From: Flavitalea plasmicola
Lineage (GTDB): Bacteria; Bacteroidota; Bacteroidia; Chitinophagales; Chitinophagaceae
Length of the DNA stretch: 64,000 nucleotides
Direction: 5' to 3'
NCBI RefSeq assembly: GCF_030546645.1
Contig: NZ_JAUOTO010000006.1
Span: forward strand, 744,001 to 808,000
Positions 1-64,000 of the stretch are shown here, piece after piece. Below the pieces are notes generated by a model. That model worked only from the letters and a program-made list of their open reading frames with translations. It made no database searches and was not told the origin of the DNA. Both the position numbers and the translations under genes were made by a program. Every line of letters begins with the position of its first letter. Position 1 is the stretch's first letter.

Positions 1-1
1 T

Positions 2-322
2 GAAGAAAGATTCGAGGACGCCTTGAAAGTGGCAGGCAAAAAGCATGATGTCATAGGCATTAAAGTGTATGACAAAATGGACATGGAATTGCCGGCCATC
101 GGTCTCATCGAGGCGGAAGACGCGGAGACGGGTGGCCGATACTGGGTGGATACGGACGATTACCTGGTGCGGACGAACTATCAGCAACATTTCTTCAATC
201 AGACGGAGCAGTGCAAAAGTTTTTTCCAGAAGGCCGGTTGCGACCTCCTGCACTTGCGTACGGACGAAGATTACGTCAAAATATTACAACGCTTTTTTGT
301 CGGACGCAACAGGCCGGCTTAG
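2..322 (+). CDS. DUF58 domain protein, C-terminal fragment
   Basis: Open reading frame that enters from the left edge of the window, so the N-terminus and start are missing. The visible 106 residues (reading VIGIKVYDKMDMELP, then GRYWVDTDDY, then LLHLRTDEDYVKILQRFF) have the look of the C-terminal end of DUF58 proteins, which resemble von Willebrand A folds and usually sit between a MoxR ATPase and BatA-type proteins. The stop is 3 bp before the next gene, whose BatD-like and VWA neighbours support the assignment. The role in the Bat (aerotolerance/envelope stress) module is family knowledge and poorly defined biochemically. Confidence 0.8.
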   Translation, partial: EERFEDALKVAGKKHDVIGIKVYDKMDMELPAIGLIEAEDAETGGRYWVDTDDYLVRTNYQQHFFNQTEQCKSFFQKAGCDLLHLRTDEDYVKILQRFFVGRNRPA

Positions 323-325
323 TAC

Positions 326-1291
326 ATGAAAAGATTAATAGTATATATAGCCTGCCCCTTTGCGTTATTGCTGTTGTCCCGGACACTTTCCGCACAGCCG
401 GCTCCTCTTGTCAAGGTAAAGGTCTCCGTCGACTCTCAAAAAATTGTCATCGGACAACCCTTGCAGCTGATGGTGGAGGCCTTCGTTCAAGGCAACGCTC
501 CGCTGACCTGGCCCGCCATCGACAGCTTACCTCATTTTGAGTGGCTGGAAAAAGGGCAGCTGGATTCTGTCGTGAAGCCCGACGAGCGATATTACCGCCA
601 AAGGTTCGTCATCACCAGCTTTGACTCCGGGGCCTGGGCCATTCCCCGCCTCCCCTTTACTTCGGGACATAAGAAGTATTTCTCCGACTCGATACGAATC
701 GCAGTCAACTATTCCAGGTTTGATCCCAGCAAAGACTTTCACGACATCAAGGATATCATCGATATTCCCAATCCCTATGCAAAATGGATCCCCTGGGGAG
801 TGGCAGCTGTCACCCTGATCGCTTTGGCGCTGGTGGTCTGGCTGGTGCTGAAAAAGAAATTAATACAGCGGGCGGCAGCGGCAGCATCCGCGCCTCGCCT
901 CTCTCCCTATGAGGACGCCATCCGTCAGCTGGAAGAGCTGCATAAGCAGGGCGCAGGTGGAGATGGGCAAATAAAGATCTACTACACCCGGCTGAACGAT
1001 ATCCTGCGACTGTTCATACTCCGCAAGCTGGGAATTGCAAGCCTGGCGGAAACCAATGAGGAGCTGATCGGGCAGATACGAAGGCTGCCCCTAACCCGTA
1101 AGCAATTTGATGAATTGGCGGAAACGTTGCGAATGGCCGATTTCGTGAAGTTTGCCAAATATCAACCGGCAACGGCCGACAACGAACATAATTACCAGGT
1201 CATCCGCCAGTCAGTGGAGCACCTGAATGCGATAGGCCAGGAAGAAGAAAAGGACGAGATAGAAAAAAAACAAAATAAACCAACGACCTAG
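326..1291 (+). CDS. BatD/DUF4381-like membrane protein
   Basis: A 321-residue protein with an N-terminal signal sequence (about residues 1-23, ending LSAQ), a periplasmic Ig-like beta-rich part (about 28-130, KVSVDSQKIVIGQPLQLMV being typical of BatD N-terminal domains), one membrane helix at about 154-176 and a charged cytoplasmic tail of about 145 residues. It lies between the DUF58 and VWA genes, where Bacteroidota Bat operons carry a BatD or DUF4381-type partner. The stop TAG overlaps the following GTG start by one base, so translation is probably coupled. It likely works with the VWA protein at the inner membrane; the molecular function is unknown. Confidence 0.7.
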   Translation: MKRLIVYIACPFALLLLSRTLSAQPAPLVKVKVSVDSQKIVIGQPLQLMVEAFVQGNAPLTWPAIDSLPHFEWLEKGQLDSVVKPDERYYRQRFVITSFDSGAWAIPRLPFTSGHKKYFSDSIRIAVNYSRFDPSKDFHDIKDIIDIPNPYAKWIPWGVAAVTLIALALVVWLVLKKKLIQRAAAAASAPRLSPYEDAIRQLEELHKQGAGGDGQIKIYYTRLNDILRLFILRKLGIASLAETNEELIGQIRRLPLTRKQFDELAETLRMADFVKFAKYQPATADNEHNYQVIRQSVEHLNAIGQEEEKDEIEKKQNKPTT

Positions 1292-2295
1292 TGCTGTACG
1301 ATTGGTACGAAAATATTCACTTCAGCCAGCCGGCGTTCTTCGGGCTCTTTGCCCTTGTGCCGGTGTTGATCTATTGGGAGCTGCGTAAGAGCGGCCAGGC
1401 ACAGGGCACTGTGCTGGTGTCATCTACACGTCCTTTCGCCGGACAGCGTTCCTGGAAGAACCTGCTGCGACCCGTACCCTTTATCTTTCGGATACTGGCC
1501 TTTTGCTGCCTGATCATCGCCCTGGCGCGCCCCCAGACCCGTAATGATGAACAAATGGTCACCGGAGAAGGCATCGACATCGTGCTTTGCCTTGACATCA
1601 GCGGTAGCATGCTGGCCCAGGATTTTACCCCCAATCGAATGGAAGCTGCCAAGAACGTGGCCGGCGACTTCATTGATCACAGGCCCACTGATCGCATTGG
1701 CCTTGTCATCTTTTCCGGAGAAAGCTTTACCATGTGTCCATTGACCACGGACCGCGCTGTCCTGAAGACACAGCTGGCCAGTGTGCAGAGCGGCCTGCTG
1801 GAAGATGGTACGGCCATCGGCTCGGGCCTCGCCACAGGAGTAGACCGCCTTCGCAATTCGCCCTCAAAAAGTAAAGTGATCATCCTGCTGACAGACGGAG
1901 AGAACAACGGCGGGCTTATCGACCCCAATACAGCCAAAGAGATCGCGAAATCCATCGGCGTACGTGTATACACGGTGGGTATGGGCACCGAAGGCTTTGC
2001 CCCCGTGCCGATCCAGACTCCCCAGGGCGTCCGTATGTCAAGGGAAAAGGTCAACATCGACGAGAAGTTGCTGACACAGATCGCAAAAGAAACGGGCGGA
2101 CAATATTACCGGGCCAAGGATAACGAAAGTCTGAAAAGTATCTATGCAGAGATCGATCGGCTGGAGAAGTCCAGGATCGAGGTGACAGCCCTTCGTCGCT
2201 ACACAGAACAGTTCTTTCCTTTCGCACTGGCCGCCGCAGTCTTGCTCATGCTTGAGCTTTTGCTGCGCTGGACGATCTTAAAAAAGTTCCCATGA
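1291..2295 (+). CDS. batA: VWA domain protein, BatA type
   Basis: A 334-residue inner-membrane protein. Two hydrophobic segments lie near the N-terminus (about 12-28 and 62-80) and one at the C-terminus (about 310-328), flanking a von Willebrand A domain. The metal-binding MIDAS is intact: D102-I-S-G-S106 and, further on, LTDGENN. This matches BatA in length and topology. The start is GTG at 1291, overlapping the upstream stop. No second VWA gene (batB) and no TPR gene (batC) follow; instead the gene overlaps rsgA by the four bases ATGA, so the Bat module here is a shortened version. Symbol assigned by architecture and context. Confidence 0.8.
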   Translation: MLYDWYENIHFSQPAFFGLFALVPVLIYWELRKSGQAQGTVLVSSTRPFAGQRSWKNLLRPVPFIFRILAFCCLIIALARPQTRNDEQMVTGEGIDIVLCLDISGSMLAQDFTPNRMEAAKNVAGDFIDHRPTDRIGLVIFSGESFTMCPLTTDRAVLKTQLASVQSGLLEDGTAIGSGLATGVDRLRNSPSKSKVIILLTDGENNGGLIDPNTAKEIAKSIGVRVYTVGMGTEGFAPVPIQTPQGVRMSREKVNIDEKLLTQIAKETGGQYYRAKDNESLKSIYAEIDRLEKSRIEVTALRRYTEQFFPFALAAAVLLMLELLLRWTILKKFP

Positions 2296-3215
2296 CGGCG
2301 ACTGTGTATAGGTCAACAGGCAGCTGGTACGTGGTGAAAACCCCGGAAGGTGAAGTGTGGAATGCCCGGTTGAAAGGTGTCATGAAACTGGATGGGATCA
2401 CTTCCACCAATCCTATTGCCGTAGGGGACATCGTGGAGATGGAAGAGGAAGACGCACTGGAGAACACGGCTATTATCACGAAAATACACGATCGCAGAAA
2501 TTATATCAACCGGCAATCGCCTTCCCACCGTATGCAGCATCATATTGTGGCTGCCAATCTCGACCAGTCGCTGTTGCTGGTAACGCTGAAAGAGCCCCGC
2601 ACTTCCCAAGGGTTCATCGACAGATGGCTGGTGACTTGCGAAGCTTATCATATTCCCGCCATCCTCATCTTCAACAAGGCGGACCTTTATAAAAAGAAAG
2701 AGACGGAAAAGTTCGATGCCTGGAAAGAGATGTATGAGGACGTCGGTTATCGGGTCATCCGTATGAGCGTACAGACGGGAGAAGGCGTGCAGGAGGTGAA
2801 AGATTGCCTGCAGGGTAAGATCAGCCTGCTCAGCGGACATTCCGGTGTGGGGAAATCATCTTTCTTGAATGTCATCCTTCCGGACCTGCGGCTAAAGACG
2901 CAGGATGTCAGCGGGTGGAGCGGAAAGGGTATCCATACAACGACCTTTGCAGAGATGTTCGACCTTCCTTCAGGGAAGGTCATCGATACTCCTGGTATGA
3001 AAGAATTTGGACTGGTGGACATCAGCCGGGCGGAGCTGTCAGGTTACTTCCCCGAAATGCGGGCGCTGGCCGGGCAGTGTCAGTTCAACGACTGCCTGCA
3101 CGCCGAAGAGCCAGGCTGTGTCGTGAAGGAGGCGGTACGAGAAGGGGACATCACTGAAGACCGCTATGTCAGCTATCGCACTATTCTCGATTCCATCGAC
3201 GACAAAAATTACTGA
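2292..3215 (+). CDS. rsgA: Ribosome small subunit-dependent GTPase RsgA
   Basis: A 307-residue circularly permuted GTPase that acts in late 30S subunit maturation. Visible parts in order are an N-terminal OB-fold (about 1-65), the G4 motif NKAD (128-131), the P-loop GHSGVGKSS (182-190), the G3 motif DTPG (232-235) and the C-terminal zinc knuckle with C263, C268, H270 and C276. The G4-G1-G3 order is the permuted order diagnostic of the RsgA/YjeQ family. Length is normal (about 300). The ATG overlaps the stop of the VWA gene (ATGA), so it is translated with the Bat genes, an unusual partner. Confidence is high because every motif is present. Confidence 0.96.
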   Translation: MTATVYRSTGSWYVVKTPEGEVWNARLKGVMKLDGITSTNPIAVGDIVEMEEEDALENTAIITKIHDRRNYINRQSPSHRMQHHIVAANLDQSLLLVTLKEPRTSQGFIDRWLVTCEAYHIPAILIFNKADLYKKKETEKFDAWKEMYEDVGYRVIRMSVQTGEGVQEVKDCLQGKISLLSGHSGVGKSSFLNVILPDLRLKTQDVSGWSGKGIHTTTFAEMFDLPSGKVIDTPGMKEFGLVDISRAELSGYFPEMRALAGQCQFNDCLHAEEPGCVVKEAVREGDITEDRYVSYRTILDSIDDKNY

Positions 3216-3220
3216 ACCTC

Positions 3221-4375
3221 CTATCCCGATACCGCACCGGCCGTCGAGCTTTCGTGTTTTTCAGGATCGACTCCTCCTTCCTCCCTGATCTCTTCCTTCA
3301 GCGGCTCAGGCTCTTTTTCATCCCTTTCATCACCCAGCAGCATACCCCAGGCCTTCAGCGGTTCGATACGGTCGAATACTATTTTCGCCATGGCGATCAC
3401 CGGTATGGCAAGGAACGTGCCGGTGATCCCCCAAACATTCTCACCGACGATAACACCCAGGACAGTGATAAGGGCATTGATCCTCACTTTGGAGCCTACG
3501 ATCACAGGCAGCAGGACATTCGCATCGATCAGGTGGATACCGAATACGACGCCGGCGACAATGAGCACCTTAGCCGCGCCCGCTGTGGCAAAAGTGACCA
3601 GGGCGCTGAGGATCATGGCAGTTATGATCCCGATGTAAGGGATGATGTTAAATAGTCCGGTGATCAGCCCGAGTAGGATGGCGTATTTCACCCCAAGTAT
3701 CCATAAGGCCAGACAGGTAGCGCCTGCTACGATGATCATTTCCAGCACCAACCCCAGGATATATTGACGGATGCGGGACTGTATGTGTGCGATGATATCA
3801 TACACCGTCACGGAATTCTCTTCCTTGAAAACCGAGACGAGAAAGCGCACGATAAGACGGCGGTAGTACAAAAGAAAAAAGGTGTCGAACATGATAAAGA
3901 CCATGAAAAGCACGAAGGACGAGAGAGAAAGGACCGCATCGCCCAATACGGAAGAGCCCGTGGCCAGCAGCTTGGAAGTGGCATTGTCAAGGTAAGTATT
4001 CTGCTGCTTGATACGGATATGGAATTTTAGAGAGATCCAACGCTGGAGATCGCCGAGAGATGTCAGCACCTGTTGCTTGAACAAAGGCCAATCGTCCGCC
4101 AACGTGCTGATCTGGGCGCCGACCAGGAAAAGTATAAAGGCAAGCGTGCACACTAGCAGCAGGACAGAGACGATGGAAGCCAGGCTGCGGGGCAAACGCA
4201 GCTTTTTCTCCAGGAGGTTTGCCAGGGGCAGCAGCAGGACGGCGAAAAGCAGCCCGAATACCAGCGGCGCAAGAATGGACTTGCCCAGGATGGCGATGTA
4301 GAAAAGAGCGATCAGGCTGACCAGTACCATAGCCAGCTTGGTATAGAAAGGCGCAGAGGGTTTTGTGTAGGCCAT
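3221..4375 (-). CDS. AI-2E family transporter (YdiK/TqsA-like permease)
   Basis: A 384-residue polytopic membrane protein with about eight predicted helices: two pairs near residues 12-50, a helix at about 65-85, a long soluble loop (about 85-150), then helices from 150 onward including the glycine-rich GLITGLFNIIPYIGIITAMI segment typical of the AI-2E transporter family (PF01594). The tail after about 350 is charged and soluble. The family name comes from TqsA, but substrates vary and nothing here identifies this one. It is convergent with rsgA, with only 5 bp between stops, and is a single gene on its own strand. The start ATG at 4375 is preceded by a strong hairpin that insulates it from the next gene. 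Confidence 0.9.
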   Translation of the reverse strand: MAYTKPSAPFYTKLAMVLVSLIALFYIAILGKSILAPLVFGLLFAVLLLPLANLLEKKLRLPRSLASIVSVLLLVCTLAFILFLVGAQISTLADDWPLFKQQVLTSLGDLQRWISLKFHIRIKQQNTYLDNATSKLLATGSSVLGDAVLSLSSFVLFMVFIMFDTFFLLYYRRLIVRFLVSVFKEENSVTVYDIIAHIQSRIRQYILGLVLEMIIVAGATCLALWILGVKYAILLGLITGLFNIIPYIGIITAMILSALVTFATAGAAKVLIVAGVVFGIHLIDANVLLPVIVGSKVRINALITVLGVIVGENVWGITGTFLAIPVIAMAKIVFDRIEPLKAWGMLLGDERDEKEPEPLKEEIREEGGVDPEKHESSTAGAVSG

Positions 4376-4396
4376 GATGCAATATAAGAAAAAATG

Positions 4397-4424
4397 GCGG
4401 CCGCCCTCGTGGGCGGCCGCTTTT
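4397..4424 (-). terminator. Rho-independent terminator, bidirectional looking
   Basis: Perfect 10-bp G+C stem (GCGGCCGCCC pairing with its complement at 4411-4420) around the 4-base loop TCGT. It has a T4 run on the + side and an AT/T-rich run on the minus-strand exit side (ATTTTTTCTT). It lies just after the stop of the minus-strand gene at 4485-4820 and just before the AI-2E permease, so it most likely ends the 4485-4820 transcript. Confidence 0.8.
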
Positions 4425-4484
4425 GCCGAAAGGCGAACAATCGTCAGCTTCAGAGCCCCGGATCATCCATGGACGATAGACCGG

Positions 4485-4820
4485 TTAAGACATATATCTT
4501 TTAGCAGTGTTGATCAGGAGTTTGCTTTCAAGGAATTTGGCCACTTCTACCACGGCGTCGTTATCCTTGCGGGGCGCCTCCCGGAACTTTCGTGGATAGA
4601 TAGAAATGCCCGTGTAAATATTATAGTGAAGGGTCAGGATATGTCCCTTGTAAAGGAAGTCCCACATAAGACTGTCGAATTCATCAGTTTTTTGGGTGAA
4701 TTTAATATCCAGGTCGTCGGAGAGGATATTAGCTACTTCGTAAAAACGTTTCAGACCGCAGTCGTCGTCTATGACGGCTTCTGTGCAACCGAAATCGGTG
4801 CGGAGAGTCAAGGGGCTCAT
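4485..4820 (-). CDS. Conserved-looking hypothetical protein, 111 aa
   Basis: A 111-residue soluble protein with no signal or membrane helix. It has an acidic N-terminal half (FGCTEAVIDDDCGLKRFYEV, DDLDIKFTQKTDEFDS) and alternating strand-like segments followed by a basic helix at the C-terminus (VVEVAKFLESKLLINTAKRYM), suggesting a small alpha/beta fold. I do not recognise a family. Coding is supported by a clean ATG, length, sensible amino-acid composition and a strong terminator directly after the stop. It stands alone between the AI-2E permease and a small lipoprotein gene. Confidence 0.65.
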   Translation of the reverse strand: MSPLTLRTDFGCTEAVIDDDCGLKRFYEVANILSDDLDIKFTQKTDEFDSLMWDFLYKGHILTLHYNIYTGISIYPRKFREAPRKDNDAVVEVAKFLESKLLINTAKRYMS

Positions 4821-4862
4821 AGCGTAGGGATTTAAATGTTTATAATAGAGTACAGATACTTA

Positions 4863-5099
4863 CTATGCTTTGAATTTAGACGCCTTCGGGACTTTCTCTC
4901 CACTCAGGATCCGCTCCGCACCCACATTTTTCCCGTTGCTTGGACAGCCGCTTTTTGGTCCGAAAAGATTGTGTACCAGTCCGCAGGAACTACCGAAGAA
5001 GAGCAATGCCGACAAGAGGATCAGAAGGGGAAAATTAGTTCTCTCCGGACTCCTGCTATATATGGATCTTGTGTCGTATATCGTCGGTTCTGTGTTCAT
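4863..5099 (-). CDS. Small putative lipoprotein, 78 aa
   Basis: A 78-residue protein with a hydrophobic segment at about 22-38 (NFPLLILLSALLFFGSSCG) ending in a lipobox-like SSC, which predicts a lipid-anchored peptide after cleavage. The mature part is short and holds the phrase KSGCPSNGKNVGAERIL; similar short cysteine-containing envelope peptides occur in Bacteroidota. The charged stretch before the hydrophobic segment is long for a lipoprotein signal, so a signal anchor is the alternative. It is separated by 42 bp from the downstream 111-aa gene and shares its strand, so the two may be co-transcribed. Function unknown. Confidence 0.55.
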   Translation of the reverse strand: MNTEPTIYDTRSIYSRSPERTNFPLLILLSALLFFGSSCGLVHNLFGPKSGCPSNGKNVGAERILSGEKVPKASKFKA

Positions 5100-5251
5100 G
5101 GGATCGGATTGGGTCTTTTCTTATTTATAAACGATTTAAACCTACAAATATTATTTTGAAAATGCAAGGGTAATCACTTGTAGCGATTGGAAACTAGTGG
5201 TTTCTGGTTAGTTCTAAGGGTATTTTGTCTTTTGCCGCAGATACTAATCAA

Positions 5252-5791
5252 TTACTGAGCAGGCGGCGCCGCATTGGAGTCCTTGAACCAGCTGGCATAA
5301 AGCGTATAATGTTCTGCAATGCGGTCGATCTGGCCCTTGATCAGGTCTACAGGTATGTCCTTGATCTTTCTGGCGGGAATACCTCCATAGATCGTACCGC
5401 TTTCGATCTTGGTGCCTTCCAGGACAACGGCGCCCGCTGCAATGATCGTGTTGCTGCCGATCTCGGCATTGTCCATGATGATAGCGCCCATCCCTACAAG
5501 GACTTTATCGCATAGTTTACAGCCGTGTACAATGGCATTGTGACCGATTGAAACATTGTCTCCGATCACCGTTTTTGTTTTTTGATACGTGGCATGGATG
5601 ATCACGCCATCCTGGATATTAACTTTATTGCCGATGCGGATGCTATTGACATCGCCGCGAACGACCGCATTGAACCAGATGCTGGTGTCATCACCGATCT
5701 CCACATCTCCCACAACCGTGGCATTGGGGGCAACGAAGCAGTTCTTTCCAAATTTTGGGAATTTGCCTTCGACGGGAAGAATGGTAGCCAT
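5252..5791 (-). CDS. Gamma carbonic anhydrase family protein (left-handed beta helix)
   Basis: A 179-residue protein built of hexapeptide repeats, for example ATVVGDVEIGDDTSIWFNAV and VVRGDVNSIRIGNKVNIQDG, forming a left-handed parallel beta helix as in YrdA/CaiE/gamma carbonic anhydrases. Histidines at positions compatible with metal binding are present (VIIHATY and SIGHNAIVHGC), three in the expected spacing, so the zinc or iron site may be intact. A C-terminal helix follows. Many members of this family have no measurable carbonic anhydrase activity, so the enzymatic call is tentative. It is divergent from the aminotransferase with 58 bp between starts, so their promoters overlap. Confidence 0.9.
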   Translation of the reverse strand: MATILPVEGKFPKFGKNCFVAPNATVVGDVEIGDDTSIWFNAVVRGDVNSIRIGNKVNIQDGVIIHATYQKTKTVIGDNVSIGHNAIVHGCKLCDKVLVGMGAIIMDNAEIGSNTIIAAGAVVLEGTKIESGTIYGGIPARKIKDIPVDLIKGQIDRIAEHYTLYASWFKDSNAAPPAQ

Positions 5792-5849
5792 GGCAATGCT
5801 TTTTGTTTATGCGAATATCCTAAGAATTCTTTTACGAACTTTGCCATTA

Positions 5850-7058
5850 ATGAGTTTTAATTCCAACAACAGCAAGGGCATGGATCTTCGGCAAATGTTC
5901 CTGCGACACGTAGCCCAGACCTCTCCCAGCCCCCTGGGCATCGAGATCGCCCGGGCAGAAGGCATCCACCTGTATGAGCCGTCCGGAAAAGCCTATATGG
6001 ACCTTATAGGGGGTATCAGCGTCTGCAACACAGGTCATCGACATCCGCGCGTAGTCCAGGCAATTAAAGACCAGGCCGACCGCTACCTGCATGTATTGGT
6101 GTATGGGGAGCTGATCCAGTCTCCGCAAGTCCGGTATGCAACTTTGCTGGCGGCCAATCTGCCAGCTTCGCTGAACAGCATCTATTTCACTAACTCCGGG
6201 GCAGAGGCTACGGAAGGGGCGATGAAGCTGGCCAAACGAGCGACAGGCCGTACGGAAATAGTAGCTTTCCGGCAGTCCTACCATGGCAGTACACAGGGAG
6301 CGCTAAGCGTTATGGGGGACGAATACTGGCGGAATGCTTATCGTCCGTTGCTGCCGGGCGTACGGCATGTCGAATATAATGTGATGGACAGTCTGGAATG
6401 GATCACGGATCGCACCGCTTGTGTGATCGCAGAGACCGTACAGGCCGAGCGGGGCGTGTACGCGCCGGCACGGGAGTGGATGAAGGCATTACGGCAGCGA
6501 TGCGAAGAGACAGGAGCTTTATTGGTACTGGACGAGATCCAGGCGGGATTCGGCAGGACAGGCAGGCTCTGGGGCTTCGATCATTATGACATTGTGCCCG
6601 ACATTCTGCTGTTGGGGAAGGCGCTGGGAGGCGGCATGCCCATGGGCGCGTTTATTGCCGATAGACAGTTGATGTGGACTTTGACTGGAGATCCCGTGCT
6701 GGGACATATCACGACTTTCGGCGGGCATCCCATCTCCTGCGCGGCGGGGCAGGCGTCCCTGGAAGTGTTGCTGGAAGAGAAATGGATCAGCGAGGTGGCG
6801 GCAAAGGAAGCTTTGTTCCGGCAGTTGTTGGTGCATCCTTCCATCCGGCAGCTGCGCAGTTGCGGATTGTTGATGGCCGTGGAATTCGACAGCTTTGAGA
6901 TAAACAAGCAGGTCATTGATAACTGCATTGAAAAGGGCTTGCTGACAGATTGGTACCTTTTCGCACCGCAGTGTATGCGCATAGCCCCACCTCTTCTAAT
7001 TACGGAGGAGGAGATCCGGCAGGCCTGTGAGATTATTTTGTCATCGCTCACTCATTAA
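5850..7058 (+). CDS. Class III PLP-dependent aminotransferase (acetylornithine/ornithine type)
   Basis: A PLP enzyme of 402 residues from the ATG at 5850, or 392 from the ATG at 5880. The frame stays open upstream to 5589 but that part runs through the divergent carbonic anhydrase gene on the other strand, so it is not coding. Motifs of fold type I class III aminotransferases are visible: FTNSGAEATEGAMKLA for phosphate and substrate binding, VLDEIQAGFGRTG with the PLP-nitrogen Asp, and LLLGKALGGG with the Schiff-base Lys at about residue 256. The length fits ArgD/RocD-like enzymes. The exact substrate cannot be read from sequence; there are no arginine-biosynthesis neighbours. Confidence 0.9.
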   Translation: MSFNSNNSKGMDLRQMFLRHVAQTSPSPLGIEIARAEGIHLYEPSGKAYMDLIGGISVCNTGHRHPRVVQAIKDQADRYLHVLVYGELIQSPQVRYATLLAANLPASLNSIYFTNSGAEATEGAMKLAKRATGRTEIVAFRQSYHGSTQGALSVMGDEYWRNAYRPLLPGVRHVEYNVMDSLEWITDRTACVIAETVQAERGVYAPAREWMKALRQRCEETGALLVLDEIQAGFGRTGRLWGFDHYDIVPDILLLGKALGGGMPMGAFIADRQLMWTLTGDPVLGHITTFGGHPISCAAGQASLEVLLEEKWISEVAAKEALFRQLLVHPSIRQLRSCGLLMAVEFDSFEINKQVIDNCIEKGLLTDWYLFAPQCMRIAPPLLITEEEIRQACEIILSSLTH

Positions 7059-7209
7059 CAAGGCGGGTTGGGTGTTTCTCATAGTAAACCTACTTATGAA
7101 GCTCCAACCAGGCGATGCGACCATTGCCCGGTTCTTTCAGGGTAAAAAGACCGTGGATGTGGCGGGACTGCCGGGGATCAGCCCTATAACTGTGCAGTCA
7201 CAGAAGACG

Positions 7210-7234
7210 AATGCCCTCTTGAATTGAGGGCATT
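7210..7234 (+). terminator. Candidate terminator between convergent genes
   Basis: A perfect 9-bp stem (AATGCCCTC and its complement) with loop TTGAATT. It lies 150 bp after the aminotransferase stop and 51 bp from the stop of the convergent XRE gene. The T run is short, so efficiency is uncertain. Confidence 0.5.
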
Positions 7235-7284
7235 TCGTAGCATTCATAAGTTTTGACCGGTGGTCTGGTGAGGGTCTGCGGCAT

Positions 7285-7533
7285 TTAGGCCAGGGCGAAC
7301 CAGGTGAATTCACCCACGAATAACTTGGAAGGGTGCGTTTCCAATCCTCGGGCCAGCTCGACGATGGTGGATAAGGAAACATTGAATCTCCCGTCTTCGA
7401 TCTTGGCGATCTTGCTGTTGTCGAGGTTGCAATTGGCGGCTACCTGTCTTAGGCTGAGTCGTTTTTTCTCCCGCAGCTCCTGGATAGTGGCCCCGAATCT
7501 TTTTTTAAGGATTTCTTTTTCTGCTGTTGTCAT
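7285..7533 (-). CDS. XRE-family helix-turn-helix regulator, 82 aa
   Basis: A compact Cro/CI-type DNA-binding protein. The five-helix HTH fills residues about 11-70: RFGATIQELREKKRLSLRQV, then the recognition region NCNLDNSKIAKIEDGRFNVS, then LSTIVELARGLETHPSKLF. There is no extra sensor domain. Length and composition are typical of small Bacteroidota XRE regulators. An inverted repeat begins 9 bp upstream of its start (7542-7560) and a related one precedes the next + strand gene, which suggests autoregulation and control of that neighbour (inference). Confidence 0.9.
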   Translation of the reverse strand: MTTAEKEILKKRFGATIQELREKKRLSLRQVAANCNLDNSKIAKIEDGRFNVSLSTIVELARGLETHPSKLFVGEFTWFALA

Positions 7534-7541
7534 GGATTGGT

Positions 7542-7560
7542 TTGGTTAATGGATAACCAA
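7542..7560. promoter_or_regulatory. Inverted repeat, candidate XRE operator
   Basis: A perfect 7-bp inverted repeat, TTGGTTA then five bases (ATGGA) then TAACCAA, placed 9-27 bp before the ATG of the XRE gene, where a repressor would block its transcription or translation. It includes the octamer ATGGATAA, which recurs in the inverted repeat at 8021-8040. Confidence 0.5.
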
Positions 7561-7674
7561 GATGAAAATTTTTCCCGATAGGCGTGCGGTTTAATTAGGC
7601 CACAATTTAACTCTTTTTTGCAAGAGCAATGCGGGAAAATATAAACATTGAAAAAAATTACAACTAACTGGGTA

Positions 7675-7704
7675 TTGACAGAAGGGGCCGGAAAAGTTAC
7701 TTTG
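7675..7704 (+). promoter_or_regulatory. Bacteroidota-type promoter candidate
   Basis: TTG at 7675-7677, 19 bases, then TTACTTTG at 7697-7704, one mismatch from the Bacteroidota -7 consensus TAnnTTTG with the expected spacing to the -33 TTG. No gene starts shortly downstream; instead a terminator follows within about 60 bp. Confidence 0.45.
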
Positions 7705-7744
7705 CCGGCCAGATATGGGTACGAACCAGATCAGTTTTTCTTAT

Positions 7745-7778
7745 GCCGGTCTTCAGGGATCGGCTTTTTCTTTTTTTA
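7745..7778 (+). terminator. Rho-independent terminator in an intergenic region
   Basis: A 7-bp stem (GCCGGTC with GATCGGC, one G-U pair), loop TTCAGG, followed by a T-rich run of 14 bases (TTTTTCTTTTTTTA). Its direction is +, yet the nearest upstream + strand gene ends at 7058 and already has its own hairpin. It therefore fits a short transcript starting near 7711. Confidence 0.6.
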
Positions 7779-8020
7779 AGACAGCATATCATCCAGATCG
7801 GTTGTGGGTTTCCGTGAGGCTGCTCCACCTATGCCATTCCACCACAGTTTACTTCGTCTTTATATAGCAATAAAATTGCTATCCGTTCATTTATAAAAAC
7901 TACCGCTTTGATTCATTTAATTTGTGGATAAATATCTTATTTTTAACCAACTTTCTCCCTAATCTGGTTTCTTTTTTATCTAATTTTATGCTGCAATTTA
8001 CCCGACAATCTCCTCCCGAT

Positions 8021-8040
8021 ATGGATAATTGAGTATCCAT
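8021..8040. promoter_or_regulatory. Inverted repeat upstream of the 94-aa gene
   Basis: ATGGATA, six bases, TATCCAT: a perfect 7-bp inverted repeat ending 14 bp before the ATG at 8055. It shares ATGGATAA with the repeat in front of the XRE gene, so the XRE protein may control both (inference). Confidence 0.45.
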
Positions 8041-8054
8041 TAAAATCAAATTCT

Positions 8055-8339
8055 ATGTCCAGGTTCAATCAATCTTCGGAGGAGCTTTTTGACAAGATCA
8101 TATATTTAGAAGAGGAAGACAAGCAGGAACCGCTGCGGGTATTTCGACGCTTTTATAATGACTACCGTTTGCACGAGCTGCGATACATATTGTGGAGTAT
8201 GGTAGAGGCCTGCCTGACGACAGATAATTCGGAATTCAGCGAGCCCGAGGAGCGGGCGGACCTCCTATTGCGCTGCAGGCATTTTGAGGAATTGCTGGAA
8301 GCCGGTTGGTTGTTGGCCGGGGTAGGCCGGGCGAAATGA
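8055..8339 (+). CDS. Hypothetical protein, 94 aa
   Basis: A 94-residue soluble, strongly acidic protein that looks all-helical: SSEELFDKIIYLEEEDKQEP, then a YNDYRLHELRYILWSMVEAC helix, then RADLLLRCRHFEELLEAGWL. It has no signal, no membrane helix and no motif I recognise. Coding is supported by codon periodicity, an ATG preceded by an inverted-repeat operator candidate and a terminator about 100 bp after the stop. Small acidic helical proteins next to an XRE gene can be partner or anti-regulator proteins, but nothing here proves that. Confidence 0.6.
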   Translation: MSRFNQSSEELFDKIIYLEEEDKQEPLRVFRRFYNDYRLHELRYILWSMVEACLTTDNSEFSEPEERADLLLRCRHFEELLEAGWLLAGVGRAK

Positions 8340-8761
8340 CTGTGAATTTCTTTTGTCTCGCTTTTCCAATTAAGTTTGTAATTTTATGCAGCGTCTATTT
8401 GCAAACAGCTCTTTATTTGCACATAAATATTTACCCTTATGGAATGGTCGAAAAATACTTGTAGTATAAATACGACCTTTTTTTAGGTAAAAATCACCTT
8501 TTTTTCTAGGGAGAATTTGTTAGAGACCCTAAATAAAATGATTAAAAAGAGGTAGAAACTGATAGATTATGCTATCATTGTCAGCGTTTGGCCCTTTTTC
8601 TTGTTAGAAAAACTCACATATTTTATTTTTCAATATCTTCATGAAACCTTATCCGAAACAGGCCCTAGCCCCGGAAGCGGGGATCACTGCCTGACGTTAA
8701 AATTTAATTGGTTGTTTTGGTTGTTCGAATTAGTTAGTAGCATTTTAATGGCAAGTAAGGT
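8340..8761. other. Intergenic region before the ECF sigma gene
   Basis: About 420 bp without a gene. The first part contains a terminator candidate at 8446-8484: GGTCG pairing with CGACC around an AT-rich loop, followed by seven T. Close to the sigma factor start, TTTG at 8716-8719 and TAGCATTT at 8738-8745 form a weak promoter candidate 17 bp upstream of the ATG. Confidence 0.4.
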
Positions 8762-9340
8762 ATGAGTGGTAATACTTTGACACTTGATGTCTCTATCGAT
8801 CGGTTCCGCGAAGGGGATCGCGAAGAGTTTAAGCGTGTATACGACTCCTGTTATGACGGGTTGTATATCTTCGCCTACAATATGATCCGCAAGGAGACAG
8901 AAGCTCAGGATATTACTACCGAAACCTTCATCAAGCTCTGGCGATTACGCGAAAATTTCGAAAGCCTCAATAATATACGCGCCTTTCTATATGTGACAAG
9001 CCGTAATGCTTGTATCGACTATTTGCGTTTCCTTCAAAAACAGCGATCCGCGCATAAAGAGATTCTTTACATGGAAGAGTTAAGCGGAGACATGAAGAAT
9101 GAAATGATCAATGCCGAGGTCCTGGGCGCATTGGCACATCAGATAAAATCCCTTCCCGGCAAATGCCGGAAGATCTTCGAACTCATTTACGTTAATAATC
9201 TGACTACTGCGGAAGTGGCAGCCAGGATGGGCATCAGCAACCAAAATGTCCTCAATCAAAAAGCAAGGGCGATCCACCTTCTTCGTTCGTCATTGCCTGC
9301 GGTAGAGCTTTGCCTTATCGCCTTATTCTTTTTCATTTAA
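8762..9340 (+). CDS. ECF RNA polymerase sigma factor, FecI-like (Bacteroidota expansion type)
   Basis: A 192-residue sigma-70 family ECF factor. Region 2 is seen at about 10-85 (YDSCYDGLYIFAYNMIRKET, then DITTETFIKLWRLRENF, and the DNA-melting/-10 recognition stretch ending AFLYVTSRNACIDYLR). Region 4 is at about 125-180 (LPGKCRKIFELIYVNNLTTA followed by the helix-turn-helix EVAARMGISNQNVLNQKARA). It is followed by a FecR and a TonB-dependent transporter with an STN domain, the standard cell-surface signalling trio: ligand binding at the outer membrane frees this sigma factor to transcribe the transporter operon. Regulation by that route is family knowledge. Confidence 0.93.
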   Translation: MSGNTLTLDVSIDRFREGDREEFKRVYDSCYDGLYIFAYNMIRKETEAQDITTETFIKLWRLRENFESLNNIRAFLYVTSRNACIDYLRFLQKQRSAHKEILYMEELSGDMKNEMINAEVLGALAHQIKSLPGKCRKIFELIYVNNLTTAEVAARMGISNQNVLNQKARAIHLLRSSLPAVELCLIALFFFI

Positions 9341-9364
9341 GCAATCATTTTTCGGGCCGCAAGA

Positions 9365-9389
9365 CTATTATGTGATTTATACATAATAG
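9365..9389 (+). terminator. Hairpin between sigma factor and FecR genes
   Basis: A perfect 9-bp AT-rich stem (CTATTATGT with its complement) and loop GATTTAT, 25 bp after the sigma factor stop. There is no strong T run, so it may be a weak terminator or an mRNA-processing structure in the 210-bp gap before fecR. Confidence 0.35.
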
Positions 9390-9550
9390 GTGTTCCAATT
9401 CCGGAACCTGGAATAGAAATAATTTTTTTAAAAAACTTGAAGATTCTTTTGTTAAAACTATAATGTCATTCGTAGTAAGATTGAACGCTGTTGCAGAAGG
9501 GATGATATTTTTTTATCAGATGGATCGCAAAAAGTACAAACAGGAAGTGC

Positions 9551-10771
9551 ATGTCGGATGAACTGAACTACATAGAAAGGATAGCAGGGCTGATAATTAA
9601 ATTTCATAATGATGAAATAACGCAGGAAGAGTACCAGGAGCTGATGGACTGGAGGCAATTGTCGGATGAGAATCGTGTGTGGTTTGACAAGCTTTCCGAT
9701 CCGGATTATCTCCGGGGTAGGGTCCAGAAGTTCTCTAATTTACAATCTTTGAAAAAGGCAGGATGGGAAAAGGTTATATCTGCCATAGATGAAGAAGATC
9801 TTTCCGTACAACCAGCCATAGTGAGGCCCATGCATCGTACCCGGTATTTTGTGGCGGCCTCCCTTGTTGGTCTTTTGGCTGTTGGCGCCTGGCTCTATAC
9901 GAGAAATAGGCCGGTTGCCACGTCCGATGCTTCACCCGCGCTTACCTCTACTTTTAAGAATGACGTGGCGCCGGGTGGAAATAAAGCCATTCTGACTTTG
10001 TCCGACGGCTCCAATGTAGTGTTGGACAGCGCCGGCAAAGGGACCATCGCTCACCAGGGCATTGCCCGTGTAGTGAAGCTGGATGACGGCAAACTGGCTT
10101 ACAATAATACGGGGAGTGAAAAACCAGCCGCCCTCGCGTATAATACGCTGACAACACCGGCCGCTGGTCAGTTTCAGCTTTTGCTGCCGGATGGTACCAA
10201 GGTTTGGTTGAACAACGCATCGTCTCTTCGCTATCCCGTCGCCTTCACAGGCAAGGACCGCGAGGTGGAACTGAAAGGGGAGGCATATTTTGAAATAGCG
10301 CCCAATGCCCGTCAACCATTCAAAGTGAAAGTGAATGAAGGAACGCAAGTGGACGTGTTGGGAACGAGCTTTAATATCTCTGCTTACACTGACGAAACTA
10401 CAATAAAGACAACCTTATTATCAGGCGCTGTGCGTATTTCCCGCGGCGATGCCCGGAAGATCCTCAAGCCTGGTCAACAAGCCCGGATGAATGAGTCCGG
10501 CAGCCTCGAAACCCTGGATGATGTGGACACCGATGGGGTGGTGGCCTGGAAGAACGGACTATTTCATTTTGAAAGAGCCGATATAAAGACGGCGATGCGG
10601 ATGCTGGCCCGCTGGTACAATGTGGAGGTGGTCTATGAGGGGGCAATTCCCAATCGCACATTTGGAGGAGACATGGAACGTAAGCTAAATCTTTCAGAGG
10701 TGTTGAAGATCCTCGAGAAGAACGAGGTACACTTTGACATCGAAGGGCGAAAGCTCACGGTGAGACCATAA
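9551..10771 (+). CDS. FecR-family anti-sigma factor (DUF4974 C-terminus)
   Basis: A 406-residue single-pass inner-membrane anti-sigma factor. The cytoplasmic N-terminal part (about 1-95) would hold the ECF sigma factor. A membrane helix spans about 98-116 (YFVAASLVGLLAVGAWLYT). The periplasmic FecR domain includes the signature QFQLLLPDGTKVWLNNASSL and GEAYFEIAPNARQPFKV. The C-terminal DUF4974 (about 325-406, FHFERADIKTAMRMLARWYN) is the part expected to contact the STN domain of the transporter. Length and order are normal for Bacteroidota. It follows the sigma gene on the same strand and precedes SusC. Confidence 0.95.
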   Translation: MSDELNYIERIAGLIIKFHNDEITQEEYQELMDWRQLSDENRVWFDKLSDPDYLRGRVQKFSNLQSLKKAGWEKVISAIDEEDLSVQPAIVRPMHRTRYFVAASLVGLLAVGAWLYTRNRPVATSDASPALTSTFKNDVAPGGNKAILTLSDGSNVVLDSAGKGTIAHQGIARVVKLDDGKLAYNNTGSEKPAALAYNTLTTPAAGQFQLLLPDGTKVWLNNASSLRYPVAFTGKDREVELKGEAYFEIAPNARQPFKVKVNEGTQVDVLGTSFNISAYTDETTIKTTLLSGAVRISRGDARKILKPGQQARMNESGSLETLDDVDTDGVVAWKNGLFHFERADIKTAMRMLARWYNVEVVYEGAIPNRTFGGDMERKLNLSEVLKILEKNEVHFDIEGRKLTVRP

Positions 10772-11218
10772 CACAGCAGTTCCTTTACCATTATACCTTA
10801 TACACTCTACGCGATTCTTGCTTTATCAAACCTTTCGTCCTTTAAGGCATAAGAAAATTCACATATATCCCATTTCAGGTGGAACCCAATTCCCATTAGT
10901 CCATTAAACCTTTCTTTTAAGCCTGTGGAGTGCCTCTCGTTTCGGGATCAATGCCCGCAATAAGATCTTGCGACCTACCAGGCTGGGCTATTTAGTTTTA
11001 TTTGCGAACCACCTAAAATTATGAACATGCTAAGAAAGGAGTACTACAAGTTCCCTCTACACCCTGTATAAATGGCATACATCCATAATACGCAGGATGC
11101 ATCCCAAAAAGAAGCCGAAGTGTTACTAGCACTTCGGCTCTAAAAGTCCTGATAGAGCAGGACTCCAAAACCCGCCTTTACGGGGCGGACTTTGTACTAT
11201 AATCCTAAACTAAAGGTA
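10772..11218 (+). other. SusC leader region with three tandem hairpins
   Basis: A 447-bp gap with no ordinary gene. Three consecutive hairpins end 29 bp before the SusC start: stem AGCCGAAGTG at 11113-11139 (10 bp, loop TTACTAG), stem AGTCCTG at 11145-11164 (7 bp, loop ATAGAG), and stem CCGCC at 11172-11188 (5 bp). A 16-codon frame (ATG 11021, MNMLRKEYYKFPLHPV, stop 11069-11071) lies just before the first hairpin. The stems are not followed by long T runs. An attenuator or RNA-level control of susC is possible but not shown. Confidence 0.4.
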
Positions 11219-14200
11219 ATGCTTTTTTTTACTATACGTAGACGCCCTATTTCTGTGCATAATAAGGTGTCTCAACAACTGCTAAGGACGATGAAATTGA
11301 CCACCTTCTTTTTGGTAGCTATATACCTTCATCTCGGTGCCACTGGCTTTGGCCAGAAAGTAACTATTTCTGGAAAGGATCTGCCTCTGGAAAAAGTGTT
11401 TACCATGATCAAGAAACAAACGGGGTATGTGTTCTTTTATGACTATAGCATTTTTCAGGGAGTAAAGAATGTGACCTTAGATTTCAAAAATGCGAATATT
11501 GAGAATGTAATAGAGGAGTGTTTACAGGGACAAGGACTTGATTACAGTATTCTGAATAAAACCATTTTCATAACAAGAAAGCCAGAAAGAAAAATTGTAT
11601 TGAATGACCCTATAGCGGAAAAGATGTTCAAAACAAAAGGGGTTGTTTACAATGAATCTGGGCAGCCATTGTCCGGAGCCAATATCACAATTAAACAGAC
11701 GGGAAAAGGAACGCTTACGAATGCTAAAGGTGAATTCGTATTGCCTGCTGTCCCTGAAAATAGCATTTTAATTATTAGTTACGTTGGCTACAAAAGTCAC
11801 ACTTTCATAGTAAAGAATGAAGAACCCATCTCCATACGATTGACGATTGCAATGAATGATCTGGATGTACAGGTTGTGCAGGCATACGGAAGGACAAGCA
11901 AACGGCTAACCACAAGTAATATTGGCCGAGTTACTAGCGAAGAGATTGAAAGACAGCCAATAATGAACCCTTTGTTGGCTCTTCAAGGAAAAGTGGCAGG
12001 CCTGGATGTCGTGCAAACCAGTGGTTTTGCTAGTGCTCCGGTCAAAATAGAATTGAGGGGAAGAAGCGCTATTAATTCTCTTTTTACCTCCGATCCTTTA
12101 TATATCATTGATGGGGTACCTTTGACTGTCTTGGAGGTAGGAAATTCTTCCACGTACGAAAGTGGTTCGTATGGATTCTTACAATCAGGATATGGAGGAC
12201 CGGCCAATGGCCAAAGTCCGTTCTTTAGTTTGAATCCAGGGGATATTGAAAGCATAGAAGTATTAAAAGATGCCGATGCAACCGCTATTTACGGTTCAAG
12301 GGGAGCTAATGGCGTTATATTGATCAGCACCAAGAAAGGGAAGACGGGAAAGACCAAATTAGACATGCGCATCGAAAGTGGCCTCAGCAAAGTCACCAAA
12401 TACTGGCAGATGATGAACACGCAACAATATCTGCAAATGCGCAAGGAGGCACTGAAGAATGACGGCATCACTCCCTCTATAAACCATGGTGATTATGATC
12501 TTCTGCAATTTGACACAACAAAGTATACTGATTGGCAGAAAAGCTTGTACGGCGGCACAGGACGAAATATTGATGCATATGCTGGGCTTTCAGGAGGAGA
12601 TGTGCGAACCACCTTCCGGCTTGGAGCTTCTTACAATCGCAATACTAATATCCAAACTGTCAGCGGCGCAGATCAACGAGGTTCATTATCCTTCAATCTT
12701 ACACATCGTTCTGCCAATCAACGGTTCTCCGTCGGTCTGATAGGACAGTACTCCTATACTCAATCGGATATGATAAATATAGCCGCTGCAGGTACACTTC
12801 CTCCAAATGCCCCAGCAATCTATGATTCTGTGGGAAATTTGAATTATGCAGGATACGGAGGAAGCAACGCTACTGCCAGACAACGTTATCCTTTTTATAG
12901 TCTCAAGCAACCTTACACAGCCAAAACCAATTTTCTCAATAGCAATTTGGTTTTTGGCTATTTACTTTTCAAGGGATTGCAATTCACTACCAATCTGGGG
13001 TATAATAACACCCAAGCCAATACAATGTTTCTTTCACCGATTGCTTCCCAGGATCCGCTTAGTAGCCCGGTTGGTCTTAATCGCTCAGGATATAACACAA
13101 ATAAAAACTGGATAGTTGAGCCTCAAATAAGTTACGACGGTATTATAGGCGAGGGGAAGTTGTCGATCTTGGCCGGAGCATCCGTTCAGCATACCAGTAC
13201 CGGCGGAATTCTGTTGACGGGAGATGGATATACGGATGATCGCCTGTTGAAATCCATTGCCAATGCTCAAACTCAGCGCGCTAACGATCTTTTCGGCGAA
13301 TATAAATATGCAGCAGCATTTGGCAGAGTTACCTATAATCTTAAGAATAAATATATATTGAACTTCAATGGCCGTCGCGACGGATCAAGTCGTTTTGGCG
13401 AGGGAAATCAGTATGGCAACTTTGGATCGGTAGGTGCGGCCTGGATTTTTTCTGAGGAAAATTGGTTGAAGAAAGGACTTCCTTTCATTAGCTTTGGAAA
13501 ATTGAGAGGAAGCTACGGTACCACTGGTAGTGATGCTGTGGGTGATTATCAATATCTAACTAGGTGGTCGGCAAATGTCACATCGGGAATTCCTTATAAT
13601 GGTTCTCAGCCGCTGTTTCCTACCCAGCATGCTAACCCAAATTATCGGTGGCAGGTGAATAAAAAGCTTGAGGCGGCTCTTAACTTAGGTTTTCTGAAAG
13701 ACAGAATAAATCTTGAAGCAGTGTATTATCGGGACCGGTGTGGAAATCAATTGGTGAGCTTTCCTACACCATATCTTAGCGGATTTACTTCTGTCATAGC
13801 TAATTCTCCTGCATTGGTGCAGAATGCAGGATGGGAATTTACCATGGGCGCTAAACTGATAGATAAAAAAGATCTAACGTGGACGATTAACTTCAACATT
13901 TCTCTTAATAAGAACAAACTGTTAGCTTATCCAAATATTGATCAATCTCCATATGCAAGTTTGCTTATAATTGGCAAATCTTTGAATATGATTAACCTAT
14001 TCCATAATAAGGGTGTCGATCCGCAAACTGGGGAATATATCTTTGAGGATAAGAATCACGATGGAGAAATTGTGTATGACCCAGCACATCCTGATCAGAC
14101 TGATACATATGCATTTGATCGTAGCCCTAAGTACTTTGGAGGCATTGGGATGAATTTCAATTATAAGGGGTTTGCTCTAAATTTATTCTTCCAATACAAA

Positions 14201-14596
14201 AAGCAAATTGGAAAGAACGCTTTTGCCAACAGCGGCCTTGCGGGAAAGCTTGGTAACCAATCTTTGGAATTGTTTGAAAAGCATTGGCAAAAGCCAGGTG
14301 ATATTGCTTCTTATGCCAAATTTACCACAAAGACTACTGATTCTTATATACATTTTATTGCGTCAGACGGCATTTATACAGATGCATCATTTGTACGACT
14401 ATCTAACCTTTCTCTTTCTTATACTTTGCCTTCATCTATTGTCAGAAAGGCGGGAATGGAAGGTTGCACGTTCTTTATTCATACTAACAATCTGTTTGTT
14501 ATCACAAAATACAAGGGACTAGACCCTGATACGCAAGTTTTCGGTAGTATGCCTCCTTCAAAAACATTGGTAGGGGGAATAACTTTTAATTTTTAA
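11219..14596 (+). CDS. SusC/RagA-family TonB-linked outer membrane transporter with STN domain
   Basis: A large TonB-dependent transporter of 1125 residues from the ATG at 11219. The frame opens earlier at a TTG (11192), and an internal ATG at 11291 gives a shorter signal sequence. In order: signal region ending near GATGFGQ; STN domain (VTISGKDLPLEKVFTMIKKQ ...), which in this family signals to FecR; carboxypeptidase-regulatory-like beta sandwich (GVVYNESGQPLSGANITIKQ); plug domain with DADATAIYGSRGANGVI; and a beta-barrel ending in ITFNF. It moves bound oligomers or peptides across the outer membrane using TonB energy. Base composition becomes clearly AT-richer from here to about 27.8 kb. 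The substrate is unknown; no glycoside hydrolase is nearby, so a glycan is not implied. Confidence 0.95.
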   Translation: MLFFTIRRRPISVHNKVSQQLLRTMKLTTFFLVAIYLHLGATGFGQKVTISGKDLPLEKVFTMIKKQTGYVFFYDYSIFQGVKNVTLDFKNANIENVIEECLQGQGLDYSILNKTIFITRKPERKIVLNDPIAEKMFKTKGVVYNESGQPLSGANITIKQTGKGTLTNAKGEFVLPAVPENSILIISYVGYKSHTFIVKNEEPISIRLTIAMNDLDVQVVQAYGRTSKRLTTSNIGRVTSEEIERQPIMNPLLALQGKVAGLDVVQTSGFASAPVKIELRGRSAINSLFTSDPLYIIDGVPLTVLEVGNSSTYESGSYGFLQSGYGGPANGQSPFFSLNPGDIESIEVLKDADATAIYGSRGANGVILISTKKGKTGKTKLDMRIESGLSKVTKYWQMMNTQQYLQMRKEALKNDGITPSINHGDYDLLQFDTTKYTDWQKSLYGGTGRNIDAYAGLSGGDVRTTFRLGASYNRNTNIQTVSGADQRGSLSFNLTHRSANQRFSVGLIGQYSYTQSDMINIAAAGTLPPNAPAIYDSVGNLNYAGYGGSNATARQRYPFYSLKQPYTAKTNFLNSNLVFGYLLFKGLQFTTNLGYNNTQANTMFLSPIASQDPLSSPVGLNRSGYNTNKNWIVEPQISYDGIIGEGKLSILAGASVQHTSTGGILLTGDGYTDDRLLKSIANAQTQRANDLFGEYKYAAAFGRVTYNLKNKYILNFNGRRDGSSRFGEGNQYGNFGSVGAAWIFSEENWLKKGLPFISFGKLRGSYGTTGSDAVGDYQYLTRWSANVTSGIPYNGSQPLFPTQHANPNYRWQVNKKLEAALNLGFLKDRINLEAVYYRDRCGNQLVSFPTPYLSGFTSVIANSPALVQNAGWEFTMGAKLIDKKDLTWTINFNISLNKNKLLAYPNIDQSPYASLLIIGKSLNMINLFHNKGVDPQTGEYIFEDKNHDGEIVYDPAHPDQTDTYAFDRSPKYFGGIGMNFNYKGFALNLFFQYKKQIGKNAFANSGLAGKLGNQSLELFEKHWQKPGDIASYAKFTTKTTDSYIHFIASDGIYTDASFVRLSNLSLSYTLPSSIVRKAGMEGCTFFIHTNNLFVITKYKGLDPDTQVFGSMPPSKTLVGGITFNF

Positions 14597-14606
14597 CGCG
14601 ATTATT

Positions 14607-16007
14607 ATGAAACGCTGTATTATATACACATACTTTTCTGCCAGTCTCATAATTTTGGGCGGGTGTAAAAAGCTCGTTCATATTGCAGAACCCACAAACT
14701 CTATTACCACGAGTGAAACTTTCAGTTCAGTTGCCCAGGCTACTGCTGCTGTTACTTCCATTTATAATGATATGAGTTATAGTTCTGGAAGTTTCTTTTA
14801 TGCAAGTGGTGCAACAACAATATATGCCGGTATGAGTGCTGATGAGCTAAACCCTTTCGGCAATGGCAGCGACCCCTATTTCACCAATGAATTGTTATCT
14901 GATGATGGCACACTTCTAAATGTTTTTTGGGCACCCTGTTATTATGATATTTATATGGCAAATGCGTGTATAGAAGGCATACAGGCATCGAAAACATTGC
15001 CGGGAGAAGTAAAGAAGCAATTGATTGGTGAGTCGAAATTTCTTCGTGCTTTCTGCTATTTTTATCTTGTAAATTTATTTGGGGATGTTCCCTTGGTTAC
15101 GTCTACTGCATTTGTTAAAACGTCTCTACTTGCAAGGACAAGTGCAGACTCAGTGTATCAACAAATGATTTCGGATTTAACTGAAGCCAAAACAACACTA
15201 CCCTCAGATTATAGCCTATTCAAGGAACGAATTCGGGCAACTTCCTGGGCGGCAAGTGCGCTCTTGGCCAGAGCATACCTTTATAAACAAAACTGGTCAC
15301 AAGCAGTTGCCGAGGCTAATCTTATTATAAATCAATCTTCTCTTTATAATTTAGATTCGAATCTTAATGATGTCTTCTTAATGAATGGCAATGAGGCAAT
15401 CTTGCAATGGCAGGATATTAACCAGGGCAACTTCCTGTATGCCACCCAGGAAGGAAATCTTTTCATTCCATATGATTCCCAGACAGCGCCTTATTATACA
15501 TTGACAGATCAGTTGCTTGGTGCGTTTGAACCAGGAGACAAAAGGCGTGAGTCATGGGTGGATAGCGTTAATATTTCAGGGACAGATCTTTTTTATCCAC
15601 ATAAGTATAAAGTAAGAGATGCATCGGGAGGCAGCATTACCGAATACTATACAATATTACGATTAGCTGAGCAATATCTCATTCGGGCAGAAGCAAATGC
15701 GCAAATGAATAAGACATTTGATGCTATTGGTGATTTGAATATTATTCGTAAAAGAGCGGGCCTTTCTGAGTTGGATCCCTCTCTCTCTCAGGCACAAGTA
15801 CTGGAAGCTGTGGCTCAGGAAAGGAGAATTGAATTTTTCGCAGAATGGGGACATAGATGGTTTGATCTTAAAAGAACTGGCAAGGCGGATGTTGCTCTTT
15901 CGACTATTAAACCTTCGTGGCAAAAAACGGATACACTATACCCCATTCCCCATCAGGAACTATTAACAGATCCAAATTTAACCCAGAATCCAGGATATGG
16001 GAAATAA
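14607..16007 (+). CDS. SusD/RagB-family nutrient-binding outer membrane lipoprotein
   Basis: A 466-residue lipoprotein with signal peptide and lipobox LGGC (lipidated Cys at residue 20). The SusD-like N-terminal region (YNDMSYSSG, then LIGESKFLRAFCYFYLVNLF) and the TPR-containing C-terminal RagB/SusD domain (YYTILRLAEQYLIRAEANAQ, DAIGDLNIIRKRAGL, QERRIEFFAEWGHRWFDLKR) are all present. It caps the SusC channel and captures the ligand. It starts 10 bp after susC, in the normal order. The shorter length among SusD proteins and a non-glycan neighbourhood leave the ligand open; a peptide ligand would fit the protease downstream. Confidence 0.95.
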   Translation: MKRCIIYTYFSASLIILGGCKKLVHIAEPTNSITTSETFSSVAQATAAVTSIYNDMSYSSGSFFYASGATTIYAGMSADELNPFGNGSDPYFTNELLSDDGTLLNVFWAPCYYDIYMANACIEGIQASKTLPGEVKKQLIGESKFLRAFCYFYLVNLFGDVPLVTSTAFVKTSLLARTSADSVYQQMISDLTEAKTTLPSDYSLFKERIRATSWAASALLARAYLYKQNWSQAVAEANLIINQSSLYNLDSNLNDVFLMNGNEAILQWQDINQGNFLYATQEGNLFIPYDSQTAPYYTLTDQLLGAFEPGDKRRESWVDSVNISGTDLFYPHKYKVRDASGGSITEYYTILRLAEQYLIRAEANAQMNKTFDAIGDLNIIRKRAGLSELDPSLSQAQVLEAVAQERRIEFFAEWGHRWFDLKRTGKADVALSTIKPSWQKTDTLYPIPHQELLTDPNLTQNPGYGK

Positions 16008-16023
16008 TAAAAATCATACTACG

Positions 16024-17253
16024 ATGTCAAGATCATTTTTTTTTCTTTTAATTAGCCAGCTTGCAGGACCTGTTTCACAAGCCCAGAATGCAAAATATAG
16101 TATCACTGGACGTATAGAAGGCCTTAAGGAACATGAAAAAGTCACAATGATGTTGTCGAATAGTAAAGGGTTGGGGTCCTATACAGACTTTTGGGTTGTT
16201 TCTGATACTGCTTCGGTGAAGAATGGAGAGTTCTATCTTAGTGGGACAGTCCCTGAAGGACCGCGTAGGTATATGATGATCTTCGACAAACATGATGGCA
16301 AAAAGATTAATTTGTATTTAAACAACTATGAATCGATCACAATAAATAGCAGCAACATCGATCAGATTCCGAGTCCCACTCTTGAAAGATATATATCCAT
16401 CAAAGGTAGCCCAACTAATTATTCATTATTGTGTCTGGTACCTGCTGAGGAAATCTATTATGAAAGCATTGGAAAGTTGAACCGATATGTGCAAAAATTG
16501 AAAGACTCCATCGGATTTGACGGACCTATGCTAGGTAATATTTTTACTCTTCGGGAAGAGCTTAATAAGACATTTTATTACCAGATATTTTACGGCGATA
16601 AAGATCCAGACGATTCGCGTACACCTGATATTAAGGAATCTAACATTGTTCTGCCTACTTATTATTCCAGCTTTCAACGGTCGGGACATGCCGCCTATTG
16701 GGCAGAATTTTATAAAAATTTGGATAGTGCTAAAAAGAACAGTTTTTTAGGTAAATGGATGAAAGAACTGACGGCACTATGTATTGGACAGCCTTTCCCG
16801 GCGTTCAGTTTTTCGAACGCTGAAGGTCGGCAGGTGACATCAAATGAACTTCTAGGGCGTAATAAAATGACTTTAATACATTTTTGGGCTACGCATTCAT
16901 ATGAAAGAAGGAAGTTTCAATATGAGCTACGGGACCTCTATAAACAATATCATGATAAGGGACTGGATGTTGTCGGAATTTCATCCGATATAGATATGGA
17001 AAGCTGGAAAGAGGCGCTGACAATGGAAAAGTATCCGTGGCTTAATCTTATCAATCCAGGGGGAAAAATTATAGAAAAGGTATACAGGGAATATGGAAAC
17101 TACAGAAGTGAAAATACGACCAATGTCCTATTGGATAGGTCTGGAAATATCGTGGCCTGGGATGTAAACGGGGCCGAATTAGAATGGAATTTATGGAAAT
17201 ATCTCGGAGACGGTAAATCATCGACTCAATCTGTTACTTCCGTCAATAGATAA
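16024..17253 (+). CDS. DUF4369 plus thioredoxin-like (TlpA) protein lacking the CXXC
   Basis: A 409-residue secreted protein from ATG 16024 (an earlier in-frame ATG at 15997 overlaps the SusD stop). It has a signal peptide ending near PVSQAQ, then an N-terminal DUF4369 domain (YSITGRIEGLKEHEKVTMML), a helical linker, and a C-terminal AhpC/TlpA thioredoxin fold from IGQPFPAFSFSNAEG. The active site is degenerate: where TlpA proteins read WCxxC this one reads H291-S-Y-E-R295, so both catalytic cysteines are gone. It is therefore unlikely to be a thiol oxidoreductase; a binding or scaffold role in the periplasm is more likely. It sits between susD and a subtilase gene, 16 bp after the former, and belongs to that operon. 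Confidence 0.9.
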   Translation: MSRSFFFLLISQLAGPVSQAQNAKYSITGRIEGLKEHEKVTMMLSNSKGLGSYTDFWVVSDTASVKNGEFYLSGTVPEGPRRYMMIFDKHDGKKINLYLNNYESITINSSNIDQIPSPTLERYISIKGSPTNYSLLCLVPAEEIYYESIGKLNRYVQKLKDSIGFDGPMLGNIFTLREELNKTFYYQIFYGDKDPDDSRTPDIKESNIVLPTYYSSFQRSGHAAYWAEFYKNLDSAKKNSFLGKWMKELTALCIGQPFPAFSFSNAEGRQVTSNELLGRNKMTLIHFWATHSYERRKFQYELRDLYKQYHDKGLDVVGISSDIDMESWKEALTMEKYPWLNLINPGGKIIEKVYREYGNYRSENTTNVLLDRSGNIVAWDVNGAELEWNLWKYLGDGKSSTQSVTSVNR

Positions 17254-17273
17254 TCTTAGCTCTATTTATTTGT

Positions 17274-18803
17274 ATGTTTAAATTTATACTTACGGGCATT
17301 TTGTTTGCCGTTTGCTTCGACATGTCGGCCCAGGTAAGCAATTGGCAAAATCTCGATTTAGAAAAGGATAGTGTATTCGGTATAAGCACTGAAAAGGCTT
17401 ACGCCTTGTTGAAGTATAAGAAACCGAAGATAGTAATTGTAGCCGTAATTGATGGGGGCATCGATACTTCTCATGAGGACTTATCTCAAATTATCTGGAG
17501 AAATAGGAGAGAGCAGGCCAACAATGGGATAGATGATGACCGGAATGGCTATTCAGATGACATTCATGGTTGGAATTTCATCGGGGGCAGGGTTGGCAAT
17601 GTTAATTATGATAATTTAGAATTAACCAGGCAGTTACGGGAAAAAAGCCCATTCTTTGATAGCATTTCACATAGCCGAGTGCCACAGGAATATCAAATGT
17701 CTTACCAAGCCTTTCGTAAGATGAAATCAATCTATGATCGAGAACTCGAAAGCGCATATACAATGATAGATAAGATCAATCGAATTAGGATTGTATTAGA
17801 CTCTATCGAAGATCATATCGGGAATCGCAATCCTTCCCAAAATGATTTCATGACATATAAGCCAGAGAATGATGAACAAAAAGATCTAGTCGAGAGAATG
17901 CTTGTGGAGTTTCGTACTCAAGCTGATTACAAGAAAATTAAACAAAACGTCACGGATGTATATAAATATTATAAGGATAAGGTTGATTATGGACTTAACC
18001 TTGATTTTGATCCACGGCCGTTGATTGGGGACAATTATAGCAATCCACATCAGATGTTTTACGGGAATAATGATGTATGTGGTCCTAATGCTCAGCATGG
18101 AACACATGTAGCAGGTGTCATTGGAGCCGTTCGAGATAATGAACGAGGCATAAAAGGAGTCGCTGATCATATCCAGATCATGGCTATTAGGGTAGTTCCC
18201 AATGGCGATGAGAGGGATAAGGATGTCGCAAACGCTATCCGGTACGCAGCAGATAATGGAGCTAGCATTATCAATATGAGTTTCGGGAAAAGATTTTCGT
18301 CGGAAAAACCTGTCGTGGACGAGGCAGTAAAGTATGCCTTATCCAAGGATGTTTTGTTAGTGCATGCTGCGGGCAATGAAGGTAAAGACTTGGATGATCC
18401 GGAAAATCATGTATTCCCTAATAGCTTATTTGCTGATGGCAGCGGTATTGGTGATGCCTGGATTGAAGTAGGGGCCTCTGGAAAAAAAAATGACTCTACT
18501 TTGGTAGCGACTTTTAGCAATTATGGACAAAAATATGTAGATGTTTTTGCGCCTGGCATACGAATATATTCTTGCATTCCGGGATCACAATATGAGTACT
18601 TGGATGGCACGAGCATGGCTGCTCCAGTTGTTGCGGGATTGGCTGCTTTGATAAGAGAGTATTATCCTCACCTGAAAGCGACTCAGGTTAAGGATATTGT
18701 CATGAAATCAGTGATTAAGAGCAAATATCTTATAAAGATGTGTAAGACAGGAGGAGTGATAAATGCCTATAATGCTTTATCTCTGGCGGCACATTACAAA
18801 TAA
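17274..18803 (+). CDS. S8 (subtilisin-like) serine protease with long insertion
   Basis: A 509-residue secreted subtilase with a signal peptide (MFKFILTGILFAVCFDMSAQ). The catalytic triad is intact: Asp60 in AVIDGGIDTSH, His275 in HGTHVAGVIGA, Ser447 in LDGTSMAAPVVAG, with the oxyanion Asn in HAAGNEG. The Asp-to-His distance is about 215 residues, compared with some 30-40 in classical subtilisins; the insertion (about 110-255) is charged and helical, and there is no obvious propeptide. It is the last gene of the SusCD-TlpA block, 20 bp after the TlpA-like gene, and converges on the peptide operon. Processing of a peptide product or of imported peptides is an attractive but unproven role. Confidence 0.93.
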   Translation: MFKFILTGILFAVCFDMSAQVSNWQNLDLEKDSVFGISTEKAYALLKYKKPKIVIVAVIDGGIDTSHEDLSQIIWRNRREQANNGIDDDRNGYSDDIHGWNFIGGRVGNVNYDNLELTRQLREKSPFFDSISHSRVPQEYQMSYQAFRKMKSIYDRELESAYTMIDKINRIRIVLDSIEDHIGNRNPSQNDFMTYKPENDEQKDLVERMLVEFRTQADYKKIKQNVTDVYKYYKDKVDYGLNLDFDPRPLIGDNYSNPHQMFYGNNDVCGPNAQHGTHVAGVIGAVRDNERGIKGVADHIQIMAIRVVPNGDERDKDVANAIRYAADNGASIINMSFGKRFSSEKPVVDEAVKYALSKDVLLVHAAGNEGKDLDDPENHVFPNSLFADGSGIGDAWIEVGASGKKNDSTLVATFSNYGQKYVDVFAPGIRIYSCIPGSQYEYLDGTSMAAPVVAGLAALIREYYPHLKATQVKDIVMKSVIKSKYLIKMCKTGGVINAYNALSLAAHYK

Positions 18804-18826
18804 CGGAGAAATATTTTATTTGAATA

Positions 18827-18862
18827 TTACAATGCACCTGAGAGATTTCAGGTGCATTGTAA
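18827..18862. terminator. Bidirectional terminator between convergent operons
   Basis: A perfect 15-bp inverted repeat (TTACAATGCACCTGA and its complement) with loop GAGATT. It lies between the subtilase stop (18803, + strand) and the stop of the first small peptide (18886, minus strand), exactly where a shared terminator is expected. The flanks are AT-rich but lack a long T run. Confidence 0.75.
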
Positions 18863-18885
18863 ATTTGTACTGGAGAATATACCAC

Positions 18886-19164
18886 CTATTTGTAATATAC
18901 CCTGTGAGCTCCAGAAATGGCAGTAACCAATGTTGCAAGTTTAGTGTTGCCAACATTGGTTTTTAACATAACTGTTCTTAAAGAGCCAGATTGAACGGTA
19001 GTGTAGTTTGTCGTGCTTGCGGACAGAGATCCTGAGAGACCAGAAGCTGCGCCAGCAATTTTTACGTCGAAATTAGCGAATTTCTTGTTGGCTTTAGTTG
19101 CCAGGAAACCACCAATTGCAAGTGCAAAAGCAGCACATCCAATGAAAATCTTTGACTTTTTCAT
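18886..19164 (-). CDS. Small peptide 1 of four, candidate RiPP precursor
   Basis: A 92-residue peptide. The N-terminus is a charged start (MKKSK), a hydrophobic stretch (about 6-22, with LAIGGFLATKAN) and then a basic KKF. The middle (about 28-53) is Gly/Ser/Thr/Ala-rich; the C-terminal block runs TTVQSGSLRT, then KTNVGNTKLAT, and ends HRVYYK. Three more peptides with the same plan lie directly upstream, and a LanKC gene precedes them. There is only one cysteine (C10, inside the hydrophobic stretch), so no thioether could form in the C-terminal part. The hydrophobic N-terminus could be a signal peptide or membrane anchor. Precursor role is inferred from context, with high Ser/Thr content in agreement. 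Confidence 0.65.
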   Translation of the reverse strand: MKKSKIFIGCAAFALAIGGFLATKANKKFANFDVKIAGAASGLSGSLSASTTNYTTVQSGSLRTVMLKTNVGNTKLATLVTAISGAHRVYYK

Positions 19165-19209
19165 AATTCAAGTTTTTTATTTTAAAATATATGCCTACTC
19201 TCTTATAAA

Positions 19210-19246
19210 GGTTTTCAGCTTCCCCTTCCCCGCTATTGCTAAAACC
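19210..19246 (-). other. Hairpin in the gap between small peptides 2 and 1
   Basis: On the minus strand GGTTTTAGC pairs with GCTGAAAACC (one bulged G) around a purine-rich, G-rich loop (about 18 bases with GGGGAAGGGG). It lies about 45-80 bp upstream of the peptide 1 start, in a 181-bp gap that is long compared with the rest of the operon. It could be an attenuator, a processing site or a stability element that changes the ratio of the peptides. Confidence 0.35.
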
Positions 19247-19345
19247 AGCAGGATTATTGCGCAATATTTTTAATTAAGTATAAATTCTCTTTATTATAAC
19301 AAATTTGTAATTCTTAATATCAACAATGCAAATCCGATACTACCA

Positions 19346-19621
19346 TTATTTATAATATACTCGGTGAGAGTTATTAATCGCAGTGACCATGGTTGCCAAT
19401 TTGGTATTCCCCACATTTGTTTTTAACATTGCGGTTCTTAATGATCCGCTTTGAACAGTGGTGAAGAATTGAGAGTTCGCTGTTTCTGATCCCGATAGAC
19501 CAAAAAAGGTTTTGAATCGAATATCAAAATCGGCATATCTTTTATTAGCTCTTACTGCTAGGTAGGCACCGAAAATCATTTCAGTAACCCCAATTAATAT
19601 GAATAGCCTGTATTTTTTCAT
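19346..19621 (-). CDS. Small peptide 2 of four, candidate RiPP precursor
   Basis: A 91-residue peptide from the ATG at 19621 (an ATG two codons earlier, at 19627, is also possible). It shares the plan of peptide 1: MKKYR, hydrophobic stretch with GAYLAVRAN, then RYADFDIRF. Its last 36 residues are nearly identical to peptide 1 (TTVQSGSLRT, MLKTNVGNTKLAT, VTAI, HRVYYK), whereas residues about 30-52 differ. It contains no cysteine at all, so lanthionine or labionin rings are impossible, although Ser/Thr dehydration or phosphorylation would be. It most likely arose by duplication with peptide 1. Confidence 0.65.
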   Translation of the reverse strand: MKKYRLFILIGVTEMIFGAYLAVRANKRYADFDIRFKTFFGLSGSETANSQFFTTVQSGSLRTAMLKTNVGNTKLATMVTAINNSHRVYYK

Positions 19622-19700
19622 GATCATTTTATTAGTGTTATAACAACTGATGTTTTATTCGATTTCCATTCCAGATTGACACTTTCAGAAGTACGGGTAA

Positions 19701-19985
19701 TTATTTATAGTATACTTTATGCCTACCATTAATTGCCGTAAACATGGTTGCTAACTTGACGCCGCTGATCGCGGATTTTATCACTACTGTTCTATATCCT
19801 GAACTTATGACAGTTGTATAGTCGTAACTGTCAGCTGAAAGATCACCTATAAGGCCACCGGCTACTGTTCCATAGAATCTTACCTGAAAATAGGAGTACT
19901 TGCGATTTATTCTGGCGAAAAGACGTCCGCCTATTGCTATCATCAAAAAAGTGATAGAAACAAATATTTTCCCTTTGGTAGTCAT
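19701..19985 (-). CDS. Small peptide 3 of four, candidate RiPP precursor
   Basis: A 94-residue peptide from the ATG at 19985. The frame extends to 20042, but the extra residues are polar, contain two cysteines and have no counterpart in the paralogues, so the inner start (MTTKGKIF) is preferred. It has a hydrophobic stretch with IAIGGRLFARIN, then RKYSYFQVRF, a Gly-rich middle, and the C-terminal block in a diverged form: YTTVISSGYRT, KLATMFTAI, ending HKVYYK. From the inner start it has no cysteine. It is the most divergent of the four. The gap to peptide 4 is about 166 bp. Confidence 0.6.
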   Translation of the reverse strand: MTTKGKIFVSITFLMIAIGGRLFARINRKYSYFQVRFYGTVAGGLIGDLSADSYDYTTVISSGYRTVVIKSAISGVKLATMFTAINGRHKVYYK

Positions 19986-20151
19986 GACCTGCCTTTTTTT
20001 AGAACCGTGTTTACAAATAAACATGCTATGGGTGCAATTCATAGCTGTAGGTGTTTATTTTTTAATATCTCGTGCTAATCTCCTGTTTGTTCTTACTGAG
20101 AAAGATATGAGTGTAATCAAGAGCAACATTGATTTAGCTAACGAGGAAGAG

Positions 20152-20421
20152 CTATTTACAATATACCCGGTGCACCTGATTGACCGAAGTTACAAATGTG
20201 CATAGTTTATTACAGCTCGCACATACCAATAATAAAGTTCTTAAAGATCCAGTTTGCACCGTTGTGAAATTAGTTGTGCTTACGTTTAAAGCTCCTGTTA
20301 TCGTAGGGCAGGCAGCCTTGATGGAAAAGCTTACAAATTTTCGGTTTGCTTTTGTTGCTATGAATCCACCAATTGCCAGGATAACAGCAGAGGTAGCAAT
20401 AAGAAACTTTGTTTTTTTCAT
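20152..20421 (-). CDS. Small peptide 4 of four, cysteine-rich candidate lanthipeptide precursor
   Basis: An 89-residue peptide starting 19 bp after the LanKC stop, so it is certainly in the same operon. It shares the N-terminus (MKKTKFLI, LAIGGFIATKANRKF) and the block FTTVQTGSLRT with its paralogues, but where they read KTNVGNTKLAT it reads VCASCNKLCTF, and it ends HRVYCK. Cysteines are at 38, 67, 70, 74 and 88, with several Ser/Thr upstream, so this is the only member able to form thioether rings by a class III route. It is the best candidate for the true LanKC substrate. The precursor role itself is inferred. Confidence 0.7.
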   Translation of the reverse strand: MKKTKFLIATSAVILAIGGFIATKANRKFVSFSIKAACPTITGALNVSTTNFTTVQTGSLRTLLLVCASCNKLCTFVTSVNQVHRVYCK

Positions 20422-20440
20422 AATTTAATGTTTAGAGATT

Positions 20441-23149
20441 TTAGTTTAAAAGTCGATAGCCTAGTCTATTGGTATGAAAACAGCGTAGTAGAAAATGGAT
20501 GATACCACTGGTGCCTATCATAAAATCGGCTGTCGGCGTACTTCTCTCTTCCATTATCCAATATTTACCTTTCTCTGGACCACTATTGTAACATGTGTGA
20601 TTATAGACTTTTGCAATCCAATTCGCCCTATTTTCCCATTCGGAATTGCCGAATACCCGAAATGCCTCCAGATATAGTTCACCTAATCCTGCTAGTCCGG
20701 TATCTTGCGAGAAGTTGGTCTTGACCATACAAGGAGGATATTGCATTAATGCCCGCTCTGCTAGAAATTTATAGTTTTCGTTCCCGATGACTTCGTAGGC
20801 TTTTATGAAAACCAGAATTATACCTTTTCTTTCGTCTCCTAGTTCAACCCCATCAAGGACCATTTTTTTGAATATTTCTCCTTTAAACAGATATTCCAGA
20901 TTATGTGTTCTTTTCAGTATATAGTTTAGAGTTTTATTAATTGATTCTAATAATTGATTACTGGGATATTGTTTATAATAAGCAAGAAGAAAGAAAAGTA
21001 TACCTGGTATGCCATTGCCAAAGCGCATATTTTTTAATCCTTTTTTATTATCCGCCTCATTCAGGATCAACCAAGAACCATCCTTTTCCTGTCTTTTTAA
21101 TAAAAGAAGAACAACCGCGTCCAATTGTTGACGAAAAAAATCTGATTCAACCAATTCTATGCATTGAAGTAAAGCAATACCTTGTCCGGTTACACCGGTA
21201 GTAAGATCCAGATTGTCATCCTTCAATTCTAATAACGACCTGATCCAACTACGATTTTTCTTGGAATTTTCCATTAGGCCGCCCCTGATGGCTTCTGCGA
21301 GGCTAAGTGCTATCCCCGATGCACCATTGTAAAGGCCAGGGGATAAATTGGGGAGACAACTAAAATAATTTTCCTCTATGAATTGCCAGCTTTTAGTATA
21401 ATGAGATAGACACGAGTCAACATTAAATCCCAAGAGATGTGCCCTTGAAATGACATACAAAACACCAGCCAGGCCCTGGTATAAACCTCCATAGACTGAG
21501 TATTCCTTTTGACTATGTGACCCTGTCGTAATATTATCTATATTTTGAGAATACCATATGTCGCCAGACTGGACAATGGGCTGATTGATCAATCCTTGAA
21601 GACTTGCTGTAATTAAATTCTCTAGTTCATTTCTGCCAAACATTGCAGGAGGCTTTTCTTGGGATACATCGGCTTTAACGATGCTTACACGATACTCATT
21701 CAGGATGTTTTGAATGATATTTAGTTCAGGCCGCTCTGCTGGATTTTGGTTCATACAGGCACCAATCATTGCCGCAAGAGAATGGTTGCCAATAAATGCA
21801 TTTAAATTACTAATCAAAAGTTTATTATCACTCGTATCAAAACGTATGGGTGAAAGGCCGGTGAATAGAATAGTCATTAAAGCGCCTAAGCCATAAATGT
21901 CCTCTTTAGGAGAAGGGGCCTTGGCTGCCTGTTGTTGTGGGGACATAAACCCGGGAGTTCCGGATTCAAAGGGGGGATGAGGATATGCTTTTTTGACGGA
22001 ATAGGCTAATTCCATATCAATGAGTATGATCTGACCCCTGGAGTCAATTAGAAAATTCCCAGGAGCCATATCGCGATGGATATAACCATGATGATGGAGA
22101 TTTTTAAGGACAGAGACGATTTGCAAAATGTAATCAAGTAACTCTGATTTTTCCTCAGAATGTAATTCGAACCAGCTTTTACTACTGAAATTCAGCTTCC
22201 TCATCCTGTCATACAATGAACATCCCTTTATGAATTCCATTACAAGGTAGCTATCTCCGTCTTCCACAAAGAGATCATAGATTTTCGGAAGCGGAATAAT
22301 GCCAGCTAGTTCCTTATGCAATTCCTGTTGCCAAATCAGCCTGTCATAAACGTCCCGGCCTGCCTCATCGGATACCATGTTTTTTCTTCCCTGTTTAATA
22401 ACACATTGTACAACACGAAATAGGCTTTTAACATAAATCCCTTTATATACATCTCCCTTACTGATATCGGGTTTTAAAAGGAATAAGGGTTTATATATGT
22501 GATTCAATACGGTTTTTGGTTTTTTGGGAACCGTACTGGCTAATACATCAAATGGCCAATTAATGCCGTGAGGCGGCTGAAAAGGAATGGAATAGGTATC
22601 TTTAATCAATTTACCAGCTGGGTCATATAAATATTCGTTTTTATTGCCATTAGCGTCAGTAAGCAATAATGGATGAAAACGACTATAGCGTGTATATACT
22701 ACATTGCCTAGCGCGATATCAGTTGGGATGACAGGGCCTTTAATAGCTGTAGTTGCTGCCACAAGTTTTTTTGCTATCAAAAGGGCCAATTCGTCATTAT
22801 CCGGATATACAGTGATTATTTTACCCAGTTGAATTATGCCAAGCCCTCCATTGAGCAGCGTCATTGCTGTTTCTTTATCTGCGGGAATTGTAAAGGAGAC
22901 TTTTTCCGAAACCAGAATAGGGATGACTGTTTGAAAAAGATCATTTAATTGGGAGGCTACAGCAGATAAATGAATCACCCATCCCTGAATATCCGATATA
23001 TCCCCTGCCTGCCAAAAGTAGTCTTTGGCCTTAAATAGTTCAACAAAAGAGGCTAGTAGACCGGAATAGTTTTCCGGCGAGATGGTCGATTCCTCATTCA
23101 TTAAGACTGCGGTATTGGGATATAGTTGTATGGATGAAATTTCAGACAT
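20441..23149 (-). CDS. Class III lanthipeptide synthetase-like protein (LanKC)
   Basis: A 902-residue three-domain protein. Residues about 55-160 resemble the phosphoSer/Thr lyase domain of LanKC/LanL (WVIHLSA with H60, GKIITVYP with K110, VYTRYSRF with R154). Residues about 235-490 are a protein kinase (YLVMEFIKG, H359-R-D360, N365, and D378-M-E in place of DFG, then KEDIYGLG). Residues about 550-895 are a LanC-like alpha-toroid with six glycine-rich repeats (YGGLYQGLAG, YNGASGIA, TTGVTGQGIA, RFGNGIPG, TGLAGLGE, MIGTSG). The LanC zinc ligands (Cys and Cys-His) are absent, which places it with class III rather than class IV. Family members phosphorylate Ser/Thr of a precursor, eliminate to dehydroamino acids, and sometimes cyclise onto Cys. 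It sits between glycosyltransferase-like genes and four small peptide genes. Confidence 0.85.
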   Translation of the reverse strand: MSEISSIQLYPNTAVLMNEESTISPENYSGLLASFVELFKAKDYFWQAGDISDIQGWVIHLSAVASQLNDLFQTVIPILVSEKVSFTIPADKETAMTLLNGGLGIIQLGKIITVYPDNDELALLIAKKLVAATTAIKGPVIPTDIALGNVVYTRYSRFHPLLLTDANGNKNEYLYDPAGKLIKDTYSIPFQPPHGINWPFDVLASTVPKKPKTVLNHIYKPLFLLKPDISKGDVYKGIYVKSLFRVVQCVIKQGRKNMVSDEAGRDVYDRLIWQQELHKELAGIIPLPKIYDLFVEDGDSYLVMEFIKGCSLYDRMRKLNFSSKSWFELHSEEKSELLDYILQIVSVLKNLHHHGYIHRDMAPGNFLIDSRGQIILIDMELAYSVKKAYPHPPFESGTPGFMSPQQQAAKAPSPKEDIYGLGALMTILFTGLSPIRFDTSDNKLLISNLNAFIGNHSLAAMIGACMNQNPAERPELNIIQNILNEYRVSIVKADVSQEKPPAMFGRNELENLITASLQGLINQPIVQSGDIWYSQNIDNITTGSHSQKEYSVYGGLYQGLAGVLYVISRAHLLGFNVDSCLSHYTKSWQFIEENYFSCLPNLSPGLYNGASGIALSLAEAIRGGLMENSKKNRSWIRSLLELKDDNLDLTTGVTGQGIALLQCIELVESDFFRQQLDAVVLLLLKRQEKDGSWLILNEADNKKGLKNMRFGNGIPGILFFLLAYYKQYPSNQLLESINKTLNYILKRTHNLEYLFKGEIFKKMVLDGVELGDERKGIILVFIKAYEVIGNENYKFLAERALMQYPPCMVKTNFSQDTGLAGLGELYLEAFRVFGNSEWENRANWIAKVYNHTCYNSGPEKGKYWIMEERSTPTADFMIGTSGIIHFLLRCFHTNRLGYRLLN

Positions 23150-23159
23150 GAATATTTGT

Positions 23160-26100
23160 TTAATTCCGAAGATCTATATATCGTGTGGACAATAGTGCAA
23201 ATACAAAGGATAGAGATGCTGGGAATACCTGGTATCGAAGGACAACAGGGGAAGCAAATATGCTGAAGCCCATATTCAAAATCCAAAACACTAATATCAA
23301 TGCCAGAACAATGGTGTAAGAAGGTAAAGCTATTTTTATTCCGTTGAACAAGAGGAAACCGGCTAAACTGATGACTAGGAATAAATTCACCAGCGCATTA
23401 AATATTGGGTACCAATTTAAAGATGTGACGTCATGATCTTTATAATGATGAGAAATCCTAAGCGTCTTGTAATCAAACCACTCTTTAGCTAGCCTATCTA
23501 CACTGTCTTCTCCCATATTGTATACGCCTAAAAATTCTATAGGAGGAACCGCAAATTTAATTGCATTCGGCCAGAGGAAATATTGAGCAAAGCTCAGTGG
23601 ATATTTCTTAATTAGAAAGAATGCGTAGTCCTGATACAATGGTCCTTCTGCAGCCCATTTTTTGAAATACGGAGACGTGCTATCTCCTTTCCATTCTCGC
23701 ATCATGTACTGTAATAGCGGAGCTCGCGGACTCCACAGATAAAAATAATTACGTAAAGTATCCAATCTGGATTGTTTAACCCGTAATATGGTGTCTTTAT
23801 GCTGGCGGACCATATTTTCAAGTTTTGCAAATCGCTCGGGAAATTTATCATTAGGTTCATTTTTTACATGTTCGTATGCATATAAAGCATTATTTGCCAG
23901 TTGCCATCCTCCAAAGGCTGAGAATTGTCGATAACCTGTTACTTTATACATCTTTTGGCTGGTATATAGGACAGAAAAGGATAGCAGCATGAAACTAAAT
24001 GCAATCCCTGCTATCTTAAACCAAGAATGCCGCTTGGTAAAAATGAATGCAAGGGTGGAAATTAAAGGGTAATAAATTGCATTATACCGTAGCGTAAACA
24101 CTAATAGTAGCAGGACGGCATGAATAAAGATGTGTGATGTCATGGGACGACAGATTATCCAGATGAGCTGCGCTATCCATAAAGTGCTTAAACCTATAAA
24201 TGTCGCATCAGCTGATATATAGTTCGCCAAATAATGGCTTATAGGGTTAAAAAGAAAGAAAACATACAGTATCAAGAAGATGATCTTGCTGGGTTTGAAA
24301 AAATATTGAACGGTAAAAAGAAGGAACAAGCTGCTACATTGAATGAAGAAGTATTGAAAAGCCACTAGCAGCATGTCCGAATGAGAGAATGCACTGAAAA
24401 TTCGAAGGAACTTCGAATAGGCTACAGGCCATGTATTTACATCCGAATTCCGATAGGCTGCCTCTAGGTACGAATAGGAATCAACGAAATAATTTGCATA
24501 TGGGTATAGAAATTTAAAAATAGCGAATTGAGCAAGCATTGCTACGGCTGCTAATAATAAATAAGCTCTATTCCATTTATTTTTCCACAAAAAGCTCTTA
24601 AAAGAATATTCGGGAAGTGGATCTTTCCGGGACAAGGTTGGTTCATTGAGGATAATCTCTTCTGGAATGGATTTCTTTTCCTCATGATAATCCTGCTCGG
24701 TATTGATGGACCATAGATTGTCCTTAGAGATGTTTCCTGCTACAATATTGTCTACTGCTACCATTGCTGTCAACATAGAGTGGTCTGCGTTATTGTATTT
24801 ATGCATCCCATTTCGACCAACCAGGAATAAATTGCAAAATTGATCTGTATATTCTCGGATCTTTCCAAACTCGCTGAACGTTCCGAAATAAGCCGGATAC
24901 GTTTTTTCCATGCGACGGACGGTTATATCCAGCACATCTTCTGCCCTGGCAAGGGCCATTTTTTCCAATTCTAGGATAGCAATACGCTGAATCGCCTCGT
25001 CGTCCAAGGCCCAGAAACTATCTGTTTTGTCACAGAAGTATTCCATACCAATCCATGTTTTGGACGGATCAGCAATCATTCCATCTCCCCAATTATTGTA
25101 GATCATCAACCTTCCTACTTTTACATCCCGCTCCTGGATGTATATCCAATTGTCTTTAAGTTGCAATTTTTTGTAGATTCCATCTTTATTTCGAGCCGAT
25201 AGCTTTTCCAAAAGGATACCAACATTAATAAAATCTCGGTATTGCAAGCCAGCAGCTATAGCTTGGACATCAGTAGGCGCGGGCGAGTCCATGCCTGCAA
25301 TCAATTCCTGAACAGGCATAGTGGAGAAAAAATAATCACCTTCCCAGGCCCCTGCCTGTCCGGTAACTGAGCTTACAGTATTGATCATAGTGATCTCCCC
25401 ATCCTTATGGTATATTTTTTCCACCTGTTGATTGAGGAAAATTTTCCCGCCCATTTCCTGCACTTGTCTGGCTACTTCTTCCCAGAGGGCACCAGGCCCC
25501 TTTTTCGGGTATAGAAATTGCTCGATAAGACTTGTTTCTGTTGCTTTCTGATTGATGCCGGCATCTTTTTTCTCCCCCTTTCGAAAGCTTCGGAGTGCCT
25601 GAAATATTGCTTTGCTGAGAGATACTCCCTTGATTCGCTGAGCACCCCATTCTGAAGAAATTGAGTGACAAGGTACTCCCCATACTTTTTCAGTATAGTC
25701 TTTAAAAAATAGCAGATAAAGCTGTCGACCAAATTTATTGATCAGAAAGTCTTCAAGGTTTTTTTCATTTTTAATTGGGAATAGTCTTATCCATAAGAAC
25801 GAAAGAAGAATCTTCCAAGTCCGGAGCACACCTAATGTTCGCAATGTCTCTAGACTTAGTTGGATCGGGTATGCAAAAAAACGGCGTAGAAAATAAATTC
25901 GTGTGAGACGCTGGATTACTAACATTACTTTATCCGAATCTTTTCTTTTACCTATAGCCGTGGCACCAGGATTAGTTTCAATACTTCTTTGTTTGTTCTG
26001 ATAGGCGATTGTTATATTGGTTTTTTCTCCTTCTAATGGCATTATATTCAGCCACCAATCCATGACTCTGTCGGACTTGGAAAAGAAACGGTGCGGCCCC

Positions 26101-26261
26101 ATATCCATTCTATTACCTTTGTAATTAATTGTACGAGATATTCCTCCAATCTCTCCACTTTTTTCCAGAATCACAGGAATGATATCTGTTCTTTTGAGTA
26201 ATTCGTAAGCGGCTGTTAGACCGGCGGGACCTGCCCCGATTATGATTGCTTTTTTACTCAT
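23160..26261 (-). CDS. Flavin oxidoreductase fused to a GT-C-like membrane domain
   Basis: A 1033-residue fusion. Residues 1-about 525 are an FAD-dependent NAD(P)-binding oxidoreductase of the protoporphyrinogen oxidase/UDP-galactopyranose mutase-like group: dinucleotide fold [13 protein letters not shown], then [20 protein letters not shown], and a C-terminal FAD-contacting stretch [19 protein letters not shown]. Residues about 565-1033 are a polytopic membrane domain with some ten helices and an extracytoplasmic [14 protein letters not shown] loop, similar to the separate protein encoded just upstream. The start overlaps that gene's stop (ATGA) and its stop is 10 bp before LanKC. The reaction is unknown: sugar or lipid-linked sugar transformation coupled to transfer is one reading, and peptide modification another. 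Confidence 0.8.
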
Positions 26262-27802
26262 AACACTGGTTTTAAGGGTGGCTGTAGTGAGGAATTGAGA
26301 GCAACTCTTTCCGAACCTTGCAATAGCATGAGAGATACCGCCATTAAAATGATCATTGGGAAGAATTGATACCTGAAAACTATAATTGTCGCAGTTACGC
26401 AGAAACAGAAATTTAGAGTGAGGAAGCTGCCACAGAGTAAAAGGAATCGATTCGTAGGTCTGTCGGTAGTTTTATATTTTCGGGTTGCCAGGAAATGGAG
26501 GCCTCGGATAACAAGATAAAGATTCAGGAGGAAAAACAAAGGCGGTATGGGGAATAGGAGAACCCCCTGCAGACGTTTCGAGATGGACTTTGTTTTTAAA
26601 CCTTTAAGATTGAACCAAAGACCTGCTATTTCTTCAACGCTGTCTTGCCCTAAGTTATATACTTCAAGTTTTTCCAAAGGGGTTATGAAATAATTTTTTG
26701 CATTTAACCACATATAATCTCTAATATATGCGGACGGATTATGTTTTATTAGATAACTGCCGTATTGGGAAAATACAGCAGATGCCTTTCCCCACCCGAT
26801 TACTATATCTTGTTGATTCGTAAGAGAATAATGTTTAAACAAATATTGCTTTAAGGGTGCTTCTGATTGTCTGATGAAGTAATTTCCAGTATATTCTCCC
26901 AGATAGTCGTGAAATTCGGGGACGACACCATTGTAGAAGTTTTTCGAAAGGCTATCCAACTCACGCGTTTCATTAGAAGGCAAATCACTGGGATCAACAT
27001 TCAGGTTTCTGTACATATAAAGTGCATTATTAGCCAACTGCCATCCTGTGAATAATGAGAATTGACTAGTTCCGGTCATTTGACGGGCAACCGACCGGGT
27101 GTGCAGAACAAATGGAATAATTAGAAGGAATGGTAAGAGTATACCTGCAGCCCTATATTTCCAGTTTCTAGCACATATTAAAAAGGCAACTATCGCCAAA
27201 AGGGGATAATAATAGGCATTGTTCCGTGTAGTAAAGCAAAGAAACAATAATAAAGCATGTACAAAAATGTTATAAACCATAGGCTTTTGCATTAACCATA
27301 TTAGTTGAGTAAACCAACCTAGACTAAGAGCTGCAAACAAGGGATCACTGTTGACATAATTTCCGAGGTAGAGAAATAGTGGATTTGCAAAAAGGAAAAT
27401 GAATAGAATTAATTGATAAGTCTTTCCTGGTTTGTAAAAATATAGTATAGAAAGAAATAAATAGAGGGATGCTCCCTCTAGAATGAAATATTGAAATGCT
27501 ACTAGTAATGTGTGGGATTGGGTAATTGAATGAAAAAGACTCAAAAACTTCGAATACCCGATCGGCCAGATACTCACATCCAAATTCGCATAAGCTGCAT
27601 AAAGATAACTATACGAATCCGAAAAAAAATCTGGAAAAGGATACAGTATTTTAAATATAACAAACTGAACAATCGTCCCTCCCAGCGCAATCAACAAATA
27701 CCTCCGATTAACCTTATTCTTCCAGATAAAGTTCAGAAATGACTCGGCAGATCCACGAGATTCCTGCGCGACAGACTGCGGTAGAACAAACGCCTGGTTC
27801 AT
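26258..27802 (-). CDS. GT-C-like polytopic membrane protein
   Basis: A 514-residue membrane protein from the ATG at 27802 (the frame stays open to a TTG at 27829). About ten hydrophobic helices are followed by a soluble C-terminal-facing part. The first extracytoplasmic loop holds [17 protein letters not shown], with an acidic residue in the place expected for polyprenyl-phosphate-sugar-dependent GT-C enzymes. It aligns along its whole length with the membrane half of the next gene (shared phrases: [20 protein letters not shown] or [21 protein letters not shown] or YNMGEDSVD), so the two are paralogues. With the GT2 gene upstream (30-bp gap) it suggests a lipid-linked sugar donor and its transferase. 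The acceptor is unknown. Confidence 0.75.
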
Positions 27803-27832
27803 AGTACTAATAGGATAAAAGTTAAACAATAC

Positions 27833-28708
27833 TCATGCTGCACCAACAACTTCAGGCTCCGGCACCTTAATATCCGCCGGTATTTTCGAAAGAAACGAAT
27901 ACTTGATAATACACCACAACGTCCTCACCCCGTCCTTCCACCCAATCTTCTTCCCCTCCTTATAAGTCCGCCCATAATAAGAAATCCCCACCTCATAGAT
28001 CTTCGCTCCCTCCACCTGTGCAATCTTCGCCGTCACCTCCGGCTCAAACCCAAACCGTTTTTCCCTCAGCGGGATCTGCTGTATCAGCGAAGTCCTGAAC
28101 GCCTTATAGCCCGTCTCCATATCCGTCAGGTTCAGATTAGAGAACATATTGGAGAAAAACGTCAGGCACCGGTTACCTATCGTATGCCAGAAGAATAATA
28201 TTCTATGAGGCTTACCTCCCATAAACCGCGAACCATATACCACATCCGCATACCCATTCACAATAGGCTCCAGCAAAGTGTTATATTCTCTCGGATCATA
28301 TTCCAGGTCGGCATCCTGGATCAATAGATAGTCGCCAACAGCATGCTGAATACCTGTATGAATAGCTGCTCCTTTTCCCTGGTTGACGGTATGCCTTACA
28401 TATCTTATAGAGACCGAAGGATTCTCTTCTATATACTCCCGGGCAACCAATTCAGTGTCATCTGAAGAACAATCATCCACGATGATAATATCCTTAGCGA
28501 CATTACCAATCAGCTCCACCTGGTTGATCTTTTCCAAAATAATGGAGATCGTTGCTTCCTCATTGAAAGCCGGAATGATGATAGACAGTTTTTGAATATG
28601 GCTGCGGTGGGATGAGTACCGGATGTGTTTGGGAGCTTTGCGCACGGGCACAGCAGCTCCTGCAGATTGAAGAGTCTCATACATAGAATAAAAGTTTATC
28701 CCCTCCAT
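27833..28708 (-). CDS. GT2 glycosyltransferase, dolichyl-phosphate mannose synthase-like
   Basis: A 291-residue family 2 glycosyltransferase. After a variable N-terminus (about 1-38) the GT-A core follows: LSIIIPAFNEEATISIILEK, DIIIVDDCSSDDT, GKGAAIHTGIQHAVGDYLLI and the metal-binding QDADLEYDP. Further on are GSRFMGG and ETGYKAFRT, common in polyprenyl-phosphate glucosyl/mannosyl transferases. No membrane helix pair is evident at the C-terminus, as in DPM1-type enzymes. It is the first gene of the minus-strand operon that ends with the small peptides and would supply a lipid-linked sugar to the GT-C-like protein. Its base composition is less AT-rich than the genes behind it. Confidence 0.9.
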   Translation of the reverse strand: MEGINFYSMYETLQSAGAAVPVRKAPKHIRYSSHRSHIQKLSIIIPAFNEEATISIILEKINQVELIGNVAKDIIIVDDCSSDDTELVAREYIEENPSVSIRYVRHTVNQGKGAAIHTGIQHAVGDYLLIQDADLEYDPREYNTLLEPIVNGYADVVYGSRFMGGKPHRILFFWHTIGNRCLTFFSNMFSNLNLTDMETGYKAFRTSLIQQIPLREKRFGFEPEVTAKIAQVEGAKIYEVGISYYGRTYKEGKKIGWKDGVRTLWCIIKYSFLSKIPADIKVPEPEVVGAA

Positions 28709-29074
28709 TGAAGAGGTAGTATAATAAAAACCCGTTGATTCGATTAATCGTTAGTGCTCTGAAACCCGGAACGAACAACCCAAACCGGAGAGCCGCATGC
28801 GTTCGCAGTCGTATTCTTCCGGATCCGCATCCTATTCCAGCTCGGGCCGTTCTGGCCGCCGGGTCGTATATATGGGATTGCTATAACCGAGTCTTACCCC
28901 AACCTTATTTGTGTGGTAGAATTTTTTGCATGTCTGTTGAACGATGTGTGTAATTCAACTTACTTGTGTAGACAAATATAATCTACAGATCCAGGGGACT
29001 GCCTATGAAATAGGGATTAAAAATACAATAAGAAATGAAATCTGCAAGACCATTCATACTTCTTTCGTATCACC
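28709..29074 (-). other. Upstream region of the GT2-LanKC-peptide operon
   Basis: A 366-bp gap without a gene, between the GT2 start and the stop of an AraC-type regulator on the same strand. It carries a consensus -7 element about 265 bp before the GT2 ATG (see 28967-28987), so the operon would have a leader of roughly 260 nt. The part near 28780-28870 is G+C-richer and could fold, but I see no known riboswitch. Confidence 0.4.
28967..28987 (-). promoter_or_regulatory. TATATTTG -7 element inside an inverted repeat
   Basis: On the minus strand TATATTTG (28980-28973) matches the Bacteroidota -7 consensus TAnnTTTG exactly. It is framed by a perfect 6-bp inverted repeat, TGTAGA then nine bases then TCTACA, so a dimeric regulator bound there would cover the promoter. 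No clear -33 TTG is visible. The neighbouring AraC genes are possible sources of such a regulator (inference). Confidence 0.45.
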
Positions 29075-30082
29075 TCAATCATTCACCAAACCCTGCAGCC
29101 GCCTGCTGCGTTGCACAAACGCCGGCGTATAACCAAAATACTTTTTGAAAGCCAATGAGAACGATTCCGAATGTGAATAGCCGTTTTCCCTGGCAACGGC
29201 TTCCACGGACCTATCTGTCTCGGACAACGCCTGATGCGCTTTTTTCATCCTGCATTCATGGAGGAACTCTGTAACGCCAATACCATAGATCGCTTTGAAA
29301 CCATGATTCAGCTTATAGACACTAAGACCTGTTTGCCCGGCGAGAGAACCAAGTGATATCTTACCTCCCAGATCCTGTAACATCAGCTCCTTCGCCCGAT
29401 AGACCCATTTTGCATCCTCTTCCGTAATAACCCCGGACGCGGATGAATGACTTTCCGAAAGCCTTATCAACGAAAGTAAAAGCAATTCTACAGAGAGGTA
29501 GCCAAGATACAATTTGCGCAAGTGCCCCTGGTAATTACAATCCAGTATATTATCCACCACCGATAAGATGCCGGCATCGGCAATGGTGTATCCGGATCCA
29601 AACAGACCGGGCTGGCCCGCGGATACCTTGGCCAAAAAGGGCATCAGCCCCGGAAAGCTATTCTGCAAAGGCAACAAACGTTCTTTTCCGTAATAAACGG
29701 AAAGATGGCTGTACGCCTCACCCGGATGTAACTTCAATTTTGAATAAACTACAGGCACATAGTTGAGACTAAGGCCGCGCTCGTGCAGCACCCCCGCGCC
29801 GAAATACCTGGAGTCATAATAGTAACTGTTGCGGAGAACGATCTGCAGACGAATGGCAGGCTCTTCGGAACTATACACCAACTGTTCCCCGTGGTTGAAA
29901 TACAGCGTATGGTAAAGGATGGAAATATCTTCTCCTTCCAGCTGCTGTACAAGCACATGGCCAAAGGGACCCACGGCGCCATAACAAACGCTATCCGGGA
30001 TCTGCAGCTGCTGCAACGAAGAAGGCAAGACGGGAGAGAGATGGATCTCACCGCCTTGCGCTGCCTCGATCCGGATCTTCAT
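29075..30082 (-). CDS. AraC-family transcriptional regulator (second of tandem pair)
   Basis: A 335-residue regulator from the ATG at 30082. The frame extends to 30139, but that start would overlap the upstream gene by 61 bp, whereas the inner start gives the ATGA overlap usual here. The N-terminal 220 residues are an unassigned ligand or dimerisation domain. The C-terminal AraC double helix-turn-helix is clear (SLGSLAGQTGLSVYKLNHGF, then SVEAVARENGYSHSESFSLA, then FKKYFGYTPAF). It is co-translated with a second AraC regulator and lies beside the LanKC operon on the same strand, which makes it a candidate regulator of it. Confidence 0.9.
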   Translation of the reverse strand: MKIRIEAAQGGEIHLSPVLPSSLQQLQIPDSVCYGAVGPFGHVLVQQLEGEDISILYHTLYFNHGEQLVYSSEEPAIRLQIVLRNSYYYDSRYFGAGVLHERGLSLNYVPVVYSKLKLHPGEAYSHLSVYYGKERLLPLQNSFPGLMPFLAKVSAGQPGLFGSGYTIADAGILSVVDNILDCNYQGHLRKLYLGYLSVELLLLSLIRLSESHSSASGVITEEDAKWVYRAKELMLQDLGGKISLGSLAGQTGLSVYKLNHGFKAIYGIGVTEFLHECRMKKAHQALSETDRSVEAVARENGYSHSESFSLAFKKYFGYTPAFVQRSRRLQGLVND

Positions 30083-31104
30083 GATCTTAATTTGCCGTTG
30101 GCTATAATTTGTTGCTTGCGAAATCGGTTGGGTGCACAACCAAAATAGTGTTTGAAGGCGCGTATGAAATTAGGAGGATCGTCATAGCCCGCCAGTAAAG
30201 AGATCTCGGCAATGCTTTTATTGGTTTCCAGAAGATTTTGCTTTGCGTCTTCCATCCGCACTTTATTGAAGTCTCCGAAGATAGTGGTGCCGAACACCTG
30301 CTTGTATCCCTTCTTAAGTTTGAATTCATTCAACCCTACTTTGTGGGCCAGCTGTTTCAGCGTGGGGGGATTTTCAATGTTGTGCAGCAAGTATTCCCTG
30401 GCTTCATACAACTTCTCCAGGTCATATTTTCGCAATGGTACGCCGGCTTGCTGTTCTGTGGGACGGTTGATCAGCTGTTCCAACGCCAGCAATAGCAATA
30501 CGGCCGCTTTTGCCTGAAGGTAAGTGCGGCGGAGATCGCCTGTGTAAGGGCAATCGTGAATGGCATGCAGCATGCGCAGCATGATCGGGGTCACGGTAGC
30601 CGGTGTGGCGCTGAGCGTAGACGAAAGATTCTTTTTTCCTATCCAACGGATCAACTCGGGGAAATCATCCCCTAATTTGTGCAGATAAGTGGGAGAGAAA
30701 TGAATATCCAGGGTATCTGCATGACTGTTGGCAGGATCAAACCAGTTGATCTTGCTGATGGAAGGAGCAGTGAAGAAATTAAACTGCCCTTCCGACATGC
30801 TCTTGCGTTCGCTTTCGCCCAACTTGTAATGCAGGCAATCATGTAATACGAACTGCAATACCAGTAGCCGGTCTCCCTGGCTTTGCTCGTACCAGCCAGC
30901 ATCGGCTCCCAGGAAATAATTACTGAGGCGAATACAGAGATCCGGGCATTGTTCATCGAAAAATAAAAGGCTGCTAAAACATCCGGAGGATTGAAGCTCC
31001 CGGACATCAGGAAATGCGGTTGTGACCGCCGTCGCTGGCAAAAGGGGTTGCAAACAGGGACCCCCCCAGGTTGGTGTGGTGATGTGTATAGGCATAAGGT
31101 TCAA
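30079..31104 (-). CDS. AraC-family transcriptional regulator (first of tandem pair)
   Basis: A 341-residue AraC-type regulator with the C-terminal double helix-turn-helix (PTLKQLAHKVGLNEFKLKKG, then SIAEISLLAGYDDPPNFIRA, then FKHYFGCAPNRFRKQ). The N-terminal part is about 230 residues with no recognisable cupin motif. It has the same layout as the next gene but is not a recent copy. Its TGA overlaps the ATG of the second regulator, so both are translated from one message in a fixed ratio; heterodimer formation is possible. The 436 bp upstream contain no gene. Confidence 0.9.
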   Translation of the reverse strand: MNLMPIHITTPTWGGPCLQPLLPATAVTTAFPDVRELQSSGCFSSLLFFDEQCPDLCIRLSNYFLGADAGWYEQSQGDRLLVLQFVLHDCLHYKLGESERKSMSEGQFNFFTAPSISKINWFDPANSHADTLDIHFSPTYLHKLGDDFPELIRWIGKKNLSSTLSATPATVTPIMLRMLHAIHDCPYTGDLRRTYLQAKAAVLLLLALEQLINRPTEQQAGVPLRKYDLEKLYEAREYLLHNIENPPTLKQLAHKVGLNEFKLKKGYKQVFGTTIFGDFNKVRMEDAKQNLLETNKSIAEISLLAGYDDPPNFIRAFKHYFGCAPNRFRKQQIIANGKLRS

Positions 31105-31540
31105 TTGTTTCCTTTAATAGAAATATATGGAACTGCATCGTGGAAACTAATCAGATCTAAGCCTTAACCAACACATCTACTAATCCAGAGGTAAATTGGG
31201 TCAGTGATCTACGGGGCGATAGATAGCTCAGGAAAAAGGTCTGGGGAAATAAATATAAAAAGGATTTCTAATTTTACTGGTCAAACGCCGGGCATATCCG
31301 TGGCACATAGAAGTTAACCTATAAGCCAGCATAAGAGAAGAGGATTACGGCTGCGGGTTTCCCGCAGAGAATCCGGCCTTTTCCCGTCCATGTATACCCC
31401 CGGAAGGCTTTTTTTCAACAAAGGAATCTGACAGCCCCTTTTTTGCGTATATGCCTGTGAATGAGAAGAATAATTCAGGCTAAGAATTTGATTAGTCATC
31501 CCCGCTCACACAGCGGGGATTTTTTTTGAACCGCAGATCC
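31105..31540. other. Intergenic region with several hairpins
   Basis: A 436-bp gap between the AraC start and the glpF stop. On the + strand it contains CTGCGGG-TTT-CCCGCAG near 31360, a weaker GCCTT/AAGGC stem followed by seven T near 31380-31420, and the strong terminator at 31498-31527. All T runs are in + direction although no + strand protein gene exists here, so a small + strand RNA is possible. The minus-strand promoter of the AraC pair must also lie here. Confidence 0.4.
31498..31527 (+). terminator. Strong hairpin with eight-T tail
   Basis: A perfect 9-bp stem ATCCCCGCT with its complement, loop CACAC, then eight T on the + strand. It lies 14 bp beyond the glpF stop, so in the minus direction it could also end the glp transcript, but its polarity indicates a + strand transcript. 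Confidence 0.65.
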
Positions 31541-32245
31541 TTATAACATCTTAAAAACCATCGCCGCCAGCAATGCCCCCACCACGGGTCCGGCAATAGG
31601 TATCCAGGCGTATGCCCAGTCACTGTCCCGCTTGCCGGCAATAGGCAACAACGTATGCATGATCCTCGGACCCAGGTCACGGGCAGGATTGATCGCATAT
31701 CCGGTCGGTCCGCCCAGGGAAAGGCCGATACCCAGCACCAGCAGGGCCACAGGCAAGGCATCCAACGCGCCCAGGCTGCTGGAAGGCGAGGCGATATACA
31801 GGACGCCTAAAATAAGTACAAAGGTTCCGATGACTTCCGTGACAAAATTGTCCAGGGTATGGCGGATAGCCGGCGCTGTGCAAAATACGGCGAGCTTTCC
31901 ATTGGGATCTCCTGGCTCCTGAAAATGCCCGCGATAGCTTAGATACGCCAACGAAGACCCCGCCATAGCTCCCAGCAGCTGGGCCGCAATGTACTGTGGC
32001 ACCTGGGCCCAGGGAAATTTTCCGAGGGCAGCGAATGCCAGCGTGACAGCTGGGTTCAGATGTGCTTTGCTGGAACCGGCGGAGCAATATACTCCTACGA
32101 ATACCGCTATAGCCCACCCGAATGAAATGACGATCCATCCGCTGTTCTGGCCCTTGGTCCTGGGAAGGACAACATTGGCCACAACCCCTTGCCCGAACGT
32201 AATGAGAAGACCGGTACCAATGAATTCTCCGAAAAAAGGTGTCAT
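31541..32245 (-). CDS. glpF: Glycerol facilitator / aquaglyceroporin
   Basis: A 234-residue MIP-family channel from the ATG at 32245; the longer frame upstream overlaps glpD and lacks membrane character. Six helices and the two pore motifs are present: HLNPAV (NPA at 64-66) and INPARD (186-190). The Asp after the second NPA motif is the hallmark of glycerol-conducting members. It admits glycerol through the inner membrane for the kinase and dehydrogenase encoded just upstream. It is the last gene of the glpK-glpD-glpF operon, 38 bp after glpD. Confidence is high from motif and context. Confidence 0.95.
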   Translation of the reverse strand: MTPFFGEFIGTGLLITFGQGVVANVVLPRTKGQNSGWIVISFGWAIAVFVGVYCSAGSSKAHLNPAVTLAFAALGKFPWAQVPQYIAAQLLGAMAGSSLAYLSYRGHFQEPGDPNGKLAVFCTAPAIRHTLDNFVTEVIGTFVLILGVLYIASPSSSLGALDALPVALLVLGIGLSLGGPTGYAINPARDLGPRIMHTLLPIAGKRDSDWAYAWIPIAGPVVGALLAAMVFKML

Positions 32246-32283
32246 ATGGCAGTGATTATAATGAACAAAATACTTAATGATCG

Positions 32284-33858
32284 CTACACCTGGTAGCCTC
32301 GCGCCAGTTCTTTGAAAGCCAGTACCTGCTCCTCCTGCCATACCCCATCCCGTCCCAGCTCCCTGGCTAGTAGCTCCGCTACCAGCGGGGCACACTCGAC
32401 AGCCGCGGCAGCATCCAGCAATAAGGCCCTGGTACGCCGGCTCAACGCATCTTCAACTGTCATGCACAGCTCTTCCCTGGCGGCCCAGATGATCTCTGCC
32501 TTGATATAAGGCAGCCGGGTATGCAATAGTTGTCCCAGGGAAGTGTCGGCGGCTGCCAGCGATTGGATAGACGGCATATCACTACCATAATAGTACAACG
32601 GCGCATGAAAATCCAGTTCCCGACCTCCTGCAAAAGCCTCTCCGCCTCCATGGATCATTAGCTCAGCAGTCCGGCAAGGCCGTTCCGGAAGACCGGCGCG
32701 TGCAACCGCCGTGTTAACGGTATCCTCTGCCATCCGGCGATAGGTCGTCCATTTTCCACCTGTGACGGTGATAAGCCCTGACGCCGACACGCTTATCAAA
32801 TGATCCCTGGAAAGTTCAGCGGTCCTCCGCCCCGAGCGTTTTACCAGGGGGCGAAGACCGGCGAATACACTGCGTATGTCTGCACGTGAGGGCGGCTTGG
32901 TAAGATACCGGCTGATCTGCTGCAATATAAAATCGATCTCCTGTGGCAGCGCCCGCGGCTCCGCTGTCACTTCCTGGACAGGCGTATCGGTCGTCCCGAT
33001 GATGATCTTGTCATGCCAGGGTACGGCAAATAACACCCGGCCGTCATCAGTATGGGGTACGAGGATGGCGGCCTCGCCAGGTAAAAAATGTTTGTCGAGC
33101 ACGATATGCACGCCCTGACTGGGCGCCATGATGGGCTCGCTGCCCGGCTCATCCATCTGCAGCACTGTATCTGTAAATATACCCGTGGCATTGATCACCA
33201 CCTTGGCATTGACAGAGAATGGAGTCCCACTGATCTTATCATACACTGCAACACCGGTGACCTTCTCTCCAGCCTTGACCAATCCGCTCACCTCGCAATA
33301 ATTCAGCAGCACCCCGCCCTGCGAAGCAGCCGTCATCGCCAGGCTGATGGCCAGCCGGGCGTCATCGAATTGTCCGTCATGATACAATACCCCTCCCCGA
33401 AGGCCTTCCGCATCCAGGGTAGGGGCGAGCTCCAGTGTTTCCTCACGGGACAGCAGCCTTGACGGACCCAGCCCGAGGCGACCGGACATCCAGTCATAGA
33501 CTTTCAGTCCCAGGCCATAATAAGGACCCTCCCACCATTTATAGTTGGGGACAATAAAGGATTGATCTTTCACCAGGTGAGGAGCATTGCGTCGAAGAAT
33601 GCCCCTCTCTTGCAAGGCTTCCATCACCAGCTTGATATTCCCCTGCTGTAAGTAGCGGACACCTCCATGGACGAGCTTCGTGGACCGGGAAGAAGTGCCT
33701 TTTGCAAAATCATACTGCTCCAGCAGCAGCGTGCTGAACCCCCGGGAAGCGGCGTCCACCGCTACTCCCAATCCCGTAGCTCCGCCGCCGATGATGCAGA
33801 CGTCCCAGGGCTGGTCGCCCTGGGACGCTAAGGCCTGTAACATTACTTGTCTATTCAT
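32284..33858 (-). CDS. glpD: Glycerol-3-phosphate dehydrogenase, FAD-dependent
   Basis: A 524-residue flavoenzyme that oxidises glycerol 3-phosphate to dihydroxyacetone phosphate and passes electrons to quinones at the membrane. The FAD-binding motif is CIIGGGATGLGVAVDAASRG (21-40), followed by the GlpD signature GTSSRSTKLVHGGVRYLQQG. The C-terminal DAO_C domain is present. Length is normal (500-570). It lies 3 bp after glpK and precedes glpF. The enzymes form the complete route from glycerol to glycolysis. Confidence 0.96.
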   Translation of the reverse strand: MNRQVMLQALASQGDQPWDVCIIGGGATGLGVAVDAASRGFSTLLLEQYDFAKGTSSRSTKLVHGGVRYLQQGNIKLVMEALQERGILRRNAPHLVKDQSFIVPNYKWWEGPYYGLGLKVYDWMSGRLGLGPSRLLSREETLELAPTLDAEGLRGGVLYHDGQFDDARLAISLAMTAASQGGVLLNYCEVSGLVKAGEKVTGVAVYDKISGTPFSVNAKVVINATGIFTDTVLQMDEPGSEPIMAPSQGVHIVLDKHFLPGEAAILVPHTDDGRVLFAVPWHDKIIIGTTDTPVQEVTAEPRALPQEIDFILQQISRYLTKPPSRADIRSVFAGLRPLVKRSGRRTAELSRDHLISVSASGLITVTGGKWTTYRRMAEDTVNTAVARAGLPERPCRTAELMIHGGGEAFAGGRELDFHAPLYYYGSDMPSIQSLAAADTSLGQLLHTRLPYIKAEIIWAAREELCMTVEDALSRRTRALLLDAAAAVECAPLVAELLARELGRDGVWQEEQVLAFKELARGYQV

Positions 33859-33861
33859 CTT

Positions 33862-35406
<1,545 letters not shown>

Positions 35407-35410
35407 TTAG

Positions 35411-35425
35411 GGAAAATTATTTTCC
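35411..35425. promoter_or_regulatory. Inverted repeat upstream of glpK
   Basis: GGAAAAT, one base, ATTTTCC: a perfect 7-bp inverted repeat 44 bp before the glpK ATG in the region divergent to the MarR-GNAT gene. It is AT-rich and could be an operator for the glycerol operon; no regulator is identified. Confidence 0.35.
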
Positions 35426-35473
35426 TGCCTCTCCTGGTATATTTTTTTGAGAAATAAAATTATCTTTCTACAT

Positions 35474-35493
35474 TTACGTAAGCACTTACGTAA
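35474..35493. promoter_or_regulatory. Near-ideal MarR-type operator
   Basis: TTACGTAAG and its exact complement separated by two bases give a 20-bp perfect inverted repeat made of two TTACGTAA palindromes. It ends 14 bp before the ATG of a MarR-domain gene. Size, symmetry and position fit a MarR autoregulatory operator, and it may also affect the divergent glp promoter. Confidence 0.75.
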
Positions 35494-35507
35494 TTAATAG
35501 TGATTAT

Positions 35508-36458
35508 ATGAACTTTTATGAAAAGACTGGCAAAATGGCCCTCGGCAGCCGCCTTCGCCGCTTAAGCGATCAGGTGACGGAACAGGCCGCTGGGATCTAT
35601 GACCTTTACCAGGTAGACCTCCAGCCCAAGTGGTTTCCCGTGTTTTATGCCCTCTCCGAAGGCGCGGAGAAATCCATCACCGACATTGCCCGCGAGATCG
35701 GCCACACCCACCCTTCCGTTAGCCAGATCGTACGGGAAATGGTAGCCAAAGGATACCTCATAGAAAAAAAAGGCTCCGCCGATGGCAGGAAGAATTTCGT
35801 GGTCCTCTCGGAGGAAGGACAGCGAATGATGGAAAAAATGCAGGACCAATTAAAGGACGTCACCTCCGCCATCGAAAACGCAATGAAAGAGACACAATAC
35901 GACCTGTGGAAAGCCATCGCGGAATGGGAGTTCTTACTGGACCAGAAAAGCCTGCTAAGACGGGTGCAGGAAGAAAAAAAACTGCGCGAGAGCCAGGACG
36001 TGCAGATGGTGGATTTCGAACCCCGCTATGCCCAGGCCTTTCGCCAGCTCAACGAAGAATGGATCACCACCTGGTTCAAAATGGAGGAAGAGGATTATCA
36101 CGCCCTGGACCATCCGCAGGAACATATCCTGGACGGAGGTGGCCATATTTACATCGCCTTGTATAAGGGCGAACCCGTAGGCGCTTGCGCCATCATTAAA
36201 ATGAACGATGGCGGATTCGAGCTGGCCAAGATGGGTGTGTCGCCAAAAGCCAAGGGAAAGGGCATCGGGTGGCTGCTGGGCCGCGCTTGTTTGGAGAAAG
36301 CGCGTGAACTGGGCGCGCACCGGGTCTACCTGGAAAGCAACACTCGTCTCAAGCCGGCCATTAGCCTGTATCATAAGCTGGGATTCCGTAAGATAGCAGG
36401 TCCGCCGTCCCCGTACGAACGATGCGATATACAGATGGAACTAATCCTGAAACCTTAA
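35508..36458 (+). CDS. MarR-GNAT fusion regulator/acetyltransferase
   Basis: A 316-residue two-domain protein. Residues about 1-150 are a MarR winged helix (ALSEGAEKSITDIAREIGHT, HPSVSQIVREMVAKGYLIEK, DGRKNFVVLSEEGQRM). Residues about 160-316 are a GNAT acetyltransferase with the acetyl-CoA loop VSPKAKGKGIGWLLGRACLE and the C-terminal YHKLGFRKI. Such fusions are common in Bacteroidota; the substrate is unknown. A perfect inverted repeat directly upstream implies autoregulation. The gene is divergent from glpK and its stop overlaps the stop of the convergent SMP-30 gene. Confidence 0.93.
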   Translation: MNFYEKTGKMALGSRLRRLSDQVTEQAAGIYDLYQVDLQPKWFPVFYALSEGAEKSITDIAREIGHTHPSVSQIVREMVAKGYLIEKKGSADGRKNFVVLSEEGQRMMEKMQDQLKDVTSAIENAMKETQYDLWKAIAEWEFLLDQKSLLRRVQEEKKLRESQDVQMVDFEPRYAQAFRQLNEEWITTWFKMEEEDYHALDHPQEHILDGGGHIYIALYKGEPVGACAIIKMNDGGFELAKMGVSPKAKGKGIGWLLGRACLEKARELGAHRVYLESNTRLKPAISLYHKLGFRKIAGPPSPYERCDIQMELILKP

Positions 36459-37456
36459 TGGAGCTTCACCCTCAGTACCCTATCATCCGCGGTGATATAC
36501 AGCACTTCCTTCGTTTCATTAAAAGCACAATTGGACGCCGGCCGGCCGAAGATCTTTATCAATCCCAATACCTTTCCGTTCGGCGAAATGATCACTACGC
36601 CATCCGGACCCGAGCTGAAGATATTGCCATGACCATCTATCTTGAACCCATCGGCGCCTTGCTTGACGGAAGCCCTTGCCTTCATCTCCGTACCATCCAG
36701 TAAAACGCCGCCACCCTGAATGTGGCCGGCCGTATCGAGCTGATAGGCATACCACCTAGGGTGCTGATCATCGCTGCTGCCGATATAAAGCGTCTTCTCA
36801 TCCGGGGACAAGGCAATGCCATTCGGCCGCGAAATAGAATCGATCAACAGAACAGTCTCACCCTGGGCGCTGATCCTATACACGCCTTCAAATTTCAGCT
36901 CCCTCGAAGGATCATTTGCCTGCTTAGGGAGGCCATAGATTGGATCTGTAAAGTATATATTGTTCCTGCTGTCTGCGACGAGGTCGTTGGGACTATTAAA
37001 CCGCTTTCCCTGGTAGCCTGATGACAATACGGTAAACCTGGGAACAGGCACATCCAACGCGGCGTCCATTCTCGCTACCTGCCGGTTGCCCGACTGGCAT
37101 AGCAACAATCGCCCATCCTTATCCAGGGTAAGTCCGTTGGATCCATTCTCACCGTCACGACGTGCGCTATCCGTATATCCTGAAGGCGTAAGATAAACCA
37201 ACGGCGTATCATTCTCCGACCAACGGTATATCTTATTCCCTATGACATCCGAAAACAGCAGCATTTGTTTGGCCGCTACCCAGACGGGCCCTTCCGACCA
37301 TTTATAATTCCTGCCGATCACTTCGATCGTTGCATTGGTATCAATGAGATTGACAGCGCTCTTGTCATACAGTTCGATCTTTCCGACGGTCTTGTCCCGG
37401 CAGCCAGAGACGGCTATTGAATAACAAACGACGGCAGCAAGTAATGTTCTTTTCAT
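36455..37456 (-). CDS. SMP-30/gluconolactonase-like beta-propeller lipoprotein
   Basis: A 333-residue protein from the ATG at 37456; the open frame to 37588 overlaps the YihY gene and lacks a signal sequence. The signal ends in a lipobox (VSGC, Cys at residue 19). The mature part is a six-bladed SMP-30/gluconolaconase-type propeller: WSEGPVWVAAKQMLLFSDV, NGLTLDKDGRLLLCQSGNR, FNSPNDLVADSRNNIYFTDP, RPNGIALSPDEKTLYIGSSD and GADGFKIDGHGNIFSSGPDG. Glu, Asn and Asp metal ligands expected for lactonases are in place. It probably hydrolyses a sugar lactone in the periplasm or at the cell surface. Its TAA overlaps the MarR-GNAT TAA on the other strand. Confidence 0.9.
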   Translation of the reverse strand: MKRTLLAAVVCYSIAVSGCRDKTVGKIELYDKSAVNLIDTNATIEVIGRNYKWSEGPVWVAAKQMLLFSDVIGNKIYRWSENDTPLVYLTPSGYTDSARRDGENGSNGLTLDKDGRLLLCQSGNRQVARMDAALDVPVPRFTVLSSGYQGKRFNSPNDLVADSRNNIYFTDPIYGLPKQANDPSRELKFEGVYRISAQGETVLLIDSISRPNGIALSPDEKTLYIGSSDDQHPRWYAYQLDTAGHIQGGGVLLDGTEMKARASVKQGADGFKIDGHGNIFSSGPDGVVIISPNGKVLGLIKIFGRPASNCAFNETKEVLYITADDRVLRVKLH

Positions 37457-37485
37457 ATTGGCAATGTGATATAAATATACTGCAA

Positions 37486-38355
37486 TTATTCGCTTGATAT
37501 AGCATATCCGGCAGGCGATATAGGCTGACCCGTATGCTTGGACAACGCCAGGGTAAAACACGCCCCGAAATAAAACATGAACGAACAATAAAATACAAAT
37601 AAAAGCAGCAACGCCAGGGAAGCAGAAACGCCATAAATGGCCTTCAAACCATCATAGGTAAGGAGGTGATGCAATAGCACCTGTCCTGAGGTGAACAGGA
37701 TCCCGGTAAATACAGCGCCGGCTATTGCCATTTTCCAGGTCGGTCGCCCATAGGAAAGGTACTTCAATATCAGGACGAACCAGACGATCACTGCCAACGT
37801 GGTGATGAGACGATAGAGCAGCTCGTTCACCTGGAGGGGCAACAGCCAGCCCTTTGCATCTCCCAGCAGTACCGTCGAAAACAAAAGCCCTCCCATGAGG
37901 ATGATGCCGATCGATTTGGTCCGGTGCAACAGCAGGAACCCCAAACCCTGATGTGCCTTGAGCCGGAAGCCCCACAATTGATTAAGGGATCTGCTGATCA
38001 CCTCGAACAATGTAGTGGCGACAAATAGCAGGAAAATAAATCCGCCGATACGCGCCTCCCGGTTCAGGGATAAATAATGCAGGTTCCTGAGAATTTCACG
38101 CACCTGCAGCGCGATGCTCCTGTCGATCCCAACCCCCAGCTGTTTAAATAGGTCATGCCGTACGGTCTTCGGGTCGGCGAAGACGCCAAAAACTTCGATC
38201 AGGATGATCATAATAGGGGGCAATGCAAAGCTGGAAAAGAAGGAAGTCGCCGCCGCCATCCGCAATGGATCATTCTTCCGGAAAACCCTGTAAGCATTCC
38301 GCAAGATTAACCAGCTTGAGCTGGCCGTTCTCAAAATTGTAGCTTTTACCCCCAT
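37486..38355 (-). CDS. YihY/BrkB family inner membrane protein
   Basis: A 289-residue membrane protein with about six helices. The family features seen are the N-terminal NDPLRMAAATSFFSSFALPP segment, the LWGFRLKAHQGL turn and the C-terminal block GASVSLALLLLFVFYCSFMF-like helix (reading GVSASLALLLLFVFYCSFMF) with YFGACFTLAL. Members were once called RNase BN, which is wrong; the function is unknown. It lies between the SMP-30 and AsmA-like genes on the same strand, with 29-bp and 15-bp gaps, so the three may form an operon. Confidence 0.92.
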   Translation of the reverse strand: MGVKATILRTASSSWLILRNAYRVFRKNDPLRMAAATSFFSSFALPPIMIILIEVFGVFADPKTVRHDLFKQLGVGIDRSIALQVREILRNLHYLSLNREARIGGFIFLLFVATTLFEVISRSLNQLWGFRLKAHQGLGFLLLHRTKSIGIILMGGLLFSTVLLGDAKGWLLPLQVNELLYRLITTLAVIVWFVLILKYLSYGRPTWKMAIAGAVFTGILFTSGQVLLHHLLTYDGLKAIYGVSASLALLLLFVFYCSFMFYFGACFTLALSKHTGQPISPAGYAISSE

Positions 38356-38370
38356 AAAAGATCAGCCGTT

Positions 38371-40047
38371 CTATTTCTTCATCCCCACCGTTTGCTTTAC
38401 CCCGGTGAAAATACTTTTCCAGATCAGATTAAAGAATGACTTATACAGGACCCGGTCAAAATGCACCTCCTCCACCCGGGGATGCTCACCTTTATTGGAA
38501 TTTTTCAAGATAAGATTCGCAAACAAGCTGGCCAGACCCTTTTTATCGAGCCTGCCTTCCGCCTCGTCCTTCTTCAGCAGAGAGATCTTCAGGTCATCAT
38601 ACAACAATAACAATTTGCCGTCGCTGGAAGAATCAGTGCCTGCAAAATTAAAATGTAGTTGATGTATCCTTCCATTCTCCATCCGGGCAAGTCCCATCGG
38701 CCGCGTAAGCGGATTGAGCGCCACCGCGTCGATACCGCCTATATTGCCATCAATGGAGAACCTTCCGCGCCTGTCCCCGAGGACCATGACCACCCGGGCA
38801 TCCACTGGCGCCATATTCAGGAGCCTCGCCTTAAACGCCAGGACGCATTTATCATCCAGTGCTATATCTTCCTTCCTGTTGCTGATATTCTTAAGTGTCG
38901 CACTTACATCGTAAAATTGTAATTTACCCACACTGTCGCTTTTGCCGTTTCTTTCTTTATATTCTATAAAGGAATGGGTGAACACGGCCGCTTTGATTCG
39001 AATAGGGATGGGCAGGCGCATCAACAGCTGCTGTGGATACTTGCCCACCTTGCTGGTCGTGTCTGGAGGACGGGACAGGTCACGGTAGATCCTGAAAGCG
39101 CTTTTGCTGATCACCAGACTATCCGCCATGATCTCCTTATCCCAGAGGCCTTGCCTGCTGACATGAACCAGCCTCACATCTTCAAATGAAAAATTATATC
39201 TATCCTTCTGCACCGGGAAGGAATGTGCAAAAGCATCTTCGGGCAGCTGAGGTATTATTTTTACCTGGTGAAAATGCAACGCGTCATTCCGGCTGGAGAA
39301 TCTCACCCCTGATACGTGCAACCTGTATTTCTTATTCTTTGTGGGAAAGGCTATTTCATCACAGGCCATTTCAAGGCCCCTGGCAAAAAGTATCCTGGAG
39401 CTGTCCCCGCCACTCGTGCTGTCGACCAGCACATCGGAGAAGACAAAAGAAACATTATTGCTGGAGAAAAGGACCTCTTTTCCGTTCACATGGCTGACAC
39501 GCACATCGGCATGGGTAACCTTCACACTATCCATTTTAATTTTCAACAGTTTGCCCAGCATTTCCCTGGAGATGTCACTGGAGGAATGCAGGCGCTTGCC
39601 CTCTTTTTTCCGATCGCTCATCAATACCTCGATAGTTGCTCCGGCGATCTCCACCTTGCTTCCCTCTACTTGTTTAGCGAGCAAAGCCTTCGGCGTCTTG
39701 ACGCCTGTAATTTCCAATGCTGGTATGGTCAGCCGCAGCAGCATCGGAGGCTCCCGCCCTTCCATCGCCAGTTGACGGTAGACGGCAGTATCTGGGACAA
39801 CCTGTATATTCTTTGCGTGCAGGACCCCGCCGACCTCATCAAATGAAAGCCCCTCGTAATGGATACTATAAAGTCCTTCCGTTTTGTTCAGCAGCGCCTC
39901 TCCGACCTTCCTGCTCACCATCCTGTATTTATAGATCTGCCAGCCGAGGACCCCGATCACGATGATACCTATGGTAAGCAGTAAATATCCTTTCTTACTC
40001 CTGAGTCTTAACATATTGGCAGTAAGGGAAATATAATGCCAATTCAT
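38371..40047 (-). CDS. AsmA-like/DUF748-type envelope protein
   Basis: A 558-residue protein from ATG 40047 (a second ATG at 40014 gives MLRLRSKKG and may be the real start; the open frame begins at a TTG). One N-terminal membrane helix (about 25-45 in the longer form) precedes a long periplasmic region rich in beta strands. The opening stretch YSIHYEGLSFDEVGGVLHAKNIQV and the later LNPLTRPMGLARMENGRIHQLHF are typical of AsmA/DUF748 bridge-like proteins thought to move lipids between membranes. No enzymatic motif is visible. It is followed by yihY. Confidence 0.75.
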   Translation of the reverse strand: MNWHYISLTANMLRLRSKKGYLLLTIGIIVIGVLGWQIYKYRMVSRKVGEALLNKTEGLYSIHYEGLSFDEVGGVLHAKNIQVVPDTAVYRQLAMEGREPPMLLRLTIPALEITGVKTPKALLAKQVEGSKVEIAGATIEVLMSDRKKEGKRLHSSSDISREMLGKLLKIKMDSVKVTHADVRVSHVNGKEVLFSSNNVSFVFSDVLVDSTSGGDSSRILFARGLEMACDEIAFPTKNKKYRLHVSGVRFSSRNDALHFHQVKIIPQLPEDAFAHSFPVQKDRYNFSFEDVRLVHVSRQGLWDKEIMADSLVISKSAFRIYRDLSRPPDTTSKVGKYPQQLLMRLPIPIRIKAAVFTHSFIEYKERNGKSDSVGKLQFYDVSATLKNISNRKEDIALDDKCVLAFKARLLNMAPVDARVVMVLGDRRGRFSIDGNIGGIDAVALNPLTRPMGLARMENGRIHQLHFNFAGTDSSSDGKLLLLYDDLKISLLKKDEAEGRLDKKGLASLFANLILKNSNKGEHPRVEEVHFDRVLYKSFFNLIWKSIFTGVKQTVGMKK

Positions 40048-40157
40048 AAATACTTCCAATACAACCTTTCACACATCTGAATGGGCAAATTATTCCACAA
40101 AGCCAGCATAATGCCCCCGGCAATCCCAAAAACCTTCTAAAATTTCACCTGCAAGGC

Positions 40158-40199
40158 TTGCAAAAACCAATATTTACTCTTTACTTTGTATTTCAAAGT
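40158..40199 (+). promoter_or_regulatory. Promoter with overlapping ACTTTG/CAAAGT operator
   Basis: TTG at 40158-40160, 20 bases, then TTACTTTG at 40181-40188 form a Bacteroidota-type promoter. ACTTTG, five bases, CAAAGT (40183-40199) is an inverted repeat laid over the -7 element and ending 8 bp before the ATG at 40208. The same repeat precedes the gene at 41283. The co-encoded winged-helix protein is the likely binder. Confidence 0.6.
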
Positions 40200-40207
40200 G
40201 CTTTTAT

Positions 40208-40888
40208 ATGGATAGCCCCAGCCAAGCCAACGAATCCTTAGAGACCCTCCAGGACATCCGCCGGATGATGGAACGCTCCTCCCGGTTTATCTCCCTCAGC
40301 GGGCTCAGCGGCGTTAGCGCGGGCGTCTGTGCGCTGATCGGGGCCTTTATAGCGCACGGCTGGATCATGGATTACTATGGAGGCATCAGTTTCTCGGGAG
40401 ATGTCACGCCGGGATCATACGGCCGGCATGGCTACATGCACGGTGAGGCAGATGGGTTGAAATGGAAGCTGATCGGGCTGGCGATCGCAGTGCTGGCAGC
40501 AGCCCTGATATCCTCAACGTTCTTCACCTGGCGCAAGGCACGCAGAAGCGGCCTGCCTATCTGGGACATGGCTTCAAAGAAATTGATCATCAATATGCTC
40601 ATCCCCCTGCTGGCTGGCGGATTATTCGTACTGGGCATGTTCTACCATACAGATTGGGACTATGTGGCTCCCACCTGCCTGGTGTTCTATGGACTGGCCC
40701 TTGTCAATGCAAGCAAGTTTACATTGACGGACATCCGCTATCTCGGTTTTCTTGAGATAGTATTGGGCTCGGTCAGCATGTTCTACCTCCATTGGGGGTT
40801 GTACTTCTGGGCAGTGGGCTTCGGGATCCTGCATATCGTATATGGACTGATCATGTGGTGGAAGTATGAGAGGGGAGGTACGGCATGA
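40208..40888 (+). CDS. Hypothetical membrane protein, partner of winged-helix regulator
   Basis: A 226-residue protein with an N-terminal cytoplasmic helix (ESLETLQDIRRMMERSSRF) and about six membrane helices: LSGVSAGVCALIGAFIAHGW, LIGLAIAVLAAALISSTFFT, LIINMLIPLLAGGLFVLGMF, TCLVFYGLALVNASKFTL, LGFLEIVLGSVSMFYLHWGL and FWAVGFGILHIVYGLIMWWK. I know this layout from Bacteroidota operons in which it is paired with a small winged-helix regulator, as here (ATGA overlap). It has no enzymatic motif. It may sense a membrane signal for the regulator (inference). Confidence 0.75.
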   Translation: MDSPSQANESLETLQDIRRMMERSSRFISLSGLSGVSAGVCALIGAFIAHGWIMDYYGGISFSGDVTPGSYGRHGYMHGEADGLKWKLIGLAIAVLAAALISSTFFTWRKARRSGLPIWDMASKKLIINMLIPLLAGGLFVLGMFYHTDWDYVAPTCLVFYGLALVNASKFTLTDIRYLGFLEIVLGSVSMFYLHWGLYFWAVGFGILHIVYGLIMWWKYERGGTA

Positions 40889-41193
40889 AGAATCCCATCG
40901 GCAATCTGAATAAGGTGTTTGACAGCCGGATCAGGATGGGAGTGATGAGTATCCTGATGATGAACCAGGAGATCAGTTTCAACGACCTGAAACAGCTGCT
41001 TGAGCTCACCGACGGCAACCTGGCTTCGCACATGATCAACCTGGAAGAGAACGGGTTTATCAAGGTGCACAAAGGTTTCATCGGGCGAAAGACAAACACG
41101 ACCTATTCGATCACGAAAGCCGGGGAAAAGGCATTTAAAGATCACCTGGAAGCCCTGGAGCACATGATCAAAGGAATGAACAAGCCTGGCTGA
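40885..41193 (+). CDS. Winged-helix transcriptional regulator (HTH_34-like), 102 aa
   Basis: A 102-residue single-domain regulator: FDSRIRMGVMSILMMNQEIS, then NDLKQLLELTDGNLASHMIN with the recognition helix, then the wing LEENGFIKVHKGFIGRKTNT and YSITKAGEKAFKDHLEALEH. It resembles the MarR/PadR-like domain that lacks a separate effector part. It overlaps the preceding membrane protein gene by four bases. Two copies of ACTTTG-N5-CAAAGT, before 40208 and before 41283, are likely binding sites. Confidence 0.9.
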   Translation: MKNPIGNLNKVFDSRIRMGVMSILMMNQEISFNDLKQLLELTDGNLASHMINLEENGFIKVHKGFIGRKTNTTYSITKAGEKAFKDHLEALEHMIKGMNKPG

Positions 41194-41243
41194 GACCGCA
41201 GGCACAGCAACATACAAGGGGAACACCCTTTTTTTATCGGCAA

Positions 41244-41262
41244 TAACTTTGAAATTCAAAGT
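41244..41262 (+). promoter_or_regulatory. -7 element overlapping ACTTTG/CAAAGT operator, second copy
   Basis: TAACTTTG at 41244-41251 matches TAnnTTTG exactly. It overlaps ACTTTGAA, one base, TTCAAAGT (41246-41262), a fuller version of the repeat at 40183-40199. The ATG follows 20 bp later. No -33 TTG is evident. Confidence 0.6.
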
Positions 41263-41282
41263 ACTTTTTTAAATAATAGCAT

Positions 41283-41642
41283 ATGACAGAGCAAATCGCA
41301 CGCTACAAGACAAACACAGGCTTCCTGAAACCCCTTATCTCCGGACTCCTGGGCATCACCCTCCTGCTGCCGGCGAGCGTCTTTCTGCTGACCTTGCTGA
41401 CGCGGATCATCTTCGGCACAAAGAAGATGTACCATTATTTCGCGCCTTCTTTCCTGCAGTCGCCCTTCGATCTGTGGGCGTGGCACAAGGCGCAGTTTAT
41501 CCTCGGTACCTTGTTGTTGGCCATCATGCTGAACTGCCTGACTCATCGACGCCATTGGCTGAACATGGCCATCGTATTACAAGGTACTTTGCTCCTGGTC
41601 ATCCTGACGGTCTATACAGTCATCCAGCATATCCGGTATTAA
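41283..41642 (+). CDS. Hypothetical membrane protein, 119 aa
   Basis: A 119-residue protein with three hydrophobic helices (FLKPLISGLLGITLLLPASV continuing to about residue 42, FILGTLLLAIMLNC, MAIVLQGTLLLVILTVYTVI) and basic loops. No family recognised. It has its own promoter with the ACTTTG/CAAAGT operator, so it is probably a target of the adjacent winged-helix regulator, and it starts a close string of + strand genes that continues to 45511. Confidence 0.65.
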   Translation: MTEQIARYKTNTGFLKPLISGLLGITLLLPASVFLLTLLTRIIFGTKKMYHYFAPSFLQSPFDLWAWHKAQFILGTLLLAIMLNCLTHRRHWLNMAIVLQGTLLLVILTVYTVIQHIRY

Positions 41643-41655
41643 AAAATCCGAAACA

Positions 41656-43068
41656 ATGAAGATCAAAATGATCCTTCCCGCCCTGGCAGAAGCCAAAAGC
41701 CCTTTCTGGCGACCCATCAAATACTCCCTGTTCCCGCCTCTGGGTCTTGCTACGCTGGCCGCATATTGCTCGCCGGACGACGAGATCCTTCTGCAGGACG
41801 AACATGTAGAGGAACTGGTGACTGATGACGAGCCGGACCTGGTGATCATTCAGGTCTATATCACCAATGCTTTCAGAGCATACGCGCTGGCCGATCACTA
41901 CAGGAAAAAAAGAACATACGTTTGCATGGGAGGCTTGCACGTCAGCTCACTGCCGGAAGAGGCCATGACGCATGCGGACAGCATATTCATCGGTCCGGGC
42001 GAGGATACATTTCCAACATTCCTGAAAGATTTTCGTAACAAATGCCCCCAAAAGATCTACCGCAACAGCCAGCGTGATATTGAAGACATCCCTCCCATCC
42101 GGAGAGACCTGATCAAACGGAGCCGTTACCTGGTACCCAACTCTATCGTCGTATCACGGGGATGCCCCCACCATTGCGACTTTTGCTACAAAGACGCTTT
42201 TTTCGAAGGTGGACGTAGCTTCTATACGCAAAAAGTAGACGCGGCATTGGCAGAGATCGATCGCCTGCCCGGTCGCCACCTGTATTTCCTGGATGACCAT
42301 TTGCTGGGTCACCAACGGTTTGCTTCCAGCCTGTTCGAAGGCATGAAAGGGATGAACCGGGTGTTCCAGGGCGCCAGCACCATCGACGCCATACTCCGGG
42401 GCAACCTGGTCGAACTTGCGGCGGAAGCAGGGATGCGCAGCGTCTTCGTGGGTTTCGAAACCCTTAGCAAAGGCAACCTCATTCAAAGTAACAAACGGCA
42501 GAACATCGGCCATGACTATGAACAGGCCATTCAACGGCTGCATTCTTTAGGAATCATGATCAATGGCAGCTTTGTTTTTGGACTTGACGAGGATGACCCC
42601 GACGTATTTCGCAGGACGGTGGATTGGGCGGTGAAAAATTCGCTCACTACCTGCACATTTCATATTCTAACCCCTTATCCCGGCACACGCCTGTTCCGCG
42701 ACATGGCAGCCCAAGGCAGGATCTTGCACAAGCATTGGGATCAGTACGACACGCGGCAGGTGGTTTACAAGACGGTTGGGCTCAGTGCCGTTGAATTGAA
42801 AAGTGGATATGATTGGGCCTACCGTTCTTTTTACTCATGGCGGAATATTGTAAAGGCCAGCCTGGGTCATGACACTTTCAAACACCAGCTCAAACATTTT
42901 GCCTATGCCGGCGGATGGAAGAAGTTTGAACCATTGTGGAATTTCCTCATCAAGTCGGAGGGCCTGAACAAAATGCTGCCACTGCTGGAAGCCATTCTTT
43001 CAAAAGCTGGGAAACGAGGCGGACGCACGCAGGACGGAACCCTGTCTCCCTTCCCGGCCATTGCTTAA
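41656..43068 (+). CDS. Radical SAM protein with B12-binding-like N-terminus
   Basis: A 470-residue enzyme. The N-terminal ~145 residues have the Rossmann layout of cobalamin-binding domains (FPPLGLATLAAYC, DLVIIQVYITNAFRAYALAD, CMGGLHVSSLPEEAM, IFIGPGEDTFPTFL), but the B12 ligand motif DxHxxG is not visible. The radical SAM core has C170-P-H-H-C174-D-F-C177 for the 4Fe-4S cluster and VFGLDEDDPDVF further on. This is the plan of HpnJ/BchE-like and lipid- or antibiotic-modifying methyltransferases or oxidoreductases. It sits 13 bp after a membrane protein gene and 4 bp before diacylglycerol kinase, which hints at a lipid substrate. The exact reaction is unknown. Confidence 0.85.
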   Translation: MKIKMILPALAEAKSPFWRPIKYSLFPPLGLATLAAYCSPDDEILLQDEHVEELVTDDEPDLVIIQVYITNAFRAYALADHYRKKRTYVCMGGLHVSSLPEEAMTHADSIFIGPGEDTFPTFLKDFRNKCPQKIYRNSQRDIEDIPPIRRDLIKRSRYLVPNSIVVSRGCPHHCDFCYKDAFFEGGRSFYTQKVDAALAEIDRLPGRHLYFLDDHLLGHQRFASSLFEGMKGMNRVFQGASTIDAILRGNLVELAAEAGMRSVFVGFETLSKGNLIQSNKRQNIGHDYEQAIQRLHSLGIMINGSFVFGLDEDDPDVFRRTVDWAVKNSLTTCTFHILTPYPGTRLFRDMAAQGRILHKHWDQYDTRQVVYKTVGLSAVELKSGYDWAYRSFYSWRNIVKASLGHDTFKHQLKHFAYAGGWKKFEPLWNFLIKSEGLNKMLPLLEAILSKAGKRGGRTQDGTLSPFPAIA

Positions 43069-43072
43069 ATTT

Positions 43073-43462
43073 ATGGACAATTCAAACTTCATGGTAAAAG
43101 ATCAAAAGTTCTCCGTCCGCAGCAGGCTCAGAAGTTTCTATTATGCCGGCGCCGGCATAAAGCAATTCTTCCGGCAGGAGCACAATGCCCGGATTCACCT
43201 GGCGGCAGCCATCGTCGTCGGCATCCTGGCCTGGCGGCTGAAAGTATCTTATACGGAGGCCGTCGCATTGGTAGTGGTCATCGGCCTGGTGTGGGTGACG
43301 GAAATGCTCAACACATGCCTGGAAAAGGCAATGGACATGATCACCAGAGAACATCACCCGGAGATTAAGGTCATAAAAGACCTTGCGGCCGGGGCCGTTC
43401 TGATCGCTTCTATCACGGCTGTGATCGTCGGGTCATTCATTTTTATCCCCAAATTTTTATGA
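43073..43462 (+). CDS. Diacylglycerol kinase family protein (DgkA-like)
   Basis: A 129-residue integral membrane kinase from ATG 43073 (an upstream TTG at 43061 and an inner ATG at 43091 are alternatives). Three helices are seen, with the family signature EMLNTCLEKAMDMI, which holds the catalytic Glu/Asn positions, and EHNARIHLAAA earlier. In Gram-positives such proteins phosphorylate undecaprenol, in E. coli diacylglycerol; which applies here is not decidable. It is translationally linked to the next gene (ATGA overlap). Confidence 0.9.
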   Translation: MDNSNFMVKDQKFSVRSRLRSFYYAGAGIKQFFRQEHNARIHLAAAIVVGILAWRLKVSYTEAVALVVVIGLVWVTEMLNTCLEKAMDMITREHHPEIKVIKDLAAGAVLIASITAVIVGSFIFIPKFL

Positions 43463-44166
43463 AAACACAAGAAACCTTTGTAGCACAAAAGACAGCGCGT
43501 CTTTCAATAGACAGCATCCCTTTCCTCCGGACCGAAACGGATCGCCTGCTGTTCCTGTCCATGCTTTTCAGCTGCCTGCTGACGGCAGCGCGTATCGTGC
43601 ATACGGAGCGGCGTACGTTTATATTTTTACCCTGGAATCTTTTCCTGGCCTATATCCCGTACTTTATTTCGTCGGCGTTGGCAAAGAGCAGCCGGCGAGG
43701 GGCAGGGTGGTGGGCCCTGTCATTTATCTGGTTGTTGTTCATACCCAACTCCTTTTACATCATCACCGACCTCTACCACCTCGGAGATAATTACAACGAC
43801 CGCCAGATACCGCAGTGGTTCGATCTGGCCATGATCCTGTCCTACGTCTGGAACGGGCTTTTGTTGGGCGTGCTTTCCGTAAGACAAATGGAGCGGGTGC
43901 TCCTGCCCCGCCAGACCTTGCGCAACGAGCTGCTCTTCCTCTATCCCGTTATGTGGCTTAATGCCCTGGGAGTCTACGTCGGCCGCTACCTCCGGTATAA
44001 CAGCTGGGACGTAGTGACCGATCCCTTTCAGCTGCTGCGGGACATCGCCGTCATGGCCGTTCATCCCCTGCGGCACCAAAACACCTGGGACATGGTGTTC
44101 TGCTTCTCGATCCTGATGACACTCATCTACCTCATGATGAAAAAGATCAGCAAGACGCTGACTTAA
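43459..44166 (+). CDS. DUF1361 domain membrane protein
   Basis: A 235-residue polytopic protein with about six helices and the DUF1361 signature WLLFIPNSFYIITDLYHLGD followed by PQWFDLAMILSYVWNGLLLG and NALGVYVGRYLRYNSWD. The function is not known. It overlaps the diacylglycerol kinase gene by four bases and is followed 40 bp later by creD, so it belongs to a chain of membrane genes. The conserved Asp/Asn/Tyr cluster in the loop could bind metal or lipid (inference). Confidence 0.88.
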   Translation: MKTQETFVAQKTARLSIDSIPFLRTETDRLLFLSMLFSCLLTAARIVHTERRTFIFLPWNLFLAYIPYFISSALAKSSRRGAGWWALSFIWLLFIPNSFYIITDLYHLGDNYNDRQIPQWFDLAMILSYVWNGLLLGVLSVRQMERVLLPRQTLRNELLFLYPVMWLNALGVYVGRYLRYNSWDVVTDPFQLLRDIAVMAVHPLRHQNTWDMVFCFSILMTLIYLMMKKISKTLT

Positions 44167-44206
44167 CAGTACCCCTTTACCCTAAACAAAATAAACCCCT
44201 GACAAT

Positions 44207-45511
44207 ATGGAAAATATCATCAAAAGTTTTTGGGATCGCAATAAGATCATCCTGAAAAGCTTTTTCATCGGCATGCTGGTGCTGCTGCTCCTGATACCCG
44301 CTGCCTTTATACAAAGTCTCGTTTCCGAAAGGCAGTCACGGCAGCAGGAAGCCGTAGGCGAGATCAGCTCGAAATGGGCTGGCCCACAGACGATCACGGG
44401 CCCTGCCATTGGGATACCTTACACTGAAATGGTGACCGTTGACAACAAGACTGTCGAAACAAAGAAATGGGCCTATTTCCTTCCAGACAAGCTGAATATC
44501 CAGGCGCATGTCGTCCCGGAAAAAAGATACCGCGGCATTTATCAGGTCATCGTTTATACGGCGGAACTGCAGATAAAAGGTGCTTTTGACAGCCTGCGTA
44601 TAGTCGAGCTGAATATCCCGGCCGATCGGCTGCTGTGGAATGAGGCGGCAGTTTTTTTCAATATCAGCGATGTACAGGGACTGAGGGAAGAAATGATCCT
44701 TCACCTGGCTGGGTCGGACCTGGACCTGGTGCCCGCTAAATTCTCGACGGATCAGTTTAAGAACGCGCTGAGCGCCACCCTTCCTGTATCCTTTGCTGGC
44801 ACACATGTTCCCCTGGATTTTTCTGCTACCGTTCAGCTGAAAGGCTCCGGCAACCTTTTGTTCGTACCTGCGGGGAAGACCACGACAGTAAGAGCATCCT
44901 CTTCCTGGCCGGACCCCAGCTTTGCCGGCAGCTATCTCCCGGACCTGCGTTCGGTGAAAGACAGTGGCTTTGCCGCTGACTGGAAAGTGCTGTATCTGAA
45001 TCGCAATTATCCCCAGCAATGGAAGGACAATGTCCACGACATGGACAAGTCCGCCTTTGGTGTAAACCTCATCGTCCCGGTGGATGCTTACCAGCAGACG
45101 ACCCGCAGCGTGAAATATGCCATCCTGATCATCCTTCTCACGTTTACCGCCTTCTTTCTCATCGAATGGGTCTATAGATCTCCGATCCATGCCCTGCAAT
45201 ATGTATTGGTAGGCCTTGCGCTCTGCCTGTTCTATACCTTGCTCCTGTCATTCTCTGAGTACATCGGCTTCAATAAAGCATACCTGACTGCAGCCCTGGC
45301 GACCATCCTTCTTATTGCCTGGTATGTCCGCAGCATCCTGCGCAGCGCTAAGATGTCGCTGTTCGTCGGTTCGTTGCTCACCCTGCTGTACGGCTTCATC
45401 TATACCCTGATCCAATTGCAGGATTATGCCCTGCTGATGGGTAGCATCGGCTTGTTCATTACCCTGGGTGTTGTGATGTATTTTTCGAGAAAGATCAAAT
45501 GGACGGAATAA
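44207..45511 (+). CDS. creD: CreD-family inner membrane protein
   Basis: A 434-residue protein: one N-terminal helix (SFFIGMLVLLLLIPAAFIQS), a large periplasmic beta-rich domain opening with the family hallmark SERQSRQQEAVGEISSKWAG and QTITGPAIGIPY, then five C-terminal helices (about 300-430). CreD is linked to envelope stress and colicin E2 tolerance in enterobacteria; the role in Bacteroidota is undefined. It is preceded by no CreB/CreC two-component pair. The upstream winged-helix regulator may be the control element here (inference). Confidence 0.93.
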   Translation: MENIIKSFWDRNKIILKSFFIGMLVLLLLIPAAFIQSLVSERQSRQQEAVGEISSKWAGPQTITGPAIGIPYTEMVTVDNKTVETKKWAYFLPDKLNIQAHVVPEKRYRGIYQVIVYTAELQIKGAFDSLRIVELNIPADRLLWNEAAVFFNISDVQGLREEMILHLAGSDLDLVPAKFSTDQFKNALSATLPVSFAGTHVPLDFSATVQLKGSGNLLFVPAGKTTTVRASSSWPDPSFAGSYLPDLRSVKDSGFAADWKVLYLNRNYPQQWKDNVHDMDKSAFGVNLIVPVDAYQQTTRSVKYAILIILLTFTAFFLIEWVYRSPIHALQYVLVGLALCLFYTLLLSFSEYIGFNKAYLTAALATILLIAWYVRSILRSAKMSLFVGSLLTLLYGFIYTLIQLQDYALLMGSIGLFITLGVVMYFSRKIKWTE

Positions 45512-45530
45512 AAATTAATTATTTATCCAT

Positions 45531-45737
45531 ATGGATACATTCTTGGATGTTATACAATTGGCATTGTGCTTCCTGGCCCTCGTTGCCCCACTGATCATTA
45601 TACCTTGCATCTGGAAATTCATTGACGGAAGCAAAATGATCAGGATCGTGATTGGGATCTTACTTTCAGCTGTATGCTCATTTGTCTTGTTCTGTATCTG
45701 CGAAGCCATCGGCTCAAGACCCGGAATGGGCCCGTGA
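45531..45737 (+). CDS. Small two-helix membrane protein, 68 aa
   Basis: A 68-residue protein with two hydrophobic helices (VIQLALCFLALVAPLIIIPC and IVIGILLSAVCSFVLFCICE) split by a short charged loop KFIDGSKMIR. The gene starts 19 bp after creD. No family recognised; composition and position make it likely to be real but tiny. The following 110 bp up to the convergent giant gene hold nothing I can assign. Confidence 0.5.
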   Translation: MDTFLDVIQLALCFLALVAPLIIIPCIWKFIDGSKMIRIVIGILLSAVCSFVLFCICEAIGSRPGMGP

Positions 45738-45847
45738 CAATATCCTTGCGCTCATATTCACCACCTGCAGCAGGCGGCGCGTCGTACCTGGCCCGCCCTC
45801 AGCTTCCCCGGCACGGAATGTTCTATGGCGGACATACAGGAACAAAG

Positions 45848-48800
45848 CTAGCCCAAAGCATCAACAGCGCCAATCCGGTTCTTGCGGGATGACTGTACAT
45901 CAACACAATAGTGCATTTCCACCTGATGCTGTAACCCATCGTCCGTAAGCTGCACCGTCTCTCCCTGCCCCTCCCTGTCATCCATTTTCCACCATGAGCC
46001 ATTGGAATGCTTGTCCTGAAATACGGTGATCTTGTAAATAGCGCGCCCATACCGGTAGTCCATCGAAATAGACGGCCATTCCAGAGGAAAGCAGGGTTTG
46101 AAACGAAGGCGGTCTGCGAGCAATTCAATGCCCAGCAAACTGCCGATGATGAACTGGTACATCCACCCGGCGGAGCCCGTATACCAGGTCCATCCCCCCC
46201 TGCCTTTATGCGACTCGTTGGCGTACACATCCGCTGCCATCACATAAGGCTCTGCCTTATATACATTTACTGACGAAGGATCCAAAGTATGGTTCAGAGG
46301 CTGGATCATTTGAAACAGCTCCCAGGCAAGCGCCCGTTGGCCCAATTTTGCAAAGGCCATCAGCGCCCATATGGCAGCATGGGAATACTGACCGCCATTT
46401 TCACGTACACCCGGCACGTATCCTTTGATATAGCCGGGATTGAGTCCCCTGCCTTCAAATGGCGGATCCAGCAGTTGGATGAGCTTCAGATCCCGGCGGA
46501 CCAGGTGCTTATTTAGCGAATCCATCGCCATGGCCGCCCGTTCTCCATCTGCCGCTCCGGACAATACCCCCCAACTTTGGGCAATGGCATCGATACGGCA
46601 TTCATTATTGACTTTCGACCCCAATGGCACGCCATCGTCGAACCAGGCGCGCAGGTACCATTCGCCGTCCCAGCCGGAAGCTTCTGTGTCGGATCTCAGC
46701 GCGGCCGCTTCCTTTGTACAGACATCGGCAAATCCGGCATCGCCATACTCATGCGCTACATTGCCAAAACGTACCAATACATCATATAAAAAGAAAGCAA
46801 GCCATACGCTTTCTCCCTGTCCTTTATTACCTACCTGGTCCATGCCGTCATTCCAGTCTCCCGACCCTATCAGTGGTAAGCCATGCTTGCCCCGGGGAAG
46901 AGCATGCCGGATCGCACGAACACAATGCTCATAAAGAGGGGCGCTCAGACTGCCGCTGACCGGCAGATCATAGAAAGAATCTTCTTCATGCTGCAACAAC
47001 CGGCTTTCAAGGAACCCTATCGTTACGGATAGGATGGCTTTATCGCCTGTCGCATCGATATACCGGGCAACCGCGAAGGGCAGCCACAAGAGATCATCGG
47101 AGCATTTTGTACGTACGCCTCTCCCTTCTGGCGGATGCCACCAGTGCTGCACGTCTCCTTCCACAAACTGCCTGGATGCGCTTAAAAGGATCTGTTGCCG
47201 CGCAAGCGCAGGTTGCGTATGCAGCAAGGCCAATACGTCCTGTAGCTGGTCCCTGAAACCAAATGCGCCCCCGGATTGATAGAACCCGGTCCGGGCAAAG
47301 ACCCTGCAGGCCATCGTCTGGTAGGTCAGCCAGCCATTGGCCAGGATGTTCAATGCTGTGTCGGGCGTCGTCACCTGTACCGCCCCCACCACTGTACGCC
47401 AATATGCTTTTACTTCATCCAGGGACCGTAACACCGCCCCTTTATCTGCAAACTGCCGCAGCAGTGTATTTACTGCCGTGATGTTCTCTCCATTTCCCAG
47501 TTGGAAGATGATGTCTTTTTCTGCTCCGTCGAACAAGTCGAATTTCACCTGTAATGCTGCACAGGGATCCATACCGGCGCCCACCCTGCCTGAAAGCTTT
47601 TTTCGGTGTAGGGAGTGTGGGCTCTCCAGGTTGCCATTACGGCCGATGAACTCCGAACGATCCGCCGTGAGACTTTGGTTGGGGCCCTCCGTTCTGAAAA
47701 AGGTCACCCGCTCGGCAAACGCGGTATTATACCGGTTCCGCACCAGTAGGGCCCCGCTGCCGGCATCCACTTCTGAAATGATATGCATGTTCGTCTTGGA
47801 TCGCACATCCCCCAGGATCATTTCCAGGAAGCCCGTAGCCGACAGCTTACGTTCCTGGCCCGACCGGTTCCTGACCTTTAACACGATGAATTTTACAGGT
47901 AGTGCTTTGTCCACAAAGACCGTCAATTCGGAAGAGATCCCTTGTTCCATATGTTCGAAGACCGAATATCCGAAGCCATGGGTAACGATATAAGGACTTG
48001 CGCTTTTAGCCGGAAATGGTGACGGGGACCAGTATTGTCCCGTCTCTTCATCCCGGAGATAATAGGCTTCGCCGCCGGCATCACTCACCGGGTCGTTGCT
48101 CCAGGGCGTAATGCGGTATTCGTGGGCATTGATTGCCCAGGTATAGGCAGATCCGCTTTCCGAGACCACGGTACCGAAATCCGGGTTGGCAATGACATTC
48201 ACCCAGGGTGCGGGAGTGGTGACGCCCTTCTCCACGATGATCTTATATTCCTTCCCATCGGGCGTGAATCCTCCTGTTCCATTAAAGAACAACAGATCCT
48301 TGGGTAACGCGATCTTTTCCTGGGTTACCTTCGTCGTCGCCGGCTTGATTTCCAGAAGTGGCGGGAGCACTTTTTCCGCATAATGCCTGTCCACCTGCTC
48401 AGACAATGTGCCTTTATTGTCATGGATTATTACCCGCGCAACACTTTCAAAAAGTATGCGGTCTTCGGAAGAGATCTGATCCGCCGATCGCACATAAATA
48501 TTGCCGGGCCTGGCATGCCCTGCATTGCCGGCGGCTTCGGCAGTTATCATGCCCTGGATCTGATCCTGCAGCAACTGCCGGTAAGAGCCGTAATCCTCAT
48601 TCCATATCACCAGGTCTACCGCCAGCCCTTTCAGACGCCAGTAGGCATGCGCTTGCACCATTTGTCTTACTAACTCCAGGCTTCCCGGATCGTGGACATG
48701 CATCAATACAATTGGCAGATCACCTGAAACTGAATGGCTCCAAAGCCCCGACTGCCCCCTGTAGTTATTGAGGATCACTGCCGCCTCTGCCCGGAAGGAA

Positions 48801-51800
48801 GAATTAGCGTAAATAACGGAAGCTGCTAACCGAAGGTACAATTGCGCATCGGATTCATTGGCGTTGATTTGCCGCAGGAGCACCTGGTTATGTGTCCAGG
48901 AAAGTTCAAATGCACGGTGCTTCAAATGCTGGTCCCGGTATTTATGCATCAGGCTTTCACATGCTTCTTTCACAGGACTGATGCCATATATCAGGTCGAC
49001 CTTGACTGTCTGGCCAGGCTTTAAGTGAATGCGATAGCGGATAGAAAGGATAGGATCGAGCACGGACCCATTGCTGCCCGAGAGCTGGTCAATTTCCATA
49101 GCCTGTGGGTTCGCCAGGGTCCTTCCCCTGCCGACGAACTGCATCCGATCCGATTCGAATGACACGGCCTCCACCAATCCGCCATGGACATCCATCAGAT
49201 GGAACATCCAGGGAGGTGTCTCATCCGCAGAACGAGGACGGCGCGTGCAGAATATCGCATTATATTGTGGTATGACCTCCGTCTGGACAAAAAGATTGCT
49301 GAAGGCAGGATGCGCCTCATCGGCATCCTGCCTTGCCATTACTATTTCTGCATAGCTTGTAACCTCAAGGATCTTTGCCGATTGGGTTCTGTTGGTTATG
49401 CCGACCCTTCGCATTTCAATATCATCTTCGGGAGAGACCACTATTTCCGTCCTTGTATCCAGTCCATGGTCAGTCCTGGAGAATTCAACATGACCCTGGG
49501 AAAAGACAGCCTCATAGTTTTTTACGGGGTGCAGGGTCGGCTGATAAGTATTGGACCAGACATGTCCGTTCTGTGTATCTTTAATATAACAGAATATACC
49601 CCTGTTGTCCTGCGTAGTGTCTTCTCTCCAGCGGGTGACTGCGATATCGTTCCAGCGACTGTACCCGGCGCCGGCATTAGTGACCATCACCTGGTAATGG
49701 CCATTACCTAAAAGCTGGAGCTCTGGTGTCCTTGTGTGGGGCGTTGTAATTTTCCGCACCGGTGTCTCGGCGCCGCCCACATGTGTCTCGATAAGGTCGG
49801 CAGCATGTACATAATAAGGTGTTGCCCTCGGCTGACGTTCATGCAGCAACAGGAGGGTGGCATTAAACCGGAGCTCCGACACAAACCGCTGCTGCATGGG
49901 CTTATCCAGCAGCACGTAAGCAAGCGAAAGCAATCCCATGCCTTGGTGGTGAACCATAAATGACTGCACAATGGTATGGGTCTTACCCCGGGGCTGTCGC
50001 CCGGGAGTATAATCGATGGCTTCATAAAAGCCGAACTCACCTTCAAACCCCTCCGCAGCTAATGTCCGGAGGTTTGCACATGCCTTCGCTGGCGACACCA
50101 TCAACGCCAGCATGCTGGCATAAGGCGCTATCACGAGGTCTTCTTTCAGGCCTCGCTTTAGCCCCAGGCCGGGCACACCGAAAGCACGATATTGGTAATT
50201 CAGCTCGGCGTCCACCATATTGTAAGCCGATTCTGAAATACCCCAGGGCACGCCTTGCTGGCCCGCATACTCGATCTGCCGTCTTACCGTTGCTTTGGAG
50301 GTTTGTGAAAGCAATGTGTTATCATAGGAGGGCATTACCACTTGTGGCATAAGATATTCGAACATAGATCCGCTCCAGGACAGCAGGATAGGCTCCTTTC
50401 CGGGATTTGTCAGCAGACGGCCCAGGGCAAACCAACTTTCTTGTGATAACTTCCCCTGTGCAATGCCGACGAAAATACCCAGTCTTATTTCGGAGGCCAA
50501 CAGATCATAATAGCTGTCATCTCTCCGGTGCTCATCGACGTTGAAGCCTATATGCAAAAGACCGGTCGACTTGTTCAGCAGAAAGTCATATTCTACGTCG
50601 CTTAGCTGCTCACAATCCTCAGCGAGCTGTTCCGAGAGGGCGATCCTTTCATTCGCCAGCCGGCTTGCCTGTATGATCGCATCGCGCAAACCAGTTAGCC
50701 ACTGTTTTTCCCGGAGATCATTTTGCCCCTGTTCATAGGCTTCGATATGTGGCAGCAAATTGCCGGGTATGTCCCTTAGGTCCAGAAGCGTAGGAATGCG
50801 GTCTATCGTAGCTAGCTGAGTATAATGCGATGGAATAGGCAACATGTCCAGCCAGGGTATCTGTAACGCCAGGTCATCTCTGATCGCTTTCACCTGCCGT
50901 GATAATCTGTCGATCCATCTGGAGACAACCGTATGTTCCGGGACGACGGCAGAAGGCAGATCCCCGAGGAGCGACGCCAGCTCGTCCAGGTGCTTTTTTA
51001 CAATGCTCAATGAACTGCTTTCAGCAGTTGCCCCGTTCAATAACGTCATTATCTTGCCTGCCTGCGCGGAGGGATGTTTCCCGGAGAGTCCCGTAATGAT
51101 GCTGGCAGTAGTCTGGAAACCTTCGTAAATACGAGTCCCGAATACGGGTTGACCGGGTAGCTGCAATAAGCCCTGCCGCAGGGTGAGCAGATGACCAACG
51201 AGGTTACCGCTGTCGACGGCCGAAACGTACCTGGGCTGCAGCACCGACATGGATCTTGTATCATACCAGTTGTAAAAATGCCCTTTATACCGCTGTAGCT
51301 TGAGCATGCTCTGCAGGGTATTGTTGCACCTTTGCACGAGTTCTCCTCCCCCGATGTAGCCAAAGTCATAGGCGGTGAGATTGGCAAGCAGGGCCATTCC
51401 CATATTGGTGGGAGAAGTGCGGTGAGCGATCACCGCAACGGGCTGCTCCTGGTAATTGTCGGGTGGCAGCCAGTTGTCGGCCGCCGTCACAAATTGCTCG
51501 AAAAATGCCCATGTCTTACGGGCAGACCTGAGAAGGAAGGAAGTTTGCTCATCTGTAAGCTTGACCGTCGTATCCTTGGCAGGGCTGCTTACATGGGCCG
51601 CCAGCAACGGTGCGAGGACCCAGAGTGCAAGGATGGGGCTGGCGACATAGAATGCTGCGCTGTAGGTAAATAACAAAAAGCCCGCACAGGCAATGGCCAG
51701 CACGGGAGCGACCCACATGGATCTGTACATCGACGCGACATCGTTATGATCATTCCGCGATGCGGTGGCGGAGGGCGACCATTCTAATAATTTTTTTCTG

Positions 51801-54592
51801 GAAACGATCATTCGCCAATTGGTCCGTATGACGGCATCCGTATATTTTAAGGCCTCATAAGGCAGGACGGCGAGATTGAATAGGAATCGTGCAAGTATTT
51901 GGCCGATGGAAACGCCTATCTCGGATAAATGTGCTTTCAAAGTCAGGTCAACCGGCTTGTTCAGTAACTGCCAGGCCGTCGCTGCCAGCAGTGCCAGCAA
52001 TTGGATGCCGATGACGACCAGGGTCCAATAGCCGGGCGACGGTAAAAAGCACCACCCCGCTAATAAAAGGAATAACAGCGTCAATGGCTGGAAACTTCTC
52101 CGGAGGTTGTCAAATATTTTCCACCTGGACAAGCCGGAGAGCTTATTTTTTATCAATCGGCCCTCACTGTTGGTGACGAAAGGCAGCATCCAGGCGCCAG
52201 CCTGCCAATCTCCTCTTATCCAACGGTGATGGCGCCGGACATCAGCCCTGTATTGAAGAACCCCTTCCTCATATAAGATCACATCGCTCAGTAAGCCGGA
52301 CCGGGCATAACAACCTTCCAGCAGATCATGGCTCAGGATACGATTTTCCTGCAGGGCAGGCTGCAATACCTGTTCGAATATTTCGACATCATAGATCCCC
52401 TTGCCGATGAACGAACCCTCGCCGAAAAGGTCCTGGTATACGTCTGAAGAGGCCAGTGAATAGGGGTCGATGCCGGCTGTTTCACCCTGTATACGCAGGT
52501 ACAGGGAAGGCGGCGTTGCAGGGGCTGCGGATCCAATCCTGGGTTGCAGGATGCCATACCCTTCCGTGACCCGCCTTTTTTGAGGATTATACAACGCATG
52601 ATTGAGCGGATGTGCCATCGTGGCTATCAGCTTCCACACCGTTTCCCTGGGCAGCTGTGTGTCGGAATCAAGTGTGATGACATATTTCACCCCATTGAGA
52701 ACAGGATAATTGCCCGTGATCAGGGAAAATGCATCACGACCCTTTCCCAGAATAAAAGCGTTGAGAGCAGACAGCTTTCCTCTTTTACGCTCGTATCCCA
52801 TCCATTTCTTCTCCCGGGCATTCCAGGTCCTGGGGCGGTGGAAAAGGAAAAAAATGTCTTCCCCCGCCTGTTTATATCTTTCATTCAGTGCGAGTATCCT
52901 GTTGCTGGCGAGATAGATTAGTTCATCGTCTTCCGGCATGTCCTCTTTCGCGGCATCCGGAAGATCCGTCAATAGCCCGAAATAAATATTGGCTTGTCTG
53001 TTGGCAAGAAATCGTATCTCCAGCGCCTCGATCAAATCCTCAATATAGGCCTTTCCTGCAAGCATGGTAGGAATGACCACCAGCGTCCTGCTGGACGCTG
53101 GAATGTTCTCGGAGAAGTCCATCCGGGGCAGCAGCTTGGGTTTTGTCCAGATCGTAGATAACCAATTGACCATCGATACAGCCAGTTGGGACGCCCCTGA
53201 AAGCGTGATCAACCCAACCAGGGATAGCAGTGGCCAGTTAAGGGGGGCATACCGGTAGGCAGGATAGAATATGGCGGCCGCTGCCAGCAGTGTCAGGAAC
53301 AAGATGGACAGCAGGTAAATGGTTGCAGGCATACGGTCCGTGAAAAAAGCGAGCCTGCGGACCATCGAATAACGCACACGCGCGGCCTGCCCCAACTGCC
53401 TCAGGCCTTTATCAATAAGGTAATAACCGACATGCTGATACCTATTGAACGAAGCATCCTCTCCTACATGCTGTCTTGTCAATGCAATTGCCAGGCGGGC
53501 CACTTCCGTCTCGGATAGGTCGGAGGATTTGGATATGGATTCCACAACATGCCTGTATCTGTCTCTCGTGGCAAAGTCCATCAGCGGGTAAGTACCCGTA
53601 ATATCCTGTTTCAATACCTCTTCCACACTGCTGAGGGATTCCACAAATTCACGCCAGTCAGTAGCGCCTATGACCCGTAGCGTGCCGATGCTGTTGCGTA
53701 CCGATACCTGGTCGGCGGCTTGTTTTTGATTCTCCTGCCGGACAAGATCATTGATGCTGGTGCCCAGGCCGGTCAATTGCTCCTCCATCCAACTGATAGG
53801 TAATGCCAGGGAGGGACCTTTCCCCTGCAGTTTGCGGGAAAATTCTGCAACGAAAGAGCTGCCCAATATAGGCCTGGACCTTACCATATCGGCGATGATG
53901 AGGATCAGTTCACCCGGCTCCTCCTTTATGGTTGTCATCATCTTTTCAGCCCAATAGCCCGCAAGATTTTGATCGATCATATCCAATGCTACCTTCCCGG
54001 CAATTCTGCGGAGGTTCTCGATGACCGCCAGGCGCAGCATGATGGGTATGGCCCATAGTTCACCCAGGGTCAACAAGGCAGATTCCTGGTAAGCTGCAAT
54101 GAAATTGGTGAGGCTTTTTACGTCCACCCGCCCATCACTGTGGGAAATGATCTCCAAGGCAATGTCATAAATACGTGGCATGCCGGAAGAGTTGCCTTCG
54201 GCGAGATACGGCAATCCTTCACTGTATCCTTTCGGAAGATGCCTTCTTGCCATAACGATCTGCTCCTCTACAAGGTAGGAATTGTCAAGCAGCCATTCTG
54301 CCGCCGGGGTAATGCTCTTACCTGCCGCAACGCTTTCAACGATCAGGTTTTGAACCTCATGCAGTGTTTCTTCATTGTCAACCAGTCTTTTCAATAGCTG
54401 GTCGGAAGAATTGCGCTTCATCAGCTTGTGAGAGCGGGCCAGAAGGGTTCCATGACGATTCATCTGATCCGCGCTGTAAAGCTCGGACCTGAAAGGCTCT
54501 TTATTGTCGGAATTCCGGAAGGAATTGCTTCCCTGAAAATAAATGCGCAAACGGGATAATATGTCAAACACAGTGCCTGTAGTGACCTTCAT
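45848..54592 (-). CDS. Cyclic beta-1,2-glucan synthase-like protein (GT84-GH94 giant)
   Basis: A 2914-residue protein from ATG 54592 (the frame opens at a TTG at 54604). Layout: an N-terminal cytoplasmic region (1-about 415), membrane helices at about 420-480, a GT84 glucosyltransferase with LDSDTQLPRE (about 646) and the HHRWIRGDW motif (about 793), more membrane helices (about 810-1010), a glucoamylase-like middle domain (about 1020-1600, SYYDLLASEIRLGIFVGIAQ near 1368), and a C-terminal GH94 phosphorylase region whose acid residue lies in GSGDWNDGMD (about 2585). This is the NdvB/ChvB order and size (about 2830 in Agrobacterium). The product would be cyclic beta-1,2-glucan, in the periplasm or secreted. 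No ndvA-type ABC exporter is adjacent. Confidence 0.92.
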   Translation of the reverse strand: MKVTTGTVFDILSRLRIYFQGSNSFRNSDNKEPFRSELYSADQMNRHGTLLARSHKLMKRNSSDQLLKRLVDNEETLHEVQNLIVESVAAGKSITPAAEWLLDNSYLVEEQIVMARRHLPKGYSEGLPYLAEGNSSGMPRIYDIALEIISHSDGRVDVKSLTNFIAAYQESALLTLGELWAIPIMLRLAVIENLRRIAGKVALDMIDQNLAGYWAEKMMTTIKEEPGELILIIADMVRSRPILGSSFVAEFSRKLQGKGPSLALPISWMEEQLTGLGTSINDLVRQENQKQAADQVSVRNSIGTLRVIGATDWREFVESLSSVEEVLKQDITGTYPLMDFATRDRYRHVVESISKSSDLSETEVARLAIALTRQHVGEDASFNRYQHVGYYLIDKGLRQLGQAARVRYSMVRRLAFFTDRMPATIYLLSILFLTLLAAAAIFYPAYRYAPLNWPLLSLVGLITLSGASQLAVSMVNWLSTIWTKPKLLPRMDFSENIPASSRTLVVIPTMLAGKAYIEDLIEALEIRFLANRQANIYFGLLTDLPDAAKEDMPEDDELIYLASNRILALNERYKQAGEDIFFLFHRPRTWNAREKKWMGYERKRGKLSALNAFILGKGRDAFSLITGNYPVLNGVKYVITLDSDTQLPRETVWKLIATMAHPLNHALYNPQKRRVTEGYGILQPRIGSAAPATPPSLYLRIQGETAGIDPYSLASSDVYQDLFGEGSFIGKGIYDVEIFEQVLQPALQENRILSHDLLEGCYARSGLLSDVILYEEGVLQYRADVRRHHRWIRGDWQAGAWMLPFVTNSEGRLIKNKLSGLSRWKIFDNLRRSFQPLTLLFLLLAGWCFLPSPGYWTLVVIGIQLLALLAATAWQLLNKPVDLTLKAHLSEIGVSIGQILARFLFNLAVLPYEALKYTDAVIRTNWRMIVSRKKLLEWSPSATASRNDHNDVASMYRSMWVAPVLAIACAGFLLFTYSAAFYVASPILALWVLAPLLAAHVSSPAKDTTVKLTDEQTSFLLRSARKTWAFFEQFVTAADNWLPPDNYQEQPVAVIAHRTSPTNMGMALLANLTAYDFGYIGGGELVQRCNNTLQSMLKLQRYKGHFYNWYDTRSMSVLQPRYVSAVDSGNLVGHLLTLRQGLLQLPGQPVFGTRIYEGFQTTASIITGLSGKHPSAQAGKIMTLLNGATAESSSLSIVKKHLDELASLLGDLPSAVVPEHTVVSRWIDRLSRQVKAIRDDLALQIPWLDMLPIPSHYTQLATIDRIPTLLDLRDIPGNLLPHIEAYEQGQNDLREKQWLTGLRDAIIQASRLANERIALSEQLAEDCEQLSDVEYDFLLNKSTGLLHIGFNVDEHRRDDSYYDLLASEIRLGIFVGIAQGKLSQESWFALGRLLTNPGKEPILLSWSGSMFEYLMPQVVMPSYDNTLLSQTSKATVRRQIEYAGQQGVPWGISESAYNMVDAELNYQYRAFGVPGLGLKRGLKEDLVIAPYASMLALMVSPAKACANLRTLAAEGFEGEFGFYEAIDYTPGRQPRGKTHTIVQSFMVHHQGMGLLSLAYVLLDKPMQQRFVSELRFNATLLLLHERQPRATPYYVHAADLIETHVGGAETPVRKITTPHTRTPELQLLGNGHYQVMVTNAGAGYSRWNDIAVTRWREDTTQDNRGIFCYIKDTQNGHVWSNTYQPTLHPVKNYEAVFSQGHVEFSRTDHGLDTRTEIVVSPEDDIEMRRVGITNRTQSAKILEVTSYAEIVMARQDADEAHPAFSNLFVQTEVIPQYNAIFCTRRPRSADETPPWMFHLMDVHGGLVEAVSFESDRMQFVGRGRTLANPQAMEIDQLSGSNGSVLDPILSIRYRIHLKPGQTVKVDLIYGISPVKEACESLMHKYRDQHLKHRAFELSWTHNQVLLRQINANESDAQLYLRLAASVIYANSSFRAEAAVILNNYRGQSGLWSHSVSGDLPIVLMHVHDPGSLELVRQMVQAHAYWRLKGLAVDLVIWNEDYGSYRQLLQDQIQGMITAEAAGNAGHARPGNIYVRSADQISSEDRILFESVARVIIHDNKGTLSEQVDRHYAEKVLPPLLEIKPATTKVTQEKIALPKDLLFFNGTGGFTPDGKEYKIIVEKGVTTPAPWVNVIANPDFGTVVSESGSAYTWAINAHEYRITPWSNDPVSDAGGEAYYLRDEETGQYWSPSPFPAKSASPYIVTHGFGYSVFEHMEQGISSELTVFVDKALPVKFIVLKVRNRSGQERKLSATGFLEMILGDVRSKTNMHIISEVDAGSGALLVRNRYNTAFAERVTFFRTEGPNQSLTADRSEFIGRNGNLESPHSLHRKKLSGRVGAGMDPCAALQVKFDLFDGAEKDIIFQLGNGENITAVNTLLRQFADKGAVLRSLDEVKAYWRTVVGAVQVTTPDTALNILANGWLTYQTMACRVFARTGFYQSGGAFGFRDQLQDVLALLHTQPALARQQILLSASRQFVEGDVQHWWHPPEGRGVRTKCSDDLLWLPFAVARYIDATGDKAILSVTIGFLESRLLQHEEDSFYDLPVSGSLSAPLYEHCVRAIRHALPRGKHGLPLIGSGDWNDGMDQVGNKGQGESVWLAFFLYDVLVRFGNVAHEYGDAGFADVCTKEAAALRSDTEASGWDGEWYLRAWFDDGVPLGSKVNNECRIDAIAQSWGVLSGAADGERAAMAMDSLNKHLVRRDLKLIQLLDPPFEGRGLNPGYIKGYVPGVRENGGQYSHAAIWALMAFAKLGQRALAWELFQMIQPLNHTLDPSSVNVYKAEPYVMAADVYANESHKGRGGWTWYTGSAGWMYQFIIGSLLGIELLADRLRFKPCFPLEWPSISMDYRYGRAIYKITVFQDKHSNGSWWKMDDREGQGETVQLTDDGLQHQVEMHYCVDVQSSRKNRIGAVDALG

Positions 54593-54778
54593 AATATGGA
54601 TCAAAATTTTTAAAGCCCGACAAAGAGAATATACCTGCCGGAGCGGGCAGCGGCTGTTGATGAATGTTCTTCTCCGGATAGCCGGTCTATCGTACTTGTG
54701 CTTGAATGACTTATCTTATCGACGGCAGGTAGCTATGAATGAGGTGGGATCTTCCACAACAAGACGAATGGTAGGCTT

Positions 54779-54967
54779 TTACAACGCTTCGATCATTGCG
54801 TAAAGCGCTGGCCTGGGCTTGCCCAGCACCATCTGCAGATTATTCAGCATTTCTTCTTTCTTGCCCTCCGCATACATCAGATCCCTGTCCGTCAGTGAGG
54901 GATATCGGGCCTTGAGCTTGATCTTCTGCTCGCTCCAATTCCCTTTTAATTCTTGTTTAACTGTCAT
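54779..54967 (-). CDS. CsbD-like stress protein, 62 aa
   Basis: A 62-residue soluble helical protein. The order KGNWSEQKIKLKARYPSLTD then DLMYAEGKKEEMLNNLQMVLG matches CsbD-family proteins (general stress, function unknown), with the usual W and EGK positions. Small, highly charged and alone; it lies 174 bp upstream of the glucan synthase start, on the same strand. The family match is by recognition of the pattern only. Confidence 0.75.
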   Translation of the reverse strand: MTVKQELKGNWSEQKIKLKARYPSLTDRDLMYAEGKKEEMLNNLQMVLGKPRPALYAMIEAL

Positions 54968-55115
54968 TTATTTTGTTTGTAGGAGCCATGTATAACCATG
55001 GCATTCCCCTAAAGGTACGCAAAATCCCCCGGTAAACCCCGCTTACTTTAAGGTGCAGCGGGCCGTTACTGGGAACTCCTTCCGGATAGACAATGATAAA
55101 TACAATGGGAATGAC

Positions 55116-56012
55116 CTAGAACAATGACAGCTGACGGGGATCCTGCTCCTGCTTTTTTTTGCTCCCTGCTGTCAAGGCCTTTCGGGCCTGCACTTGCTCC
55201 GCCGGCGCACCCTCGGGCTTCCAGTGCGGCATGATATCTCCCTCCTTGCCTTGTATGGCATATACCGATGTCTCCTCAAATCTTGAAGCAAGAACGATCT
55301 TTACACCCTCCGTTCGCCCGTTGAAAAGATCTTGCGCCAGGTCCGGATCATTGTTGTTCTGCGAGAGGTGGGACAGGAATAAATGGCTCATGAAAGGAGG
55401 ACGATGGGCAAGGAAAAGCTCCAGTGCCTGCCGGTTGGAAAGATGCCCTTGTCCCCCACGGATGCGTTTTTTCAAATGAAAGGGATAGCTGCCTTTCTCC
55501 AGCATGTCTTCGTCGTAATTTGCCTCCAGGAATGCGGCATGGCATTGCCTGAAATGCCGGACCAGATGCTCGCAGGGAGCGCCGATATCCGTGAACACCC
55601 CAACGACGGTAGGGCCTTCCCTTATGATAAAGCTGTGTGGATCAGCTGCGTCGTGGAACTTTGGAAAGGGTGTGATCGTCAGCGATCCTATGGTCACGGG
55701 AGTATAAGCGCTGAAGGAGCATACGAGATGCTTCTCCAGTTCGCAACCCCAATTCTCCAAAGTATCCGAAGTGATATATACTGGCAGCTGATATTTTCTG
55801 GCGATGATCGGAATGCCCTTGATATGATCGTCATGCTCGTGCGAGACAAATATCGCTTTCACGGATCCCAGGGACAGGCCCAGCCTACGCATACGTTTCT
55901 CCGTTTCACGGCAGGATAGGCCCGCATCGACAAGAATAGCTTCCTGATCATTCCCGATGTAATAGCAGTTGCCATTACTGCCCGAATTAAGTGAAGTGAT
56001 ATATAAAGACAT
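55116..56012 (-). CDS. Metallo-beta-lactamase-fold hydrolase (YycJ/WalJ-like)
   Basis: A 298-residue MBL-fold protein. The N-terminal SLNSGSNGNCYYIGNDQEAI and the zinc motif S-HEHDDH (in AIFVSHEHDDHIKGIP) are typical of the YycJ/WalJ subgroup, proposed to be a 5' to 3' exonuclease linked to DNA maintenance. Further metal ligands are in KFHDAADPHSF and GVFTDIG, then the C-terminal SHLFLSHLSQNNNDP. The last 35 residues are charged and probably disordered. It is followed on the same strand by the 54779 gene at a distance and has a hypothetical gene 30 bp upstream. Confidence 0.92.
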   Translation of the reverse strand: MSLYITSLNSGSNGNCYYIGNDQEAILVDAGLSCRETEKRMRRLGLSLGSVKAIFVSHEHDDHIKGIPIIARKYQLPVYITSDTLENWGCELEKHLVCSFSAYTPVTIGSLTITPFPKFHDAADPHSFIIREGPTVVGVFTDIGAPCEHLVRHFRQCHAAFLEANYDEDMLEKGSYPFHLKKRIRGGQGHLSNRQALELFLAHRPPFMSHLFLSHLSQNNNDPDLAQDLFNGRTEGVKIVLASRFEETSVYAIQGKEGDIMPHWKPEGAPAEQVQARKALTAGSKKKQEQDPRQLSLF

Positions 56013-56042
56013 CCGGCGACAAATGTAATACGATTTGCCCGA

Positions 56043-56339
56043 TTATTTCCCCGGTTGCAGGGTTTCCGGGTTATACCACCATTCGCCTGCCAGCAGGTCG
56101 TCCCGGGAATAGGACCGCTTTCTTTCTTTTTCATCGAAAGCCCTCGTCAGCACAATGTCGTTCTCCGTGGGCACGTCAATGACGGAATACATGGTATATT
56201 CCGCGGAAGGACTCTTCCGGAAAGATGCCTCCGCATCGCCAACGCGGGGATAATGGAAAAGATGCGAGCCCGGCATCAACCTTTGCAGGAAATGCTCATC
56301 GACGGGCAGGAGCGCATCAGTATTTGTATGGGTTGCCAT
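56043..56339 (-). CDS. Hypothetical protein, 98 aa
   Basis: A 98-residue soluble protein from the ATG at 56339; the frame extends to 56429, but those residues are Cys/Arg-rich and unlike a natural N-terminus. The middle SHLFHYPRVGDAEASFRKSP and the end KRSYSRDDLLAGEWWYNPET suggest a small mixed alpha/beta fold. No family recognised. The stop is 30 bp before the MBL-fold gene, so the two may be co-transcribed. Confidence 0.55.
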   Translation of the reverse strand: MATHTNTDALLPVDEHFLQRLMPGSHLFHYPRVGDAEASFRKSPSAEYTMYSVIDVPTENDIVLTRAFDEKERKRSYSRDDLLAGEWWYNPETLQPGK

Positions 56340-56503
56340 ATTTTTTTGTATGAAGGGCACTAAAATCTTGTGCCAGCACGAGACATCCTGACGACCCGGA
56401 CAGCGTCTGTTGCAAAAACGAACATCCAAAAACTCAAGTCTGCAACCAAATTGTTGTAAATCAGGAATATATAAATTAGGTATGTTTTTGGCAGCGACAA
56501 TAC

Positions 56504-58897
56504 ATGCTTAAGAATATCCTCAGGACTGCCTGGCGCAACCTCTTTAAGACCAGGATCCACTCTTTCATCAATATTACGGGACTATCCATAGGAATGGCGG
56601 TAGCGCTGCTCACTGCACTGTGGATAATGGATGAGGCGTCCTACGACAAGTCCAACGAACATTATTCCCAGGTGGCCCGGGTGATGCAGACTACTACCCT
56701 CAACGGGCAGGTTTCCACATCTTACAGCGTGCCGCTACCCATCGCGGCCGAACTGCGCAATAACTATAAAGATGCCTTCCGCCGTGTTGCCCTTTCTCAA
56801 TGGACCCGCGATCACATCCTTTCTTCCGGTGACAGAAAATTCACGGAGAAAGGAAAATTCATGGAGCCGGAAGGCCCCGAGATCCTTTCGCTGAAAATGC
56901 GCGAAGGTACAAGAGCAGGACTCAACGACCCTGCTTCCATACTGATCTCCGCCTCGACGGCAAGAGCACTATTTGGCAATGAGGAGGCCTTGAACAGGAC
57001 CGTCCGGATCGATAACAAGGCAAACGCAAAAGTGACGGGCGTTTATGAGGACCTGCCTTCCAACAGCCAGTTCTTTCATCTGCAGTTCATATCTTCCTGG
57101 CAATTGTTCCGGTCGATGGATCCCGAAGTGGCAATGGTTGAGACGAGTTGGGGGTGGGATGCCATCGAGATCTTCGTCCAGTTGGCGGACAACATAAACA
57201 TCGACCAGGTGTCTGCCCGGATCAGGAATGTCAAATTAGATAAGGTCAAAAACGCCAAAGACCTGGCAGTCTATAAACCAGTATTGTTCCTTCATCCGAT
57301 GGCCCGGTGGCACTTGTACTCCGAATTCAGCAACGGAGTAAACACCGGCGGACGCATCCAATTGGTTTGGCTATTCGGGGTCATCGGATGTTTCGTACTG
57401 CTGCTGGCCTGCGTGAATTTTATGAACCTGAGCACCGCCCGGTCGGAACGCAGGGCCAAAGAAGTAGGCATCCGGAAAGCAATAGGCTCTTCCAGGGCCC
57501 AGCTCGTTGCCCAGTTCTTTGGTGAGTCCTTGCTGGCTGCGTTTTTTGCTTTTGTGCTGGCATTGGTCCTGACAGATGTTATCCTGCCTTTTTTCAACGA
57601 TCTCACGCATAAGGAGATTTTCCTGCCATGGCGCAATGCCTGGTTCTGGACTTATGGCCTTGTATGCACGACACTTACGGGCATCGTGGCCGGACTTTAT
57701 CCGGCCCTCTACCTGTCCTCTTTCAGGCCGGTGAAAGTGCTGAAAGGCTTATTCAGGTCCGGCCCCTGGGCGGCCTTGCCCCGCAAGGCATTGGTAGTGC
57801 TGCAATTCACTGTTTCTGTTGCTTTGATCATCGGTACTGTTATCGTTTACCGTCAGGTGCAATTTGTGAAAGATCGTCCGGTGGGGTATAATAAAGATGG
57901 ATTGATCTCGCTACAAATGAATACGGCAGACTTTTTTGGCAAGCAGGAGATGCTTCGCAAGGCGTTGCTGCAAACAGACGCCGTAGTGGAAATGGCCGAA
58001 TCATCCAGTCCCGCGACCTGGGTATGGAGAAGCAATGGAGGATTTGAATGGCGGGGAAAAGATCCTGCGACCCAGGCTGAGTTCGGGACCATTGCAGTAA
58101 CGCATGGCTACGGCAAAACCCTGGGGTGGCAATTCACCGAAGGACGTGACTTTTCAAGAGGCTTGCCTACGGATTCTTCCGGGCTGATACTAAACCAGGC
58201 CGCCGTCAAATTTATGGGCCTGCAACACCCGGTAGGAGAGTCCATCACTTGGGACCACCATATCTACCGTGTCATCGGTGTGATCAATAATATGCTGATG
58301 GAATCACCTTATGAACAGGTGAAGCCTGCCATATACTACCTGGGTGCAGAGGCAGAGGCAAATTTCATCCTGATCAGGATGAAGCCCGGATCGCAGATGA
58401 AAGCATCGCTCGGTAAGATCCAGGCTATCTTACAGCAGTACGTACCTTCAGCGCCTTTCGATTACAAATTTGTAGATGAAGAATATGCGAATAAGTTCGG
58501 GGAGGAGGAACAGACAGGCCGACTCTCGCTCGTGTTCACTTCCCTGGCCATCTTCATCAGCTGCATGGGGTTGTTTGGCATGGCCTCCTTTATGGCAGAA
58601 CAACGTATAAAGGAAATAGGCATACGAAAGATCCTGGGAGCATCTGTATATAGTGTGTGGTACTTGCTGTCGAAAGAATTCATCCTACTCGTGATCATCT
58701 CCCTCTTCATTGCCGGACCGGTCGCTTACTATTGCATGCATGGCTGGCTGCAGCATTACACCTACCACACGGAATTTGCCTGGTGGATCTTTGCGACGGC
58801 AGGACTGGTCGCCACCTTCATCACCCTGGTGACAGTGAGCTATCAGGCATTGACAGCCGCCCTGTCAAATCCGGCGGAAAGCCTGCGGAGCGAGTGA
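56504..58897 (+). CDS. FtsX/MacB-type ABC transporter permease
   Basis: A 797-residue permease with two MacB_PCD-FtsX units. A helix at about 20-42 follows MLKNILRTAWRNLFKTRIHS; a periplasmic domain precedes three helices around 290-400 (ACVNFMNLSTARSERRAKEV, GIRKAIGSSRAQLVAQFFGE). A second periplasmic part is followed by three C-terminal helices with FMAEQRIKEIGIRKILGASV. This is the standard Bacteroidota layout for antimicrobial-peptide or lipoprotein permeases. No ATPase gene is next to it, so the partner must lie elsewhere. It ends immediately before the convergent 1192-aa gene (stops adjacent). Confidence 0.92.
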   Translation: MLKNILRTAWRNLFKTRIHSFINITGLSIGMAVALLTALWIMDEASYDKSNEHYSQVARVMQTTTLNGQVSTSYSVPLPIAAELRNNYKDAFRRVALSQWTRDHILSSGDRKFTEKGKFMEPEGPEILSLKMREGTRAGLNDPASILISASTARALFGNEEALNRTVRIDNKANAKVTGVYEDLPSNSQFFHLQFISSWQLFRSMDPEVAMVETSWGWDAIEIFVQLADNINIDQVSARIRNVKLDKVKNAKDLAVYKPVLFLHPMARWHLYSEFSNGVNTGGRIQLVWLFGVIGCFVLLLACVNFMNLSTARSERRAKEVGIRKAIGSSRAQLVAQFFGESLLAAFFAFVLALVLTDVILPFFNDLTHKEIFLPWRNAWFWTYGLVCTTLTGIVAGLYPALYLSSFRPVKVLKGLFRSGPWAALPRKALVVLQFTVSVALIIGTVIVYRQVQFVKDRPVGYNKDGLISLQMNTADFFGKQEMLRKALLQTDAVVEMAESSSPATWVWRSNGGFEWRGKDPATQAEFGTIAVTHGYGKTLGWQFTEGRDFSRGLPTDSSGLILNQAAVKFMGLQHPVGESITWDHHIYRVIGVINNMLMESPYEQVKPAIYYLGAEAEANFILIRMKPGSQMKASLGKIQAILQQYVPSAPFDYKFVDEEYANKFGEEEQTGRLSLVFTSLAIFISCMGLFGMASFMAEQRIKEIGIRKILGASVYSVWYLLSKEFILLVIISLFIAGPVAYYCMHGWLQHYTYHTEFAWWIFATAGLVATFITLVTVSYQALTAALSNPAESLRSE

Positions 58898-61800
58898 TCA
58901 GAAGTCTACGCCCATCGATACGTTCATCACTGGCTTGCCGCCAAAAAAGGTGTTCATCTGCCACCCGGCGTCAAATCGGAGGAAATATCCCAGTAAGGTG
59001 CTGCGTGCCCCAAAGCCATATCCTCCAGCAAAGGGCCCGATACCGCCTGCTTTCAGCCTCACATTCAGGGCTGCCGGCGGCACCGGATCACCGCTGGGTA
59101 TTTCGAGGGTAGGGCGGGAGAGCCCTCCATAAGCCCCATTCCAGGCCGAACCCAGGTCGAAGAACTGTACGAGCTGAAAATTACGTAAGAAAGCGTTATT
59201 GATAGGCTTGTTGAAGAGCGTTGCGAACACAGGCAGCCGCAGCTCACTGTTCAGGACCAGGGCATTATTGCCGTTGGCGACATTCTGTTTGAAACCCCGC
59301 AGGTTCACCGCCAACGACTGGAATGCATAAGTGGCGTCAGGTGCTGGCTGCGGCTGATTGTTTGCTTTTGGGAACAGCCAGCCATCGGTGCCGCCCAGGT
59401 AGTACACCACTTTCCGGTTGCCCCAGGAGAAGTCGCCCGCGAACCGCACCGCCCAGATAAAGTTGCGATAAATAGGTAGGTAATGCCTTGCGTCGAACCC
59501 AAAGTTATACATGTACTTGCCTTCTCCCGCCCCGGGTGTGGTGTTCAGTTGCATGTTCCAGTCCATATATGCCTTGGCTCGTATGCCATTGTAGATATTC
59601 GTAGCCTTCATCAGGGCATTGTCATATACATATTCCAAACGCAGCAGGCCATAGGTCTGTTTGTTTTGTGCCGGCAGCTCCAATATTGCGGAGTCAATGG
59701 AGTAAGGCGCTATTGCGGGGCCATAAGGGCGAAGCTGGACTTTATCCGTACGCAGTCCCACGGAAAGACGCAGGCTTTTTACTTTATCAAACGGGTACTT
59801 GATAATAGCTTGCCAGAGATTGGTATAGGACTTGGCATCGTATCCTCCATCTGCCATGCCCCCTATTCTTATGGCCAGGGGGGTATCGACATATGCGCCT
59901 ACCTGCGTCTCCCGGTAATACAACAGGGAGAAATCGAATAGCTTTTTCAGGTAGTCCACCCGGGCAAACCACTCCCCGCTGCCGTCAAAGAAAGAAGAGC
60001 TGGTAGGTACGAAACTACGTCCCCCCTGCCCGGCGAAGGCACCCGCCCCGGAACCGCTGCCGAAGAAAGGCAGGCGCATGGCCCCGGTGAACCGGATGTC
60101 CTCGAAAAGATCGAATATAGAGGCTTTCAACATACCGTTGAACTGGTCGGTACCGCTGAGATTGATAGGCAGACTGCCGGTGAATGGCTGATAACGCGTA
60201 ATGAGGACGTCGTTATTAAATCCGGCAGAGAAATTGTCAACCGAGAACTTCAGCTTATAATCGAATAGCTTCGCTTTCTTTAAAAGAGGCTCTTCCCTGG
60301 GCTCCGGGCGGGTGGAAAAAGGGTTGGCGTCATTGCTGACGGCAGTGGGACGGCGGTTGTTGGCGCTGGTGTCCCGTTTGTCCTTGTCGAACTCGCTTTC
60401 AAAAAAGTCATTCGCACGCCGGGACGTGTCCGGACGGGCAGTTCGGGCCCTGGGTGCGAGTATGTTCGCCCCCTGTACCTGGGCTTCCGTGACCGTCCTT
60501 TTCCGGTAGTCCGTCATCCGCGCTATCACGTTGCGCTTTTTCAAGGCAGCCTCATCCACCTTCAGTTTATACAGGTATTTTTGGTCGCCTTCCTGCCTTA
60601 CCTCGGTCACCTGTCCGACATCGCCCGCGATCTTGGTCTCTGAAAGACCGCTCTGGTAATTGGTGATGGGGAAAATATAAGAGGAATCGCTGGTAATGGC
60701 AAATGAATACACGGTATCGGGCTGTTCCTTGTTCTGGGACTTCAGCACAGAATCCACATCTTTAGGATCGGGATTGTGCAGCAGCTCGTCTCCGATCTTA
60801 TAGACCGTATCAATGCCGGCCCTTTTGGTCGTAAAAAAGCCCGCATAACGATTGTTGATCCCGTTCTCATCGCTGATAAAGGTGAAGTGGTTGACATTGT
60901 ACTGCGTCGGGTAGCGGGCATTGCCATATTTCAGGTACGTCAGCTGGGAGATCTGCTTGCCCTCCATATCATTCCAGTTATCCACCAAAAACACATTGTA
61001 ATGATAGTTGGAAGGCAGGACCGTATCCGCGCTCCTGGCCATTCCGGAGGGCCGGTTGGAAGAATAGATGATGCCCGTCTTATTAGGAAAGGTCACAAAA
61101 GTGGCATCCAGGTCGTCATACACATCATTGGTGATCTGCCTGTACTCATCCTTATCTATCTTATAGACAAAGATATCCGACTGGCCATTACGGCTGGCGC
61201 TCATCAGCAATGTATTGTTGTCGAGCATATATTTCATGTCCTGCACCTGCTGGAAGTCCGACAGGTCCTGCACGACACGCTTGTATTTGGACACGACGTC
61301 ATAGACGAAAAGTTTCACCTTCCCCCTGTCCCAATAGACACAGGCCAGCCGGGTGCCCTTATTGTCCCAGGCGATCAGGGGATAGTGCGGATCCAGCTGC
61401 TCGGCATCGGAACGGACCCCGTTCCTAAGCAATATCTTCTTATTGATGAAATTCTCATGCAGCACAACCGAATATCTGCCATGTTTGAACTCTACCACGG
61501 CATACGTCTGGCTGCGGGGAGCAGGGTTGGGGGAGAAGTGGAAAAAATCCTTATGATCGTTGACGTCCTCTACCACCGCAACAGTGCCCTTGGGGAAATT
61601 GCGGCGCCCCCGGATATCCTTGTCGAATACATCCTCTTGTTCCGCCATAAAGTCTTTCAGCACTTCCTTGAACTTCTTTTTACAGATGCGCTGGGAGGCA
61701 TTGTTGAGATTGCGGTACACCCGTGCCAGATATAGGAAATAGGTGACGTTCTCCTTCTTGTACTTGGTGGCCATATAATACCAGAAAGCATGCCCCGCCA

Positions 61801-62476
61801 GCAACGGCTTTTCAAATGCAAACTGATAAAAGTTCTTATATCTCCCGGAAAGAATGGCCGATTTCAGCTGGTCATCCAACGTGGTGCTCCAGGTCTCCCC
61901 CGCATAGTCAATGTAGCCGTCCGTTAGCCACTGGGGAAGGTCCAGCAAAGCCTGGTTCGTGGCAAACTCCCCCAGGTCGTCCCCAAAAAGGATGTTCTCC
62001 AGCAGGATACGGGCAATGCCTTGCCGGATCTGAACACGGAGATGGTTGTGATCGCCGTCGTAATAGATCACCATCTTATTGTTCACCAGCTTGGTGATGC
62101 CCCCCGTGGTCTGCCAGTCCATGCTCAGCCCGATATTGGACTGCTGCATGTCATTATAGGTGTTGTAAATGACGATATTGGCCCGGCGCTGGAGTCCGTA
62201 TTCTACGAATTGCTCAAGACCGGGAAGCTCTTTTTCGGCCAGCTGGCAGACAAATTTGCCCAGATCCTGCCCACCCTCGCTGAAATAAGTATTAAAATTT
62301 TGGGTTTGGTAATATTTCCATTTGAACTTTTTGAATTGTAGCCTGTTCTTACCAAACTCTACAGTATTGACCTGGGCAGAAGCACCCCCGGCAAAGAAGA
62401 AAATCCCCAGTAAAACGAAAAAAAAATAGTGCGACTTCAACGTAATCTGAGGATCTTTAGGATCTTTCATACCCAT
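58898..62476 (-). CDS. Large TolB-propeller plus outer-membrane-barrel protein
   Basis: A 1192-residue exported protein with a signal peptide (about 1-35, ending GGASAQV). The next ~290 residues resemble peptidase-MA-like domains (LPQWLTDGYIDYAGETWS), but the place of an HExxH zinc motif reads QGIARILLEN, so it looks catalytically dead. Residues about 330-640 carry TolB/WD40-type propeller repeats (SRNGQSDIFVYKIDKDEYRQ, IIYSSNRPSGMA). After a Ser/Arg/Asp-rich linker, the C-terminal ~470 residues are beta-strand-rich and end like an outer membrane barrel (GFGARSTLLGYFLRFDAGW, MNVSMGVDF), similar to Omp85/BamA-type ends. It is a likely outer membrane protein with a periplasmic propeller; function unknown. 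Confidence 0.8.
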   Translation of the reverse strand: MGMKDPKDPQITLKSHYFFFVLLGIFFFAGGASAQVNTVEFGKNRLQFKKFKWKYYQTQNFNTYFSEGGQDLGKFVCQLAEKELPGLEQFVEYGLQRRANIVIYNTYNDMQQSNIGLSMDWQTTGGITKLVNNKMVIYYDGDHNHLRVQIRQGIARILLENILFGDDLGEFATNQALLDLPQWLTDGYIDYAGETWSTTLDDQLKSAILSGRYKNFYQFAFEKPLLAGHAFWYYMATKYKKENVTYFLYLARVYRNLNNASQRICKKKFKEVLKDFMAEQEDVFDKDIRGRRNFPKGTVAVVEDVNDHKDFFHFSPNPAPRSQTYAVVEFKHGRYSVVLHENFINKKILLRNGVRSDAEQLDPHYPLIAWDNKGTRLACVYWDRGKVKLFVYDVVSKYKRVVQDLSDFQQVQDMKYMLDNNTLLMSASRNGQSDIFVYKIDKDEYRQITNDVYDDLDATFVTFPNKTGIIYSSNRPSGMARSADTVLPSNYHYNVFLVDNWNDMEGKQISQLTYLKYGNARYPTQYNVNHFTFISDENGINNRYAGFFTTKRAGIDTVYKIGDELLHNPDPKDVDSVLKSQNKEQPDTVYSFAITSDSSYIFPITNYQSGLSETKIAGDVGQVTEVRQEGDQKYLYKLKVDEAALKKRNVIARMTDYRKRTVTEAQVQGANILAPRARTARPDTSRRANDFFESEFDKDKRDTSANNRRPTAVSNDANPFSTRPEPREEPLLKKAKLFDYKLKFSVDNFSAGFNNDVLITRYQPFTGSLPINLSGTDQFNGMLKASIFDLFEDIRFTGAMRLPFFGSGSGAGAFAGQGGRSFVPTSSSFFDGSGEWFARVDYLKKLFDFSLLYYRETQVGAYVDTPLAIRIGGMADGGYDAKSYTNLWQAIIKYPFDKVKSLRLSVGLRTDKVQLRPYGPAIAPYSIDSAILELPAQNKQTYGLLRLEYVYDNALMKATNIYNGIRAKAYMDWNMQLNTTPGAGEGKYMYNFGFDARHYLPIYRNFIWAVRFAGDFSWGNRKVVYYLGGTDGWLFPKANNQPQPAPDATYAFQSLAVNLRGFKQNVANGNNALVLNSELRLPVFATLFNKPINNAFLRNFQLVQFFDLGSAWNGAYGGLSRPTLEIPSGDPVPPAALNVRLKAGGIGPFAGGYGFGARSTLLGYFLRFDAGWQMNTFFGGKPVMNVSMGVDF

Positions 62477-62570
62477 TCTTTAGAGTTTTAAAGTTATAAC
62501 AATCCCTATTACCGGTGAAATTGATTTTGCCGGTTTTATATGGGACGGAGCGCAACTAAAAAAGGAACGT

Positions 62571-63209
62571 ATGCTGACAGTAAAAACCTTTGTTTTCAAC
62601 CCTCTGCAAGAAAACACATACGTGCTATTGGACCAAAAGGATGCCTGCTGCATCATCGATCCTGGCTGTTATTTCGGTAACGAACGGGTGAACTTACAGG
62701 AATATATTGAACAGCAGGGCCTAACACCCAAAATTTTATTAAATACGCATTGTCACCTGGATCACGTCTTTGGTAACAAGTTCGTCTATGACACATGGGA
62801 CTTGCCCTTACACCTCCACGAAAAGGAAAGACCGGTGTTGGAATATGCTCCGGCTGCAGGACGTATCTGGGACATGCCCTTCGAGAACTACCGCGGACCG
62901 CTGGTGCTGCTGAAGCCGGGAGAGAAAGTGAAATGGGGGGACGATGAGCTGGAAATCCTGTTCCTGCCGGGCCATTCGCCGGGTAGCGTGGGCTTCTACT
63001 GCGCCGCTCAGGGTTTTCTGATCGCGGGAGACACACTTTTCCGTGGGAGCATCGGCCGGACGGATCTGCCGGGTGGAGACCACGCCACCTTGCTCCGCAG
63101 CATAAGAGAGCAGTTATTCTCCTTGCCCGACGACACCATCGTCTACCCGGGGCACGGGGAAGAGACGACCATCGGCTGGGAAAAAGCGTACAACCCATTC
63201 CTTAAATAA
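62571..63209 (+). CDS. Metallo-beta-lactamase-fold hydrolase (glyoxalase II-like)
   Basis: A 212-residue MBL-fold enzyme. The zinc motif NTHCHLDHVFGN (HxHxDH), then FLPGHSPGSVGFYCAAQGFL, GDTLFRGSIGRTDLPGGD and VYPGHGEETTIG give both metal sites of the glyoxalase II/hydroxyacylglutathione hydrolase-like subgroup (YcbL type), which lacks the long C-terminal helical part of true glyoxalase II. The substrate is probably a thioester such as an acyl-glutathione-like compound, but cannot be set. It is divergent from the 1192-aa gene and convergent with the flippase gene. Confidence 0.93.
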   Translation: MLTVKTFVFNPLQENTYVLLDQKDACCIIDPGCYFGNERVNLQEYIEQQGLTPKILLNTHCHLDHVFGNKFVYDTWDLPLHLHEKERPVLEYAPAAGRIWDMPFENYRGPLVLLKPGEKVKWGDDELEILFLPGHSPGSVGFYCAAQGFLIAGDTLFRGSIGRTDLPGGDHATLLRSIREQLFSLPDDTIVYPGHGEETTIGWEKAYNPFLK

Positions 63210-63223
63210 AGCGACAAGCCTCA

Positions 63224-63293
63224 AGCTACAAGCTGCAAGCCAGGAACTAATAAGTCTTTCATGCCTGGACAAGCCAACTTGCAGCTTGTAGCT
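63224..63293. repeat. Nested long inverted repeat between convergent genes
   Basis: AGCTACAAGCTGCAAG (63224-63239) is exactly complementary to 63278-63293, with an inner CCAGG/CCTGG stem (63240-63244 and 63264-63268). The whole folds as one long hairpin spanning the gap between the MBL gene stop and the flippase stop, overlapping the latter by 2 bp. It may act as a bidirectional terminator; the word CAAGCTACAAGCTGCAAGC is repeat-like and recurs in intergenic positions of related genomes to my knowledge. Confidence 0.7.
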
Positions 63294-64000
63294 AAAGATA
63301 TTTCCCCACAACAGGTAGCCTCCGGAACTCCTTCCGCTCCACCCGCAGGATGAAGAAGGCATAACCCCCGGTCAGCAAGGTGGCCAGAATAAGACTGAAG
63401 GCCTGGTTGTTCCAGATCCGGGTGATGCCGTAATGAATAAAGAACAGCAGCGCCACAATGACCATATAAGCCACCAGCTTCTTCCAGGCATAAGGTACCC
63501 GGTAGGCCTTCTGCCCCCAGTTAAAAGAAATGACCATCATGGAGCCATAGCATAAAAAAGTCGCCCAGGCCGAAGCCCAGTAACTGAACCGGGGAATGAA
63601 AATGTAGTTTATCACCAGGGTGATAGCCGCTCCGATCAGCGTAATATAAGCCCCCGCCCGGGTATTGCGCGACAGCTTATACCAGATGGAAAGATTGTAA
63701 TAGATCCCCAGGAACATATTAGCAAAAAGGAGGATGGGTACAACCCCAAGTCCCTTCCACATGGTCTTGTCCCGGATGAACTGTTTCCAGATGTCCAGGT
63801 ACAGCGCGACCACCAGGAACATCAGGCAAATGGTGATGACGAAGAATTTCATGACCCGGGCATAGGTGCGGGGGGCATCGCCCTCCGTTGCCTGCCGGAA
63901 AAAGAAGGGTTCCGCACCCATCCGGAATGCCTGTACGAAGAGGGAGATCAGTAAAGACAGCTTATAGCAGGCTGAATAAATGCCCACATCGAGGTCGGCT
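63292..64000 (-). CDS. Polysaccharide flippase (Wzx/MATE-like), C-terminal part
   Basis: A minus-strand frame cut by the right window edge; the N-terminal part is outside. The visible 235 residues begin ADLDVGIYSACYKLSLLISL, where the phrase vGIYSACYKLS followed by FVQAFRMGAEPFFFRQ is typical of the mid region of MATE-superfamily oligosaccharide flippases. Six hydrophobic helices remain. A GTG at 63987 is internal, not the true start. It moves lipid-linked glycans across the inner membrane; the pathway is not visible. The stop (TAG at 63292-63294) lies in the nested inverted repeat. Confidence 0.88.
   Translation of the reverse strand, partial: ADLDVGIYSACYKLSLLISLFVQAFRMGAEPFFFRQATEGDAPRTYARVMKFFVITICLMFLVVALYLDIWKQFIRDKTMWKGLGVVPILLFANMFLGIYYNLSIWYKLSRNTRAGAYITLIGAAITLVINYIFIPRFSYWASAWATFLCYGSMMVISFNWGQKAYRVPYAWKKLVAYMVIVALLFFIHYGITRIWNNQAFSLILATLLTGGYAFFILRVERKEFRRLPVVGKYL

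What the first reader, a model, noticed from the sequence alone, without database searches (positions are those of the whole stretch)
18886..23149. A class III lanthipeptide synthetase next to four paralogous small peptides in a Bacteroidota genome
The 902-aa protein has all three LanKC domains and lies 19 bp upstream of the first of four paralogous 89-94 aa peptide genes on the same strand. The peptides share an unusual plan: a hydrophobic, signal-like N-terminus, a variable Gly/Ser/Thr middle and a conserved C-terminal block (TTVxSGxxRT ... KLAT ... VYYK). Class III systems are best known from actinomycetes, their leaders are not normally hydrophobic, and their cores are not normally the most conserved part. 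This looks like a distinct RiPP family.
Basis: partly seen in the sequence, partly recalled or inferred. Interest (0 to 1): 0.88.

Follow-up and report, generated by a model that had tools for sequence, protein, structure and literature searches.

The report
Lanthipeptide synthetase relative beside small peptides
A bacterial genome, apparently Bacteroidota, carries an enzyme built like a lanthipeptide synthetase next to four small, apparently exported peptides; comparison with related genomes suggests that it may still work as a kinase while parts of the usual ring-forming chemistry are altered, and that the peptides belong to a wider peptide system tied to an outer-membrane importer.

Summary
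In detail: a 902-aa lyase-kinase-LanC protein lies 19 bp upstream of four paralogous, signal-peptide-like peptides. The link is real: peptides of the same plan lie near 24 of 26 lyase-containing homologues (window included) from one family.

"A class III lanthipeptide family" fits only partly. A lyase lysine that ThurKC needs is K in 8 of 8 reference synthetases but in 1 of 26 relatives here, and the window enzyme lacks a second. Zinc ligands are absent, two peptide-linked relatives have no cyclase, and three of four window peptides have no Cys after the leader. Kinase residues are kept in 25 of 26.

The peptides resemble DUF6520 proteins. Such peptides also occur without LanKC in a recurrent neighbourhood: SusC/SusD convergent with peptides, often with MauE, thioredoxin-like or peptidase genes. 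I read the locus as that module with a recruited synthetase acting on Ser/Thr of Sec-type peptides: phosphorylation or dehydration more likely than Cys thioethers. Product and role are untested.

The parts
20441..23149 (-). LanKC-like protein, 902 aa: altered pThr-lyase domain (about 30-205), Ser/Thr kinase (about 215-485), zinc-less LanC-like domain (about 540-895)
   Evidence: Pfam RamC_N/Pkinase/LANC_like above cut-off; active-site alignment
20152..20421 (-). peptide 1, 89 aa, five Cys after the leader; sub-threshold DUF6520 match
   Evidence: PF20130 22.4 bits, cut-off 25.4; Cys count
19701..20042 (-). peptide 2, ORF 113 aa, likely 94 aa from the inner ATG at 19985; no Cys in that form
19346..19627 (-). 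peptide 3, 91-93 aa, no Cys
18886..19164 (-). peptide 4, 92 aa, one Cys in the leader, none after it; weak DUF6520 match (17.1 bits)
23160..26261 (-). 1033 aa: amine-oxidase-like flavoprotein (NF005546, residues 2-530) fused to a part similar to the DUF6020-like protein; ends 10 bp before LanKC
26258..27829 (-). 523-aa multi-TM protein, DUF6020 (membrane glycosyltransferase look is my inference); overlaps the next gene by 4 bp
   Evidence: PF19484 29.6 bits, cut-off 28.3; relatives within 6.5 kb in 19 of 26 type A loci
27833..28708 (-). family 2 glycosyltransferase, first gene of the presumed operon
   Evidence: PF00535
17274..18803 (+). S8 subtilase, signal-like N-terminus by inspection, convergent; candidate maturation protease
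   Evidence: PF00082 2.6e-50; S8-like genes in 4 and S9-like genes in 6 of 26 type A loci
15997..17253 (+). DUF4369 + AhpC/TSA thioredoxin-like protein
14607..16007 (+). SusD-like lipoprotein
   Evidence: ORF; SusD identity by inspection, no profile was run on this protein; similar proteins within 6.5 kb in 17 of 26 type A loci
11192..14596 (+). SusC-like TonB-dependent receptor with N-terminal STN signalling domain
   Evidence: PF07715, PF13715, PF07660
9551..10771 (+). FecR-like anti-sigma factor
   Evidence: by inspection of the translation; no profile run
8762..9340 (+). ECF sigma factor
   Evidence: by inspection of the translation; no profile run

Best explanation
The locus is one copy of a recurrent module: an outer-membrane SusC/SusD importer with sigma/anti-sigma control and a secreted protease, convergent with genes for small Sec-type peptides that resemble DUF6520 proteins. 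In one family the module has recruited a lanthipeptide-synthetase homologue. I propose that the LanKC-like protein acts in the cytoplasm on Ser/Thr of the part of the peptide behind the leader. The unfolded peptide is then exported by Sec, its signal is removed, perhaps with help of the neighbouring S8 or S9 protease, and the finished peptide is used outside the cell and recognised by the paired SusC/SusD. The kinase step is the part best supported by conservation. Elimination to Dha/Dhb may persist in relatives but is doubtful in the window enzyme, and Cys thioether rings are not possible in the mature part of three of the four window peptides, which lack Cys there. Shown here: gene content, linkage, residue losses. 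Inferred: substrate relation, Sec export, phosphorylation, SusCD recognition.
For: Linkage: peptides in 24 of 26 type A (lyase-containing) LanKC loci, downstream on the same strand, directly or behind a MauE gene, in about 20 of 26 by my reading. Same surroundings without LanKC: of six true DUF6520 regions outside the family (L172-L177), MauE is in 6, SusC in 6, SusD in 5, S9 in 5 and LanKC in 0. MauE: 22 of 49 copies in six genomes lie within 6 kb of a peptide, 0.45 expected. Lyase: K65 equivalent is Ile/Val/Met/Leu in 25 of 26, K in 8 of 8 references; in ThurKC K65A and R163A gave no turnover and K94A only unmodified peptide (PMC10604976, passages); the window has Val58 and Thr87. The lyase domain as a whole is about as conserved as the kinase (35% vs 37% mean identity, 24 rows), so it is not simply decaying. 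Kinase: catalytic Lys, Asp, Asn and DxE Asp kept in 25 of 26 type A and in 16 of 16 lyase-less type B rows. Cyclase: zinc ligands absent in every A and B row with a LanC part, and the LanC part is missing in two peptide-linked relatives, L035 (463 aa) and L180 (489 aa). Leader: lipobox in 0 of 61, an AxA-like site at the end of the hydrophobic stretch in 60 of 61 (the pattern is very permissive).
Against: No chemistry was tested and no signal-peptide predictor was available. H67 (18 of 26), D152 (21), R163 (22) and K117 (25) equivalents are mostly kept, and K94 is K or R in 20 of 26, so a working lyase with changed phosphate binding is possible. The alpha-C Glu of the kinase is Gln in 26 of 26 A, 16 of 16 B and one of 8 references, which could weaken the kinase. 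Ser+Thr content does not differ between LanKC-linked and other peptides (0.231 vs 0.240, p=0.77), so composition gives no sign that LanKC acts on them. The profiles behind 24 of 26 were built mostly from those same loci. SusC/SusD genes are very common in these genomes (28-119 SusD matches each). The window itself lacks MauE and the small TlpA. Lyase-less type B relatives lack the peptides in 15 of 16 loci.
Confidence: 0.45

Rival explanations
1. A genuine class III-like lanthipeptide system: the enzyme phosphorylates, eliminates and cyclises, giving Lan/Lab rings where Cys is present, and linear Dha/Dhb or His/Lys cross-links where it is not.
For: All three domains fused; several lyase residues kept; Ser/Thr-x2-Ser/Thr-x2-5-Cys in 21 of 61 peptides; a LanKC that joins His to Dhb is known (noursin, PMC10206099, abstract and sections 6 and 13) and the four window peptides share a C-terminal His.
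Against: K65 lost in 25 of 26, K65 and K94 both lost in the window enzyme; cyclase absent in L035 and L180 with peptides still there; class III/IV leader motifs missing; no ABC exporter gene seen among the window ORFs of 8.7-28.7 kb (by inspection); loci with MauE or the small TlpA have a median of two or more Cys per peptide in 17 of 17, loci without in 2 of 7 (my tabulation, tested), which points to disulfides, though the five Cys-poor loci form one branch (support 92/74), so one event.
Confidence: 0.27
2. The synthetase is a scaffold, chaperone or regulator for the peptides, without a covalent product.
For: Lyase residues and zinc ligands lost, alpha-C Glu to Gln; in L084 the kinase Lys, Asp and DxE Asp are lost.
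Against: Catalytic kinase residues kept in 25 of 26; L084 lies on a 6-kb contig on which no peptide was found.
Confidence: 0.13
3. The neighbourhood is coincidental: the peptides are ordinary DUF6520-like secreted proteins and LanKC acts on something else.
For: Peptides occur without LanKC in 15 of 20 fetched LanKC-free regions; type B relatives have peptides in only 1 of 16 loci; no compositional difference.
Against: 24 of 26 type A loci, with synthetases only 29-45% identical to the window's, in seven genera, keep peptides nearby.
Confidence: 0.15

Closest known systems
Class III lanthipeptide synthetases (ThurKC type)
   Same: Lyase-kinase-LanC fusion; zinc ligands missing; DxE in place of DFG
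   Different: K65 (and K94 in the window) not conserved; no LELQ-type leader; peptides with long signal-like N-termini; no ABC transporter seen; NCBIfam class III score 240, cut-off 575
Class IV synthetases (LanL)
   Same: Best NCBIfam score, 353 bits over residues 52-893
   Different: Below the 650-bit cut-off; zinc ligands C/C/H absent, present in both LanL references; no ALQxL leader; separate branch
MNIO RiPPs of Bacteroidota (chr/dyb clusters; preprint PMC12636315, passages seen)
   Same: Cytosolic modifying enzyme, precursors with secretion signal peptides, SusC/SusD genes frequently nearby and in one cluster a prolyl oligopeptidase with secretion signal
   Different: Unrelated enzyme (MNIO), C-terminal recognition motif, other peptides
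Methanobactin uptake (MbnT2 with MbnI2/MbnR2; PMC9601215, passages seen)
   Same: A modified peptide taken back by a TonB-dependent receptor with an N-terminal signalling domain and an ECF sigma/anti-sigma pair
   Different: Other biosynthetic enzymes, no SusD (recalled); uptake in the window system is only inferred
DUF6520 (PF20130)
   Same: Short proteins with a hydrophobic N-terminus; MauE/SusCD/S9 surroundings in the regions fetched
   Different: Window peptides score below the cut-off (22.4 and 17.1 bits against 25.4; two not at all)

Membership tests
Class III lanthipeptide (LanKC) system | Lyase, kinase and LanC domains fused in one protein | tested here: met
Class III lanthipeptide (LanKC) system | LanC domain without zinc ligands | tested here: met
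   absent in the 25 type A rows with a LanC part and in 16 type B rows
Class III lanthipeptide (LanKC) system | Catalytic lyase residues of ThurKC (K65, H67, K94, D152, R163) | tested here: not met
   Window: V58, H60, T87, D144, R154: two of five lost. K108 and R191 are also absent, but they are absent in the class IV chain too
Class III lanthipeptide (LanKC) system | Active kinase residues | tested here: met
   K252, D360, N365, D378 present; alpha-C Glu replaced by Q274
Class III lanthipeptide (LanKC) system | Leader with LELQ-type motif | tested here: not met
   LxLQ in 1 of 61 peptides, 0 of 4 in the window
Class III lanthipeptide (LanKC) system | Cys in the core for Lan/Lab rings | tested here: not met
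   3 of 4 window peptides have no Cys after the leader; peptide 1 has five
Class III lanthipeptide (LanKC) system | Lan/Lab-containing product | not testable with these tools
   Needs mass spectrometry
Class IV lanthipeptide (LanL) system | Zinc ligands C/C/H in the LanC domain | tested here: not met
Class IV lanthipeptide (LanL) system | NCBIfam LanL equivalog cut-off (650 bits) | tested here: not met
   353 bits
DUF6520 (PF20130) | Gathering score 25.4 bits | tested here: not met
   22.4, 17.1, none, none
SusCD-MauE-peptide neighbourhood seen | SusC/SusD convergent with signal-like peptides; MauE or thioredoxin-like partner | tested here: inconclusive
   SusC, SusD-like gene and convergent peptides present; MauE and the small TlpA absent in the window, a larger thioredoxin-like protein present

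The most novel reading that the evidence does not exclude
A lanthipeptide synthetase turned into a dedicated peptide kinase: it marks Sec-exported peptides that are recognised by their own SusC/SusD receptor and sigma/anti-sigma pair, inside an undescribed peptide system (DUF6520-like, seen here in several families of the class) that normally relies on disulfides and, in the window's branch, has given up both Cys and the MauE/thioredoxin partners.
Probability: 0.27. Interest if true: 0.82.

Novelty: new variant of a known kind. Interest (0 to 1): 0.6.

Why it matters
If right, class III/IV synthetases are not only ring makers: one lineage would keep the kinase and lose parts of the elimination and cyclisation chemistry. 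It would also show a ribosomal peptide route through Sec rather than an ABC exporter, tied to SusC/SusD, in a phylum from which a 2020 survey counted only the pinensins as isolated lanthipeptides (PMC7268733, passages). That survey discarded ORFs without Cys, so Cys-free peptides such as those here would not have been seen by it. In the held library no paper contains the term DUF6520, and none holds lanthipeptide, Chitinophagaceae and class III together; subscription papers are mostly not in that library.

Tried and rejected
Rejected or empty: the genome-contig scan for LanKC gave two distant kinase matches only. A Bacteroidota promoter pattern that I recalled (TTTG-N17-23-TANNTTTG) gave 1 match against 1.97 expected. 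Peptide structure prediction failed (mean pLDDT 41.7), so no fold search was run. The idea that LanKC-linked peptides are richer in Ser/Thr failed (p=0.77), and the idea that they are poorer in Cys than other peptides failed (5 of 24 against 1 of 15 loci, p=0.38). The Cys/MauE link: a crude table gave 15/2 against 2/5, p=0.0086; with Cys recounted and tabulated by hand by per-locus median it is 17/0 against 2/5, p=4.9e-4; but the five Cys-poor loci form one branch (92/74), so it is a single event. NF038150 over 392 phylum genomes matched 54 at E<=1e-30; in the rows listed all but the window's own genome are partial, mainly over the kinase, one over LanC only. LanKC over 396 class genomes at E<=1e-40 matched the window's genome and one lyase-kinase protein in G060. 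In both, at most two candidates per genome were scored. Literature searches; of the listings I opened passages, abstracts or sections of five papers.

Choices and dropped rows: L035 and L084 were left out of the identity table and the tree (24 of 26 A rows used). L031:8111-8296, L033:12033-12446 and L029:12464-12694 were left out of the list of 50 peptide references, of which 40 went into alignment A2. Peptides shorter than 60 or longer than 164 aa were dropped. 47 peptides were used. The 20 LanKC-free regions were chosen by me from peptide or DUF6520 hits away from known LanKC genes, so the absence of LanKC in the 14 from this family is partly by choice; the six DUF6520 regions L172-L177 were taken without looking for LanKC. 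Those six are 6 of the 14 matches over the cut-off. Genes were taken as the longest ORF from the first start codon. One search stopped with a script error after listing the synthetases and was redone.
Full report
Observation. The ORFs are as described: a 902-aa protein at 20441-23149 (-) and four peptide genes below it on the same strand, the first after 19 bp. Pfam finds RamC_N, Pkinase and LANC_like above their cut-offs. NCBIfam scores the class IV model (353 bits) above class III (240), both far under their cut-offs of 650 and 575. The four peptides are clearly paralogous. A profile of these four alone found 16 further hits at E<0.01 among 1,770 ORFs of the window and 12 other LanKC regions; all 16 are small peptides and they lie in 6 of the 12 regions. 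The genome holds a second LanKC-like gene, 37% identical.

Neighbourhood. On the minus strand, gaps or overlaps of 3 to 19 bp suggest one operon: GT2 (27833-28708), a DUF6020-like membrane protein (26258-27829), an amine-oxidase/DUF6020-like fusion (23160-26261), LanKC and the first peptide, followed by the other three at wider spacing. Convergent to it on the plus strand are an ECF sigma factor, a FecR-like protein, a SusC with STN domain, a SusD-like protein, a DUF4369/thioredoxin-like protein and an S8 subtilase (sigma, FecR and SusD named by inspection). I saw no ABC transporter gene between 8.7 and 28.7 kb (by inspection).

How far it reaches. In 33 genomes of the genus, the window's own included, 11 full-length homologues besides the window's gene and one lyase-kinase protein of 463 aa were found, in six genomes. 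In 294 genomes of the family, 25 genomes of 8 genera had a match at E<=1e-60. I fetched 41 other loci and sorted the synthetases into type A (lyase part present, 26 with the window) and type B (no lyase domain, 697-774 aa, 16). In 396 class genomes only the window's genome and one lyase-kinase protein of the same family matched at E<=1e-40 (at most two candidates per genome scored). The organisms are unnamed in the data; Bacteroidota is inferred from SusC/SusD and FecR gene content, and Chitinophagaceae is a guess that no call tested.

Peptides go with type A. By two profiles at E<=0.01, 24 of 26 type A loci hold peptides, 61 in all; the exceptions are L065 and L084, the latter on a 6-kb contig. 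By the same test type B has them in 1 of 16. The profiles were built mostly from these loci, so the count is partly circular; the window-only profile is the unbiased part. Between loci the first 28 residues are better conserved (34%) than the rest (25%); within the window it is the reverse (37% and 49%). pN/pS was below 1 in both parts of all nine loci tested, from 0.12 to 0.90.

The peptides without LanKC. The peptide profile also hits elsewhere in the same genomes, and two window peptides match DUF6520 below its cut-off. In six genomes there are 32 peptide clusters: 13 with LanKC, 14 with MauE and no LanKC, 5 with neither. 22 of 49 MauE genes lie within 6 kb of a peptide, 0.45 expected. Of 35 genomes searched with the peptide profile, 17 of 17 with type A LanKC and 9 of 18 others had at least one hit at E<=0.01, the others with one or two hits each and E-values from 5e-7 to 0.0075. 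I fetched 20 regions away from LanKC: none has a LanKC-like gene (partly by choice), 15 have a peptide at E<=0.01, 18 have a SusC- or SusD-like gene and 12 a MauE-like gene. The six DUF6520 regions from outside the family have MauE in 6, SusC in 6, SusD in 5, S9 in 5 and LanKC in 0. SusD-like genes stand within 6.5 kb of 17 of 26 type A genes, against 0.146 per locus by chance. So the peptide-SusCD neighbourhood is wider than LanKC, and LanKC looks like an addition in one family.

The enzyme's active sites. In ThurKC, K65A and R163A gave no turnover, K94A only unmodified peptide and K108A no Dha/Dhb, while H67, D152, K117 and R191 variants were impaired (PMC10604976, passages). In type A the K65 position is I, V, M or L in 25 of 26 and K in 1 of 26; all 8 references have K. 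K94 is K in 13, R in 7 and other in 6, Thr in the window. H67 is kept in 18 of 26, D152 in 21, R163 in 22, K117 in 25. K108 and R191 are absent in type A, but also in the class IV chain, so they do not tell. The domain is nevertheless about as conserved as the kinase (35% and 37%), so it is kept for something. Kinase Lys, catalytic Asp, Asn and DxE Asp are kept in 25 of 26; the alpha-C Glu is Gln in all type A and B rows and in one of 8 references. Zinc ligands are absent in every A and B row with a LanC part. Two lyase-kinase proteins without LanC, L035 and L180, still have peptides beside them; a third, L179, has none at E<=0.01. The tree of kinase plus cyclase joins A and B (100/99), next to a plasmid protein of Haematobacter that keeps lyase Lys and zinc ligands (100/98), apart from LanL and LanKC references (several long branches, midpoint root).

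Cys and redox partners. Among the 24 type A loci with peptides, those with MauE or the small TlpA have a median of two or more Cys per peptide in 17 of 17, those with neither in 2 of 7 (my tabulation, test). The five others, the window among them, form one branch of the tree (92/74), so this is one joint loss, not five. It fits disulfides made by MauE/thioredoxin in most of the system and suggests that Cys is not what LanKC works on in the window's branch. Three of the four window peptides have no Cys after the leader, peptide 1 has five. Cys-poor loci are not significantly commoner with LanKC than without (5 of 24 and 1 of 15, p=0.38).

How it may work. The leaders are hydrophobic with a loosely AxA-like end in 60 of 61 (a permissive pattern), no lipobox in 61, LxLQ in 1 of 61 and ALQxL in 0 of 61. 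I infer Sec export after modification in the cytoplasm, protease trimming in the periplasm and use outside the cell together with SusC/SusD. A close precedent in layout is the MNIO RiPPs of Bacteroidota with secretion signals, SusC/SusD and, in one cluster, a prolyl oligopeptidase with secretion signal (PMC12636315, passages). The sigma/anti-sigma/TonB part resembles methanobactin uptake (PMC9601215, passages). Against a special role of LanKC on these peptides stands that Ser+Thr content is the same with and without LanKC.

Verdict. The find is real and worth a bench test. It is a new variant: a class III/IV-like synthetase with altered lyase, zinc-less and sometimes missing cyclase, tied to Sec-type DUF6520-like peptides and SusC/SusD. 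It should not be filed as a class III lanthipeptide system until a product is seen.

Noticed in passing
L068, L069, L071-L073, L075, L076, L080, L085-L092: Sixteen kinase-LanC proteins of 697-774 aa with no lyase domain, each near a small HTH-like protein and most near a 305-aa and a 265-aa protein, nine near MauE: a second conserved neighbourhood of unknown purpose.
   Followed up: partly
L123 5938-8676 (Haematobacter massiliensis plasmid pOT1-4): Nearest named relative of the family, 97% coverage, 27% identity, with zinc ligands and lyase Lys kept; a possible clue to the origin by transfer.
   Followed up: partly
L163 8556-11087: Seven or more tandem DUF6520-like peptides, mostly with four Cys, behind an amine-oxidase fusion, TlpA and MauE, no LanKC.
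   Followed up: partly
L035 9632-11023, L180 1338-2807, L179 7981-9384: Lyase-kinase proteins of 463-489 aa without a LanC domain; two of three have peptides next door.
   Followed up: partly
window 45848-54604: A single 2918-aa ORF, large and carbohydrate-active-looking by inspection.
   Followed up: no
window 41656-43068: Protein with a radical SAM look (CxxxCxxC) by inspection.
   Followed up: no
window 31541-35367: Glycerol-use genes by inspection (channel, dehydrogenase, kinase).
   Followed up: no
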